Assembly (NCBI GenBank): GCA_028641055.1
Contig: CM054062.1
Span: 21,894,536 to 21,958,535 of the forward strand
Reading direction: 5' to 3'
Source of the DNA: Alopecurus myosuroides
Lineage: Eukaryota; Streptophyta; Magnoliopsida; Poales; Poaceae
Length of the DNA stretch: 64,000 nucleotides
Shown here: positions 1 to 64,000 of the stretch, piece after piece
Position numbering within the stretch: position 1 is the stretch's first letter
Layout: every line of letters begins with the position of its first letter
The notes under the pieces: generated by a model
Seen by the model: only the letters and a program-made list of their open reading frames with translations
What the model was told of the DNA's origin: nothing
Databases searched by the model: none
Translations under genes and position numbers: made by a program

Positions 1-2790
1 TTTTTCTTACCATGGAGTAAATTTTAATTTCCACATGATTTCATGGTTGGGTACTTGGTATCATTTAAATATTGACGCAAAATTTTAGAGGCTTGGAATG
101 CTGGGAATGTGTTTGAACCGTATTGTAAAAAATAAAATCTTGTTAATTTGGGAGTTTCATGTCGGGAGCGTTTCTTCCGAGTTTTATTTTATTAATTTGT
201 GCGGTTGCTTTCTTTTATCTTGACACACGATGTGTTTTGGTACATTGGTTGGAATCCTCAACATCGTGAAATTCCAATTATCAGGTCAGTATCGAGAATC
301 GTAGCACTGAAAACTATATTCATGGACAAAGTCAAATGCTGTTCATTAATAAGGCTACAGAAGAGTTGTCTATTAGTAGTACTATAGAAGAATAAGATGC
401 AGCTAGGATATTTGAGTGAGACCACAGCTTTTAGAAATGACTTGTCCAAAAAAATTCAGATGTTCAGTAATTTTTTTTATCAGATAAAGGTAATACCTGA
501 AGATAGTAATATTTCTTATTCAACTAGCTAACAATGTGTTCTGATTTTGTATTTTGGATCCACTTTGCAACTATGTGTACTATCAGATCATATGCGAGCT
601 GGCCTTCGTATCTTTTGTGGCTTAAGATTGGTCGAGTTCTTAAGTCCATCCAGTATAGTATTCGTAGATAGTATCTCATTGTTCTTTGCTCTGGACAACA
701 CTACAAAGCTCTTCTGGAGATATAGGATGGCTACAAAGAACTCAAATGTCGCGTTATTCAATAGATGGCACATCTCGCTTTCATGAGATTTTGCAGGATG
801 TCAGGTGAACTGTTTACCTGTCCAGTGAAGTATTGGTGAATCATGTGTAAACACATTACTATGTTTTGACACATGTAGTCTTGTTCCTATGAAGTTATAT
901 ATCAATTAATCCCTTCATCTACTTTTATAAGGCATTGTTTGACTCAGTGTTATCTCTCAAAGTGTTACCATTAATGTCTTTTACTATTTTCCATACTTAA
1001 GTGTCGTAGTTATATGGATGTACTTTTTGATGCACACTTGTTATTTCTATGTTTCAGAACTTAATGTTGCTGGATTAATTAGTGGTCAGAAGGGTTATGG
1101 TAATTGACCTGCTTATATGGAGTACATTTTTTGGTGCACTGAGAACATTGTTGCGTCCCGCAATTGAGGTGACCGTCCACGACTTCATTTCTTCTAATCT
1201 TTGACTTTTCAGTGATTTACAAGAGTTACTGACACTGATTAGATTAGTTTTACATAGGCTGAGGTTGATGTCATTGTTTATTGTGTATACACAACATACT
1301 GATGCAATAGGTTCTTGCTGGATATTGTTCTACCATCACGTAGAATTTGAATCACATGGTCATTAATTGACGGTTCAAGGACATAGAGGAAAAAATGTTT
1401 TGTATTGCGGTCATGGTATCTTTTGTTTTTTTGGAAATGGTGTGTGGAAAACCGGCTTTCCAAAGTGGAGGGAATCAGGAATTGTCAGAAAGTGTCAGTT
1501 GATTTCTTTCAAGGAATCTTTCTCTCTATATATATATCAATCAAATACCTGGGTTTATATATTGCTTGTTTCATCTTGCCTTCCATCATTTTTTTTCATC
1601 CGTGACGCATGCTCTGTATATAAGTATAATAATAACAATTTTTCCCCTGCTGATTTTTAATCATGTGTCTTATTTGTTATTCGAAGTGCTTCTTTGATCA
1701 TTGTCAACTTGCTCGCTTATTATCTATACAGAGGGTCAGGATAAAACAACTGGCCTGTCAATCTGTATCAGTATCTAAGTTGCATTTGGTTCTTTTGGGA
1801 TTGCGCTATGTCCTCGGCATATTAACTATGATCCAGGCATGTGATTTAAACGCATATGAACTGGTACAATTGAAAATGGAAATCTAGCACAGAGGCTGAT
1901 GTGCTTTGGTGGGTCATCTAATCACATGGAAGGAAATCTTAAATTTACATGGATAATATGTACTTGAGATGGAGAAAATCTTGTTATCCTTCTCAATTCT
2001 CAATACCTTGTATGGATGCACGGATTGCTACCATTTTTATTAGTCTTGTGCTTACTCTTCCTACTAAAATGAATAATCATCTTTCGTACATATTTATATA
2101 TTCTAATGCAAAAAAGAAAATCTGATGATGTTTATGTCATGGAATGAGATGATTGCTTTTTTCTAGAATTTTACGTGCTGAATAAAAACAAGGTATGTGA
2201 ATGCACATAAGGGAACAATAATGTTTCTTTTCTCAATCTTATAGTGCTGTACATACTTTTGGAGTGAGTATGAGAGTAGTTTTCATTTTAGATTGCAGGG
2301 TGACGCATGGTTACTGATAAAGTAGGATGGAAATGATTTTGTGAACAGAAACGTTGGGGCCGATTCTGATAGCCACGTTATTACTTAATACTAGAAGATT
2401 CTTAGATGTGAATATTCTGCAGCTTTTAATTGAACATTGTGCCAATTCAGAATGATTTACACTATGAGACTCGTACCTTTTCTAGCATGCAGGTATGGAA
2501 CACTCAAGGCATTTAATTTCCACTGAAGAGAGGAAGATAGATCATAGACCACTGAAGCTTGAGATGTCTAGATGCTGGTGCCATGTTTTCTGCAGAAATC
2601 TCAGAACGCCATTCACCTCAGCAGGATGGCATAAGATGTTTCAAGTTTATAGTGGAATTGGTCGCGAGAAGATATTTCGAACTTCTTAGACTCTTAGAAA
2701 TGGCACCTAAGGTTTTGCTTTAATTTACAAAAATATATATTTCTCTTCACACGTACAACCTGAGTGTTCATTTTTTGTTGCCTTGTATAT
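1..2790. other. AT-rich intergenic or intron-like sequence, no gene recognised
   Basis: No open frame longer than about 100 codons and no protein family is recognisable on either strand. Several short stretches end in splice-like AG or begin with GT, so this could be intron or untranslated sequence of a gene whose exons lie to the left. I see no terminal repeats or target duplications that would make it a transposon. Confidence 0.4.
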
Positions 2791-2794
2791 AACT

Positions 2795-3131
2795 GATGAG
2801 CCTTTGGGCCCACAAAAAAATAGAAGGCCTAAGTTTTAGAGAAGTCATTTGGAAGGTTATAATTTCTTTCTAATGGACGATTGGATAGCACCTGAACGTC
2901 CAGGAGGCGCCCAAGGGGCGCCCCAGCCACTAGTTCCCACAAAAATCGGATGGTCACAACCTGATTTTATACGTTGCCACGTGTGTTGATTTTCCTCTTG
3001 TGTTCCGCCTTCCTTCGCTTCGTCGACCGATCGACTCGGTCGTGGTGGGCCATCGTTCGCATTGTGCGCGTCTGCTAGCTCCGGCCGTGTTGGGCCAAGC
3101 CCCGTGTGTGTTTACCTTCCCTGCCTGCCAT
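2795..3131. other. Unassigned segment with a short GC hairpin
   Basis: Moderately GC-rich sequence with a compact inverted repeat near 2904-2922, where GGCGCCC and GGGCGCC arms are separated by a few bases. It lies directly left of the retroposon-like insertion at 3146. No coding signal is convincing and the hairpin has no assigned role. Confidence 0.3.
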
Positions 3132-3145
3132 CTGTCTTCTGTCCC

Positions 3146-3525
3146 AAATACTAAGGGCATGTGCAGTCGTTGCGACGCCCTGCGTCTGTAAAAGTTGTCC
3201 AGGTCACGTATAGACTTCCCAGTACATAGGATATACAATAGCAAATATTTTTGGGCCGACGGTAACTACAAAATAGCATGGGCGTTACAGCTTTGATTCC
3301 GTGGAAAACGGATCTAAGTGATCCAGTATAGACAGCCCCGCTCGGTACAACGGGAGACAGCCCGTCTATAACAAACTATTTTTTATGCTAATAGATCGTC
3401 TATATTTGTACAGACGGCCCGGGCTGTTTTTCCTATTCTCTCTCCTCCACGTAATATTATTTCCTACGTGGACTGTATAGACTGCTGAGTAGACACTGTT
3501 GTACATGCCTAAAAAAAAAAAAAAA
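3146..3525 (+). mobile_element. MITE-like element with poly(A) tail and 14-bp flanking duplication
   Basis: The core runs from GGGCATGTGCAG at 3155 to an inverted match ending GTACATGCC at 3509, flanked by TAA on both sides as in PIF/Harbinger-type MITEs. It is followed by fifteen A residues (3511-3525). The 14-mer CTGTCTTCTGTCCC occurs exactly at 3132-3145 and again at 3526-3539, immediately after the A run. A long target duplication plus A tail is the signature of LINE-mediated retroposition, not of DNA transposition. See findings. Confidence 0.55.
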
Positions 3526-3539
3526 CTGTCTTCTGTCCC

Positions 3540-4705
3540 CGGAATTTGTTTCCTCGCCGGTACGGTCCCGTTCAATTGTCTACCAGTCGGTTCTTCTCGG
3601 TACAGTCGTTCTGGTCAGCTCCTACTTCTCCATCAATTTCTCCATCGCGGTTTCAGATCTGGTGATCTTTCGCTGCTGATATGTTGCCCGCTTCCTGCCG
3701 CCCTGCTGTGCCGGACGGCTCCGCTCACGTACGTGGTCGCGGGGTCCTCACGCGCGCGGGGATTGTGGTCAGCCCCGGCCGTCGGCCCCTTCATCGTCCC
3801 GTCGTCGGGCACTGCCCCACGGTTCGTTTCTTGGGGTCGTGTGCGCCGTCCATCTAGAGGTGGCCTTCGGGATCGGTTTGTGGGCGCGGCCCTGGTCTAA
3901 TTAGTGCGCTGCTCGGTCTGGTTGTCTGTTCGAGAATGCCGCTGCTTCTTCGCATTCTTTTTCGTTTGCCGCCTGGTGCTTTTGGTTCCGGTTTGCTCTC
4001 GGTTTCGCCGTTCCATGTCCCGTCCTCCATGACTGGCGTTTCTGCTGTTCGTGCCCATGCCGGTGCTCCTTCCACGCCAGGTCCGTGTTTCTCCTCTGCT
4101 TTCTCTGTGTTTTTGCTTTTATGTACTATATTCTTACCGCATAGGTGTCGTCTGCGCAGGTTCTAGGCCGCCCCCGTTGCCTCTGCTTGCGGCTGATGAG
4201 CAGCTTCGACGTCGTCGCCAAATTTGGCAGGGCAAACGGCTTCCTCAGGTATGTTCTTTATTGTTGTCTCCTTTTATTTTTGCTGATTTCTCAGTCTCAG
4301 CCCGTGTGGTTTTAACTCTTTTTCCTGTCTGCAGCCGTGTCTTCTTCCCAGTCTAGGAGTTCACATGTCGTTACTACTTTTTCCCCGTGCGGGCTTCTAC
4401 TCTCCGTGTTGTGTCCTATCCAACTCCGTTAGGTAGTCCCCTATCAACTTCAGTTATTTTCATTTTCAGTTATGTTGTGTGCTCCTTGTGGTACAGGGTT
4501 GATGCGTTTTAGCTCTGTGATACATTTTAGTTCGTTTTCAGTTCGGTCTGTACCTATGGTCAGCCGGTTGGAGGCTGCTGCTAATCGTCATAGGAGGAGA
4601 GTTGTCGTCTCTTTCCTACGTGGTAGAGCTCCAAGTGTGGTCCTCAGAGATATATTCATAAGCACGAAGAAAAAACACAGAAATCGTAGCAGCTGGATTA
4701 GTTAG
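3540..4705 (+). pseudogene. GC-rich gene-like remnant with splice-like sites
   Basis: A GC-rich block with CpG-rich codon-like composition and several plausible introns: one begins at the GTATGT after 4246 and has an AG near 4293, and another acceptor CTGCAG lies near 4333. Short arginine-rich frames occur around 4190-4250 and 4560-4640. No single frame stays open and I recognise no family. It may be the 5' part of a captured or decayed gene; coordinates are approximate. Confidence 0.25.
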
Positions 4706-6460
4706 TCTTCTCTAATCTGCATACATATTTGCTCTTCTTTCAGATTTTCAGTTTGGTTCAAATTTGTTTCTAGGGTGAGTTTGGTCCTGAGATCACGATT
4801 TGCATGCACAAAACAAATTAGCAAATTTATCTTTCTTTTTTGACAGATTACCAAGCTCTTCTTATTTCACCAAAGGGATTTCTTAATTATAAATTACTCT
4901 TAGTTCAGGATTCACGTGAGAGATTTAGGGACAACGAATCTGCATTTTCTCCAGTACGGTGTCTGCAGATATTTATTGCAATACCTGCGGGGAATGGGTG
5001 CTTTTCTCTGAAGCATTAACATCAATTTGGTGCTACAATATATATGCTTAAATTGGAATTTGGCGATGTTTATGGGCAAAAGAAAAATGAATATATGCTT
5101 CTCTTTTTTGACTGATGTATTAACCATAGACCTCTAATTCACATGAATAGCTCAACCCGATATGTGAGCTGATATATGGTTTAATCACTATACCGTAAGG
5201 TGCTTATAACATGCACATTTTCTATATGAGATGGACGATCAGAAGTTTACTTATTACGGGACATCTGATTTTAACTTGGTTGCAACTCAATAGCCATGGA
5301 TCTACCGGTGCAGGTTAACTTAGTTCTATACACGCTCCCCAATAATAAGTGTGTTCAAAAAAGATTTTGTGGGGTGGAAGAAAATAGCTCATACAGATTC
5401 TAAATTACTTCCTAAACACATATTACTATGCATTTTCTTACTTACCATGTCATGAGTTCTATTTTAAAGAGCATGAACGAGATATGCAATTTTAACACAT
5501 AGGAGAGGGTCCATTGGAGAGTGTGGCCACTTCTTGATTACATGACCAGTTCCATTGCCTTCAAACTAATCTGATTTCATTCAAGCAGTTAAAACTTTTC
5601 TATTTCTTTTGTCGTTGGAGCCTGCATACAAAGCTCTGTCTATTATTTATCGTATGTCGTATTTGTCCATTGAGAAGAGAAAAGTACTTGATCATTCAAC
5701 AGTGTAAAGGGTAGTAGATACAAGGACCAAAGCTTATTCACCGCAAGCCTATTAAATGACAGTTGATAAAAGAAATCAAAATTTACATCTGCCGTAGTAT
5801 CGCTTGTATCTTCAGTTCGTTTTTTCTCAAACATTTTAACTTATGTCTAGTTTCATGGGAAGAACATGGCCAGATGACTGCGGGCTTCTCTGCTTACCTT
5901 GCAGTGTCCAGGATGCGCATATGGAAAATTTATATGTGGCCATGTACCAGTGCTTCTAAGTATGGATCTGTCTTATAATCTTTGTTACGTACCTAGCTAT
6001 ATTGTCTTCATATTTTTTTTTGAAACTTATATACTGTCTTCATTGTTGGAAAAAAAACTTTTGATGGTCATATTTTCATGTAAGCATAGATATTTCAATA
6101 CAGACCGAAATGACAGGTTTCTGGATATCTTATACCTCGAATGTTCTGACCCTGCTCCTTGACCGTCCTGCTACCTCACCAGCTTTAATACATATATTTT
6201 ACAAGTCCAAGGTAACATTCAGTTATGTGTAAAATTTCGTAGCTAGATAGCTATGCCTACGGAGTCTCATATATTATATTCTCTACCAGGTGAAATGATT
6301 GTACAGAAGTTTAAACCTTTGGGAGTAGTTGTTGTGATAATGCAGTAATAGAGCATTTGAAGTCATATATTTTGAGATCACATAGTTTTGTCAGGACCTT
6401 ACATCGAAATTTAATACTCCACTTTGAGGTTTGGGCTCAGTATATAGGGTAAGCCCACAG
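4706..6460. other. AT-rich spacer, nothing recognised
   Basis: Continuous AT-rich sequence with only short chance frames and no terminal repeats or tandem arrays that I can see. It forms the left flank of the hAT element that starts at 6467. Confidence 0.4.
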
Positions 6461-6539
6461 TTATTCGGCGGATCCACAGGGTGTCCAAGGTGGGCCAAGG
6501 ACCACCCTGAGATTTTGATTAGGCCCGTATAACATGTAT

Positions 6540-6946
6540 CATGTATGCAGTATGCTCCAGAAAAAAAAAAAGGATACGCTAGATGCACTGGATCGATCCC
6601 TCGTCTGGTTGACTCGTTCGGTCGTTCCTCTTCTTTTCCGCTCGTACGAGGCAGCGACCCAGGCGCCCAACGCTCGCCGTCGTCCTCCACTCTCCAGACT
6701 CCAGTGCTCCGCCGCCGCACTTCCTCCGGGCATCCGGCCGTTCGGCCCGTTCCCCATGCTCGCCGTCGCCGCGACGCAATGATGCGGCCACCGCTCGCGC
6801 TCGGGGCTCGCCCTAATCTTCCCTAACCCTAGCGACGGCCGACGGACGAGGGAGCCAGGGAGGCCGACGCGGCGACGACCGGCGCCGGCGCGCCGCAGCT
6901 TTCTGAAGGGTTCAACTTCCCGGCGCCGCCGCCCAATTTCAGCAAG
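6540..6946 (+). promoter_or_regulatory. GC-rich 5' leader exon of the hAT transposase gene
   Basis: This GC-rich block contrasts sharply with the AT-rich flanks and ends at a donor-like CAAG/GTATAA at 6943-6952. An intron-like AT-rich stretch runs to an acceptor TTGTAG ending at 7083, 13 bases before the transposase ATG. This fits a 5' untranslated exon plus intron. No upstream ATG frame extends into the transposase frame. The transcription start cannot be placed from sequence alone. Confidence 0.4.
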
Positions 6947-7096
6947 GTATAACTTCAAGTCTTCTGAAATCTGAATCAATCCCCAATTTCACAGATTATT
7001 GAGTGTGATTAAATGTTGTATGCAAGTTAAAAATTATTGATTATTAAGCCTGATGTATTGCACATTTGCACACACTTATTGTAGAACTTTTGGAAA

Positions 7097-9604
7097 ATGA
7101 AGAGGACTGGATCCATCGCTTCTCTGTTCCTCAAACATGCGGCAAAGAGGAATGCTTATTCTCCAGCTCCTTCCCCAGCGGCAGATTTGGTAGAAGAGCA
7201 AATTGAAGAAGTCGTGAATGAATTGCAGATCGAAGAAGTTGTGATGGAAGAGCCACCTGAAGAATCACTGCAAGAGGAAGGTGTAACTGAAGATTTGGTA
7301 GAAGAGCCATCTTTTTCTCCACCACCTCCGGTTTATGATATTAATCGACTGCCACAAGATCCTGCGGAAAGACTACCTATTGCTGATTATCCCATCAATG
7401 ATCAAGATGCAGTTCGGAGGGCATATATTATTAAAGGTCCACACCGAAATCCTGAACATGCCTTTCAAGGTAGATTAATTGGCGATAGAGTTCGTCAATT
7501 CAGTCCTTTTTGGTTTCATAAACATCACTGGCTTGAATACAGTACAAAAAAGGAAGCTGCGTTTTGTTTTGTATGCTACTTGTTCAAGGAGAAAAAAACT
7601 AGTGGCAAGGGAACCAATGCATTTACAGATGGTGGTTGGAACAATTGGAATAGACAAGATGCACTTGTGAAGCATGTAGGTGGTGTAACAAGTGCGCACA
7701 ATGCAGCCCAAGAGAAATACAACTTATTTGTGAATCCTCGTGCAGCAATTGATGACCTTCTTGTGAAAGTCGATAGTGAGAAATTACGTCTTTACAAGAT
7801 CAGGTTGAAGTATTCCGTTAGGTGCTTGAAGTTTCTTCTTCATCAGGGATTGGCATTCCGAGGACATGACGAAACAGAAGAGTCTCGCAATAGAGGTAAC
7901 TTCGTTGAGCTTCTCAAATTGCTTGCAGCAAATAGTGAAGAAGTGAACAAGTTTGTTTTGAAGAATGCCCCGAGTAATTGTACATTGATTAGCCACGGGA
8001 TACAAACAGAAATAATTCAATGTTGTGCACTACAAACTAGAAGGCAAATTATTGAAGAACTTGGTGATGATAAATATGCTATACTAGCTGATGAGTCAAG
8101 TGACGTGTCACACAAAGAACAACTAGCTCTATGCTTGCGTTTTGTTGATAAGCTAGGAAGACCACGTGAGCACTTTCTTGGAGTTGTTCATGTGAGTGAT
8201 ACTACTTCATTGTCACTTAAGAAAGCAATAGAAGAATTACTTGTTTATCATGGGTTGTCTATAACTCAAATCCGTGGGCAAGGTTATGATGGGGCTAGCA
8301 ACATGAGAGGAGAAATTAAAGGTTTGAAAACTCTGATCATGAAAGAGTCACCTTCAGCCTATTATGTTCATTGTTTTGCACATCAGCTCCAGCTAGTTCT
8401 TGTTGCTGTTGCCAAGGGAAATAATGATTGTGTGTGGTTTTTTGATCAAGTGTCTCTCTTGCTTGGTATTGTGGGAGTTTCTTGTAAGCGTCATGACATG
8501 CTTCGGAATGCTACACTTCAAAATATCATGAAAGCAATTGATTGTGGTGAATTGGAAACTGGTAAGGGATTAAATCAGGAAATGGGGTTACCTAGGCCAG
8601 GAGAAACTCGATGGGGCTCTCATTTTAAAACTGTTCTCAACATGATTGCTATGTATTCCTCAATCCGTGATACACTCATATCTCTTGGAGAAGATACTTC
8701 ACAAAGAGGTGATTGGCCAAAAATACATACTTTTGTTGGAGTATTTGAGTCATTTGACTTTATTTTCAATGCGCACTTGATGCTTGTCATTCTTGGATAC
8801 ACTAATGAACTATCTGAGTGTTTGCAAAGAAGAGACCAAGATATTCTTACAGCAATGAAGCTTGTTCGGTTGGCAAAGGATAGAATGCAAGAATTGAGGT
8901 CTGACGGGTGGGATGCATTCCTGCAAAAGGTCACATTATTTTGTAATAAACATGGCATTCAAGTTCCTGCAATGGAGGAGAACTATGTGCCTTTTGGAAG
9001 ATCAACACGGTTTTCTCGAAGTCAAACAAATGATGATAACTTTAGAAGAGAAGTTTACCTTGGGATAGTTGACAAAATTATTCAAGAGCTGAATAATCGA
9101 TTCGATGAGATCAATATGGAATTGCTTTCTTGTATGTCGGCCTTGAATCCCGCCAACTCATTTGCTGCTTTTGATGCACACAAGCTACGTAGGCTTGCTG
9201 AGTTCTACCCTGATGATTTTTCACCGCAAGATTTGATGCATCTTGAGCTACAACTTGATAACTATATTGATGACATGAGAAAGGATGAAAGCTTTAATGG
9301 CCTAGAAAATCTTGTTGATCTCTCGGTTAAGCTTGTGGAAACAAGGAGGCATATAGTTTATAATTTGGTGTATTTGCTTCTCAAATTGGTATTGCTTCTT
9401 CCGGTGGCAACAGCAAATGTGGAAAGAGCTTTTTCAGCAATGAGTTTTGTGAAGAACAAGTTGAGAAATAGTATGGGTGATAGTCTTTTGGATGATTGTC
9501 TAGTTACATTCATTGAGCAAGAGGCCTTCTCCAAAGTGGATGACGATGATATTATTGAGACTTTCATGGCCATGAAAAGGCGTTGGCATGATAAAAAAAG
9601 TTAG
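7097..9604 (+). CDS. hAT transposase, TTF-type zinc finger and dimerisation domain
   Basis: The 835-residue frame is uninterrupted. An acidic, proline-containing N-terminus (about 1-95) is followed by a TTF/ZMYM1-like zinc finger with C157, C160, H193 and H201. Next comes the DUF4371-type part of the RNase H-like transposase fold, with D332 in LADESSD and D398 in GYDGASNM as likely catalytic acids. A C-terminal hAT dimerisation domain (about 740-815) contains the hallmark NVERAFSAM, whose E776 may be the third acid. Such proteins bind element ends and catalyse cut-and-paste transposition in the nucleus. The start is the first ATG after the presumed 5' intron acceptor. The inverted repeats around the gene favour a transposon over a domesticated host gene. 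The absence of any stop or frameshift makes it the best-preserved gene here. Confidence 0.9.
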   Translation: MKRTGSIASLFLKHAAKRNAYSPAPSPAADLVEEQIEEVVNELQIEEVVMEEPPEESLQEEGVTEDLVEEPSFSPPPPVYDINRLPQDPAERLPIADYPINDQDAVRRAYIIKGPHRNPEHAFQGRLIGDRVRQFSPFWFHKHHWLEYSTKKEAAFCFVCYLFKEKKTSGKGTNAFTDGGWNNWNRQDALVKHVGGVTSAHNAAQEKYNLFVNPRAAIDDLLVKVDSEKLRLYKIRLKYSVRCLKFLLHQGLAFRGHDETEESRNRGNFVELLKLLAANSEEVNKFVLKNAPSNCTLISHGIQTEIIQCCALQTRRQIIEELGDDKYAILADESSDVSHKEQLALCLRFVDKLGRPREHFLGVVHVSDTTSLSLKKAIEELLVYHGLSITQIRGQGYDGASNMRGEIKGLKTLIMKESPSAYYVHCFAHQLQLVLVAVAKGNNDCVWFFDQVSLLLGIVGVSCKRHDMLRNATLQNIMKAIDCGELETGKGLNQEMGLPRPGETRWGSHFKTVLNMIAMYSSIRDTLISLGEDTSQRGDWPKIHTFVGVFESFDFIFNAHLMLVILGYTNELSECLQRRDQDILTAMKLVRLAKDRMQELRSDGWDAFLQKVTLFCNKHGIQVPAMEENYVPFGRSTRFSRSQTNDDNFRREVYLGIVDKIIQELNNRFDEINMELLSCMSALNPANSFAAFDAHKLRRLAEFYPDDFSPQDLMHLELQLDNYIDDMRKDESFNGLENLVDLSVKLVETRRHIVYNLVYLLLKLVLLLPVATANVERAFSAMSFVKNKLRNSMGDSLLDDCLVTFIEQEAFSKVDDDDIIETFMAMKRRWHDKKS

Positions 9605-9792
9605 TCTTGTTTTCAGTTTTTTATCCTCTCTTTTATGTAAAATTCAAACTTCCTCATGAAATATTATATGTTGCAAGACTCTATCAGCTTTTGTTCAATT
9701 ATGTGCTATAATGTTGACATTTCTGTATTATTGTTGCAACAATTTTATGAAGCCGGACCACCCTGACTCAAGATGCTGGATCCGCCTTATTC

Positions 9793-10365
9793 CTTATACT
9801 CCTACTTAAATGGTTATTTTTGTTCCTTTGCCTCAAGAAGAGAAGCACCAGCCAACCAGTTCATCGAATTCCTAAGTAAAGACAATAACATCATTATTCT
9901 CTTATCAGACGACGAAGGGGATGCATGAAGGTGTTAATATCACTAGGAGGAAAAATAATCAGGGTAGTTACATGGATATAATAATCAGTTACTTTCGAGC
10001 TATCAAAATCCACTGTTTGTTATTTTGTTAGTACACAGTGGGATAGAAAGCTTTGTGATGCGATATGGAACAATATCAATGTCATGCTCTCCTGCTTATT
10101 AAGGACTTTTTGCCTTTCTCTCTAGAAAAAAGGGGGACTATCTTCCTGTAACACACCAGCCACGCCTCGCCACCCCCGCGAACACAACGGGGGACGAGCG
10201 TTTTCATTTATATTTGTCATGTCACGGCTACCTCGGAGGCCCCCCTTCGGTTCTTCTTCAGGTTTGTTTTCTTTGGTTTGTTACCAGTCGGAATTTCATT
10301 CCTGGTCGGTAAATGAATACACTGTTTCTCCTTATTTTGTATCAATGGCATGGTTTAACATGTAG
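9793..10365. other. Spacer right of the hAT element
   Basis: Mostly AT-rich. A GC-richer patch at about 10140-10310 ends in donor-like CAG/GTTTGT at 10259-10266 and could be an upstream exon of the remnant at 10366-10710. I cannot assign a product. Confidence 0.3.
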
Positions 10366-10710
10366 AGTGCATATACAGTCTCGCCACTCAATCCATCAAC
10401 TCTTGCTGGTGCTTTCCACGATGACAGTTCATTAGGTACTCTCCATATATATGATTATGATTTTTTCTTAGTATGACATGGTATAATTTAGCATTCGTAT
10501 GTACTGTGCAAACTTTATCTTTCATGATCTGATTGCATCTTAACTTATATTACATGTCACCGTGCAGTTACTTATGTCTATCCATATGATCCGTCTTCAG
10601 GACTTCTGACAAAGAAAGATTGCCAACTTAAGCAAGCTGAGGATGGCGTTCTGGATTTGAATAACGCTGTACCTGTATTTTCCCCGCGTAAACTAAACCT
10701 TGAGCTCTGA
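10366..10710 (+). pseudogene. Two-exon gene remnant, product unknown
   Basis: Exon A (10366-10435) is preceded by TGTAG and followed by GTACTC; exon B starts at 10568 after CCGTGCAG. Splicing them keeps one reading frame through the junction, reading SSLVTYVYPYDPSSG across it and LTKKDCQL downstream. The frame ends at TGA 10708-10710, which already lies in the retrotransposon fragment that follows, so the true 3' end is missing. Conserved splice sites and a continuous frame argue for a real former gene, perhaps captured by a transposon. I do not recognise the family. Confidence 0.45.
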
Positions 10711-10990
10711 TACCATTTTTACTGTCACGCCCCGAGACCGGGCCTGGGAGAATGACAGCCGCCGCGTGCCTATAGACCCGTGAGCTATACACGCGCAACG
10801 CGTAGAAATACATGATAAACCAGCACAGTGGATCTCGAATAGTTCAATTGCTCTATTTACAAGATTATTATTATAATTACAATGTAAATTCTCTAACGTC
10901 TTCCTATCCCGCTAGTCCTAAATCTTGAGCTTTGATACTACTTTTAGTTATATATATTTTTAACCATGCTGTAGTCCACGCAAGAAAACA
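10704..10990 (-). mobile_element. LTR retrotransposon fragment with PBS, minus strand
   Basis: On the minus strand, TGGTATCAGAGC (10704-10715) matches the initiator-Met tRNA primer-binding site and follows an LTR-like end in GTGACA (from 10723). The rest of the LTR would extend to higher coordinates. A degenerate copy of the same motif is seen at about 10927-10940. No internal coding region remains, and the right boundary is a guess. Confidence 0.45.
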
Positions 10991-11159
10991 AGCCTGAGTC
11001 AGCCACTAGTATGGCGCCAGCACATGATCTAACATGGCCCACATAAAGAAATATCTGCCGACTAAGCTAACACAAGTTCAACTTGCCTAGTAATTAAAAG
11101 GCCACGTTCATGTCTTAAGGATCACCTCGTACTAACTCGGCTTGTACTACACTAGCTAG

Positions 11160-11171
11160 TAATGTTAATTG
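11160..11171 (+). repeat. 5' target-site duplication of LINE 1
   Basis: TAATGTTAATTG here matches TAATGTCAATTG at 22904-22915 with one mismatch in 12. The second copy lies directly after the LINE tail, once the inserted Helitron is discounted. Confidence 0.75.
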
Positions 11172-11934
11172 ACAATTCACAGGAGGCTAGCTGAGCGGCG
11201 CGTGAACCTCCCCTCCCCTGCTCTGCGCCGACGGCCACCCCCTCCCTTGCCGGCGCCACTCCGGCGCCGGCGCCCAACTCGGTTCGCAGAGGAAGTGGTC
11301 GGACCAGAGCGTCGCCCGTGGGCGACCCCTCGTCGATGCCGCCGCTCCGCCTTCGCCTGGGCGTTCCTCCTGAACCCCTGGCTCGCCGCCGCCCCTCCCC
11401 CCTCCCCCGTCGAGATCCCACTACAACTCCCTCTCTCTGTGTGTCGCCATGCTTCAACCGGCTCGTTTGTTGGCTCGTCGACGCCGGGAGCTCTCTTCTC
11501 CGCCGCTCTCCCGTCTGTTGTCGCTGATGCTTGCGCTTGTTCTGCAGGGGACGGTGATTGCGCTGGGGACGGATCTCCGCTTGCTGGCTCCGCTGATCTG
11601 TCCACAGCCCGTGCTCTGATCCCGCGCCACGAGTGCGCCGAAGCCATGTAGGTGTCCGCCCCCCGGCCGCGGCGATCGGGGGTGCCTCGCTCCACTCCAG
11701 GTGCGGCATTTTTCCTCCTCGTCCTTCGCCGTTTTCACACCACCGTGGCGTTCTCAAAAATTTTCGAAAGCTCTTTGCTCCTGGGCGATTCTGGATAACT
11801 CCAGAGTTCCAAGGTGAAAAACGACCAAATGGTTTTGTGGTAAAAACGCGTTGAACTTCTGTTTCACTGTCTCCCCCGAATCTTTCGCTATCTGCCAGCT
11901 ATCGCCGTGTGTGTTCACCTCAGTCGTTGCCTCC

Positions 11935-14516
11935 ATGGATGTGTCCCGGCTGATCGTTGGGAAGAAACTCTTTGGCATTGGCAAGTACCGTTTTCGCCTC
12001 CACGCTTCGCGTGCGGCCGCCTTCCTGGCGGCGGAAGAACTCCAGGGCTCGCTAGATCGCCCAGCCGTGCCGCGTGGCTCCCCCACCTCTGTCCCCGCTG
12101 GACCCACCTCTGGGCCCCCTTGCCAATTTTACCCGCTGGCACCGCTACGCCCCTGGTCCTTGCGCGCGTCCCACGTTGCATCCCTCCGATCCCGCCACGC
12201 TTCCCTCGGCCGCTTCCTCCGCCCCCGCGTTGAACCTTGACCACCGCGCTGACCTTGCTGCATGTAAGCTCAGCTCAGACACAACCTCTCCCGAGACGCC
12301 CTTGGAATCAACAACGGCCATCCCTTTACCCGCTTCTCAACTCGCTCCCCCCCAATCTCTTCCCTTCCGCGTGCCCCGACACCCCCCTCTGCTTCCGCCG
12401 CGCATGTCACTACCCTTACGCGCGGCGCCGAGCTACCTCTTGCTCCCGTCCCATCGCCGCGCCGCCCGGAGGGCTCCGAGCCCATGCGCCCACTCTCCTA
12501 CTTAGATACGGCCCGTCTCCACCCTCCTCCCCACCATCAGCACAACCACGCATTCGTCTTCCACCCCGACATGAAGAAAACCCGTTGCTTCCGTTGCCTT
12601 GGAGCTGATCATCCGGTGAGAGAGTGTCGTGACCCGGTGCGCTGCTTCTGCGGTCGCTTTGGTCGACATGTAAGCTCCCTCCCATGTGCTTCCTCTCGAC
12701 TCGCACTGCTCCGCACCTCCTCCAGTCTCATGAGCTCCCTCCTCACTCTATTTCTGCCCCTTCTTCGCCCAGGATGTCCGGCGCCCTCCGTCGTGGCGGC
12801 CCTCGCTCCCGTACGCCCTCCCCCGATGGTCCTCGTGCTCCGCGGGATGCTTGGCTCGCAAGGTGGAGGAGCAAGATGAGCGGAGAAGGACGCGGCCCGC
12901 CGCTCTTCTTTAGCCCACCCACGCCCTACCCGCGGGGCCCTATCCCGGTGTCGAGCGACTCCCCCGAGACCGCTCTCTCCGATAAGCTTGGAGGTGCTGC
13001 CATGTCCGGGTGCAGGCCTTCTCCCCCGATCCCGCGACCCTTGCACGCGGAGTGCTGCATGCCCATGCTAGGGGACGTCTCCCTTAGCAGGCGTTTTTCC
13101 TTCGTGCTGCTCGACCCGCCCTCGGCCTCCCCGGGATTCCTGCTGCGACGCGCGTTCGAGGCGCACAGAGGCAATCCTTCCTTCAGCCTCGCTGCGTCTC
13201 ATTAGGGCGCGATGATGGTAATCTTCCCCTCCGAAGCAGTTCGCGAGGACACCATGCGCCTGTTCCCGCTCTCCTTCATGGGGCACGACATCTCTCTGGA
13301 GCGGCCGGAGTGCGCCGAGAACCGGGTGAGCTGGTCGTCTACGTGCTTTGCCAAAATCTCCGCCTACGGGTTCCCCCTCGAGCACTGGAATGAGGGCGCC
13401 ATCCGCATAGCGTTCCGCCCGCTCGGAAGCGTCTGCTGCATCGACCCCATGTGCCTCAATGACCTTGACTTCTCGGCGATGCGTCCTGTGCTCCAGTTGG
13501 ACGCCGAGCGGGAGATCCCGCCCTCTCTCCTCCTGAGGGACTTCGAGGTGGAAACGACCACGGTGGTCGCCCTTGAGGTGGTCCGCTCTTGGTCTTCCTC
13601 TGGCGCCTTCTCCCACTCAGGCCACTACGTGGGCGGCGGAAGGGACACCCCTCGACGTGCTAGCTGCCCCTGTTCTGAGACGCCGCGCCGGGCGGCCTTG
13701 AGGACATCGACACGGATTCGCTGGGTGGGGCGCGCTCGGGATCCTGTTCTCCTTCCGCGGCTCAGGTCGACTCGGGGACCCAACGCCTCACCTCCTCCCC
13801 CTTGGCGCTCTGGTCTTGTGTGGTGGCGCGCCGCGTGGACTTGGCCTTGGCGCAGGGCTCCATCAATGGGCAGGTCTCCACCGCTACCGCGACGCAGGCG
13901 TGGGACCTGATGCTGTCATGCCGTTTGGCAGCGGAGTTCCCAGAGGAAGGTCTCGACGCGGATGAGGTGACCTCGTGCACCCCCATCTGTTCGCCCTCTG
14001 AATCTTCTTCCCCTCCTGCGAGTCTGTCGCCTAACAATCCCTCTCCTCTCTTGTTAGAGTGGTACGACACGTTGGCAGTTCCCGGATCCGGTCGGCGTGT
14101 CTGCTCTCGCTCAGGCGCCCGAGGGCACTGCCCCTAAATGTCCTCCTGCTTGAGCGCATCCTTCGCACGTGTTCTCTGTCCTGGATGATGTCCATGAGGA
14201 TGTTGCACGGAAGCGGCAGGTCCACAACAAGCGCGTGGCCGATTCTGCGTTCAAAGCTAGATGCAGTGCGCGCCTCGCCTCCAAGGAACCCGCCCTGTTC
14301 GCTGACATGCTCTCGCGTGCGCAGGCCGTGAAGGCGTCCCGCTTCAACACCTCCAGGGGGTCCCCTCGTCTTCGTGCCGCCATGGCGTGCCTCTGCCTCG
14401 ACGGCGGCGTGCCCGCACACATCCCCCTTGCTGACCTGCAGGCCCTCGGCGTCCCGTGCGGTGTTGATCCCGCGGTCCTGGCCTTGGGCGACATGGTGCC
14501 CACCACCCAGCCATGA
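11935..14516 (+). pseudogene. LINE 1 ORF1, nucleic-acid-binding protein, frameshifted
   Basis: A likely start is the ATG at 11935 (MDVSRLIVGKKLFGIGKY). CCHC zinc-knuckle sequence lies at about 12580-12670 (CFRCLGADHPVREC, then a second cysteine cluster). A DUF4283-like block follows at 13230-13560 (IPLEHWNE type motifs). The C-terminal block ends at TGA 14514-14516. The parts lie in different frames, so several indels have accumulated. In grass LINEs this protein packages the RNA; that role is family knowledge. The start and exact joins are uncertain. Confidence 0.6.
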
Positions 14517-14739
14517 GTCGTCTTGGCTCTTGGGAGGTTCCCATTCGTGCGCCGCTGCTCACCGCAGTGGTTGTCGGAACCTACCTGTGCCGTCTTCCGG
14601 GCGCTCGAGCGGTGATTACCTGTGATACTTCTCCGATGGATTCCCACCTTTTTTTGCTTTTCGCTTGCTGCTGATGGTGAGTTGGCGCTAGGCCTTCTCC
14701 CTGTTTCTTTTTGCTGTCGTGGTGTTGTAACTTTGGATC

Positions 14740-17700
14740 ATGCAAACACGAACTTGCTTATTTGAGACTTGGAACCTTCGGGGTCTCGGTGACAAAGATA
14801 AATGCGATGTTGTGCGTGCTGATCTCTCTTCCGTCTGCCCCCATATCATGGCGATCCAGGAAAGTAAGCTTGAGTTCATCTCCACATCCAAAGCCGCCTC
14901 CTTCCTCCCCCCTCCCCCCACGTTGCATGACTTCCTCTCGATTTACGCTTCTGGTACGGCCGGTGGGATCGTATCAGCTTGGGGCGCCCGCCTTTTATCC
15001 TGTGAATCCTCCTTCGCTAATAGACACTCCCTCTCCATGTATTTCTCTACCACTTACGACGCCACCGAGTTCGTTTCACTAATGTGTACGCCCCCTACTC
15101 CCATTTGGGAAAAATGCCGTTCCTTCGTAACCTCCGCGCCCACGAACCTAGTTATACTATGCCGTGGATGATTTGTGGAGATTTCAATCTCGGTCGTTTC
15201 CCCGATGACCGCAACAATGATAATCTTAACCCTGCCGAGGCTTCCGCGTTCAACGATTTTATCAACGACATGGCGTTGATCGATCTTACCCTTAGAGACC
15301 GTCGCTACACTTGGTCCATTTGTCGCGCCACACCAACCCTTATTCGTCTGGACCGTGTCATGGTCAATAATGCTTGAAATTCCCTGTTTCCTTCCACCTC
15401 CCTTTCCTCCCTCACGCGGGACACCTAAGACCACGTCCTCATTCTTGCTTTTGTCTCCTCCTCCATTCCTAGCTCCCCCATCTTTCGTTACAACAGATCT
15501 TGGGGGTTGCATACGTCCTTCTGCTCATCGATTACTAACTCTTGGTCTACTACCTTCCGTAGTGACGCCACTGCTCGTCTGGTTGCTCGCCTCCGACGAT
15601 GTCGGGGCTGCTACAAAACAGGGACTAAACGTTGTGTGCCTTTTCCCCATCAGGAAACTGACGCTAGAATTGCCATTGACCTTCTTGACTTCATCGAGGA
15701 GAGCATGCCTCTCTCGCTCCTTGAGTCCCGTCTCCGTGACCTCACTTCCGTAGCCCTGCATCTCTCCATCAAAGAAAAGGCGGTCTACTGGCGAACCCGC
15801 ACTAAGACTCGCTTCGTCCTTGAGGGTGACAAAAACACTAGCTACTTCCATGCTCTTGCTTCCTGCCGTAAACGGCGTAACTCCATCCCCATCCTAGACT
15901 TTGAAGGTCAGACCTTCTCGGACCATGATAACAAAGCTCTGGTCCTTAAGGATTTCTCCGAATCCCTTCTCGGCTCCCAGTCTTTATGCTCATGGAACTT
16001 TGATCTCAAAGACCTCTACCCACATCATGCTCATCTCCCTCATTCCCTGACGGCTGCCTTCTCCTCAAGTGAGGTCGTTCAAGCCCTTGCCAAGATGAAC
16101 ATGGATTCCAGCCCAGGTCCAGATGGGTTTGGGCCTGCTTGATCTGCTCTACCTTTTGGACCACTATTCGCTCTAATGTCGAGAAGGTCCTCGCTAGTTT
16201 CCACTCGCGTGCAGCTGATCTTACCAAAATCAACAGGGCTTTCCTTGTTCTTCTCAAAAAACATGAGGCTGCGCGGCCCCCCTCTGAATTCCTTCCCATC
16301 TCTCTTTAAAACTGCATGGTTAAAATTATCACTAAGGTGCTCACCACCCGACTGCAGTCCTCCATTCACGGTTTAGTGGACCCCGACCAGACTGGCTTCC
16401 TCTCTGGTCGTCGTTTCTCCAAAAACATAGTTTATGCTGCCGATCTTATCCGTACTTGCTACCTCCGTAAGAAACCAACCACCGTGTTCAAAATAGACTT
16501 CCGCAAAGCCTTCGACTCTGATAACTGGCTTAGCCTAATCGCTATCCTCCATGCTCTTGGTTTCCCCCAACTGTGGTGCGACTGGATGATGGACCTCTTC
16601 TCCTCCGGACGTACTGCTGTCATCCTCAACGGGGTTCCGGGCACATGGATTAAATGCAAAAACGGGCTCCGCCAGGGTGACCCTCTATCCCCGTACATCT
16701 TCATCATTGTAGCCGACGTTCTCCAGCGGCTTGTCCGCCTTGCGCACTCTACTGGATCGATCTCCCACCCCATCGATGTTGCGACTCATCCTGTCGTCCT
16801 CCAATATGCTGATGACACACTAATTGTGTGCAAAGGCGAGGTCGGCTCTGCCATGTCTCTCTGAAAAATCCTTGAGGATTTTTCCTCTGCCACGGGCCTC
16901 AGAATCAACTTCCACAAATCTTGTTTCGTCCCCATGCACATCGACGCTTCCGTTGCTGAGTCTATTGCGTCCGCCCTTGGGTGCCCTATCTCGAGCTTTC
17001 CGCAACCGTACCTTGGCTTTCCTCTCTCCCCATCTCGTCTTACGGCTCTCTCATCTCCTCGTTTGATCGGCGCCTTTCGGGTTGAAGCGCTATGCTCCTC
17101 TCTTCCGGTGGGAGACTAGTGCTTTACAACGCTGTTTTAAATAATCTTGCAACTTATTTTTTGTGTTCTTTCATTTTGCCACGTGGTGTGATTGAGGCGA
17201 TTGACAAGAGGCGCCGCTCCTTCTTTTGGACTGGCAAGGACTCCTGCTTAGGGGCTCGGTGTCTTGTAGCTTGGCAAAAATTGTGCAGGTCTAAACAGGT
17301 TGACGGCCTCGGCATGCGGGATCTCCAACGGCAAAACATCGTACTCCTTATGAACTTCAAACATAAGCTTCACCAGCAGGAAGAGCTACCGTGGAAGACC
17401 TGGTTCCGGCGCGCGTAAAACAGAGATCTGGGCGATGTCTCCCCCTCCCCCTCCTTCATTGAATCCATTCTCCACCTTTGTCTCCCCATCTCCAGAAACA
17501 TTACTCGCGTTGCCGTTCACAACGATACGTGCACCTCTTTCCGGTTCGAACTGGAATGAGAAGGGAAGGCTCGCTTTCCACTTCCCCGCCATATTCTCTC
17601 ACTGCCTCCGTCCGAACATTAATGTCGCCGAGGCGTTCTCCGGAGGCCTCACCTTCCGTCCTCGCCTCTCTTCTATCGCGGCTGCCGAGCTCACCACCGT

Positions 17701-18304
17701 TCAGCGCCTCGTCCAGGTTGCGTCACACGACAACGCCGAGGACTCCCGCACTCTTGCGTGGGGTACTGGCTCGTCCTTCTGTTCTCGTGACGCCTATAGG
17801 CTCACCTCCCTGATCGGCGTTCTGAGTGCTTCTGCACAATCGTGCTGGAGCTCCCGCCTCCAGTCGAAAATTAAGATTTTCTGCACGCTTGCAGACTCCG
17901 ATCGGTTGAACACTGGTAGCAACCTCTTCAGCAAAAGTTGCGCCCCTTCACCCCTCTGCCGCTCCTGCGGCGCCACCGAGACTACCCGCCACATCCTCTT
18001 CGAGTGCGCCACCGCGGCGAACACTTAAGGGCGTCTGGACCGTGACACTCACTCCGTCTTTTCCTTCCGGGACATTGAGGCCCCGCTCGCCATCGACTCC
18101 TCGGTGTGGAAGCTGGGAGTTGCCACTATCATCAGGCAGCTGTGGAAGGCAAGAAACGACGTTATCTTCAACAGCAAATCGAGCTCCGTCGCTGAGGTTC
18201 TCCGTCGATATGCGGATGATATTATGCTATGGTCGTGTAGGTTTTATCCTCTCCTTCGGGAGTCTGCTGCGGTCCTGCGTGGCCACTTGTTGCAGCGTGC
18301 TTAG
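14740..18304 (+). pseudogene. LINE 1 ORF2, endonuclease and reverse transcriptase, frameshifted
   Basis: The apurinic-type endonuclease begins with WNLRGLGDKDK (14766 on) and continues in a second frame with WMICGDFNLGRF (about 15165). The linker and pre-RT part occupy 15507-16142 (SSPGPDGFGPA). The reverse transcriptase lies at 16316-16864 with VFKIDFRKAFD, GLRQGDPLSPYIF and catalytic YADD (about 16803). A C-terminal zf-RVT motif with CRSCGATETTRHILFEC lies near 17957-18010. ORF2 ends at TAG 18302-18304. I see no RNase H domain, unlike LINE 2. At least six frame changes and stops make it non-functional. Confidence 0.8.
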
Positions 18305-18346
18305 ATGTAACGATGATTTGACATACTGATTTTCTCTTCTTCCCCC

Positions 18347-18349
18347 TCA
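18347..18349 (+). repeat. Target duplication TCA, left of CACTA 1
   Basis: TCA at 18347-18349 and at 20704-20706 flank the element exactly, as expected for the 3-bp duplications made by CACTA elements. Confidence 0.85.
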
Positions 18350-18828
18350 CACTACAGGAATGGCGCTAGGTTCCGACGGCCAAATTCTATGCCGACGGCA
18401 ATTTGTCGGGGCCGTCGGCATAGACCAAGTGAGGAAATTCCAAATTGCGAAAAAAAAATTAGCTACGCCGACGGCAATGCCGTCGGTCTATTTTTTTTTT
18501 TGAGCTACGCCGACGGTTGCCGTCGGCATTGACCCTAAGAGGGAATTCCGAATCGCGAAAAAAATTAGCCAAGCTCAAATTTCTTTTTTTTACTTAATCA
18601 CCATTTTGATCATAACTTTTGCATTTGAACTCAGATTTTGACGTTCTTTAGCTCGTTTCGAAAAGGAGAAACATATCTAAATTATCATGCATATTGTTAA
18701 AGCTAAATTATTATAAAAAATCATGAGAAAGAACGCAAGTAACAATAATGGGTTAACAGTTTCGTCTGAGAGGGTTGTGGAGCGTCTGAATCCAACCAAA
18801 ATATAGGTGGACCTAAAAATCATGAGAA

Positions 18829-19912
18829 ATAGGTAGTTGTGTACCTAAAATTTTTTTTTTTTGAAAAAATCATGAGCAAACTAGGAGACACCTGTAGTTT
18901 AAATTTGACCCGTTTCCAGCTGAATCAGCAGAAACTTATGTTTTGCAAAAGAGGTGGATGCAAACCTTTTCAGAGGAAACAAATTGGTTATTTGTGCATA
19001 TAACATGGTCTAGTATTTTCAAAAAAATGCAGCTCCCAGGTTTTGCAACATATTTGTGGTTGATGCTTCACAAAAAAAAGCCATTTTTCACACTCGGAAA
19101 ATGGAAAATGTTTTTTATTCAATGAAAGGGAAAACTTTCTCCGTGAACATTGTCCGTGCTTGCAATATGCATGTTTGTGTGGAATATGGGCATATTTAAA
19201 CAAACTATGCCATGGATTTGGCCATTACACCCGTCATTTGGCCCGAAACCCTAGAATGTTCGTAGGAGATAGCTCATTTATGTGAACATATTTTCAACAC
19301 AACTGTCGTATTCCAAGTTTATTGTTTTTGGTGGATACTAGGACATATCTAATGACACCACGCGAAGGTCTTGCATCATTTTGGGTTTTTCAAATTTTCT
19401 GGAATTTTCTAAGTCGGTTTCATGAAAAAGTCAAGACGGCGGGCATGGCCGTTCGTAGCTAGGGCTTGAATATTGAGAAACTTTGGTGTATCTCTGATGA
19501 AATAGGTAGTTGTGTACCTAAAAATTATTTTTTCCAAAAATCATGAGCAAACTACGAGTCACATGTAGTTCAAAATTGACATGTTTCCAACTGAATCGGC
19601 AGAAACTTGTGTTTTTCAAAAGAGGTGGATGAAAACCTTTTCAGAGGAAAATAATTGGTTATTAGTGCATATAACATGGTCTAGTATTTTCAAAAAATGC
19701 AGCTCCCAGGTTTTGCAACATATTTGTGGTTGATGCTTCACAAAAAAGCCATTTTTCACACTCGGAAAATGGAAAATGGTTTTTTATTCAATGAAAAGGA
19801 AAACTTTCTTCGGGAACATTGTCCGCGCTTCCAATATGCATGTTTGTGTGGAATATGGGCACATTTAAACAAACTTTGTCATGGATTTAACCATTACACC
19901 CGTCATTTGGCC
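18829..19912 (+). repeat. Direct duplication of about 410 bp inside CACTA 1
   Basis: Copy 1 (about 18829-19243) and copy 2 (about 19501-19912) both start at AATAGGTAGTTGTGTACCTA and end at ATTACACCCGTCATTTGGCC. They differ by scattered substitutions and small indels and are separated by about 255 bp. No coding function is visible. Confidence 0.85.
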
Positions 19913-20309
19913 TGTTTCCAGCTGAATCGGCAGAAACTGTCAAAACGGCCACCATGACTATTCATCAAAAGAGTTTAATTTTTTGAAACTATCGATGTTT
20001 TTATGATATGGATGTCATATTTGAATTTCTCTAATTTTTCTAATCGATTTAGACATTTTATTTGTTAAATTTCGATTTACGGATTTAAAGATATAAATTA
20101 TTGTATATTAAATAATTAATTCAAAAAATAAAGTAATTTCTAACATTATATTGTTATTTAGTCAATAAAGATAATTATATAATTATTGTTATTTATTCAA
20201 ATATTGTTTTAAATTTAAACAATAGAAAAGTTTAACATCATTCCCCACATGTTAATATGATTGATATGATAGTAATATCAGTAAGTTCTAACGTCTCATA
20301 TGGAATCTA

Positions 20310-20380
20310 GAGGAACTCAAAGTTTAAGCGTGCTTGGGCTGGAGAAATTTCAGGATGGGTAACCGAACGGGAAGTTTGAC
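20310..20380 (+). ncRNA. 5S rRNA-derived module in CACTA 1
   Basis: This segment resembles the 3' half of plant 5S rRNA. AAGCGTGCTTGGGC corresponds to the A-box region and CAGGATGGGTAACC to the C box of the internal Pol III promoter, followed by GGGAAGT. The intermediate element is altered. The end reads GGGAAGTTTGAC where 5S rRNA has GGGAAGTCC. It points toward the right terminus, about 323 bp away. Homologous flanking sequence (GATTGATATGATA at 20259) is shared with CACTA 2. It is not an intact 5S gene; any transcription is untested. Confidence 0.75.
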
Positions 20381-20706
20381 TAAGTTAAGTATGTTGACTA
20401 GATTAATTGTGTAATTAGAGATTAAATATGTGGATAAGTGAAAAATTCTAGAATAGAATTTCCAAAAAGTTCAAAAAAATAAGTTAAAAAACATTCGAAT
20501 TTTTTCTTGAATATTTTTTCAATTATTTTGAAAATATTGTGCCGACGGCTTTGCCGTCGGCATAGCCCTACGTCAACGGCTTTTAGTGTGCCGACGCGGG
20601 CATATGCCGATGGCAAGGCGCCGACGGCACAGCCTGTGCCGACGGGGTTTTAGCCTGTGCCGACGGCTGTTGGCCGTCGGCATATCGGGCGATTCCTGTA
20701 GTGTCA

Positions 20707-20820
20707 CCCCTTTGCTCTTGTGTAAGATTGTTCAAACTTGACCTCGATTTTGAGGGGGTCTTTGGGGTAATATACAAGCGGTGGGGAAAACTCTTCCCCC
20801 GCTATTCTCGAAAATAATAA
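20707..20820 (+). mobile_element. LINE 1 3' UTR and tail, continuing after CACTA 1
   Basis: After the second TCA the LINE resumes and ends in AAAATAATAA, where the Helitron begins. The four bases TTAA and the TAATGT duplication follow on the other side of the Helitron. Confidence 0.7.
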
Positions 20821-22896
20821 TCTTATATTTACTAATTGGAGACTCCCTACGAGGCTCCACGTTAATCCTAGAAAACTGCGTAAAAATAGCCTTAGGATCT
20901 AAATTCTATGTAAATTCTATGGTCTGGATGTTAATCCTAAAAAGTTACATTAAAATAGTCTTAAAATGTCAGGTTTACAATCTACGTTAAGTAACGTATC
21001 AAAGAGTTTTGTGTCTACACGTTTTCTGTCTTACTTGCATCATGTGGAAAAAAAGAAGGATATCTTTAATGTCTAGATTAAATAATGGATGGAAGTGTCC
21101 CATGTACATACATGATGTTTTTTTTAAAGTTATCACGTACAAGAACAAAAAGATTCTTTCTAAGAGTCCTAAATGCTTACAACTGAATATGTGAGTCCTT
21201 TAAACTTACAGATATGTGACCATCCTAGATCTGTTATTAGTGTGGGTCCAATACATAAAAAGATCTGTTATTAGTGTGGGTTCAATACATAAACATTAAA
21301 TACACGCTGAAGAGATAAATAATGTGAAGCATTAATTGCGCCTTATTTTGATTTATCGCATCTAACTCAATTTTGTTCAAGCCAGGATACTACCACGATA
21401 CACGCGTCCGGTCGGCTGGCGGACGACGTCCGACATTTTCAGCTGCCAGTTTCATCTGAAAATAATAATGACTTTTGAGATAATCAATGGACGCATGGAG
21501 TTCTAAGGCGTATCAAATAAATCACTATAATGGAGTTCTAAGGCGTATCAAATATTCGTTGAGTCTGCCTTGCACTTTTTTTTTGAATTTGAGTCTGCCT
21601 TGCACTTAACTAGCTGTAATCTCAAAGGCACCGGATAAGCAGAGTTCCATGTATTTTTAAGATATCTCAGTTAGCTGTTCATTTGCAGATAAATTGCCCA
21701 GTACAGCTAGCTTCATGACACAGCAATTGATTTTTCACACAACTGAACATCCATATGTGTACCGTAAAAAGCTTGCTAGCTCATACAGTGATTGATTTTT
21801 CACATAACATTTAATATATCCGCAAAAAACAGCCCGCATGCGCAGGCTTGGCTATCTCATCATGGCGGTCTGTACGTGATACACAACAATTTATCCTCTA
21901 TTTGGTCTAACTTGCCCGTGGCCTCTATTATTTACTGTATCTTCTGCGCATGCACCATGCATAACAGAAAAAGAATATATATGCATCTTCTAGAAAATTA
22001 AACCCCATAGCATTAAACATTAATACATGTTGAATTTAAACGTAAGTTACTCTTTAGACTGTAGATAGCAACATAATTCTTATTTGCACATGCATGTTGA
22101 GAAAAACAACTATTTGCACATGACTAAGAATAATATGAAGATATGCATTAAAATACATTTTGATGTCATGTTATTATTTCCTGCACTCATATTGTGATTC
22201 TCTCAATTTTAAGGTGAACATATATTTTACGTGAGCTAATTACCATGTTTATACGTACAGGTACGGGGCAAGCAACCAACCAAACAGATTAATTAGCGTA
22301 CGTTTTTTTTTTCTGTTCTAAATATAAAAGGAGAGGGTTAGTTCGGGTTTGACTGAATTATATTTCGAGCAGTAGAGTATGCTTAGCACCAAAAAGGATA
22401 AATTCTCATGGGCAATAGTAAGGTGCATATGTCAGACCTGAATTCCGTTTTTTTTTTCGCGGTGGTTGAAATGATGTGTCAGATCTGAATCTAAATTATG
22501 TGCCCTTATAGAGAAGAAGGAAATACTAGGAAACTGCAAAAAAAAAAAGTTGTCTTTACGATTGTCCAATTGTTTGAAATTTTCACATAACCAAATTTTT
22601 GGGACGATTTGTATTTACTTAACCACATAAGTTCCTCAATTCTATGATAACACTTAGAGATAAGAAATTATATTCTGAGTATATAAGTGTGTGACTTAGA
22701 GAGGGCAATGACATTGATAATGGTTACTTTACACTAATGTAACATTCCCATCAGAAAATCAAACATTTACAACATACAGATTCTCTGCAATCTCTTTTAT
22801 CTCTCTCTAATCTTAAAGAAAAACGAAGATCCAAATAAAATATGTTTGAAAAAGGAAAACACACCAGCCCGTGCGAAGGCACGGGTTGACGACTAG
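20821..22896 (+). mobile_element. Non-autonomous Helitron
   Basis: The 5' end TCTTATATTTACTAATTGGA is typical of grass Helitrons. The 3' end has the hairpin CCCGTGC/GCACGGG (22868-22885) followed eleven bases later by CTAG (22893-22896). It lies between host A (20820) and T (22897), the standard Helitron A/T target. No Rep-helicase frame exists. The interior is AT-rich with several short direct duplications (see findings) and no recognisable captured exon. Confidence 0.85.
22868..22885 (+). terminator. Helitron 3' terminal hairpin
   Basis: A 7-bp perfect stem CCCGTGC/GCACGGG with a four-base loop lies just upstream of the CTAG terminus. In rolling-circle transposition this hairpin signals termination. 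Confidence 0.85.
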
Positions 22897-22903
22897 TTAA
22901 TAA

Positions 22904-22915
22904 TAATGTCAATTG
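22904..22915 (+). repeat. 3' target-site duplication of LINE 1
   Basis: TAATGTCAATTG, partner of the copy at 11160-11171 with one mismatch. It fixes the 3' end of the LINE beyond the Helitron. Confidence 0.75.
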
Positions 22916-25214
22916 TGTATCAAAACTACAATTAAGCTCAGGACTATCTTCCTATGGTATCTTCCGGGTAGTTTTGATACTCAGCTAGAAGCTCAGGACT
23001 ATCTTCCATCAGCATGAGATATATTGTTTTTTTATCCAACGTTGGAGCTGGTCTCCTCGTAAGAAAAATTTACTACTAGAACGAGCTGGAATTATTGAGC
23101 AAGTGAACGTATGAATTGCGTGTCAGCAAAGCGACACGCTCGAGGCTGCATTCATAACCGTACCGGATGAACCCGCCTCGGTCGGCGGCTGGATTAGCAG
23201 ACGACAACAAAGATAACGTTTAGAACCACAAGATTCAACGCAGGGAGCGATCAAGATGTACTCGTTAGCAAAATTAATTAAACACACGAGTCAAATGGAG
23301 CGATGTGGTTATCCATTGCATCAGGGTTGTACACTTGTACTATTCCGAATTTCCGATATTGCTAAGTGCTGGGCGTGCCGGGCTCCAAATTTTCCAGCCC
23401 AGGATTCTCTTGCTGGAACAGGAAAATACTATATATGTTGATCCTGGTTATAAATGCTCCTGTCTAGAAAATCGATTTTCCAACGGTTAAAAAATTCCCG
23501 AAAAAATTAGGGACATGCCTACCCATGTATTATGCAGTAGTACAAAATTTTGTAAAGAAACACTTTTTCATTTGGCCTGTGCGAAAAAGACAAATCTACA
23601 ATGTATACCCTTCTATATAGCAATGAAAATTTGTCTTTTTTTCAAAGCCAACGTGAATACAAATTCGTCCTAAAACTCACTCGCGGCGCCTTGGATTTCC
23701 ATTCCTTATAAATTTGACTTCTTACGGATTTTTTAGACTTTTACAAAATTGTTTAAATCAACATTACAAAAAGAAATACAGTGTCTTTTTCGGCGAGGTT
23801 TCGTAGCTGCACTCTGCTGAAACGTGTCTTTTTTGTCGGAAACATGCTTGCTCTGGTAGCAAAAAAAGATCATTTGCTCATACGTAGCAAAAAACCGTTT
23901 TGTCACGGAAAACAAAAAAAAGACAAACCTTGCTGGAGACCCGTAGCAAAAAAATTGCTACAGTATTAAAAGTCGATTTTCGCCGAAGATATGGCCAGGA
24001 CTCTAGCTCGCTAGCTCGCCGGAGAATCTCATAACAAAAAAGTTATACAGATATAGTAAAAACATAGACTAATTCTAGCCAAAAAAAAATTATGTTGTAG
24101 CAAAAACCCGACCCCGCCTGAGTTATTGTAAAAAGAGCAAACAAAGTAACAGTATGTAAAAAAATTCGCCGCCGCTCTAATTTTCGGAGCACCGACGCCG
24201 GCGTTCGGGAGCAATCCGTTAGTCCTATGGGAGCACCACCGCTAGGTCCTGGAGCACCGCCGTCGTTGCCCAGACGGACCTGGAGGTGGAGTTGATGGAC
24301 ACCACCAGCCGCTGGAGACACAGGAGGACCCCGACCCTTGACGCTGGACTGTAGCAAACAAAATTCTCCCGTTGTGGCCTCCATCTCCGGCGACGGCGGG
24401 GCACCGGAGAACCTATGACTTGGTATGGCAGGGCTGTCCTCGCGGAGACAAGGTTTATCAGCGCAGCGAGCTGACGACGGGAGTGTGGCGTGTCGCCGGA
24501 GGACGACGGCGAGTACGGGCTTGAGGCCCTGGCCATGGCACCTAGGGCCCGTTAGGGCACGGGTGTACCGTGGAGACGAGGGCCGGCGGCGCAATGAGAT
24601 GACGGCGGAAGTGTGCCGTGCTCGTGGGAGGACGACCGCGAAGACAGGCTTGGGGCCCAGCCATGGTGATTGGGGACAGGCTCGCGGCGGGTCGGAGCTT
24701 GAGGGGTGCGACCACCGTCGAAGGCTTGTAGCTTGATGGTTGCGGCCCCGTGTTGGAGGCGATGGAGCTCACTTTTCTCGCCGCTAAGAAGGACAGAGAG
24801 CCGCCGTGGGATTAAAAGAGGGGAAGGAGTGGACAAAGAGTCAAAGACGAACACGCATGGGAAGGGGGAAAAGAAAACGCAACGTGAGGAGATAAGGTTG
24901 GGCATACCCGTTCTCTCGCTTAGTCATGTTGAGACGTGGCGCAAGGGCAAACCCGGGGAACGCGAGGGAGCGATCCCCCGGATGATCCTAAGCGTTTTGG
25001 TAGGGAATAGGGAGACACGGCTATAGCCCTACGGAGTGAAAGCGTGAAGCACGCTGGTCTCTCTGTCTTCCACGCGAGGCTAGCTTTCATCGTTGACCAA
25101 AAACCGGCCGTCTACCACGCCGTTGGATCCTGCAATGGGGCAGATCCGAGCCGTCCCATATTGTGCAAGGTAATTTTAATATTTTGTCCACTCATAGTTC
25201 TACTAAAACAATAT
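22916..25214. other. Unassigned sequence, AT-rich then GC-rich
   Basis: 22916-24170 is AT-rich, with repeated GTAGCAAAAA-like words from about 23870. 24170-25100 is GC-rich, with two related blocks (around 24465-24545 and 24600-24670) that look like diverged copies of one segment. Similar TAGCAAA words recur at 25920-26180, so one larger DNA element may span about 23500-26250. I find no terminal repeats and no recognisable protein. Confidence 0.35.
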
Positions 25215-25798
25215 GAGCATCTCCAGCAGATCATCTATATTTTATCATCTATATCCGGCAGCCCTCCCACCTCCAGCAGCCCCGGACGTGGTGCCCGCAT
25301 CCGACCCAGCCCCTGCGCCCGTCGGCAGCGCCCCAGCCTCCCACCACCCCCCACCCCCCCACCCCTGCGCATCTGCGCCTGATGGCGGCTTCCCGAGCCC
25401 CAGCCCCTCGCCTTTGCGCACGACGGCGGCGCCCCAGCCCATGCGCCTCTGCGCGCGACGGCGGCGCTCGACGACCCTGCTCGAGCTTGGAAAAATAAAT
25501 CCAACGGGGAATCGAGGAGGACCCGTACCTGAGCGACGAATTGGGGAGGGGGGGGAGCGGCACCGACGTCTTGGTTCCTGCTGGGACCTCCGGATGCGCG
25601 CAGGAAAATTCTTCGCTCGGAGCTGTTGGTTTGGCAGATCAACTCTCCATCCCCAGATATGTCTGATGGGTAGAATTTTTTGGGGTCAGCTAAAGGTAGA
25701 TGACGACATAGCTGATCTGCCGGAAGCGGGTTTTTTTTTGCCCGTTGGTCCTCTATACGACTATAGATGTCCGTTTGGACATGCTGCTGGAGATGATC
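25215..25798. mobile_element. PIF/Harbinger-like MITE
   Basis: Inverted ends GAGCATCTCCAGCAG (25215-25229) and CTGCTGGAGATGATC (25784-25798) match in 14 of 15 positions. Flanks are TAT and TAA, an imperfect 3-bp duplication. The interior is proline/alanine-codon rich by composition but has no recognised gene. Confidence 0.6.
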
Positions 25799-26264
25799 TA
25801 AGTAGTCTTTCTTCTCCACTTAAAAAACAAAATGGTATGTCGAATTGTCCTATCCTTTCATTTAATCACAAACGATTGCAAGTATTTCCAGCAACAAAAA
25901 TATTGTTGAATAAAACAAAATTCATGCAGATTCATTTGCTACAAAAATCACCAGCTACTTCAATACAAATTCCAAGAGAAAACATATCTTTGTAGCATTT
26001 GAAAACACGTAAACATTATCAAAAAATACGAGGAAACACACAGATTTGTAGCAAATGACCAGAAAATCTTGTAACATCCGGCGTGAGATTACAAAATTAA
26101 AGGAATTTTACAACTTGGAGACACGTATTTAAATAAAAAATCATGAGGAAATACAACCTTGTACCAATCGCTTAGAAAACTTTGCAGCATTCGGGTGTGC
26201 TTTCTCAACAAAATCTGTGTGACTTTTTTTTGTTTAACCATCCATGCAAGGCTAAAAATGACGA
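25799..26264. other. AT-rich left flank of the gypsy element
   Basis: AT-rich, with TAGCAAA words like those near 23900. No gene is visible. Confidence 0.35.
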
Positions 26265-26429
26265 TGTCACGGCCGGGCCTACGGCCCACTGTAGAAGGAA
26301 TAAGTCCCAGGAAGTCACGCCAGCCCAATTGGCCCAAGCACCTGAAGTAAAATAGATGACGATAGAGGAGGGCGAACAGATTAGACTCGAGTTTGTATCT
26401 CTCGTTGTAACCAAAATACCAAAACCCCG
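26265..26429 (+). repeat. Left part of the gypsy 5' LTR
   Basis: It begins TGTCACGGCCGGG and continues, across LINE 2, at 32212. Together the parts make an LTR of about 215 bp, directly before a tRNA primer-binding site. The expected terminal CA reads TA, so the right end is approximate. Confidence 0.55.
26421..26429 (+). repeat. Candidate target duplication of LINE 2 (AAAACCCCG)
   Basis: AAAACCCCG occurs here and at 32203-32211, where it overlaps the end of the A tail. Nine bases is short for a LINE, but joining the flanks gives a continuous LTR sequence. Confidence 0.5.
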
Positions 26430-26632
26430 CAGGGACTCTAAAGATCTGAGTTTTTCCCCTAGGGTTTCAGACCTAGGGTTTTCCTGTCCTCTGGCGGCGA
26501 TCGCCAAAGTACTCATCGTAACCATCAGAGTTTCCATCGCGCCTTTGGTGGAGGCGTTACACCCTCTGCATACCGGCCTTCGGTGTTTCTTAGGGTCCTG
26601 TTGTTCTGAGAGTTCCGCTCGCTAGATTTGCC

Positions 26633-28021
26633 ATGGCGGATACTGAAGGTCGTCCTCGGGCGGGGATGACGGAGGAAGCGATTAATCTCCTTGAGCGATT
26701 ACATCTGGAAGAAAACGAACTCGATGATCTAATCTAGGAGGATGAGGCGGATGATCCGGGAGATAAACCAAAGTGGCTTGCCCTGGCTAGGGTTTTGACA
26801 TCAAAATCTTTTAGTCAAGGAGCACTGATTGCTGACATGAGAGCTGCGTGGAATCCGGCGCAGCAGGTAACATGGAGGCGCATAAATCCGAATTTGTTCT
26901 CGATACAATTCAGTTGCCTGGCGGATTGGAACAAGGCAATACATCAGGGGCCGTGGGAGTTTAGAGGGTTTGGAGCTCTGATCATGGCAGACTATGATGG
27001 CTTCTCCAATCCTGAAGATATCAAATTAGATAAATTGGAAACGTGGTGCCAAATCCACAAGCTCCCTGATGTTGTACTCAAGAACGAAAACTTTGTCAAG
27101 AACATGGCAAAACGTATAGGAGAAGTTCAAGAACTGCAGATAACTCTCCCGAGCGGATTCATTGGACAATTTATTCGAGCTCGGGTGAAAGTGGATGTTA
27201 ACCAGAAATTGACAAGGTTTGTAAGCTTTACGAAATCTGGGAAAACACAGTTCTTTCAAGTCAAATATGAGAAGCTGCCCCAGTTTTGTTATGCTTGCGG
27301 GAAAATGGGCCATTGGCACCAAGAATGTGGATCTGGAGAATTTGAAGAGGATAAGCTTGAATGGGGTCCATTTATTCTAGCCCCCCGGAGGGGTAGAGGG
27401 ATTGGACGTGGTGGCAGACAACAGCGTGATGGGGGTAGAGGACGTGGTGAATTTCCAAACCATACTGAATCTGGCCGTGGTAGAGGGGGCTTTGGTAGAG
27501 GAGATGGGGATCGAGGCAATACGGTACGCTTAAATGATACTTCTGATGAATATTTTGATCCTGCACATCACAGTTGGCGATGGAACAGTAATACTCAAGT
27601 CATCACAGATGAAAACGAGTCGAAGGGGAACTTACTGGATATAGCTCCATTTGCGAAAAAACGCCTAGCTATGGGATCTGGTACTGTGACTACAGGTAAT
27701 GTGTTGACGACGGCGACTGATAAATCTTATTTTGTAGTACAGAGAGTGGATCAATTGGAAAAGGGGCAGGACACACCCAATGATCCGAAAACAACTCCTC
27801 AGAAAAATCTGAACAAAAAGAAACTCAAGGCTCAGAATGGTGTAGCTATTGATTCTATGGATATGCTTTTGCAAGGAACTGACGATGATATGAATGCATC
27901 TGCAACAAATTCTGCTCAGGGGATGGAAGAAGAACCAACAATACAACAAATCGAAGGTGGAGCTAACTCCTCTTCACTAGGATCGGCGGGCTCCCGGGAG
28001 GAGTCCGTCCGGTCGCAATGA
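26633..28021 (+). pseudogene. LINE 2 ORF1, gag-like RNA-binding protein, one stop
   Basis: The frame starts at ATG 26633 (MADTEGRPRAG) and stays open to TGA 28019-28021 except for one in-frame TAG at 26735-26737 (codon 35). An internal ATG at 26795 could restart it. A DUF4283 domain occupies about residues 50-200. A zf-CCHC_4 knuckle, CYACGKMGHWHQEC, lies at about 27287-27328. A Gly/Arg-rich RGRG region (27388-27520) and an acidic tail follow. The terminal TGA overlaps the ATG of ORF2. The family role is RNA packaging. Confidence 0.8.
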
Positions 28022-31000
28022 AACTCTTATCTTGGAACTGCCGTGGCTTGGGCAATGCGGCGGCAGTTCGAGCGCTTCTGGATGTCCTGAAGCGTTATAA
28101 TCCTGACGTAATTTTCTTAATGGAGACCCATATCGATCAGCATCAAGCTGATTGCATTCGTAGACAAATTAAAATGGAGTTTACTATTATACAACCAAGT
28201 GATGGAAGACGTGGGGGAATCTTATTGTGGTGGAAGGCAGAGATTAAGATTAATCAAATCTATGCTTGCCCAAACTATATTGATGTGAGAGTTGAGGAAG
28301 AACATGATAAAATCTGGAGGTTTACTGGTATGTATGGGGAGTTTAAATGGACTGAGAAGCACAAAACTTGGGACAGACTGAGATCGATTTACCAGCAAAA
28401 CAATCTCCCCTGGTTAGTTTTGGGTGATCTTAATGAGATACTCTACTCTCATGAAAAAGAGGGTGGCAGAGTTAGACCAGAGAGATTTACCAAGGCTTTT
28501 CATGATGCTATTGACAACTGCGAACTTGATGATGTTGGTTTTATTGGAGATCCCTTCACATGGCATAGGGGAGTGATGAGAGAACGGCTAGACAGAGGGC
28601 TTGCTAATGCTAGTTGGAGACAAATGCAGTCACGTGCGGCCATTATACATTTGGAGTATAATCATTCGTACCACCGACCGATTATGTTAGATACTGACTA
28701 CTATGCACCAAATTCTAGTGGTCCAAGAAGAATTCCTAACTTTGAAGCAAAATGGTTTAAAGAAGAAGGTTTCAATGATATAGTCAAAGATCAGTGGCTC
28801 GCTGCAGCCTCGGGGGATGAGGTGATCGACGTGCTGGACCATTTAAAGGCCATGCATGCAGGCTTACATGCATGGGATCACCGGGTACTGAGGAAACCGA
28901 AACAACGGCTCCGGAGAGCACAGCGTGAGTTGGAGGCGATCATGCGGGGTCCCATTACAGCAGACTATGAATCAAAGAAATATGAACTTGCTCAGCTCAT
29001 TGAAAATTTATTAGAGCAAGAAGAGATAAAATGGTGCCAACGTTCTCGCGCAAACTGGCTTCAAAACGGAGATAAAAATACCTCCTTTTTTCACAGCTTT
29101 GCTTCGGCTAGGAGGAAACGCAATTTCATAAAGAGGCTCAAGAATCCTGATGGAGATTTTATCGAGGGAACAGAGGCTCTTAACCCTATTATTCTTGATT
29201 ATTTTTCTCAATTGTTTTCTTCGGAGTCTAACATAACTGATCAGTCTTTTCTTGACAAAATAGGCCCAAAAGTATCACAGGAGATGAATACTGCATTGAT
29301 GGAACCATTTACTGACAGTGATGTTAGGAAGGCAGCTTTTAGCATTGGAGACCTAAAAGCTCCCGGTCCGGATGGTCTCCATGCGCTTTTCTACAAAAAG
29401 TTTTGGCATCTGGTTGGTAATGATATTACCCAGGCTGTTTTACACGCGATCAATGAGAAATCTATTCCTGCTGGTTGGAACGAGACCGTGGTTGTACTGA
29501 TTCCTAAAACTGAAAACCCGGAGGAGGTATCACAGTTCAGACCCATCTCTCTTTGTAATGTGGTATACAAAATAATCTCGAAGATGCTAACGGCAAGACT
29601 GAAGGTTATTCTGCCAGATATTATTTCTCCTACTCAAAGTGCGTTTGTTCCTGGAAGGCTTATTACTGATAATATCCTTGTGGCTTATGAATGTGTCCAC
29701 AAGATCAAGAATAAAAGGAAAGGTAAAACTGGTCTTTGTGCTGTTAAGCTTGATATGCATAAAGCGTACGACAGGGTTGAGTGGAGTTTCTTAAGGAAAG
29801 TTATGATCCAAATGGGTTTTGATGAGAATTGGGTGAATTTAATTATGGCTTGTGTTTCATCAGTTTCCTACTCAGTCAGATTCAATTCCCAACTAACGGA
29901 AAATTTATTCCAACAAGAGGTATTCGACAAGGGGACCCTCTATCCCCTTATTTGTTCTTGTTTTGTGCAGAAGGGTTATCAAGCGCGCTGTTGCACGCAG
30001 AGGAGATTGGTGCCATAGAAGGAGTTAAGGTGTGCAGGAATGCACCGTCAGTTTCACACCTGTTATTCGCTGACGATTCCTTAATCCTCCTCAAAGCTGA
30101 TTTAAATAATGCAATCTCGTTGCAACAAGTCCTTGATTCTTACTGTGATAATTCGGGACAACGTATAAGTGTGGCCAAATCTAGTATATATTTCAGCCCA
30201 AATACGACTGTTGATGAGAAGGTAAATATTTGCAATACACTTCATATTAATACGGAGGCTCTGTCTGATAAGTATTTGGGCCTTCTAGCAATTGTTGGAG
30301 CTGATAGAAGTGATTGTTTTTTGCATTTTGTGGAGAGGATCATGCAAAGAATTAAAGGTTGGAAGGAAAAACAACTATCCATTGGTGGGAAGGAGATTCT
30401 CTTAAAGGCTATTGCCCAATCAATTCCTGTTTATGCAATGTCGGTCTTTCTCTTGCCTAAAAAAGTTTGCAAAAAGATCACGAATGTCATTGCACAATTT
30501 TGGTGGGGTGACGATGATCAGGGAAAGAAAATGCATTGGTACGCATGGTGGAAATTGTGTTTTCCAAAGAAAGATGGAGGTATGGGATTTAGAGATTTAC
30601 ACTCTTTTAATCTTGCTCTCCTAGCAAAACAGGTTTGGAGGTTAATTGATGAACCAAACTCCCTATGTGCTAGAATTCTAAAAGCAAAATATTATCCAAA
30701 CAATGATATTCTCCAAGCAGGATCAAAATCGGGTTCATGTTTCACATGGCAAAGTATAGTGGCTGGCATCAAAACTTTCAAAAGGGGGCTGCATTTGGAG
30801 AATTGGTAATGGAGATTCGGTTAACATATGGAGTGATCCCTGGATTCCAAGTAGTCCTGATAGGAAAATCTTAACTCCTAAAGGAAATTGTATCCTCAAC
30901 TATGTGTCTGATCTGATCAATCCAATTACTGGGATGTGGGATCAGGAGCTAATTAACTCTATCTTTCACCCTATTGATGTGAACAGAATATTGGAAATTC

Positions 31001-32084
31001 CGGTGACTTTGAATGCTTTTGATGACTTCTTGGGATGGAGAGGTACTAGGTCTGGTACTTTCTCGGTGCGATCAGCATACCATATTGAATGGCGCCACCA
31101 GTTTAATGGAGTGTCCTGCCGATCACTTATACAAGGTACTTCTGTTAACAATCCTATTTGGAAAATTCTGTGGAAATTGAAAGTTTCAGCAAAGATAAAG
31201 ATCTTTTGTTGGAGAGTTTTGCATGGCATCATCCCAGTAAAAAATATCTTACTCAATCGTCACATTGGTTCTAGTGATATATGCCCGGTTTGCAATCAGG
31301 AACCTGAAGATATTATGCATATGATTTTTAAATGCCCCGTAACTGTAACTATATGGCGCCAGCTTGGACTTCAAGATGTTATAAATAATGAAATCCGTGA
31401 TGATCGATCGGGTTCAGTGGTTCTGCAAGAAATCCTTAAACTGCCCCCGGTTACTGTTCCTGGCTATGACAAGATCAGAATACAAGATACAGTTGCTGTC
31501 GCTGCTTGGTACCTTTGGTGGCTTAGACGTCGACGTACCCATGGATAATCAGTGCCTCCGGAAAACAAAATTGTTGCTTCAATCTTGGCAATTACGTGGG
31601 AAAAACCGGGTGCTGGTTACATTAAGATAAATGTTGATGCTGCATTTGCAATTGAGGATCGATCTGGTGCTATTGGCGTGGTCTTGAGGGATAGCCAGGG
31701 GGTTTTGTGGCAGCTTCTACATCTTTCATATCGCATGTGGCGTCGTCTTCAGTGGCGGAAGCTTTGGCTATGCTCCATGGACTCCAGGTAGCTAATAATC
31801 TGGGTTTTAGCAAGATACAAGCTGAGTCTGATAATCTGGAAGTGATCCAACTATGCATGGGTGAGGAGAGAATTTGCAATGAAGCCATAGCGGTGTATGC
31901 TGATATTATTTCAACGGCAGGTTTAATTGGTTATGTCTCTTTTAGTCATTGCAGAAGGGAAACGAATGAAGTGGCTCATGCTCTTGCTAGGAATTGTTTT
32001 GCAAATAAAATTTCGTGTAACTGGGACGATGATCCCCCTAGATTTATTCTTGATAAACTTCTGAACGATGTTAGTATGATTTGA
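28018..32084 (+). pseudogene. LINE 2 ORF2, endonuclease, RT and RNase H, frameshifted
   Basis: ATG at 28018 overlaps the ORF1 stop as ATGA. Domains in order are: endonuclease (MKLLSWNCRGLGNA, then WLVLGDLNEIL; 28018-28700), linker, and reverse transcriptase (LKAPGPDGLHALFYKKFW, FRPISLCNVVYKIISK, KLDMHKAYDRVEW; then in the next frame RQGDPLSPYLFLF and FADDSLILL, about 29930-30090). A zf-RVT block (CPVCNQEPEDIMHMIFKC, about 31280) and a type-I RNase H (INVDAAFA at 31630; AESDNLEV at 31823) follow. Frame changes occur near 29900, 30805 and 31705, with a stop at 31546-31548. It ends at TGA 32082-32084. A handful of lesions in 4 kb suggests fairly recent loss. Confidence 0.85.
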
Positions 32085-32196
32085 TTGAGAGGCAGCAAGT
32101 ATCTTACGCACTCTTTTCCTTGTCAGTGTACCTTTGGGGACTGGCAAGGTTTTTAATGAGGCGGCTTGCTGACCTAATATATATGGTTTAAATTTC

Positions 32197-32206
32197 AAAA
32201 AAAAAA
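32197..32206 (+). other. Poly(A) tail of LINE 2
   Basis: Ten A residues follow the 3' UTR, directly before the continuation of the gypsy LTR. Confidence 0.8.
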
Positions 32207-32265
32207 CCCCGTTGTGAAACTCTGTACTGTTTCGGTGATGAAATCGTGAGAGAGAGTGTAAAAAA

Positions 32266-32279
32266 TGGTATCGTGAGCC
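32266..32279 (+). promoter_or_regulatory. Gypsy primer-binding site
   Basis: TGGTATCGTGAGCC resembles the initiator-Met tRNA site TGGTATCAGAGC and lies three bases after the presumed LTR end. It sets the plus-strand orientation of the gypsy element. Confidence 0.6.
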
Positions 32280-32445
32280 TTTTTTCGATCCCCGGGCTTC
32301 GCTTGATCTGTAAATCCGCGTGTGATTGGCTGTGATTTTTGAATTGAGGCTGTAATTCCTATTTCGTGGTACGATCGCGTCACCGTGGTTCAGTTCTGGC
32401 GCCCAGGAAAAAGCTCTCGGCGGTGGAATCGCAGATTGCGGCCGC

Positions 32446-32448
32446 AGT
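32446..32448 (+). repeat. Target duplication AGT, left of CACTA 2
   Basis: AGT here and at 35417-35419. Joining the flanks restores the gypsy leader that ends just before the gag ATG. Confidence 0.85.
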
Positions 32449-32784
32449 CACTGGTAGAAAAAGGCCTTTAGTCCGGGTTCGCGAAGGCCAATAGTCCCGG
32501 CCGCGCAACCGGGACTAAATATGTGCGACTAATGGCAACCCCCTTTAGTCGCGCCGTTTACGGACCGAGACTAAAGGCCCGCCACGTGGGCAGTGGGCGT
32601 GCGCCGGAGGCGGGAGGACCTTTAGTCCCGGTTTTTGACACGAACCGGGACTACTGGCTATTTCGTTATTTCTTTAATTCATTTGGGTTTCTAATTATTT
32701 TTCACTCCAATTTTTCACTCCTTTTTTTCAGAATTTTTATTATTTGCTTAGTGTCTAACTACAATTATCTCTAGTCAAGTTACT

Positions 32785-32877
32785 TACTCGTGGTCAAACT
32801 TCCCGCTCGGTCACCCGTCCTCGCACTACTCTAGCACTAGCACGCTTAACTTCTGAGTTCCATCCCGTACCGCATCC
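32785..32877 (-). ncRNA. 5S rRNA-derived module in CACTA 2
   Basis: Read on the minus strand from 32877 it starts GGATGCGGTA, like the 5' end of plant 5S rRNA. It lacks about 20 bases and continues with GAAGTTAAGCGTGCT (A box), an intermediate-element-like GAGTAGT, and AGGACGGGTGACC (C box). It ends GGGAAGTTTGAC. It points to the left terminus, about 344 bp away. The A box is unaltered and the C box has a single change, so it is the better preserved of the two modules. It is not a full 5S gene. Confidence 0.8.
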
Positions 32878-33060
32878 AAGTGTTTCGCACGCATATATGT
32901 GATACTAGTATCATATCAATCTATTAACATGTTGGTCGATGCCACATTTTTTTATTGTCTGAATTTCAAATAAATCTTTTAATAAACAAAAGTAATGATG
33001 TAATTAATAATTTTGAATAAATAAATAAACATTAACTTTTTAATTTGTATTATTTTTAAA

Positions 33061-33275
33061 AAATATTCAGAAAAATAAAACTAATTCATTTAAGAATCTT
33101 AAAAATACAAATAATATATCAAAATATTCAGAAAAATAAAACTAATTCATTTTAAAATCTTAGAAATACAAATAATATATCAAATAATTCAGAAAAATAA
33201 AACTAATTCATTTTAAAATCTTAAAAATACAAATAATATATCATAAAATTCAGAAAAATAAAACTAATTCATTTT
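33061..33275 (+). repeat. AT-rich tandem repeat, period about 60 bp
   Basis: Three and a half copies of a unit containing CAGAAAAATAAAACTAATTC and ACAAATAATATATC, differing by a few bases each. It is internal to CACTA 2 and has no coding content. Confidence 0.85.
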
Positions 33276-33898
33276 CCCCTTTCCTAAGTTCAAAATAAAA
33301 TCTGATAAAATTCATGAATCAAACCATATGAAATCTAAACCATATAAAATTTGCAGATCTAAGTTATGACTATTATTTTGGACACAAGAACTGTTTTGGC
33401 AATGACTATCTGTGATAAAATTTGCAGATATAGAAACAGTAGTTTTTCTGTTTTGTTTTCTTGATGTGTTTTTGTTTGTTTTGGAATGTGTGTTTGATAA
33501 TATCTTGCTTCCTAGCTTGTATAGAGTGTTAGGACTTGATATTAGGTTGTTTGCTTGCAGAACATCTAACTTAGAAAGTGTGTGCATGATTGGAAACTCA
33601 AATAAAAATGGAACTAGCATTTGTTACTTTCTAGTTTTAATATTTTGGAATTGTGTGTGAGCTAGATCTTTGTGTGATTGCTTTAGTAAATTTTGTGCTT
33701 TGTTTAACCCGTGATTTTATTTGAGCCATTACATAACATAGCGGTACATATATATATATATATCCATTACATAGTATAGAAATAATATAGATAGGAATTA
33801 ATATAGAAATAATATAGGAATTAATAGATCCATTACATAATATATCCATTACATAATATAGAACGCAACATAGCAAATGCGGTACACACAAACAACAT

Positions 33899-35022
33899 CT
33901 ACTCGAGCTCCGAAGAGTAGATGCGGAGCAACTCGAAGGCAGCGTATGCATCTATTGCTGCATACTCGAGATTGATCCGGTCAAGTGGGTTCTTCCCCCA
34001 ATAAAAGTGATTCTTCGAGGGGAAAGAAGTCTTCATGGTTTTGTAGTCGAGGTGGATGAAGGCAGTTGCCATACTAGCCATCCCAGTCTTTTGCCCGTAC
34101 AGGTCATCGAAATGGATCAAGTCCTGAAGATCAATGTAGTGATCTTCAGGTATCTCAATACCCAATGTGCGCATCAACTTCTGCCGGTCATTTGTGATGT
34201 CAACGCTACAGAAGTCGTACCCTTTATTGACAAGAAAATCAACAAGTTCTGGAGATTGCTTTGAACTACTGCAACAACAAAAAGGGAACACGTGTTAGAT
34301 ATTGTTGCAACACGTGTATTCTTACAATGCAACAACAAAAATGGAACATAATTTTCCTATGCAACAACAACAAATAGAAAATGCTATATTGCTACCCTAT
34401 GCAATTTTCCTCTCTACAATTGCTACCCTATGCAATTTTCCTCTCTACAATTAATGCAACAAGTGATACTATTGCTATCAACATGACAACACAATTTTCC
34501 TCTCTACAATTGCTACCCTATGCAATTTTCCTCTCTACAATTGCAACAAGTGATACTATTGCTATCAACATGACAACACAATTTTCCTCTCTACAATTGC
34601 TACCCTATGCAATTTTCCTATCTACAATTGCAACAAGTGATACTATTGCTATCAAAATGACAACACAATTTTCCTCTCTACAATTGCTACCCTATGCAAT
34701 TTTCCTTTCTACAATTGCAAAAAGTGATCGATACTATTGCTATCAACATGACAACGTACACAATTTTCCTACAAGAGAGATCGTGTGCGTACCTTGCCCA
34801 TCGGAAGACAAGCACGGTATCCTTGATCGCAATTTGGATGACGGCCACATCCCGTTGATCCGCCGTGTACTCCAAATCAAGCCCGGAGAACTTGTGGTGT
34901 TCATCGGCGGCTTCATAGCGATTTCTCAAACGGCGAAGAACAGCGGGGAGCCTCTCGCACATATTGGTATAGAAGACATGGATATTCTTGCGCATGGCGT
35001 GGGCACATGGAGAACGTTCCAA
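33899..35022 (-). CDS. WRN-like 3'-5' exonuclease, two exons, captured in CACTA 2
   Basis: Exon 1 is 34793-35022 (or from the second ATG at 34995) and exon 2 is 33899-34268. The donor AAG/GTACGC and the acceptor TTGCAG/T are canonical, and the split codon keeps the frame. The protein is about 190-200 residues, the size of one DnaQ/RNase D-type exonuclease domain. Exo I is GLDLEYT (Asp, Glu), Exo II lies near VDITNDRQKLM, and Exo III is the DEDDy hallmark YAAIDAY. All four acidic metal-ligand positions appear present. Such proteins trim DNA 3' ends; here the host is a transposon, so function is uncertain. There is no helicase part. No promoter is recognised. The start choice is open between the two ATGs. 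Confidence 0.75.
34387..34755 (+). repeat. Minisatellite in the exonuclease intron, period about 88-90 bp
   Basis: Four copies contain TGATACTATTGCTATCAACA and repeated CAATTTTCCTCTCTACAATT. The array fills most of the 524-bp intron (34269-34792). It keeps a plus-strand frame open by chance. Confidence 0.85.
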
Positions 35023-35426
35023 ACGGGAGAATCCATGGGTGGTGGTGTGGAGGAAGAAGAGAGAGCATCAAGATAAGAGAAGAGAGGAAGAAGGAACAGA
35101 GACCGCGCACTGTAGCGAATGGCCTTATTCCTCTCGTTCGCGAAATAAGAGAACGCGCGGGAGGCGAGCAGTTTCGACATTTAGTCGCGGGTGGCCAGGC
35201 CAGCCGGGACTAAAGGCCGGGATGCCAGTCGTTGGGACCTTTAGTCGCGGGTGGCCAGGCCAACCGGAATTAATGCCCTCCGCGCACTTCCCCAACTGCC
35301 GTTCATTTCATTTAGTCGCAGGTCGCCTCGCGAACCGTGACTAAAGCGCATTTAGTCACGGTTCGTATTCTTTGGGGACTAATGGGGGCGTATGGAAGGC
35401 CTTTTTTCTACCAGTGAGTCGCGACA

Positions 35427-36490
35427 ATGGGCGAGCAGAGCGAGACTACCCACTCCAAGTTCGACGAGCTCCCTGTGCATATGGCGTCTCTGACGGGGTG
35501 GATGCAGACGGTGAACACAACGAACCACCGAGGAGCTCCTCAGGCTCCATGCCGAGGACACGGCGTCGCGACTCGTCCTGTTGGAGGCGAACACCGTGGT
35601 GGTTCACACGAGCAAGACGACACCTGCCGGATATATACCGAGTAGGGGTATATACGACATTGTCCTAAAGAGTCGGATTACCAGGGTGGCCTGTTGGTAA
35701 TGGATCACAGTCCATTAGGCGGCCCAGTAATCTGATGCGCAGAAGCCGGATTCTAGAAGAACCCGGACCACGATCCAAAGTGGTGCGGTTTGGAGTAGAA
35801 GGCGGATTCCTTTTTTCCAAGTTAGATACTTACCATAGTCTTCTAGGTTTCATTTCGGTAAGCCCTAACCCGGCTATCTATATAAAGCCGTACGGGAGAA
35901 AAGATAGAAGACAATTAGCTAGAATCCAACTCGCTGAGAAGTTGATCCTCGCCGAGTTAGTGAATCCCTACTCACATTGTACTTTGTATACTTCAGGATT
36001 CAGCCCTTATTTAGTGAGATTGCAGGAGTAGGAACGCCGCCTAGTTGCGACGTACCAAACCTGGGTAAATTTGGTGTTTCTGGTTGTCATACTACCACGT
36101 GCCCCCACGTCTCTACCAGTAGTCTCATGGCACCCCTGTCTTTAAACTCTACTACGACGTCTCGACAACACCGACCACGCCTGGAACCACCATCGTGCGT
36201 AACAACAGCGATAAACAGCCACCCGGGCGTGAAGAGGCACAAGCTACACGGGGGTTGGACGCGGGGATCCATCGATCCACCGCTCCTCCTCCCGACCCTG
36301 GTACGTCGCATCGTTCATCATTCCTGTTTGATCTTGATCTTGACCCATCAGAGTCACGCACAGCCAGCTCTCACGGCTCACATAAGCGACAATTCACACC
36401 TAAAATAGATTTTCCAAAGTTTAACAGTGATGATACCAAATCTGGCGAGACAATTGCGAGCTCTATTTTGAAATCTATGGAGTTTCGCCC
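35427..36490 (+). pseudogene. Gypsy gag N-terminal part, split by a solo LTR
   Basis: ATG at 35427 (MGEQSETTHSKFDELP) starts a gag with a frameshift near 35530, after which LRLHAEDTASRLVLLEAN continues. The frame breaks at the solo LTR (about 35625-36129) and resumes with SLNSTTTSRQHRPRLEPP and then PKIDFPKFNSDD, the usual gypsy gag motif, at about 36400. It is broken again at 36490 in the motif YGVSP by the next solo LTR. Confidence 0.7.
35625..36129 (+). mobile_element. Solo LTR a, in gypsy gag
   Basis: It begins TGCCGGATATATACCGAG and has a TATA-like TATATAAAG near 35879. Removing it joins KTTP to LSLNSTTT in a single gag frame. Flanks ACACC (35620-35624) and GCACC (36130-36134) match in 4 of 5. 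The right end does not read CA, so it may have decayed. Confidence 0.55.
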
Positions 36491-37910
36491 TGATACGTTG
36501 CAAACGTATCTAAGATTTTTTATGCTCAATGCTTGTTTTGTACCAATTGCCACATGTTTCTTTACACTCCATAGAATTTGTATGCATTTTCTGAGAATAA
36601 CCTATTAACAAGATGCCATAGTGCCAGTTCCTGTTTTCTGTTGTTTTTCTATTCCAGACAATTACTTAAGGAATTATTCTCGGAATCGGACGAAACAAGG
36701 ACCCAACCTCCTATTTTTTACGACACGTCAACAGAGTCCAAAGCAGAGACGGAGGAGGGCACCGAGGTGGACACATCATGTGGCGGCGCGGGCTCCCCCT
36801 GGCCGCACCACCACATGGTGTGGGCCCCTCGGACGCCCAACGACATCGCCCTTTCGCCTATATACTGCCTCTGACGCGAAAACCCAAAAGGAATCAGCTT
36901 CCATCCAAGAAAAGTTCCGTAGCTCCGCCGCCATCGAAGAAAAGTTTTAGGGGACAGAAATCTCTGTTCGGCACCCTGTCGGGAAGGGGAATTGCCCAGG
37001 AGACATCTCCATCGACTCGACCGCCATCTTCATCTCCGTTGCTGACTCCCATGATGAGGAGGGAGTAGTTCTCCCCCGAGGTTGAGGGCTCTACTGGTAG
37101 CTATGTGGTTTATATCTCTCTCTCCCATGGTGTGATCTTTATATGATCATGAGCTTTTTAATCTAGTTAAATAAGTAGATGTTACTCTTCATCTATTGTG
37201 CTACTCAAGTGGTTTTTCAATGTGAACTCCGGAGTCACCTTGTCCCACGGTGTGAAGGTGACAGTGTGCGCACCATGTGTGATTCTTAGGCTAAATTTTA
37301 TAGAAATACTTATCATGAGTTATAATTTGTGTGGACGTCTCAATGAAATTTTGGTGTTTGTCTGGAACCATATAGGGCGCTCAAGGTGACAGTGTGGGGT
37401 TACCTAGATGGGGAATGTGAATTTAAGGTGTGCTTTTGCAGCCCTACACGGTGAATTGGTGTTCGTTATCCAACTGGAGAATAGTTCAGTGTAGCATAGT
37501 GAAGAGAAGATATTTATGTATTAAATTATGATATCATTGTTGAGAGTGTCCACTAGTGAAAGTATGATCCCTAGAACTTGTTTCTAAGCACCGAAACACC
37601 GTTTACAACCAGTTCTGCTACATTATTGCTTGCTGCCATTTTTATTTAAGATATTACTTGTATTTCACTATCTATTCACGAAACTAGTACACCTATACAA
37701 CTGAAAATTGTATTAGGTGTGTTGGGGAAAATAAGAGACTTCATGTATCTTAATTGCAGCGTTGCTTGAGAAGGATATCTTTGACCTCTATCTCGCCGAG
37801 TTCGATAAACCTTGGGTGATCCACTTAAGGGAAACTTGCTGATGTTCTATAAATCTCTGCACTTGGAGGCCTAACACTGTCTACAAGAATAGAAGCGTGC
37901 GTAGACATAA
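36491..37910 (+). mobile_element. Solo LTR b, TGATACG class, in gypsy gag
   Basis: It begins TGATACGTTGCAAACGTATC and ends with GAATAGAAGCGTGCGTAGAC plus ATAA, the known end of this grass LTR class with CA decayed to AA. Flanks CGCCC (36486-36490) and CCCCC (37911-37915) match in 4 of 5. Excising the LTR with one flank rejoins YGVSP to HMKVKYAYF in gag. With no internal domain it is a solo LTR of 1.42 kb. Confidence 0.8.
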
Positions 37911-39035
37911 CCCCCCACATGAAAGTCAAATATGCTTATTTCATAGGCAACACGACACTTTGGCTCAAAACTTTTCAGAAGAAGCAAAAAGTAGTGAACT
38001 GGTTGGAAATAGGCGCTACACTTAGGGAGCGTTGGGGCAAGAGTAAACACACTTTTTACATGCGTCAATTGCCAGTGTTAGGGCAGATGGCTTTTGTAGA
38101 TGAATACACAACCAAGTTCAACACACTTTAGCACCAAATTCTGCTGGAAGATCCAAACACTAGTGAAGTGCTATTTGTAGAGATACATTGCGGGCATGCA
38201 TGCTGATATTTGTTCCACTCTTATTTTACATTGCCCTGAAGAAGTGGATACTGCTAGTTTATTGGCGCACTTGTAGGAAACAAAGCTGGAAGCTGCTCAG
38301 GCATCTCATTAGCATAAGCCCCATTTCAACGACAAATACAAGGCACTTGCGGAGAAATTGAGAACTCTAGCTCGTACTGAGGACACCAAGAAATATGATG
38401 AAAAGTTGGAATGTGTTTTACATGTGGGAAAAAATGGAGAAAGGCCGACAAATGCCCAGCAGAGATCCCACTTCACATCATGGAAGAACTGCTAGAGGTG
38501 TTGCATACGGCTGAGGATAACAGTAATGCATCTGACAGTAGCTCTGATGATGATATCATGTCATTGGCACCTCTCTTTGTGACAGAAAATTGTTGTCAGC
38601 GAAGAACTACGCGCCTTCATGACATGGTGGATAATCACCATGTTCTGATTCTGGTAGATTCTGGAGCCAACTCCTCATTATAACATCTAAACTGGCTAGC
38701 CAATTGAATAAGGAAATGATGGAAACAAGTGCTACTCATTTTGTGGCTGCGAGTGGAGCTTATCTTGTCAGCACTCAAAGGGTACCCAATCTACAGTGAT
38801 TATGCCAGGATCATTCCTTTGTGCAAGATTTTCAAGTCTTTCCATTGCCTTGTTATGATATGATTTGGGGGCACATTGGTTAGAAGAATACAGTCTCATG
38901 TGGATCCACTGGAAGAAACGCTGAACGCGCTTCACCCGTAAGAACAAACGTGTGCAGCTCAGCGGAATACATGATAAGCACGCGAATTTTAAACCGGTAT
39001 CACCAACAAAACTCCAAGGGATCTTATGTTGAGGA
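37911..39035 (+). pseudogene. Gypsy gag C-terminal part and protease
   Basis: HMKVKYAYFIGNTTLWLKTF and MRQLPVLGQMAFVDEY are gag core motifs. A zinc-knuckle remnant (CFTCGKKWRKADKCPAEIP, 38410-38470) follows; it lacks the usual histidine spacing. The aspartic protease active site LVDSGANSS lies at about 38653. Further on, frames with SHVDPLEE-like sequence match the usual protease-RT spacer in shifted frames. There are multiple stops. The Sirevirus interrupts the element at 39035. Confidence 0.75.
39031..39035 (+). repeat. Target duplication GAGGA, left of the Sirevirus
   Basis: GAGGA at 39031-39035 and at 61915-61919 flank the Sirevirus exactly. Confidence 0.9.
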
Positions 39036-40315
39036 TGAAAGTAAAGTATGGGCACCTAGAGGGGGTGAAAAGGTTCTACGACCAATTTTAATTTTTCTTT
39101 TAATTTAGGCTTGACACAAAGGTAATTCTCTAGATAATGCAACTAAGGTGAATTTACCTATATGACAAGAATAAAAATAATCACAATGCAAACACAAGTA
39201 AAGGAAGTAAGGGAACGAGGTAACCGAATTGGAGCACGCGGAGACACGATGTAATCCCGAGTTCCTCCTTGTTAAGGGAGTACGTCTCGTTGGAGGGGTG
39301 TGAGCTCGCCACGAAGGCCTACTCAACGCCACAAAGGCTTCACCCTATTCTCCGATGAAACCATCCACAGAGGCCTAGTTCACCTTCCACTATTGATCCC
39401 CTTTGAGGCGGGAATCGAATCCTTTACAAACAACTTGGAGCACACACCCACAACCAAATTGGGGGCTCCCAACTCTTCTTCAATCACCAACAAGTATCAA
39501 GATTCCTATGTTCTCCACAAGAGGAAACCCTAGGCTAGATCCCTCAAGCTAAAGAGGGGGAAATGAAGAACGACTCGGTGAAGATGTAGATCGGGGCCTT
39601 CTCCTTCAATCCTCCAAAGATCTTCGAGTTTGGGTGGAGGGATTGGGAGTTATGAGGGATTGGGTAAGCTCTTAAATGTTATTGAATGCTAAAGGGAAGA
39701 ACTAGAGCTCAAGGAAGAAGAGGAGGGGTATTTATACCCCCTCCCCAAAACTAGCCATTTTGCAGGAAATCGGGGACCGGAATATCCGGTCCAAGTTTGG
39801 ACTGGAATATCCGGTCTATTGTTCTGCTTGAATCCTATTGACTTTAACTGGAATATCCGTTGCCTTTGAATAATCCGGTACCAATAATCCGGCTCGTCTA
39901 TGTCCCGCGCAGGCAACCGTACCAGATAGTCCGGCTCCTCCGGAATAATCCGGTACCAATAATCTGGTTCATCTCTATCAGTTTTATCTCGAGTCCTTAG
40001 CAGTTTTCGAGCAAAAACTCCACAACCGGAATATCCGGTATGAGATGAATAATCCGGTACCAAATATACGGCTCATCTCTGTCCCGAAAATGGTCCAAAA
40101 TTTTCCTAACCGTAATATCCGGCTCCTCCGAATAATCAGGTTCCAATAATCCGGTTGACCTCTGTCTCAAATCTCTTAGGCCAAACTTCACCAATCTTTT
40201 CGGTGATTGATGCCGATGTTCAGTATAACACCTGCATGCTAAACACCTCGATAAATAATGTACTTAGTATTGTTAACTAATACACAAAAGACAAAGAAAA
40301 CGAGATGCACTTTCA
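39036..40315 (-). repeat. Sirevirus 3' LTR
   Basis: Begins TGAAAGTAAAG and ends GATGCACTTTCA on the plus strand. It carries one more palindrome unit (near 39785-39810) than the 5' LTR. Confidence 0.95.
39772..40155. promoter_or_regulatory. CCGGAATATCCGG palindrome cluster in the 3' LTR
   Basis: At least five copies or near copies of CCGGAATATCCGG are interspersed with AATAATCCGGTACC motifs. They lie on the U3 side of the TATA box (minus strand TATAAATA, about 39729-39736). This placement suggests regulatory binding sites; that is inference. Confidence 0.6.
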
Positions 40316-40331
40316 ATCTCCCCCTTTTTGG
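40316..40331 (-). promoter_or_regulatory. Sirevirus polypurine tract
   Basis: On the minus strand CCAAAAAGGGGGAGAT directly abuts the 3' LTR. It primes plus-strand DNA synthesis. Confidence 0.9.
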
Positions 40332-40825
40332 TGTTAGATGACAACACTAAGATTTGCAAGAAAACCTCGACGAGAACATGTTTGAAACAAAATGGAAATG
40401 TTTCCCCCTATCTATATGCATATCTTTTTTTTTGCCTCAAATGCAAATAGATGCATTAATATACGGGGAGTAATTTCCAACAAGTAGCAAACATGCCAAA
40501 GTAACAATATCACAAATATGTTGAGAATAAGATAGAAATATATACCTTGTGTGTAGAGATGATATAAAAAACAACCAAGCACAACAATGGATAATATCCT
40601 CAACATATAATATAGATAATCCAGATAACCACTAACATAGATAATCCATGATAACATCCAAGATAACCAACATAGTCTCACAACACAATAACACATAGTT
40701 TTAAACGAGACAATAAAACGAACACGGTTCACGAAAATAAGTCTAAATGGACACAAGCTCTTACGAAATGATAAAAGTATATGCTTGTGCCCGAACCCAT
40801 GCAAATCCCGTAGTCTAGTAGCTAC

Positions 40826-40838
40826 TTCTCCCCCTTTG
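40826..40838 (-). promoter_or_regulatory. Second polypurine-like tract of the Sirevirus
   Basis: Minus-strand CCAAAGGGGGAGAAG lies about 500 bp before the 3' LTR. Extra tracts of this kind are described for Sireviruses. A third, weaker one (CATAGGGGGAG) lies near 43458-43468, just after pol. Confidence 0.6.
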
Positions 40839-41086
40839 GCATCGAGACACCAAAAAGGAGAGAAATAACTAAGCTAACGTCCCAACAAGGTCTAAGCATT
40901 CGAATGCTCAGAAGACTCGCCTGTAGACGCCTCAGAATCACCATGCGCCTCGCCCTCCAGATCATCATCAGTCGCCTCATCGTCCTCCTCATCATAATAA
41001 TCAACAGGATTCCTGGAGGTGGAAGCAGAAGTGGTACGGAGAGCCTCCTCAATGCGCTCCCAAGGAGTGCGATCATCAGCAAACCA

Positions 41087-42343
41087 CTAAGTGTAAGACT
41101 GAGCAACACGAGGAGCAGGCAGATCACCCGTAGCACCACTCACGTGGTGAAGAATCTGACTCTGGGTACTGGCCATAGTTGTATCTCTGCAGTAGGCCCT
41201 GTACTGCTCCTTATGGATGTCCACCTTCATGCACAGCACATTGCGCTGAAACCAGGAGAGCTTCCTGACATGGCACAGAGTGTTGGAACCAGGGGTGGAA
41301 GCAGGCCGAGCACTAGAAGAGGGCACACCCCCCCATAGAGGAACCACCCTCAAATGGAGGAACGGGAGCAGCAGGAGTAACCTTCTTCCTCTTGATGTAC
41401 AACTTCTTGACCTTGTGAGGCTCCATGGGTAGCTCAGAGAAATCATTCTTCATCACATCCTTGATTAGCATCATGATGTAAGGACCATAGGGCATGGTGT
41501 TCCCACCAATCATAGCAGAGTACAATAAATAATATCCATGACATCCACAGTATAGGAAGCAGAAGGATCCTCATCTTTCATGCACTCCTTTGCCAAGATA
41601 ATAAGATTGCACAAAGGAGTGGTGAGAGCATCATTATTACCTCCAATCGGCACCAAAAAGGATCTGAAGATACACACCAGCTGATCATAGAGAGGAAGAA
41701 GTCCCTCCAAGCCCCCAACAGTAAATCCTGGAGCATATAACTCTGCCATGTACCTCTCCCTCCGAGGTCTCTCCACCTCATGCACACGGCGACCGATAGA
41801 AGGATGAAAACGATATCCAAGGAGACGAGCAAATCTGTGAAAAGGAGTCTCACACGGAGTGGACTGGGTCATCAACTTAATGATACAAACAGAGTCCTTG
41901 CTGAAAACCAGAGTAGACATGAACTGATTAATGAGCTGGGTGTTGTACGGGCACTGGGTCTCCATGAGCTTCACAAGTCCGAACCTCTCAACAATACTCG
42001 CGGCATCAGCAAACTCCTCCTTCTCCTTCATCACAGCAAACTCAAATGGGTGCATCTCACGAATAGGGTACCTGAAGTCACAGTAGATATCTGCATAGAA
42101 GTATGACTACTCCAGGTTCCAGAAACAAGGATCACAAGCAACATCCCGAGGAGAGAGGTAGCAATCCTTCTGCCTAATCAAAGTGTAATCAGGACACTAA
42201 TATCGGACTTATAGTTGAGCCGAGAGGTTTTATTCTTGGGCCTAGACGAAACCACTTTCTTCCCACTAGATTTCCTTGGAGGGCGTTGAACACCTTGATC
42301 CTCATCACTAGTATCCTTGTAGGAGGGGCGCTTCCGAGTGCTC
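41087..42343 (-). pseudogene. Sirevirus third ORF, plant transposon-type protein
   Basis: A likely start is MSTRKRPSYKDTSDEDQG at 42343. A frameshift near 42195 is followed by an open stretch of 181 codons (42055-41510) starting MHPFEFAVMKEKEEFADA, with FGLVKLMETQCPYNTQLINQ and RRVHEVERPRRERYMAELY. A shifted C-terminal part contains MPYGPYIMMLIKDVMKNDF (about 41490). It sits after pol, where Sireviruses of some plants have an env-like gene. I see no signal peptide or membrane helix, so I would not call it envelope. It resembles grass plant-transposon proteins of unknown function. Confidence 0.6.
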
Positions 42344-43525
42344 ATCTAATCAACACCGGAACCACCTGTGAACGAGACAATAGAAGGAAAGAAATGGGGA
42401 TGAGTGCACATATGTCAAGAAATGGATGAATCATGCGTAAAAACAATAGAAAAGATTCCAGGTATTAATCTAATAAGAATTCTAGCAAGGATTAATTTTG
42501 GGCTGCTCTCAAACGGATATTCCGGTTCAAAACTGGACCGGATATTCCGGTACTTCGAAAACAACACAAAATTAATTCTAATCTAGAGTTCAAAACTAGA
42601 TCGGTGAAAAGATAATCTAGTCTATTGTATCTAGCAAGTATAGGGTACCCTAGGGAACAATTCCTACCAAGCATTATCAACAAAAACACAAATCCATGGA
42701 GTGGTATGGTTATGGCACCAAGATTCACCGAGATTGAACTTTACCAGCTTCCATGGACGAAGATACTTGGATGGAAACGCTCCCGAGGACGAGGGAAACA
42801 AGATCTGGGCAATAGATCAAAGATCCCGCGTGGGGAACGGCCCGGGGGGCCAAGAATAAGTGCGGCGGTGTTGGGGGTGGAGGAGAGGAGTTGGGGAAGA
42901 AAGGGAACGAACTGCCCCTTCCCCGTCCCTTTCCTGGATAAGTGATTTTCGCCGGACCGGATATTCCGGTTCAAGTTTGAAGCGGATATTCCGGTCCAGA
43001 GCTGGGACGGAAATTCCGGCTGCCTACTATTTTGAAATTTCCTCGTTTCAATGGAATGACACAAGTTCTAGATGAAGTTGGCTTTAAGGTAGAATGGCTT
43101 CGGATAGAAACACCAAACTGAAAGTAGTACTTATCCCTCTCAAAATTAAGAATCAAACTAACAAAATACCAATTGAGTGAGATTTTCCTACAAAAGAACA
43201 CTTAGAAGGAAAAAACAAGAAATGCAATGAAATATCAAATAAAACCCAACTAAGATCCAACTCTTCGGAAAGAAGAGGTTGGTGGCCGAAACCACCATGT
43301 AAGAGATCATGGTATGCAACCGCGAAGATATATCTTGGGTGCATTGCCAATTCTCAACATTGAAGCTCACAATTCAACATTAGAAAAAGAGAGATAACAA
43401 TGAATATTTGCTTTGGGCATAATGGGGGGGAGGGAGAACCCAATGTGTTAGGATAACACTCCCCCTATGTCATGCCTACACCTAAACTCGTACACGTTTC
43501 TTCTATAGGGGTGAGTGCAATATCC
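42344..43525 (-). other. Sirevirus spacer between pol and the third ORF, with inverted palindromes
   Basis: No gene. Copies of CCGGATATTCCGG or near copies occur at about 42513, 42537, 42956, 42981 and 43007, in the opposite orientation to those of the LTRs. A polypurine-like tract lies near 43458. Confidence 0.6.
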
Positions 43526-44892
43526 TCAAGTCAAACTCCTAGAATCAATGACATTTAGTTCATTCCTCAAGAACAAGAATCTTGCATCATCAAGTGGCTT
43601 CGTGAAAATATCCGCAAGATTGTCCTTGGTGGGCACATAAGATAGTGCAATATCCCCTCTTGCCACGTGGTCTCGGATGAAATGATGGCGAATCTTAATA
43701 TGCTCCACTCTTGTATGTTGGATGGGGTTGTAGGCGATCTTGATGGCACTTTCATTGTCACACAAAAGAGACACCTTATCCATATGAACCCCATACTCCT
43801 TGAGAGTTTGCCTCATCCATAGCAATTGAGTGCAAGCACTTGCGGCGGCTACATACTCGGTTTCGGCGGTGGAGAGAGATATGCAATTTTGCTTCTTCGA
43901 AGACCAACTCACCAAAGACCTACCAAGAAATTGGCAAGCCCCGGAAGTAGACTTCCTATCATCTTGATCACCCGCCCAATCGGAATCCGTGTAGCCCTTG
44001 AGAGAAAATTGTGCCCCCTTTGGGTACCATAAACCAAATCTTGGGGTATGAACCAAATAATGAAAGATCCTATGGACCGCCATCAAATGGCTTTCCTTAT
44101 GAGACGCTTGATACCTTGCACACACACCTACACTCAAAACTATATCGGGCCTAGATGCACAAAGATAGAGCAAAGAACCAATCATAGAACGATGCATCTT
44201 TTGGTCCACATCTTTACCCTTCGGATTACATGATAGGTGGCACTTGACTTGCATAGGAGATGTCTTGATCTTTGCATTTAGGAAGTTAAACCTCTTAATG
44301 GGTATACTTGGCTTGAGAAATGAAAGTCCCACGAGTCAATTGATTGATCTCAAAGCCAAGGAAGAATTTAAGCTCACCCATCATAGACATCTCGAAACCT
44401 GTCAATCATAAGCTTAGAGAACTCATTATTGAAAGCTTGGTTAGTTGAGCCAAAGATAATATCATCCACATAGAGTTGGCATATGAAAATCTCTCCCTTT
44501 ACTCTCTTGGTGAAGAGAGTGGCGTCGATCTTCCCAACTTCGAAACCACGGTCATCCAACAATTCTCTAAGGTGCTCATACCAAGCACGTGGTGCTTGTT
44601 TGAGACCATAGAGAGCTTTGTCGAGTTTGTAGACATGGTTAGGAAAGTTGAGATTCTCGAACCCCGGAGGTTTCTTCACATATAGTTCCTCATTTAGTGG
44701 ACCATTCAATAAAGCACTTTTGACATCCTTTTGTTGCAATTTGAAATTATGAGAAGAAGCATAAGCAAGGAGGATACAGATGCACTCAAGGCGAGCCACG
44801 GGTGCGTAGGTTTAATCAAATTCAATGCCTTCAACTTGAGTGTAACCTTGAGCAACCAATCTATCCTTGTTCCTTATGACAATGCCATGCTC
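43526..44892 (-). pseudogene. Sirevirus RT C-terminal part and RNase H
   Basis: Minus strand after the inner element: RVT_2 motifs KALYGLKQAPRAWYEHLREL and the catalytic LYVDDIIFGS (about 44455). A frame break lies near 44370-44330. RNase H follows (YTDSDWAGDQDDRKSTSG, about 43980; STAETEYVA and VPTKDNLADIFTKPL toward the end), closing at TAA just below 43526. There is a premature stop near 44812. The N-terminal half of this reverse transcriptase lies on the other side of the inner Copia, at 56066 and above. Confidence 0.9.
44888..44892 (+). repeat. Target duplication TGCTC, left of the inner Copia
   Basis: TGCTC at 44888-44892 and 56016-56020. Confidence 0.9.
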
Positions 44893-46540
44893 TGAAGGGG
44901 TCGTTGCATAGAAAACAAAAAATTTCCTACGCGAGAGACACCCGAAAGGCCAAGATCTAATCTAGGAGACGAAGTGCAACGGGAAACGAGAGGGTAAAGG
45001 AGAACACATACCCTCGAAGGCTCAAAGTGGTACGAGATCAAATCTCGTTGTTGGCGTAGTCGTACTCACACCGATCCCGATAGCGAGAAGATGTGCACCG
45101 CAATCCGGCGGTGCATCCGTGATCGGTCACACGTACGGTTGATGACGACCTCCGTTCCCTCGATCCAGCGGGGCGCGGAAGTAGAGGATCCCTCGGAACT
45201 CCAGCAGCACGACGGCATGGTGGTGAAGAAGAATCCCACTGTCAGGGCTTCGCCAAGCCGGAGACCATGAAATGGAGCAGCCGGTGGAGGGAAAGGGAAG
45301 TGGCCAAGTGTGTGGAGAAGAGGAGCACTCACCCTCCTTTTATAGGGGAGGGGGAGGCAGCCCAAGAGGGGGGTGCGGCGAGCCGTGGGGTGCCCCCACC
45401 TCTTCCCTCTTCATGTGAGTGGAAGCTCCACTCACACCCACTCATGCTCCCTTAATTTTCCACTTATAAATCCAAAGGTTTTCTTTTAATAAATAAATAA
45501 AACATTTTTATTTCTTTATTTATATTTGGTAATTCCATTAACAAACATTTGCATATAGCACCTAGAATCATTTTTTAATTCTATTTACAACCATTTGACG
45601 AAAAACCCCTTGAACTATTTCAATTTTCCCCGAAACAATTTCGGTGCTGCCCAAAATATTCTTCGATATTCCGTATCCTCTCAAACGCGTCATCGAACCT
45701 TAAGTGTGTCACCCTACGGTTCGCGAATAAGATAGACATGATCGAGACTCCTCTCCGATAAAAAATCAACAGCAGGATCTGGAGATCCGTGATGACTCCT
45801 ATATATTCAACGATGACTCTCGTGATCGTGTGAACCAACAACGCCGTGAACTATTCCGTTTGTCTCGCGATATTTTACTTGTTCGAGATTCGATCATTGG
45901 TATCAACCATACCTTGTTCAATCTCGTTACCGACAAGTACTCTTTTCTCGTTCCCGTGATATAACATCCTTGTGATCATATCATTTGCTTGCAAGCGGTT
46001 TCGATGTGATATCACCGAGAGGGCCCAGAGTATATCTCTCCGTCATTTGGATGGACAAATCCCACTCTTGATCCATGATCCTCAACTAATACTTTCCGAA
46101 TACTTAACGTCACCTTTATAGTCACCCTGTTATGTTGTCACGTTTGATGACATCAAAGCACCCTTCCGGTATCAGCGATTGACATGATCTCATGGTCTAA
46201 GGAATAAGTTACTTCGTATGTTTGATATATCAATGTAAACTAAAAGACTTGATCGCATTGCTATATACACTTTGGGTATATGTTCATCATATCATTCTTC
46301 TAATGACATGACCCCGTTATTAACAACATCCAATGTTCATGATCAGGAAACCTTGATCATCTATTAATCAACGAGCTAGTTAAAAGAGAGGCTTTACTAG
46401 GAACCATTGTTTGTATATTAAGCACACATGTATCAACGTTTCCGGTTAATACAATTCTAGCATGAGAAATAAACATTCATCATAAACAAGGAATAAGATA
46501 ATAACCATTTTATTATTGCCTCTCGGGCATATTCCCTTTA
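44893..46540 (-). repeat. Inner Copia 3' LTR
   Basis: It runs from TGAAGGGGTCG to ATTCCCTTTA (CA decayed to TA). A minus-strand TATA-like CTATAAAAGG lies at 45337-45346. By eye the LTRs differ at roughly 3% of bases plus an 18-bp indel near 45378. Confidence 0.95.
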
Positions 46541-46551
46541 GTCTCCCACTT
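46541..46551 (-). promoter_or_regulatory. Inner Copia polypurine tract
   Basis: Minus-strand AAGTGGGAGAC abuts the LTR. The same tract is usual for Angela/BARE elements. Confidence 0.8.
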
Positions 46552-49071
46552 GCACTAGAGTCAATAATCTAGTCTGTAAGCATTTTAACACATATGGCGT
46601 ACCAGTGTTATTACCATGCTTCGCATGCGGTAAGCATCATCAAAAAGATCTGAACTGTTCAGGTCCTATTGTATTTGCATGTTCTTTGCGTCTACACGCA
46701 TCACTCATTCTCTAATGATATGGCTTTGTATATATATGGTCAATCGGTGAAAACTTAATTCCTCAGCTTAAACTGATGTCACTAACATTGTGAAAATGTA
46801 GCTTCATAGTGTTAGCATTCTTGGAAATTCACCAAGTTCCGGTGATACCTTAATTTCTCAGCTTAAACTGATGTTACTAACATTGTGAAAATGCAGCTTC
46901 ATAGTTTCAGCATTCTTGGAAATTCACCAAGTTCAATAAAGAACTCCTTGACACAAAATACGCTTATTATCAGTTGTCAACACAACGATATACTTTAGCC
47001 TTTGTTTTAGTATCTGTCACAATATTTTAATTTTGAAACTCTTTCAAATCTAGCATGGAACTTTCTTCCATCCTATTGTGCTACCCTTCATCACATATTT
47101 TAATTGAGATAAAATTTCTTGAATAAATGACAAGACTATTAGTGTAACATATTACAAATAATATTTTGTCATTACTACATAGGAAAACATATCCTTAGCA
47201 TTTCTAAAATGACACAAGGATCTCTTCCACTGTTGTCTAATCATCATATGAATTATCCTGCTATAACATTTTATAGCATAGGACTCATCTGGTTGTGTAC
47301 ATAGCATGGAAACATGATTTAGAAATCTCAATTTCAATGATGCTCATCATGTGTGAAAACACTTGAATCTCGCTCAATTATTTTCCATGTGACAAGAACT
47401 CCTTCTTGTCATTTCGATATTGACTTACTTCAGTATTTCATCTATGTAATTTGGCTTCAATCATATCAGGTGCTTCAATCCATCTTTTATAGATATCGAT
47501 GCCCAATATCTTATAAGCCTTTCATCAATATGAAATCAAAAATCTTAACCGTGTTAATTTAAAATACATATTTTCCAATCAACATATGTCATCTACATAA
47601 AGTATTGGAAATATGTCATAGTGCTCCCACTTAATTTCTTGTAACTCTACAAGCATCTTCATTCATTATGGAATCAAACTCTTTTGATAACTTCATTAAG
47701 CTAAAGATTTCAACTTCGCTATGCTCACTTCAACCATTGAAGTGTGCATAGCTTTCTAGCAACCTTTTGAATTTTACAAAACTCTCAGACTGTGTCAAGT
47801 ACACATCCTTGATCAAACTTCCTCGAGAGGAGAGTTGGTTTTGTTATTCAACTGCCATATCATAATATGTAACTTTTTGCTAGAACTATCCGCAAAGACA
47901 AAAACATCACTACGGAAGATCAAAATCTTGTAGTAGTCAACTCTTTGAACTTCGTCAAAAAACAACTTTTCGATAAGTACAACTTTCAAAGGATGTTAAA
48001 ATCCATGTCTGTGTCTCTATATAGACCCTTTTGCTATCGTTAGGCATCATGCCTATCGAAAGGACTACCAAGTCACATACTTGATATTCATACAAGGATA
48101 ATATGGCGGATATAATGACTCATAGTCAATTTTACGAAGTCAGGGCCCATCATTTGCTTCCTTTATAAGGTCCAGGTCCTTTTGTTGTCAAAACAACACT
48201 TTACACTTAAACCACAAGTTGTTCTAAGTACAAAGTTTTTGGACTTTTCTGGTACAGTTCGCAAACTCATTTGAAGTATCTACAACATTTGTAGTGTCTT
48301 CTACTTAGTCAAAATAGTAAACCCCGGAACAACTTCCAGTGCTGCAATACTCTTGACATGATAACGAAGATTCTCTAATCTCGTTGAGTTTGTACTGTGC
48401 TCCCACTCACTTGTTTCGCAAGAACTACTTTTTCGAGAAATCAACCCTTTCTGACAAACAACATTTGTCTTTTGGTTCGGTGATAGGAGAAATACCCAAT
48501 GTTTTATTTGGGATAACCTTATAAACATATATTTATCTTATTTTGGTTGTAAACATTTTACACATGCGATGCATACCAAAACTTAAGAAAAATGACAATT
48601 CCGGTCACTACCCAAACCATATCTTATATGTTGTCAATTTCAACGGATCATGATGGTGCTCTTTTCAGTGGAAAAACGGTTGTCACAAATGTATAAACTA
48701 CAAAATTATAATGACATTTTTATTAATCTTACCATGTCCAACAAGGTTCGATTTTGTCTCTTGAATACTCCAAACTAATGTGGGGTATTCGAGAAGTATA
48801 AGTTGTAGAATAGTTCTGCAACTTCTCAGATGTTTTGCTAAACTTGTAACTCAAACTTTATCCTTTATGATCCCATCATAAATACTTGATTATCTTGTTA
48901 AAGTGATTTTAACTTAATATTAACAACCTTTTGAACCAATTCAAAATGTCAAACTCCGCTTTCTTTAAATATATATACTCACATATCTACTCAAATCATC
49001 GACATAATTTTATGAAGGAAAAATTAATCCACCATACATGACTACACATAATGGACTATATACATCAATAT

Positions 49072-51132
49072 GTATAATCTCTACTAAATTAGTCGTCCAT
49101 TCTACTTTGGCCTAAGAACGGAATTCTAGTCATCTTTTGGAAGAGGTCTCACAAGCGTCAATTTATTCAAAATAAAATGACTCCGGAAGTCCATCAATAT
49201 GGAGTTCCTTCATGTTTTCTTTTCCGATATGAACTAAAATGGTGGTGTCACAATTTAAGTGAAACTCTTTTACGTCTTGCAACGTTTAGCATTCAGTCTT
49301 ATAGATGTTTACTTTACCAACATGATTTATATTAACATATCCATCAATTATGGAACATGGTCATAGTTTGAACAATCTCATTTGTTCTCACAAAAGACTA
49401 GAACAAAATAACAACTTATTAAGTTCTTAAAATAAATCTTGAATGTTTGGTTCGATACGACAATGAACACAATAACACTTTATTTCTGTTCTTGTCATAA
49501 TCCATTCCACATCTATTACTAGTTCCTTTTAGGCCCTTGTATTTCTTGCATTGCGTTGCTTTGTATGAAAACTCATACCAACCAATGTGGTATCAAAATA
49601 CCAAAAAATACTTTGTTAACTAGTAATACATCTACAAATTGTATATCAAGCATATACTCCTGAGCTGGACTTTTCCAGTTATCTTCTTTTTCTGCCATAT
49701 ATCTTTTTGTAATTCTATTTTCAATATCCCCTTTCCTTTACAGAAGAATCATTGAACATCAAACAATGCTAGCCGTACTAGCTCATTTTCTTTGGTGTGT
49801 TAGTCATATACCATCACCCATTGAGTCATACTTTGAGTTTGATTGTTCTACTAATATCACCATATTAATAGCATTCTTCTAGATTCCACTCTTAGCAATT
49901 TCCAAATAAGGTAAACTACTTTACCCATACTTCTAATCCATCCCATCATAACAATTTTATGATTAAGCTACTATAGCTCGAAGGAAGGGATTTAGAGGAT
50001 AATTTTTAGCGCCCAACTTCTTGGAATATTCAAACGCCTAGCATCTTCAATCATTGCATATATTTAAATAATATAAGCAAACATTGTCACGCTAAATTTG
50101 CATATATTCAGATAATATAAGCAAACATTGTCACGCTAAATTATACCCAGTCATGTTGCCACAAATAAGTTTCTAGATATCAATATATCTTTCACTTGAT
50201 TGTTTCTGAAAACAACTCTTTTCAGTTCCTAAATCACCTTGATCAACTAAACATTCTTTTGAAGATAAAGTAATAAGGAAGCAACCATGACTATGGATTC
50301 TAAGTAGGAATTGGTTGCTCTCTAGATCAATCAATCATTAATCACATGGACCTAGGTAGGAAATACCGTAAATCTACAATAGGATTCAATTTTAAATTTC
50401 ACTAATACGGTACCAATATTAAATGGTATTTACCATTTCATAACAGTTATATCTCAATTAACAATCTAAGCGTAAGGTAGTTATGTGGATGCCAATGAAT
50501 ACTACAATTTGTGCAAATTCACTTTGATTTGTTGTTCATGATAAATAAGTTCAAGTTAATTCAAAAATTAAACCATGAACTCCCACTCAAAAACAACATC
50601 CCTATTAGTCGTTTTTAGTGATTACACGAACCAAATTCACTACACCAAAACCGATCATCACGTGAGATGATGTAGTTTCAAAGGTGAACATCGACATGTT
50701 CATCATATCATCCATATGACTCATACTTTACCTTTCGGTTACGTGTTCCGAGGCCATGTCTGTACATGCTAGGCTCGCCAAGTAGAACCGTAGTATTGCG
50801 TGTGTTTCAAGGCCATGTCTGTACATGCTAGGCTTGAAAACACCCGTTGTATGCGAACGTTGAGTCTATCACACCCGATCATCACGTGGTGTCTTGAAAC
50901 GACGAACTTTTTTAACGGTGCATACTTAAGGAAGAACACATCATTATCTTGATATTAAGTGAGAGGGATCATCTTATAATGCTACCGTCGCTATATAAGC
51001 AAAACAAGATGCATAAAAGGATTAACATCACAAACATCACATGTAAGGATAACGTGATATGATATGGTCCTCCTTGCACTTGATCTCCATCATGTGCATC
51101 ATGGTATGATCTCCATCATCCCACCGGCGTGG
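49072..51132. repeat. Internal duplication, copy A
   Basis: 2061 bp starting GTATAATCTCTACTAAATTA and ending CCCACCGGCGTGG. It is nearly identical to copy B at 51819-53878; about five differences in the first 400 bp by eye. A CACTA terminus follows directly. Confidence 0.95.
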
Positions 51133-51818
51133 CACTACAACAAAATAAGCATGTAGAGACGTCTGATTTAATGGTTGGGGCGCTTTATTTCATCTCTACA
51201 TCACTATAGAGACGCGCTTGTAAAACGTCTCTTAAACGTCTTCTTATGCATTGTCACAAAAACCGTAATGACGCTTTGCCATGCGTGTTTAGAAAATATG
51301 AGACGCTCATACTTCATCTCTAGAGGCGTACGGACGTTTTGATATATGGATAGTGATGACGTCTCTAGAATCTCTAACAACGCTCTACTGCATCGCAAAT
51401 TAATATGGGGATATCTTTGTGTTGCATGAGACCAGTAAATAAAAAAAATGGTCGATCGAATGTGCTCATGGTTCATCATGTGCTACAGACTAAAAAAAAT
51501 CCACACATAAATTTAAGACACACTAACAAAACCAGCTAGGGGAAGTAATTATTATTAAGAAGAAAATGAGTTGAAGATAGTTTCAAGCATCCACAAGATG
51601 CAAGCACACTTGCAAAGATCATACAAATTTATATACATTTTATATTTTCCTGTCCCTAATCGTATGAGCTACATCAAATGTCTTCTCCAGGTCAACTGCA
51701 TTTGTAGATGTCATCCAATATCTTCCCCATGTCGACTGCATTTGTAGATGTCATCCAACATCTTCTCCAGGTCCACTGCATTTGTAGATGTCCTTTATTT
51801 TCATCCACCAATCGGCAA
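51133..51818. mobile_element. CACTA 3, one-ended fragment
   Basis: Begins CACTACAACAAAATAAGC, a CACTA-type terminus with AGAGACG(T/C)-like subterminal repeats, at the exact end of copy A. The other terminus is missing: after 686 bp the sequence jumps into copy B. It contains a 40-bp tandem repeat at 51681-51800. Confidence 0.75.
51681..51800 (+). repeat. Tandem repeat of 40 bp, three copies
   Basis: Units start TCTTC(T/C)CCA and share CTGCATTTGTAGATGTC. They lie at 51681, 51721 and 51761; the third diverges at its end. Confidence 0.9.
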
Positions 51819-53878
51819 GTATAATCTCTACTAAATTAGTCGTCCATTCTACTTTGGCCTAAGAACGGAATTCTAGTCATCTTTTGGAAGAGGTCTCACA
51901 AGCGTCAATTTATTCAAAATAAAATGACTCCGGAAGTCCATCAATATGGAGTTCCTTCATGTTTTCTTTTCCGATATGAACTAAAATGGTGGTGTCACAA
52001 TTTAAGTGAAACTCTTTTACGTCTTGCAACGTTTAGCATTCAGTCTTATAGATGTTTACTTTACCAACATGATTTATATTAACATATCCATCAATTATGG
52101 AATATGGTCATAGTTTAAACAATCTCATTTGTTCTCACAAAATACTAGAACAAAATAACAACTTATTAAGTTCTTAAAATAAATCTTAAATGTTTGGTTC
52201 AATACGACAATGAACACAATAACACTTTATTTCTGTTCTTGTCATAATCCATTCCACATCTATTACTAGTTCCTTTTAGGCCCTTGTATTTCTTGCATTG
52301 CGTTGCTTTGTATGAAAACTCATACCAACCAATGTGGTATCAAAATACCAAAAAATACTTTGTTAACTAGTAATACATCTACAAATTGTATATCAAGCAT
52401 ATACTCCTGAGCTGGACTTCTCCAGTTATCTTCTTTTTCTGCCATATATCTTTTTGTAATTCTATTTTCAATATCCCCTTTCCTTTACAGAAGAATCATT
52501 GAACATCAAACAATGCTAGCCGTACTAGCTCATTTTCTTTGGTGTGTTAGTCATATACCATCACCCATTGAGTCATACTTTGAGTTTGATTGTTCTACTA
52601 ATATCACCAATTAATAGCATTCTTCTAGATTCCACTCTTAGCAATTTCCAAATAAGGTAAACTACTTTACCCATACTTCTAATCCATCCCATCATAACAA
52701 TTTTATGATTAAGCTACTATAGCTCGAAGGAAGGGATTTAGAGGATAATTTTTAGCGCCCAACTTCTTGGAATATTCAAACGCCTAGCATCTTCAATCAT
52801 TGCATATATTCAAATAATATAAGCAAACATTGTCACGCTAAATTTGCATATATTCAGATAATATAAGCAAACATTGTCACGCTAAATTATACCCAGTCAT
52901 GTTGCCACAAATAAGTTTCTAGATATCAATATATCTTTCACTTGATTGTTTCTGAAAACAACTCTTTTCAGTTCCTAAATCACCTTGATCAACTAAACAT
53001 TCTTTTGAAGATAAAGTAATAAGGAAGCAAACCATGACTATGGATTCTAAGTAGGAATTGGTTGCTCTCTAGATCAATCAATCATTAATCACATGGACCT
53101 AGGTAGGAAATACCGTAAATCTACAATAGGATTCAATTTTAAATTTCACTAATACGGTACCAATATTAAATGGTATTTACCATTTCATAACAGTTATATC
53201 TCAATTAACAATCTAAGCGTAAGGTCGTTATGTGGATGCCAATGAATACTACAATTTGTGCAAATTCACTTTGATTTGTTGTTCATGATAAATAAGTTCA
53301 AGTTAATTCAAAAATTAAACCATGAACTCCCACTCAAAAACAACATCCCTATTAGTCGTTTTTAGTGATTACACGAACCAAATTCACTACACCAAAACCG
53401 ATCATCACGTGAGATGATGTAGTTTCAAAGGTGAACATCGACATGTTCATCATATCATCCATATGACTCATGCTTTACCTTTCGGTACGTGTTCCGAGGC
53501 CATGTCTGTACATGCTAGGCTCGCCAAGTAGAACCGTAGTATTGCGTGTGTTTCAAGGCCATGTCTGTACATGCTAGGCTTGAAAACACCCGTTGTATGC
53601 GAACGTTGAGTCTATCACACCCGATCATCACGTGGTGTCTTGAAACGACGAACTTTCTTAACGGTGCATACTTAAGGAAGAACACATTATTATCTTGATA
53701 TTAAGTGAGAGGGATCATCTTATAATGCTACCCTCGCTATATAAGCAAAACAAGATGCATAAAATGATTAACATCACAAACATCACATGTAAGGATAACG
53801 TGATATGATATGGTCCTCCTTGCACTTGATCTCCATCATGTGCATCATGGTATGATCTCCATCATCCCACCGGCGTGG
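51819..53878. repeat. Internal duplication, copy B
   Basis: 2060 bp, partner of copy A. It continues past GGCGTGG into TACCAAGTACC, the original uninterrupted sequence, so this copy lacks the CACTA insertion. Confidence 0.95.
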
Positions 53879-54368
53879 TACCAAGTACCATGGCACCCCT
53901 ATCTTGATTGTCCATCAATAAGAAGACAATCATATGGGTACCTTCCGGTATATAAATAATTTACGAAATAGATCATCTCATAATCAAATTTTTAATATTG
54001 ACCATATCACATCACATGCCCAGCAAAAACTAGTTAGACGCCTCTAATTTATTTTTGCATATTTTACGTGGCTTAGGGATTTCGATGATAGAACCGTTCA
54101 TACCTAGGAATATCAACCACAACGTTGATAAACACATTTTTAACAACCCTTCGTAGATTAGATCTTAACTATAGTAGGAGAAACGGACACCCCCTTAGCC
54201 ACAAGTGAGACAACTCTCGCGTACAAAGTACACGTAAACTTAGTCTGGGGCAGCTTCATCCTACTATGCCACTAAGATCATTAAATACTCAAGGAGGAAA
54301 TAACATGATCATCAACTCCCACATACTCATATGTGTTCTACCCGTACAAAACAGCTACGCATAGATCC

Positions 54369-54381
54369 GGCTCTGATACCA
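54369..54381 (-). promoter_or_regulatory. Inner Copia primer-binding site
   Basis: Minus-strand TGGTATCAGAGCC, complementary to initiator-Met tRNA, one base from the 5' LTR. Confidence 0.95.
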
Positions 54382-54382
54382 C

Positions 54383-56015
54383 TGAAGGGGTCGTTGCATA
54401 GAAAACAAAAAAAATTCCTACGCGAGAGACACCCGAAAGGCCAAGATCTAATCTAAGAGATGAAGTGCAACGCGCAACGAGAGGGTAAAGGAGAACACAT
54501 ACCCTCGAAGAATCAAAGTGGTACGAGATCAAATCTCGTTGTTGGCGTAGTCGTACTCACACCGATCTCGATAGCGAGAAGATGTGCACCGCAATCCGGC
54601 CGTCCATCCGTGATCGGTCACACGTACGGTTGATGACGACCTGCGTTCCCTCGATCCAGCGGGGCGCGGAAGTAGAGGATCCCTCGGAACTCCAGCAGCA
54701 CGACGGCGTGGTGGCGAAGAAGAATCCCGCGGTCAGGGCTTCGCCAAGCCGGAGACTATGAAATGGAGCAGCGGGTGGAGGGAAAGGGAAGTGGCCAAGT
54801 GTGTGGAGAAGAGGAGCACTCACCCTCCTTTTATAGGGGAGGAGGAGGCATCCCAAGAGGGGGGTGCGGCCACCTCTTCCCTCTTCATGTGAGTGGAAGC
54901 TCCACTCACACCCACTCATGCTCCCTTAATTTTCCACTTAGAAAATCCAAAGGTTTTCTTTTAATAAATAAATAAAACATTTTTATTTCTTTATTTATAT
55001 TTGTTAATTCCATTGAAAAACATTTGCATATAGCACCTAGAATCATTTGTTAATTCTATTAACAACCATTCGACGAAAAACCCCTTGAACTATTTACATT
55101 TTCCCCGAAACAATTTCGGTGCTGCCCAAAATATTCTTCGATATTCCGTTTCCTCTCAAACGCGTCATCGAACCTTAAGTGTGTCACCCTACGGTTCGCG
55201 AATAAGATAGACATGATCGAGACTCCTCTCCGATCAATAATCAACAGCGGGATCTGGAGATCCGTGATGACTCCTATATATTCAACGATGACTCTCGTGA
55301 TTGTGTGAACCAACAACGCCGTGAACTATTTCGTTTGTCTCACGATATTTTACTTGTCCGAGATTCGATCATTGGTATCAACCATACCTTGTTCAATCTC
55401 GTTACCGACAAGTACTCTTTTCTCATTCCCGTGATATAACATCATTGTGATCATATCACGTGCTTGCAAGCGGTTTCGATGTGATATCACCGAGAGGGCC
55501 CAGAGTATATCTCTCCGTCATTTGGATGGACAAATCTCACTCTTGATCCATGATCCTCAACTAATACTTTCCGAATACTTAACGACACCTTTATAGTCAC
55601 CCTGTTACAGTGTGACATTTGATGACATCAAAGCACCCTTCCGGTATCAGCGATTGACATGATCTCATGGTCTAAGGAATAAGTTACTTCGTATGTTTGA
55701 TATAACAATGTAAGCTAAAAGACTTGATCGCATTGCTATATACACTTTGGGTATATGTTCATCCTATCATTCTTCTAATGACATGATCCCGTTATTAACA
55801 ACATCCAATGTTCATGATCAGGAAACCTTGATCATCTATTAATCAACGAGCTAGTTAAAAGAGATGCTTTACTAGGAACCATTGTTTGTTTATTAAGCAC
55901 ACATGTATCGACGTTTCCGGTTAATACAATTCTAGCATGAGAAATAAACATTCATCATAAACAAGGAATAAGATAATAACCATTTTATTATTGCCTCTCG
56001 GGCATATTCCCTTCA
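54383..56015 (-). repeat. Inner Copia 5' LTR
   Basis: Runs from TGAAGGGGTCG to ATTCCCTTCA. It drives minus-strand transcription; TATA-like CTATAAAAGG lies at 54827-54836. Confidence 0.95.
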
Positions 56016-56020
56016 TGCTC

Positions 56021-58073
56021 ATCTTGCTTGTTCTTGGAAATCAACTTAGTGCCAATAACATTGTTTCAATCTTTGGGCTTCTCAACCAATCTCCAAACTT
56101 TGTTGCGCTCAAAGTTATTGAGCTCATCATGCATTGTTTCAACCCAATCGGAGTTCTCAAGAGCTTCAAACACTTTCTTAGGTTCCACCATAGAGATATG
56201 AGCTTGATGCTCACTAAAATGTGCCAATTGCTTTCTTGTGGATTTTCTAGCTTGAATATATTCCAAAACCTTGTTGTCTTGGGAATCAATACGCTTCAAA
56301 GCTCTTCTTATCCTTTTTACATGACGGGCTTCGATCTCCGCATTATTGCGCGGAGGGATCACTTGATCATCTTGATCATTTGGGTCCCCATCTTGACCAA
56401 CTTGGACTTGATCATCATCAACAACAACAACAATATCTTCAACACTAGCTTCAACTTGAGAAGAGGATGAAGAAGATGGTAGATCTTGGCCTTGACCTTG
56501 ACTAGCATGAATGATAGGAGTGGTTGCACCTTGCGTAGTATACTGTTCAATAAGAGGAGGGTCTTCAAAATGTTCTTGGTTACGTGTAATACTTGGCTCC
56601 TTGGCTTGTTCTTCTATTGTAGAGGAGGGCTCCACTTGAGTAGAGCATAGTCTTTTTCGAGTCGCCATAAAGTGTCCCTCAATGGGGCGGAAAAATCCCA
56701 CACCCACCCTTCTATGGCTTCTTGAGGTATTTCAACATCTACATTAGAAACATGAAATTGCGCCACTTCGGAGCCATCATTTTCCTCGAAAGACACACTA
56801 CAAGATTCTATGACAATCCGTGAGGCTTTGTCGAAGACTCTATAAGTGTGGGATTTGGCACCGTAACCAACAAATATACCCTCAATAGTTTTGGATTGAA
56901 ATTTAGACAACCTAACACCCTTGATCAAATAAAAGCACTTACAATCAAATACACGGAAGTAGGAGACGTTGGGCTTGTTGTCGGTGAGGATCTCATATGG
57001 AGTCTTGTCCAAGCCTTTGCGGATGTAGAGGCGGTTGGAGGAGTGGCATGCTGTGGATATGGCCTCGGCCCATAAATATTGGGGATAAGTATACTCCGCC
57101 AACATGGTCCTTGCCATATCCAAGAGAGTGTGATTTTTCCTTACGGAAACACCATTTTGTTGAGGAGTGTAAGTGGCGGAGTATTGAACTCTGAACCATT
57201 ATCACTCCTAATAGCCATGATTTGCACAGTGTGTTGATGTTGCACTTAGTTGGAGAAATCGGTGATGGTTTGTTGAGTATCACTCTTGCACTTGAAGAAA
57301 TAAACCCAAGTGTATCTTGAATAATCATCGACAATCACCAAGCAATATTTCTTGCCTCCAAGACTTGCTTCGGGCACGACACCAAAGAGATCGACATGTA
57401 GAAGCTCCAATATCCTCTTTGATGAAATAATAGTCTTGGGCTTGTGTGCCTTATCATGCATCTTTCCTTCAACACACGACCTACAAATGCGATCCTTTGA
57501 AAAGGAAACATTTTCTATTAGTCCGACAATAAGGCCACCTTTGTGAAGACTTTGCAAAGTTCTCATGTTGACATGGGACAAGCGGCGATGCCACAAACAT
57601 CCCACGTCGGCCTTTCCGAAAAGGCACATTGGTTGAGAGTTGGTAGACTTCGAAAAGTCCACCACGAGCAACTCATTTTGAACATGTCCCACGTAAGCGA
57701 CGTCAAGAGTCTTGCTCCTCAAAATGACCACAATATCAACATCAAAAAATACGGAGAAACCCATCTTTCCAAGAGAGCGGACGGAAAGTAAATTGTAACC
57801 AAGGGATTCGACAAGCATGACGTTCACGATAGTGATATCGGGAGCAACCACAACCTTGCCGAACCTCGATACCTTAGAAGAGGATGAGTCTCCATACGTG
57901 ACAGTTACTTGAATTCCATTTGGGAGCAAGTGCGTCACAAGTTCTTTGCTTCCGGTCATATGGCTAGTGCATCCACTATCAATTATCCATTTAGTCCCGC
58001 CGGAAGCATAGACCTGTAAGAGATCATTAACTAGATTTAGGACCCTAGGAGGGTCCCTCCATGTTATCAACAA
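56021..58073 (-). pseudogene. Sirevirus protease, integrase and RT N-terminal part
   Basis: Minus strand from 58073: Copia protease site WIIDSGCTSHMTG (about 57985). GAG-pre-integrase follows with LWHRRLSHVNMRTL and CRSCVEGKMH. The integrase core has HVDLFG (first Asp) and SDNGSEF (second Asp), then jumps straight to TPQQNG, so about 20-25 residues with the catalytic Glu region are deleted near 57190. The integrase C-terminus is at 57120-56700 (YLWAEAISTAC, FVGYGAKSHTYRVFD). The RT start is at 56290-56070 (VEPKKVFEALENSDWVETM). There is a stop near 57246 and frame changes near 57190 and 56700. It continues at 44892. Confidence 0.88.
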
Positions 58074-58162
58074 GGGTCTTTGGAACCCAAATAGTATTTA
58101 TCAATGAAACCCTCAATAGGACCAACATATTTAGCTTGCACGGCACCATAATAATCAACATA

Positions 58163-60615
58163 TCAGAAATGGTGTGGATTGTTAGTTCCCGCGGAGATGC
58201 TACGAGTAGTGTTGTCCCTCATGACACTACTACTCGAGGCAACATTGTTTGCTTGAGCGGGTGTGCTACAAGTAGTGTTGTCCCTAATTAAAATACCACC
58301 GGAAGCACCATTGTTGGTCATTTTCTTGTTCTTGTTGTTCTTCTTCTTGTTCTTCTTCTTGGCTACATAGCCAAGACCTTGATTGCCCACTTGTTGCCTT
58401 GGAACACTCAATTGTGGTCTAGCAATGACCACATTAGTTCTAGGGGCAACCACTTGTGGGTTAGGGATCACAACCTTCTCAACTAGAGGGCCTTTGCCCT
58501 TGAGCCTTGCTAGCTCATCCTTCAACCTAGCATTTTCCTCAATAATATTTGCATGATCACAAGAAGAAGTAGAGGTGCTAGGGTTGTTAGGTTGATTAAG
58601 TTGAGTTTGAAGTTGTTCATGCAACTCTTTGAGGGAAGAGTGTTGGCTCTCCAAAGCCTTGTGAGCCTTGGTTAGCTTTTCAAACTCCTCGGTTAGTTTT
58701 ACATGACCAACCCCAAACTCAACCTTATCCGTTTTAGCCTTTTATATTTAGCAATAGCAAGATCCCGTTCCTTAGTGATGTTAGAGACAAGTTCATTATG
58801 AGTTAATTCAATAGATTCAAGTTCCTCATCTAGAGAAACTCTATCATCATGCTCTTCCTCAAGAGTCATAGAGAGGGATGGAATCTCATCCGCATCCCTT
58901 CTTTCAACCTCACCTTTCTTCTCAAGAGCATCTTGGGCCTCTCCCAATTTCCTCATGAGATACTCAAAGTAATTCTTGGTCTCCCCTTGCATGTTAGACA
59001 TAAAACGTTCCAAGGAGACCCTCTCATCTTCTACTCTAAGAATAGCAAGATGTTCTAGTTCACTAGGGGTCTTAGAGTTGGAAGAAGGTGATACCTCCGT
59101 GGCCTTAGCCATGAAGCACTTGGCATTTCGTTGAGGATGATTGTCATTGGGGGATTCAAAGAGAGATGAAGATGATAGAATGGAAGTAATAGCTAGAGCG
59201 GCCACCTCACTTGTGGTTTCTTCTTCTTCATCAGTCCCTCAATCATACTCCTCTTGAGTCAAGAGCACATGGGAGACTTCTTGTTGAATGGTTTCTTCTT
59301 GAAATGAGGTTTCTTGTACTCAACCTTGGACTTGTCCTTGCGAATGAGTTTGCCACTATTGAGCTCTCTTTTCTCATAGGGACACTCCACAATGAAGTGG
59401 TGCTTATCTTGGCAATTGAAGCAAGACCTCACTTTTTGAGCCCCGTCATTTCCGTAGAGAGAGTTGGTCTTCTCCTCAACAAATTTCTTGCCCTTGGGAG
59501 GATTGTTCCAAAACTTCTGAACGGTGAGAGCAATGATATCCTTTAGCACGGGATCATAGTCTTGTTCCTTCAAAGGAGGAAATGCCTCTTCTCCTTCTTC
59601 TTCATACTCAACCTCTCTTGATACAACCTTGGCCTTCAAAGCAACGGATGCTCATTTGTGCATTCCAATGGTCCTAGCACGGTTGTCAAGAGCATTCTTG
59701 GTTTGCACTTGATACGAGCACATTTCTTGCATCACTTGAGTTTAGGTCATGTAAGAGAAATCATGTCTTCCTTGAATGCTCTTCAAGTCCGCGCCCTCAA
59801 ATGTCATTATGGCAATCATGTACTTCCTCTTGATCCAAGCATCATCAATGTACTTGGCACCAACATTTGAGAAGGCGGTAGCAAGAGTCTTGAGTCTCCG
59901 GTACATGTCGACATGGTCCTCTCCATCATGCATATAGAACCCTTCGGCCTCATTGGTCAAGGCATCATATCTATTCCTTTGCATGCTCTCATTGCCCACA
60001 AACATGACGACAAGAACGTCTCATGTTTCCTTGGCGGTGGAATATTGTTGAAGATGTGGCATGTCGTTAGGACCCACAGCTTGTTGAAGAATGGACAAGG
60101 CGGTGTAGTTGAGTTGGCAATCTACGGCTTCTCTTCTTGGCAGATTCTTGGGGTCATGAGGCATGTATCCATCACGAGTGATCCTCCAAAGATCTATACT
60201 AGAAGAGTTCAAGTGAGTCTCCATGTAATATTGCCATTCACGAAAAGAAAACGCATCAATTTTAGGTGGATCACCTCTAGGGATTATATGAGGATGTGGG
60301 ACGGGAGGATCGGGAGAATAACTTCCGGGAACGGCGTGAAATTCTCCATCTCCTTCCGTACCCTTCTTAGTGGAGTTTTCGGCGGAAGAATGTTTATGTG
60401 GTTCACCATCTACCGCTTTCTTGGGCCCTCCAGAGTAGACCCGGAGGAGAAGACTCGGAGACCTTAGGTCCTTTGGCTTTGAGGAGTTGCGACAAGACTT
60501 GACGCAACTCATCAAATTTAGCGTCTATGGATGAGGCCAATGAATTTCTAAACTCATTGAGATCATCCATGGACACCCTAGCCTTGGAAGATTCGGTATC
60601 CGGCTCTTCTCCCAT
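58163..60615 (-). pseudogene. Sirevirus gag, one frameshift and several stops
   Basis: The start is MGEEPDTESSKARVSMDDLN at 60615, 41 bases after the PBS. A coiled, Lys-rich N-terminus shifts frame near 60430. The core is WQYYMETHLNSSSIDLWRI (about 60230) and YDALTNEAEGFYMHDGEDHV (about 59960), typical of Copia gag (UBN2/DUF4219 type). The CCHC knuckle CFNCQDKHHFIVEC lies at about 59430-59390. A long extension follows with a coiled coil (LEHLAILRVEDERVSLERF; then IEENARLKDELARLKGKG, about 58530), which is characteristic of Sirevirus gag. In-frame stops lie near 60018, 59740, 59640 and 59257. Confidence 0.85.
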
Positions 60616-60655
60616 ACTTAAACTCTTAGGCGGTTAATCCCAATAGAAGAGTTGA

Positions 60656-60668
60656 GGCTCTGATACCA
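60656..60668 (-). promoter_or_regulatory. Sirevirus primer-binding site
   Basis: Minus-strand TGGTATCAGAGCC, two bases from the 5' LTR; initiator-Met tRNA type. Confidence 0.95.
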
Positions 60669-61365
60669 ATTGAAAGTAAAGTATGGGCACCTAGAGGGGG
60701 GTGAATAGGTGCTACGACCAATTTTAATTTTTCTTTTAATTTAGGCTTGACACAAAGGTAAATTCTATGGATAAAGCAACTAAGGTGAACTTACCTATAT
60801 GACAAGGATAACAATAATCACAATGCAAACACAAGTAAATGAAGTAAGGGAACGAGGTAAGCGAACTGGAGCACGCGGAGACACGATGTAATCCCGAGTT
60901 CCTCCTTGTTAAGGGAGTACGTCTCGTTGGAGGGGTGTGAGCTCGCCACAAAGTCCTACTCAATGCCACAAAGGCTTCACCCTATTCTCCGATGAAACCC
61001 TCCACAGAGGCCTAGTTCACCTTCCACTATTGATCCCCTTTGAGGCGGGAATCGAATCCTTTACAAACAACTTGGAGCACACACCCACAACCAAATTGGG
61101 GGCTCCCAACTCTTCTTCAATCACCAACAAGTATCAAGATGCCTAGGTTATCCACAAGAGGAAACCCTAGGCTAGATCCCTCAAGCTAGAGAGGGGGAAA
61201 TGAAGAACGGCTCGGTGCAGATGTAGATCGGGGCCTTCTCCTTCAATCCTCCAAAGATCTTTGAGTTTGGGTGGAGAGATTGGGAGTTATGAGGGATTTG
61301 GTGAGCTCTTAAATGCTATTGAATGCTAAGGGGAAGAACTAGAGCTCAAGGAAGAAGAGTAGGGG

Positions 61366-61373
61366 TATTTATA
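61366..61373 (-). promoter_or_regulatory. TATA box of the Sirevirus 5' LTR
   Basis: Minus-strand TATAAATA in an AGTATAAATACCCCT context. The palindrome cluster (about 61410-61760) lies directly upstream. Confidence 0.65.
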
Positions 61374-61409
61374 CTCTCTCCCCAAAACTAGTCGTTTTGC
61401 AGGAAATTG

Positions 61410-61760
61410 GGGACCGGAATATCCGGTCTGCTGTTCTGCTCGAATCATGTTGACTTTAACCGGAATATCCGGTTGCCTTTGAATAATTCGGTACCAATAA
61501 TCCGGCTCGTCTCTGTCCCGCGCAGGCAACCGTACCGGATATTCTGGCTCCTCCGGAATAATCCGGTACCAATAATCCGGTTCATCTCTGTCAGTTTTAT
61601 CTCTAGTCCTTAGCAGTTTTCGAGCAAAAACTTCACAACTGGAATATCCGGTATGAGCTGAATAATCCGGTACAAAATATACGGCTCATCTCTGTCCCGA
61701 AAATGGTCCGAAATTTTCCTAACCGGAATATCCAGCTCCTCCTAATAATCCGGTTGACCT
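61410..61760. promoter_or_regulatory. CCGGAATATCCGG palindrome cluster in the 5' LTR U3
   Basis: Copies or near copies at about 61413, 61459, 61545, 61640 and 61722, with AATAATCCGGTACC motifs between them. Confidence 0.6.
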
Positions 61761-61919
61761 CTGACTCAAATCTCTCAGGCCAAACTTCACCGATCTTTTC
61801 GGTGATTGATGCCGATGTTAAGTATAACACCTGCACGCTAAACATCTCGATAAATAATGTACTTAGTATTGTTAACTAACACACAAAACACCGGGAAAAC
61901 GAGATGCACTTTCAGAGGA

Positions 61920-62165
61920 GCCATCGTGGAATGTGTGCACGTGCAACCTGTCCATTGGGAGCAAGAACTCAATTTCATGACAGCTGCGGATATGCAGATT
62001 TTGCTATTTCAAATGGAGGATCTCTTGTCTGAATTTGCTGAGTTGTTGAATGAGCCTATCGCACTTCCTCCCAGCAGGGGTTGTGATCATACAGTATCGT
62101 TGGTCCTTGGAGCACAACCGGTGAATGTGTGTCCTCGTGTATCCGCAGCGCCAAGGGAGATGCTC
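61920..62165 (+). pseudogene. Gypsy reverse transcriptase, N-terminal start
   Basis: After the Sirevirus the gypsy frame resumes. FAELLNEPIALPPSRGCDHT followed by LGAQPVNV (about 62030-62125) is the hallmark entry into gypsy RT. Beyond about 62165 similarity stops, and no YVDD box, RNase H or integrase follows. Confidence 0.75.
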
Positions 62166-62390
62166 CGCAACTCGCACCGCGGGAGGCCTGCCGGAAGCGT
62201 GGTACACAAGGCAATCCAGCAGGCACTTTTGACACGAGGCGCCCTAGTTCCTCGAGATGGACCCCCTCGGAGGATATCAATCCCCGGCTGCTCGAAGTCG
62301 TCCTGAATGCCCCTAGAGCCTCGTGGATCGGATCCTCCAAACCTAAAGAACAACAAAGAACGAGAAGCAAGGTACAAGGTAGAGGAGATT
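62166..62390. other. Unassigned, moderately GC-rich
   Basis: Open chance frames exist on both strands but I recognise no family. It may be another fragment inserted at, or deleted from, the gypsy RT. Confidence 0.3.
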
Positions 62391-63242
62391 GATGAACACG
62401 ATAAAGTTGGGTTTGTATTTGTTCGATTGGTGTTGGTTCAATCTGTCGTCACCCCTCATGTATATAAGAGGCCGCTGAACTTCCCGTGCAAGGATTTGGC
62501 TTGGATTCACATCCAAAACGCTAATTTGGATCCGATTCGGATGGTTTGGCCCGAACTTCTCAAAACTGTTTGGTGTAAAAACTAACTGCACCTTGCGGGT
62601 CAATTTCGAGACACCAAACGACCTCAGATCAAAATTACATAAAACAAAAAGTTATTTGCCTTGAAAATACGAAGAACTTTTATGTTCTGTGATTTTACAT
62701 CCGACGTCATCTAAAAGTTTTAATTCTGCTCGTACTAAAATATGTTCAGACTAAATTCGAACCTGTCAGTTTTGATCCGTCCATAATTGCCAGATTCGAG
62801 GCAGTAAACTAGCTCGGATCAAAATCACGTAAAAAGATCACAAAATATTATTGATTGGAGCATGACTATGGTATTATTTCTTCTGAAATTATTATATCTA
62901 GTCACCGTTTAAGATCTGGAGGTACCTTGGCATTTATGTTTTCTCCACAATTAAGGGAAAGCAAGATACCATCTTACCATGTTCTATAATGATCATTGCA
63001 ACCTATGTGATATTATAATTTCGTATTATTAACGGTTAGTTCTTTTTGCAATTTTCATGAGTTAGGATGAATTCATAATGTTTATTATCCTATAGCAGTT
63101 ATCATGTGCTTGTTAAAACTGATCATAGAATAATCTTATGCACAACATATGAAGCAAAAGTGTTTGTCAAAGTTTTTTTTATGGTGTTCATTCCGTCGAC
63201 TAAATTGCTTGAGGACAAGTCATAAGCTAAGGTTGGAGGAGC
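62391..63242 (+). mobile_element. 3' end of an LTR element internal domain with polypurine tract
   Basis: Noncoding, AT-rich. Near its end it has TTGCTTGAGGACAAG (63206-63220), a motif usual before the 3' LTR of large noncoding grass elements. A purine tract GGTTGGAGGAGC (63231-63242) then directly precedes an LTR start. Confidence 0.55.
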
Positions 63243-63563
63243 TGATACAACGCAAACCTATGTAGTTTTCCAAGCACATCTGCTATTATTTTATCTCTAA
63301 TTTGTATTATCTGGATTGAACTAACTCGTACTAACATTGTTTTCAGAAAAATTACCTTTGGTGACTACTTTGTTGTGCAGAAATCAACTTTCCTGAAAAA
63401 AACAAAAAAATTTACCAAATTTCTAATCCACCGGAAGATCCACGAAGCCGGAATATCACCTAGAGGTGGGCCACCAGGCGACTTCCAGGCATGGCCTAGC
63501 CCTACCCACGCCATGAGGTCGCCTGGTGGCGTGGGGCCACCCCAGGATCTCCTTTGGTACTTA
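63243..63563 (+). repeat. Start of a 3' LTR, TGATAC class
   Basis: Begins TGATACAACGCAAACC, akin to solo LTR b (36491). It is interrupted after about 320 bp by the element at 63564. Confidence 0.5.
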
Positions 63564-64000
63564 GGCCATCTCCAGCGGGGCTGCTCATTTGGCCCGGACA
63601 GGCCGGATTTGAGCAGGCCCGGACAAAAGCAGGCCCCAACGGGGCTGCTCAACCCACGGCTGGGTCCATTTTGGGTCCGTGGATGCTCAAACCCAGACCA
63701 AATTTGGGTCAGATTTGAGAAGCCCGCGGACGCGAAACGGACGCGCGCGCGGCCGCGCCACTTTTCGGTCAAAGGGGATGGCCCACCGGTCAGTGACCGT
63801 GGCGACGGCTCGCCTCCCCCACCGGTCCTATTTAAATGGGACCCGCGGCCACGCGTCCATCCCCACGCGCACCGCCTCCTCAGTCCCCGAGCCACCCTCG
63901 CAGTCACAGCCCCTCGTAGTCACTGCCACTCCCCCTCGGCTCCCTCGCCGCCGGCCTCGAACCCTAGCCGCCGCGCCATGGGCCGGAAGTGGCTGAACTG
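63564..64000 (+). mobile_element. PIF/Harbinger-like element, left end only
   Basis: GGCCATCTCCAGCGGGGC follows TTA (63561-63563), the usual target of this superfamily. The GC-rich interior has a TATA-like TATTTAAAT at 63829-63837 and a possible gene start. The right end is outside the window. Confidence 0.5.
63978..64000 (+). CDS. Possible gene start, cut by the window edge
   Basis: ATG in a strong context (GCCATGGG) opens MGRKWLN and runs off the end. It lies about 140 bp downstream of the TATA-like site. In related elements this position holds ORF1 or the transposase; seven codons cannot identify it. Confidence 0.3.

Follow-up and report, generated by a model that had tools for sequence, protein, structure and literature searches.

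A 5S-like promoter module near the ends of two CACTA transposon families in Alopecurus myosuroides most likely derives from the Cassandra LTR

Introduction

Two non-autonomous CACTA transposons from Alopecurus myosuroides each carry, close to one terminus and pointing towards it, a single module resembling the internal promoter of 5S rRNA genes. The module is most likely a piece of the long terminal repeat (LTR) of the retroelement Cassandra rather than a captured 5S gene, since every promoter change common to the consensus sequences of the two families, and the non-5S sequence upstream of the promoter, also occurs in Cassandra. The account that we hold with considerable confidence is that the 5′ half of a Cassandra LTR was captured by an ancestral CACTA element, was inherited by two families, and is carried mainly as a passenger. 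It draws on homology, copy number, position, direction, intact consensus boxes and 14 long relatives free of the exact motif, all within one plant genome.

Two CACTA elements and their modules

The window, i.e. the whole stretch of DNA analysed, comprises 64,000 nt of assembly GCA_028641055.1 (CM054062.1:21,894,536-21,958,535, forward strand). Element E1 occupies 18350..20703 (+) and has the terminal inverted repeat (TIR) CACTACAGGAAT.., matching at 12/13 positions, and the 3-bp target site duplication (TSD) TCA. Element E2 (32449..35416, −) has the TIR CACTGGTAGAAAAA.. (13/13) and the 3-bp TSD AGT. Both therefore show the CACTA/CACTG TIRs and 3-bp target duplication by which CACTA elements are recognised, and both have short direct and inverted subterminal repeats (GCCGACGGC/GCCGTCGGC in E1, TTTAGTCCCGG/CCGGGACTAAA in E2). 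A scan of the window for TIRs with TSDs yielded only these two pairs; among 20 random first-order sequences, two gave one pair each. E1 has no open reading frame (ORF) of at least 100 aa (the largest has 86 aa), and the six such ORFs of E2 contain no transposase domain, which is why both are called non-autonomous. Only PF01612 exceeded the cut-off; it marks a captured 3′-5′ exonuclease gene fragment inside E2 (33899..34291, −), on the same strand as the E2 module.

The earlier note on this DNA had proposed that the modules are homologous and alike in position and direction, and its particulars hold. The window holds the motif GGGAAGTTTGAC at two places only, the module ends of E1 (20369..20380, +) and E2 (32793..32804, −), where it is preceded by ACCGAAC and ACCGAGC, respectively; its last five bases are CACTA-specific. 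Two matches with at most one mismatch were found in 3 of 100 shuffled windows. The E1 module ends 323 bp, and the E2 module 344 bp, from the terminus that it faces (32449 in E2); for two modules of random place and orientation, the probability that both come within 350 bp of the terminus they face is 0.02. Upstream, the block ACATGTTAATATGATTGATATGATA of E1 (20247..20271, +), just before the inferred 5S +1 (20273), is identical in 24/25 alignment columns to that of E2 (32909..32933, −), which contains ACATGTTAATAGATTGATATGATA; with changes, it is also present in the Cassandra LTR.

Between block and end motif lies a 5S-like internal control region corresponding to 5S positions 41-103, at 20313..20375 (+) in E1 (47/63 identical to 5S) and 32798..32860 (−) in E2 (52/63). 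The 5S reference sequence occurs verbatim in the A. myosuroides genome. Local scores against it were 31 for E1 and 41 for E2, with a maximum of 14 in 300 shuffles. Box A of E1 (20322..20333, +) differs at one position from the Cassandra consensus RGTTAAGYRHGY, as given in an excerpt of PMC7215508, and box C, AGGATGGGTAACC (20352..20364, +), follows after 18 nt. The corresponding pair in E2 (32809..32851, −) also has one mismatch; the consensus sequences of both families have none. With up to three mismatches allowed, these are the only such pairs in the window, and none occurred in 100 shuffled windows. The two modules are homologous over ~270 bp (score 81; maximum of 100 shuffles 16), each element has one copy with CACTA sequence on both sides, and a profile of the module picks up no further copy in the window. 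Comparison of the terminal, first-400 and middle parts of E1 and E2 gave scores of 12, 8 and 18, which do not exceed those of shuffles (14, 14 and 22).

The modules are not 5S rRNA genes in the sense of a ~119-nt gene folding as 5S rRNA. Positions 104-119 of 5S are unrecognisable in them, as are positions 1-40 in E1, and in E2 positions 1-40 are weak (P 0.015). Rfam returned no 5S hit in the whole window, either at the gathering score or at E up to 1; on 521-base stretches, the 5S model scored 18.8 bits for E1 and 23.3 bits for E2 (gathering 38; E 0.28 and 0.019). In the E1 stretch, this score sits among chance families of similar score. The upstream block was also considered as a plant 5S promoter element, for which part of PMC8264772 gives a TATA-like motif at −28 to −23 and GC at −12/−11. 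This was rejected, as the position of TTAATA differs between E2 (−27 to −22) and E1 (−21 to −16), there is no GC at −12/−11, and similarity between the modules and the genomic 5S unit is confined to the core.

Genome-wide occurrence and common descent

The last 12 bases of the module occur in 3551 genome copies (1793 + 1758), compared with 112 (50 + 62) for a reversed-pattern control. An exact E2 terminus follows the module end at 325-355 bp in 289 + 263 copies (control 0 + 0). TIR and TSD are present at 14 of 20 sampled loci; in these, the module lies at a distance of 333-393 bp from the terminus it faces, and the opposite terminus is at least 1.8 kb away. A search of the downstream side found terminus sequence at 300-393 bp in 19 of the 20; the remaining locus (L014) has a damaged terminus at about 366-370 bp. 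Conversely, the motif accompanies 33 of the 100 exact E2 termini examined on C1, in 31 cases at a distance of 257-393 bp. The survey of module distance and orientation that the earlier note had called for, run here in this one genome, thus bears out its expectation: other copies carry the module at a similar distance (~250-395 bp) and in the same direction.

None of 10 ORFs from sampled E2-type loci contained a transposase. A genome search for transposase gave 21189 first-look candidates, of which 150 were scored, none so far connected with the module. Viral and prokaryote collections held no relatives, a result without weight because the plant 5S stretch is itself absent from the viral set and one pattern would also catch plant 5S.

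The family consensuses resemble each other outside the promoter as well: in 300 shuffles each, the upstream 95 bp, which run about 8 bp into the weakly matching start of the LTR, scored 31 (maximum 24), and the downstream 80 bp 18 (maximum 15). The idea that shared derived changes point to one ancestral module therefore holds in part. Flank homology argues for a single ancestral element, but the four changes shared in the core all occur in Cassandra too. Likewise, the fixed place is real in that distance and direction are similar across copies, but it does not speak for function, since a position inherited by common descent reflects one event.

Cassandra as the likely source

The genome contains Cassandra elements such as L042 (C1:57753335), with two 283-bp LTRs (271/283 identical), the TSD TAGAC and a primer-binding site (PBS) containing TGGTATCAGAGC. 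In a two-sequence comparison, the E1-family consensus matches a Cassandra LTR consensus built from 10 LTRs over 145 bp without gaps (76.6%, E 7e-33). The match covers LTR positions 7-151, near the LTR start, and includes ~80 bp of non-5S sequence before the promoter; mapped from the consensus, it corresponds to 20237..20375 (+) in E1, with small deletions and an approximate left edge. LTR positions 24-50 match the E2-family consensus at 85%. The earlier note had described this upstream block as "not 5S sequence"; the block matches Cassandra LTR sequence, and a direct 5S source is not supported.

In the 63-nt core, the numbers of matches are 57 for E1 and Cassandra, 52 for E2 and 5S, 51 for E1 and E2, 50 for E2 and Cassandra, and 49 for E1 and 5S (consensus sequences throughout). 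At sites 68, 93, 94 and 96, E1, E2 and Cassandra agree against 5S, and positions 41-103 contain no change private to the two CACTA consensuses. The window copies share 11/73 columns against 5S; the family consensuses share only these four inside 41-103.

GTTTGAC and the flanks are common to both CACTA families and not found in Cassandra. Beyond position 151, the LTR is unalignable to the CACTA copies (38/300 and 123/300 shuffles reached the score), so that LTR sequence surrounds the 5S domain on the upstream half only. L042 has an LTR pair and PBS; around the modules, there are neither two LTRs nor the PBS TGGTATCAGAGC nor a polypurine tract. With a single module per element, bounded by CACTA sequence, the module is derived from Cassandra and is not itself a Cassandra.

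That the CACTA ancestor captured a 5S gene directly, with no Cassandra step, would fit the E2 core, whose identity with 5S (52/63) slightly exceeds that with Cassandra (50/63). We regard this as very improbable: Cassandra has both the upstream block and the four changes common to the consensuses, the genomic 5S unit matches both consensuses in the 63-bp core only, and the 145-bp match of E1, beginning near the LTR start, largely refutes it. The relationships within the shared sequence are mosaic. Six core states (48, 69, 73, 75, 77, 78) are shared by E1 and Cassandra and absent in E2, whereas in the 27-nt block E1 and E2 are closest (24/27, versus 22 for E1 and Cassandra and 23 for E2 and Cassandra); between block and core, no other sequence outscored 5S by more than 1-2 points in alignment with E2. 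Such a pattern implies that sequence was exchanged later, that capture happened twice, or that transfer ran in reverse. In the last case, the LTR 5′ half of this lineage's Cassandra would have come from an E1-like CACTA cassette, as could be read from the six core sites that, with 5S as outgroup, join E1 and Cassandra and leave E2 outside, and from the CACTA flanks common to E1 and E2. It seems unlikely to us, because Cassandra is probably older than these CACTA families: according to the part of PMC7215508 available, Cassandra elements with 5S domains occur in all vascular plants investigated, ferns included.

Long relatives and mobilisation

Long relatives of E2 were scored mainly by the exact 12-base motif. 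None of the 14 long inverted pairs bounded by E2-type termini contains it, and neither the four sequenced ends of two of these pairs nor four further 3′-type ends have a module; among another 12 termini that lack the exact motif, one has a module with one mismatch. One long relative carries PF13952 (DUF4216), a domain that we take to belong to CACTA transposase genes, and has in common with E2 only the terminal 209 bp, at the gene-3′ end. In the window, this shared stretch is 32449..32657 (−; inner edge approximate, mapped from consensus positions 488-696). Two 3-kb stretches from the interior of this relative yielded 10 ORFs, none with the PF02992 transposase domain, so that it is at most a candidate autonomous element.

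That 14/14 long relatives lack the exact motif suggests that transposition is probably independent of the module. The suggestion that the module marks the end for the transposase, as a recognition or positioning signal, has the similar distance (about 250-395 bp) and direction to the terminus in its favour. Descent accounts for that distance, and the motif-free long pairs and module-free ends just described make such a signal extremely improbable.

Possible capacity for Pol III transcription

The earlier note had also envisaged a Pol III transcript running through the terminus. This would fit E2-type copies and not E1-type copies, which have T-runs 86-175 nt after the module. In E1, the first T-run (T6, 20500..20505, +) is a likely stop before the subterminal repeats; in E2, the first on the module strand (T5, 32458..32462, −) lies inside the TIR, as does the first run of at least four T in 14/17 E2-type copies. 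For most E2-type copies, a Pol III transcript is thus predicted to terminate within the terminal repeat, ~430-490 nt from the inferred +1; in E1-type copies, it would stop far short of the terminus, at ~200-290 nt.

The cassette might be a working Pol III unit under selection that binds TFIIIA/TFIIIC and so keeps the 3′ subterminal region open; its RNA, ending in E2-type copies in the TTTT of the terminal repeat, would help copies to escape silencing or act as a decoy. Boxes A and C are intact and 18 nt apart in both consensuses, as in Cassandra and 5S. With boxes defined as in Cassandra (25 positions, leaving 38 core positions outside), differences avoid the boxes in comparisons of E2 with 5S (0/25 versus 11/38, P 0.002), E1 with 5S (1/25 versus 13/38, P 0.005), E2 with Cassandra (1/25 versus 12/38, P 0.01) and E1 with E2 (1/25 versus 11/38, P 0.02). 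The upstream blocks of the window copies are identical in 24/24 ungapped columns, against 126/192 in the flanks (P 1e-4), and the fold of the hypothetical E2 RNA beats 100/100 shuffles (z −3.5), although part of this score stems from subterminal inverted repeats.

The box pattern may, however, predate capture, being present in Cassandra: between E1 and Cassandra, differences number 1/25 and 5/38 (P 0.39). Wider boxes (A 50-64, intermediate element, C 80-97) remove significance against 5S (P 0.11 for E1, 0.30 for E2), and in the window copies neither boxes versus the rest of the core (P 0.36) nor core versus flanks (P 0.085) is significant. Sixteen E2-type copies, with three indel copies left out and L024-L026 being near-duplicates, deviate at raw rates of 0.013 in boxes and 0.023 elsewhere. 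Copies agree with the consensus at 0.90-0.95 both across the module and well upstream of it, the end motif itself having been the selection criterion. Locus L018 lacks most of the core, yet has TIR and TSD, and the E1 RNA fold is unremarkable (z −1.6; 12/200 shuffles as good). A test for selection on the A and C boxes, as proposed earlier, gives no significant selection after capture where this can be isolated, and the contrast with 5S varies with box boundaries. Absence of T4 in E2 was discarded as a sign of selection, since it is not rare given the composition (P 0.40 window, 0.19 consensus). A selected Pol III unit is accordingly a minority reading, perhaps a one-in-four matter of judgement. 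We would put somewhat less trust still in the stronger idea that these families are DNA-transposon/TRIM hybrids, in which a Cassandra-derived type-1 promoter in thousands of copies yields an E2-type RNA of the element's own 3′ end that crosses the subterminal repeats, stops in the TIR TTTT and modulates silencing or mobilisation.

Proposed history and relation to known systems

The favoured history, capture from Cassandra, would begin with the 5′ half of the LTR of this TRIM, a cassette from near the LTR start with an AT-rich upstream block and a 5S-derived promoter of presumed type-1 Pol III architecture (box A, intermediate element, box C). An ancestral CACTA element would have taken in this piece just inside its 3′ terminal region, transfer probably running from Cassandra to CACTA. 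E1-like and E2-like non-autonomous families, whose termini differ, would have inherited it, place and orientation included, and spread it in thousands of copies, presumably through mobilisation in trans by long relatives lacking the cassette. The cassette is probably in the main a passenger, though TFIIIA/TFIIIC might still bind its promoter and short transcripts might start there.

Wicker et al. (2003, Plant Physiol 132:52) reportedly noted a 5S-like sequence in a CACTA element, with element and insert of the types described here. The contributions of the present analysis are the Cassandra origin, the presence of the cassette in two families, its absence from long relatives and its genome-wide position. 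SINE3 elements consist of a 5S head and a LINE-like 3′ tail and lack TIRs.

Cassandra, as far as covered by excerpts of PMC7215508 and PMC10853983, has a 5S-derived core with boxes A and C 18 nt apart and freely changing spacers, and positions 7-151 of its LTR can be aligned without gaps to the module of the E1 family; unlike Cassandra, the module sits in a DNA transposon without LTR pair, PBS or polypurine tract and runs into CACTA-specific GTTTGAC and flanks. Ajax and SINE3-type elements are likewise mobile with a 5S-derived Pol III promoter, but are retroelements in the part of PMC10886601 concerned, whereas E1 and E2 are cut-and-paste elements with a second-hand promoter copy. In an Aegilops speltoides clone, En/Spm adjoins 5S rDNA; the relevant passages of PMC6178165 present a composite of several fragments and describe no conserved module.

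The finding would place a promoter cassette of a class I element (TRIM), domesticated or hitch-hiking, in class II transposons at high copy number. 5S-type Pol III promoters would thereby have spread through the genome independently of 5S arrays and Cassandra, with consequences for the annotation of 5S-like sequences and the reading of 5S FISH and Pol III ChIP signals in large plant genomes. It also raises a clear question, namely whether the 3′ ends of CACTA elements are bound by Pol III factors.

Two CACTA elements with a 5S-like cassette

The window (G000:C6:21894536-21958535) has repeats that appear to be of the kind found in large grass genomes. A scan for CACTA or CACTG termini with at least 11 of 13 matching terminal inverted repeat (TIR) bases and an exact 3-bp target site duplication (TSD) yields two elements in the window, E1 (18350-20703, forward strand) and E2 (32449-35416, reverse strand); 2 of 20 first-order random sequences gave one match each. 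A transposase is recognisable in neither, by open reading frames (ORFs) or domain search; the latter places part of a 3'-5' exonuclease gene (PF01612; 33899-34291, reverse strand) inside E2. By blastn, most of the E2-type copies sampled have parts of the E2 interior. Within E1 there is a direct duplication (18854-19243 and 19525-19912, spacing about 670 bp), and repeated stretches resembling it occur in the sampled copies L011 and, in its E1-like part, L017.

Near one terminus, each element carries a cassette consisting of a 5S-like core with box A and box C, and an upstream block. The letters, coordinates and distances in the earlier note are all correct on re-checking, and the homology that it proposed between the two modules is borne out by an alignment score of 81, against 16 for the best of 100 shuffles. 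By the same comparison, the terminal, first-400 and middle parts of E1 and E2 show no homology above chance. The core corresponds to 5S positions 41-103 (identity 47/63 in E1, 52/63 in E2), with 18 nt separating the boxes. Box pairs with at most three mismatches occur at only these two places in the window and in none of 100 shuffles; the Rfam 5S model stays below its threshold in the window and in the module stretches. Immediately upstream of the E2 cassette (33060-33275), and also in L010 and L012, are 61-bp AT-rich tandem repeats, which differ in number among copies.

Between E1 and E2 lie LINE-like ORFs (26795-32084), with endonuclease and reverse transcriptase domains at 28018-30018. A direct repeat of about 2 kb (49072-51039 and 51819-53785, spacing about 2.75 kb; 99-100% identity across the four 300-bp blocks reported) is probably a recent duplication. 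Two long direct repeat pairs (39061-40315/60697-61914 and 44912-45767/54403-55242; 84-97% identity in reported blocks) are perhaps LTR pairs of nested retrotransposons.

Distribution of the cassette in the genome

In the assembly searched (3.57 Gb, 3227 contigs), the 12-base module end GGGAAGTTTGAC has 3551 exact matches, against 112 for a reversed-pattern control. Twenty loci (L009-L028) were sampled from the first 21 places among the matches listed, all on contig C1; the place at 2695744, 2.6 kb from a neighbouring one, was omitted. Eighteen are E2-type and two E1-type. The module thus recurs in other CACTA copies at similar distance and direction: in 14/20, which have both TIR and TSD, it lies 333-393 bp short of the terminus to which it points. 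Terminus sequence lies 300-393 bp downstream in 19 (the search covered the downstream side only), and the remaining locus, L014, has a damaged terminus at about 366-370. L024-L026, found within 40 kb of sequence and flanked by the same TSD (GGT), are apparently one insertion copied, leaving about 18 independent loci. Genome-wide, 552 copies have the module end followed after 325-355 bp by an exact E2 terminus (control 0).

A core pattern common to E1-type copies and Cassandra, a TRIM retrotransposon with a 5S-derived Pol III promoter in its LTR, has 224 copies (control 0); among the 100 matches listed are Cassandra and a few E2-like forms. Its first 12 loci comprise one Cassandra and 11 CACTA copies, all but one of which (L036) have the CACTACAGGAA terminus sequence at 247-395 bp (scored by terminus only). 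One place, L033 or L011, belongs to both samples.

Conversely, exact E2-type termini number 4493, and the first 100, which are all on C1, were surveyed for the exact motif. In 33 the motif lies no more than 2 kb away and points the same way, at 257-393 bp in 31 and at 1454 and 1475 in the other two; one more terminus has it about 1.6 kb away, pointing the opposite way. The exact terminus is present at 33/93 motif places of the surveyed C1 stretch. None of 14 long inverted pairs with E2-type termini (8.7-12.9 kb) contains the exact motif. Of 12 further termini lacking it, one has the module but with a single mismatch, six look like the other end, four are 3'-type ends whose similarity to E2 is limited to the last 209 bp, and one matches nothing. 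The ends of two long elements likewise match E2 over the last 209 bp at most. One of these encodes PF13952, on the strand that makes the E2-like end the 3' end; no PF02992 domain turned up in the 6 kb of long element examined. From this survey and the long-element ends, the cassette is a property of non-autonomous lineages, inside termini common with long elements, which we infer supply transposase.

Origin of the cassette

L042 is a Cassandra element with two 283-bp LTRs, TSD TAGAC and a primer-binding site containing TGGTATCAGAGC (site as given in PMC7215508). Positions 7-151 of an LTR consensus (10 LTRs, 6 loci) align with the E1-type consensus, E1c, over 145 bp ungapped at 76.6%, about 80 bp of which are non-5S. 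In the 63-nt core, E1c and Cassandra agree at 57 positions, the most of any pair. E1c, the E2-type consensus E2c and Cassandra have four changes from 5S in common, whereas no change is confined to E1c and E2c. The true 5S array (C1, 278.1 Mb; 310-bp units) matches the modules in the core only; separate from it, G000:C1:190292672-190449047 holds ten divergent, irregularly spaced 5S-like copies.

Because E1c-E2c similarity continues into flanks outside the LTR zone, a single cassette-bearing CACTA ancestor is supported, in line with the single ancestral module of the earlier note. The core groups E1 with Cassandra and the upstream block groups E1 with E2. This mosaic points to possible later exchange, and transfer in either direction would be compatible with it. 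Cassandra is reported from every vascular plant investigated (PMC7215508), which favours it as donor. The literature searched, in the portions available, yielded no report of a Cassandra-derived cassette in CACTA elements.

Promoter function or passenger

The boxes are intact in E1c and E2c and the spacers are changed, as reported for Cassandra itself (PMC10853983). As to selection on the boxes, for which the earlier note suggested a test, the box-spacer contrast with 5S is significant under the Cassandra box definition but not when the boxes are drawn wider, nor is the excess of changes outside the boxes between E1c and Cassandra. Since, in addition, the agreement of E2-type copies with their consensus stays at about one level from well upstream of the module to the module itself, the box pattern may, on sequence comparison, be an inheritance from Cassandra. 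One sampled copy, L018, has TIR and TSD although most of its core is lost: box A is missing and little of box C is left, while the end motif is kept.

The earlier note also envisaged a Pol III transcript through the terminus. This fits E2-type copies, where the first run of at least four T on the module strand lies inside the terminal repeat in 14/17 (earlier in L010, L013 and L027), but not E1-type copies, where it comes 86-175 nt past the module. From these positions, only in E2-type copies could a Pol III transcript conceivably stop at the terminus. For the CACTA families, the cassette is more likely a passenger than a selected function.
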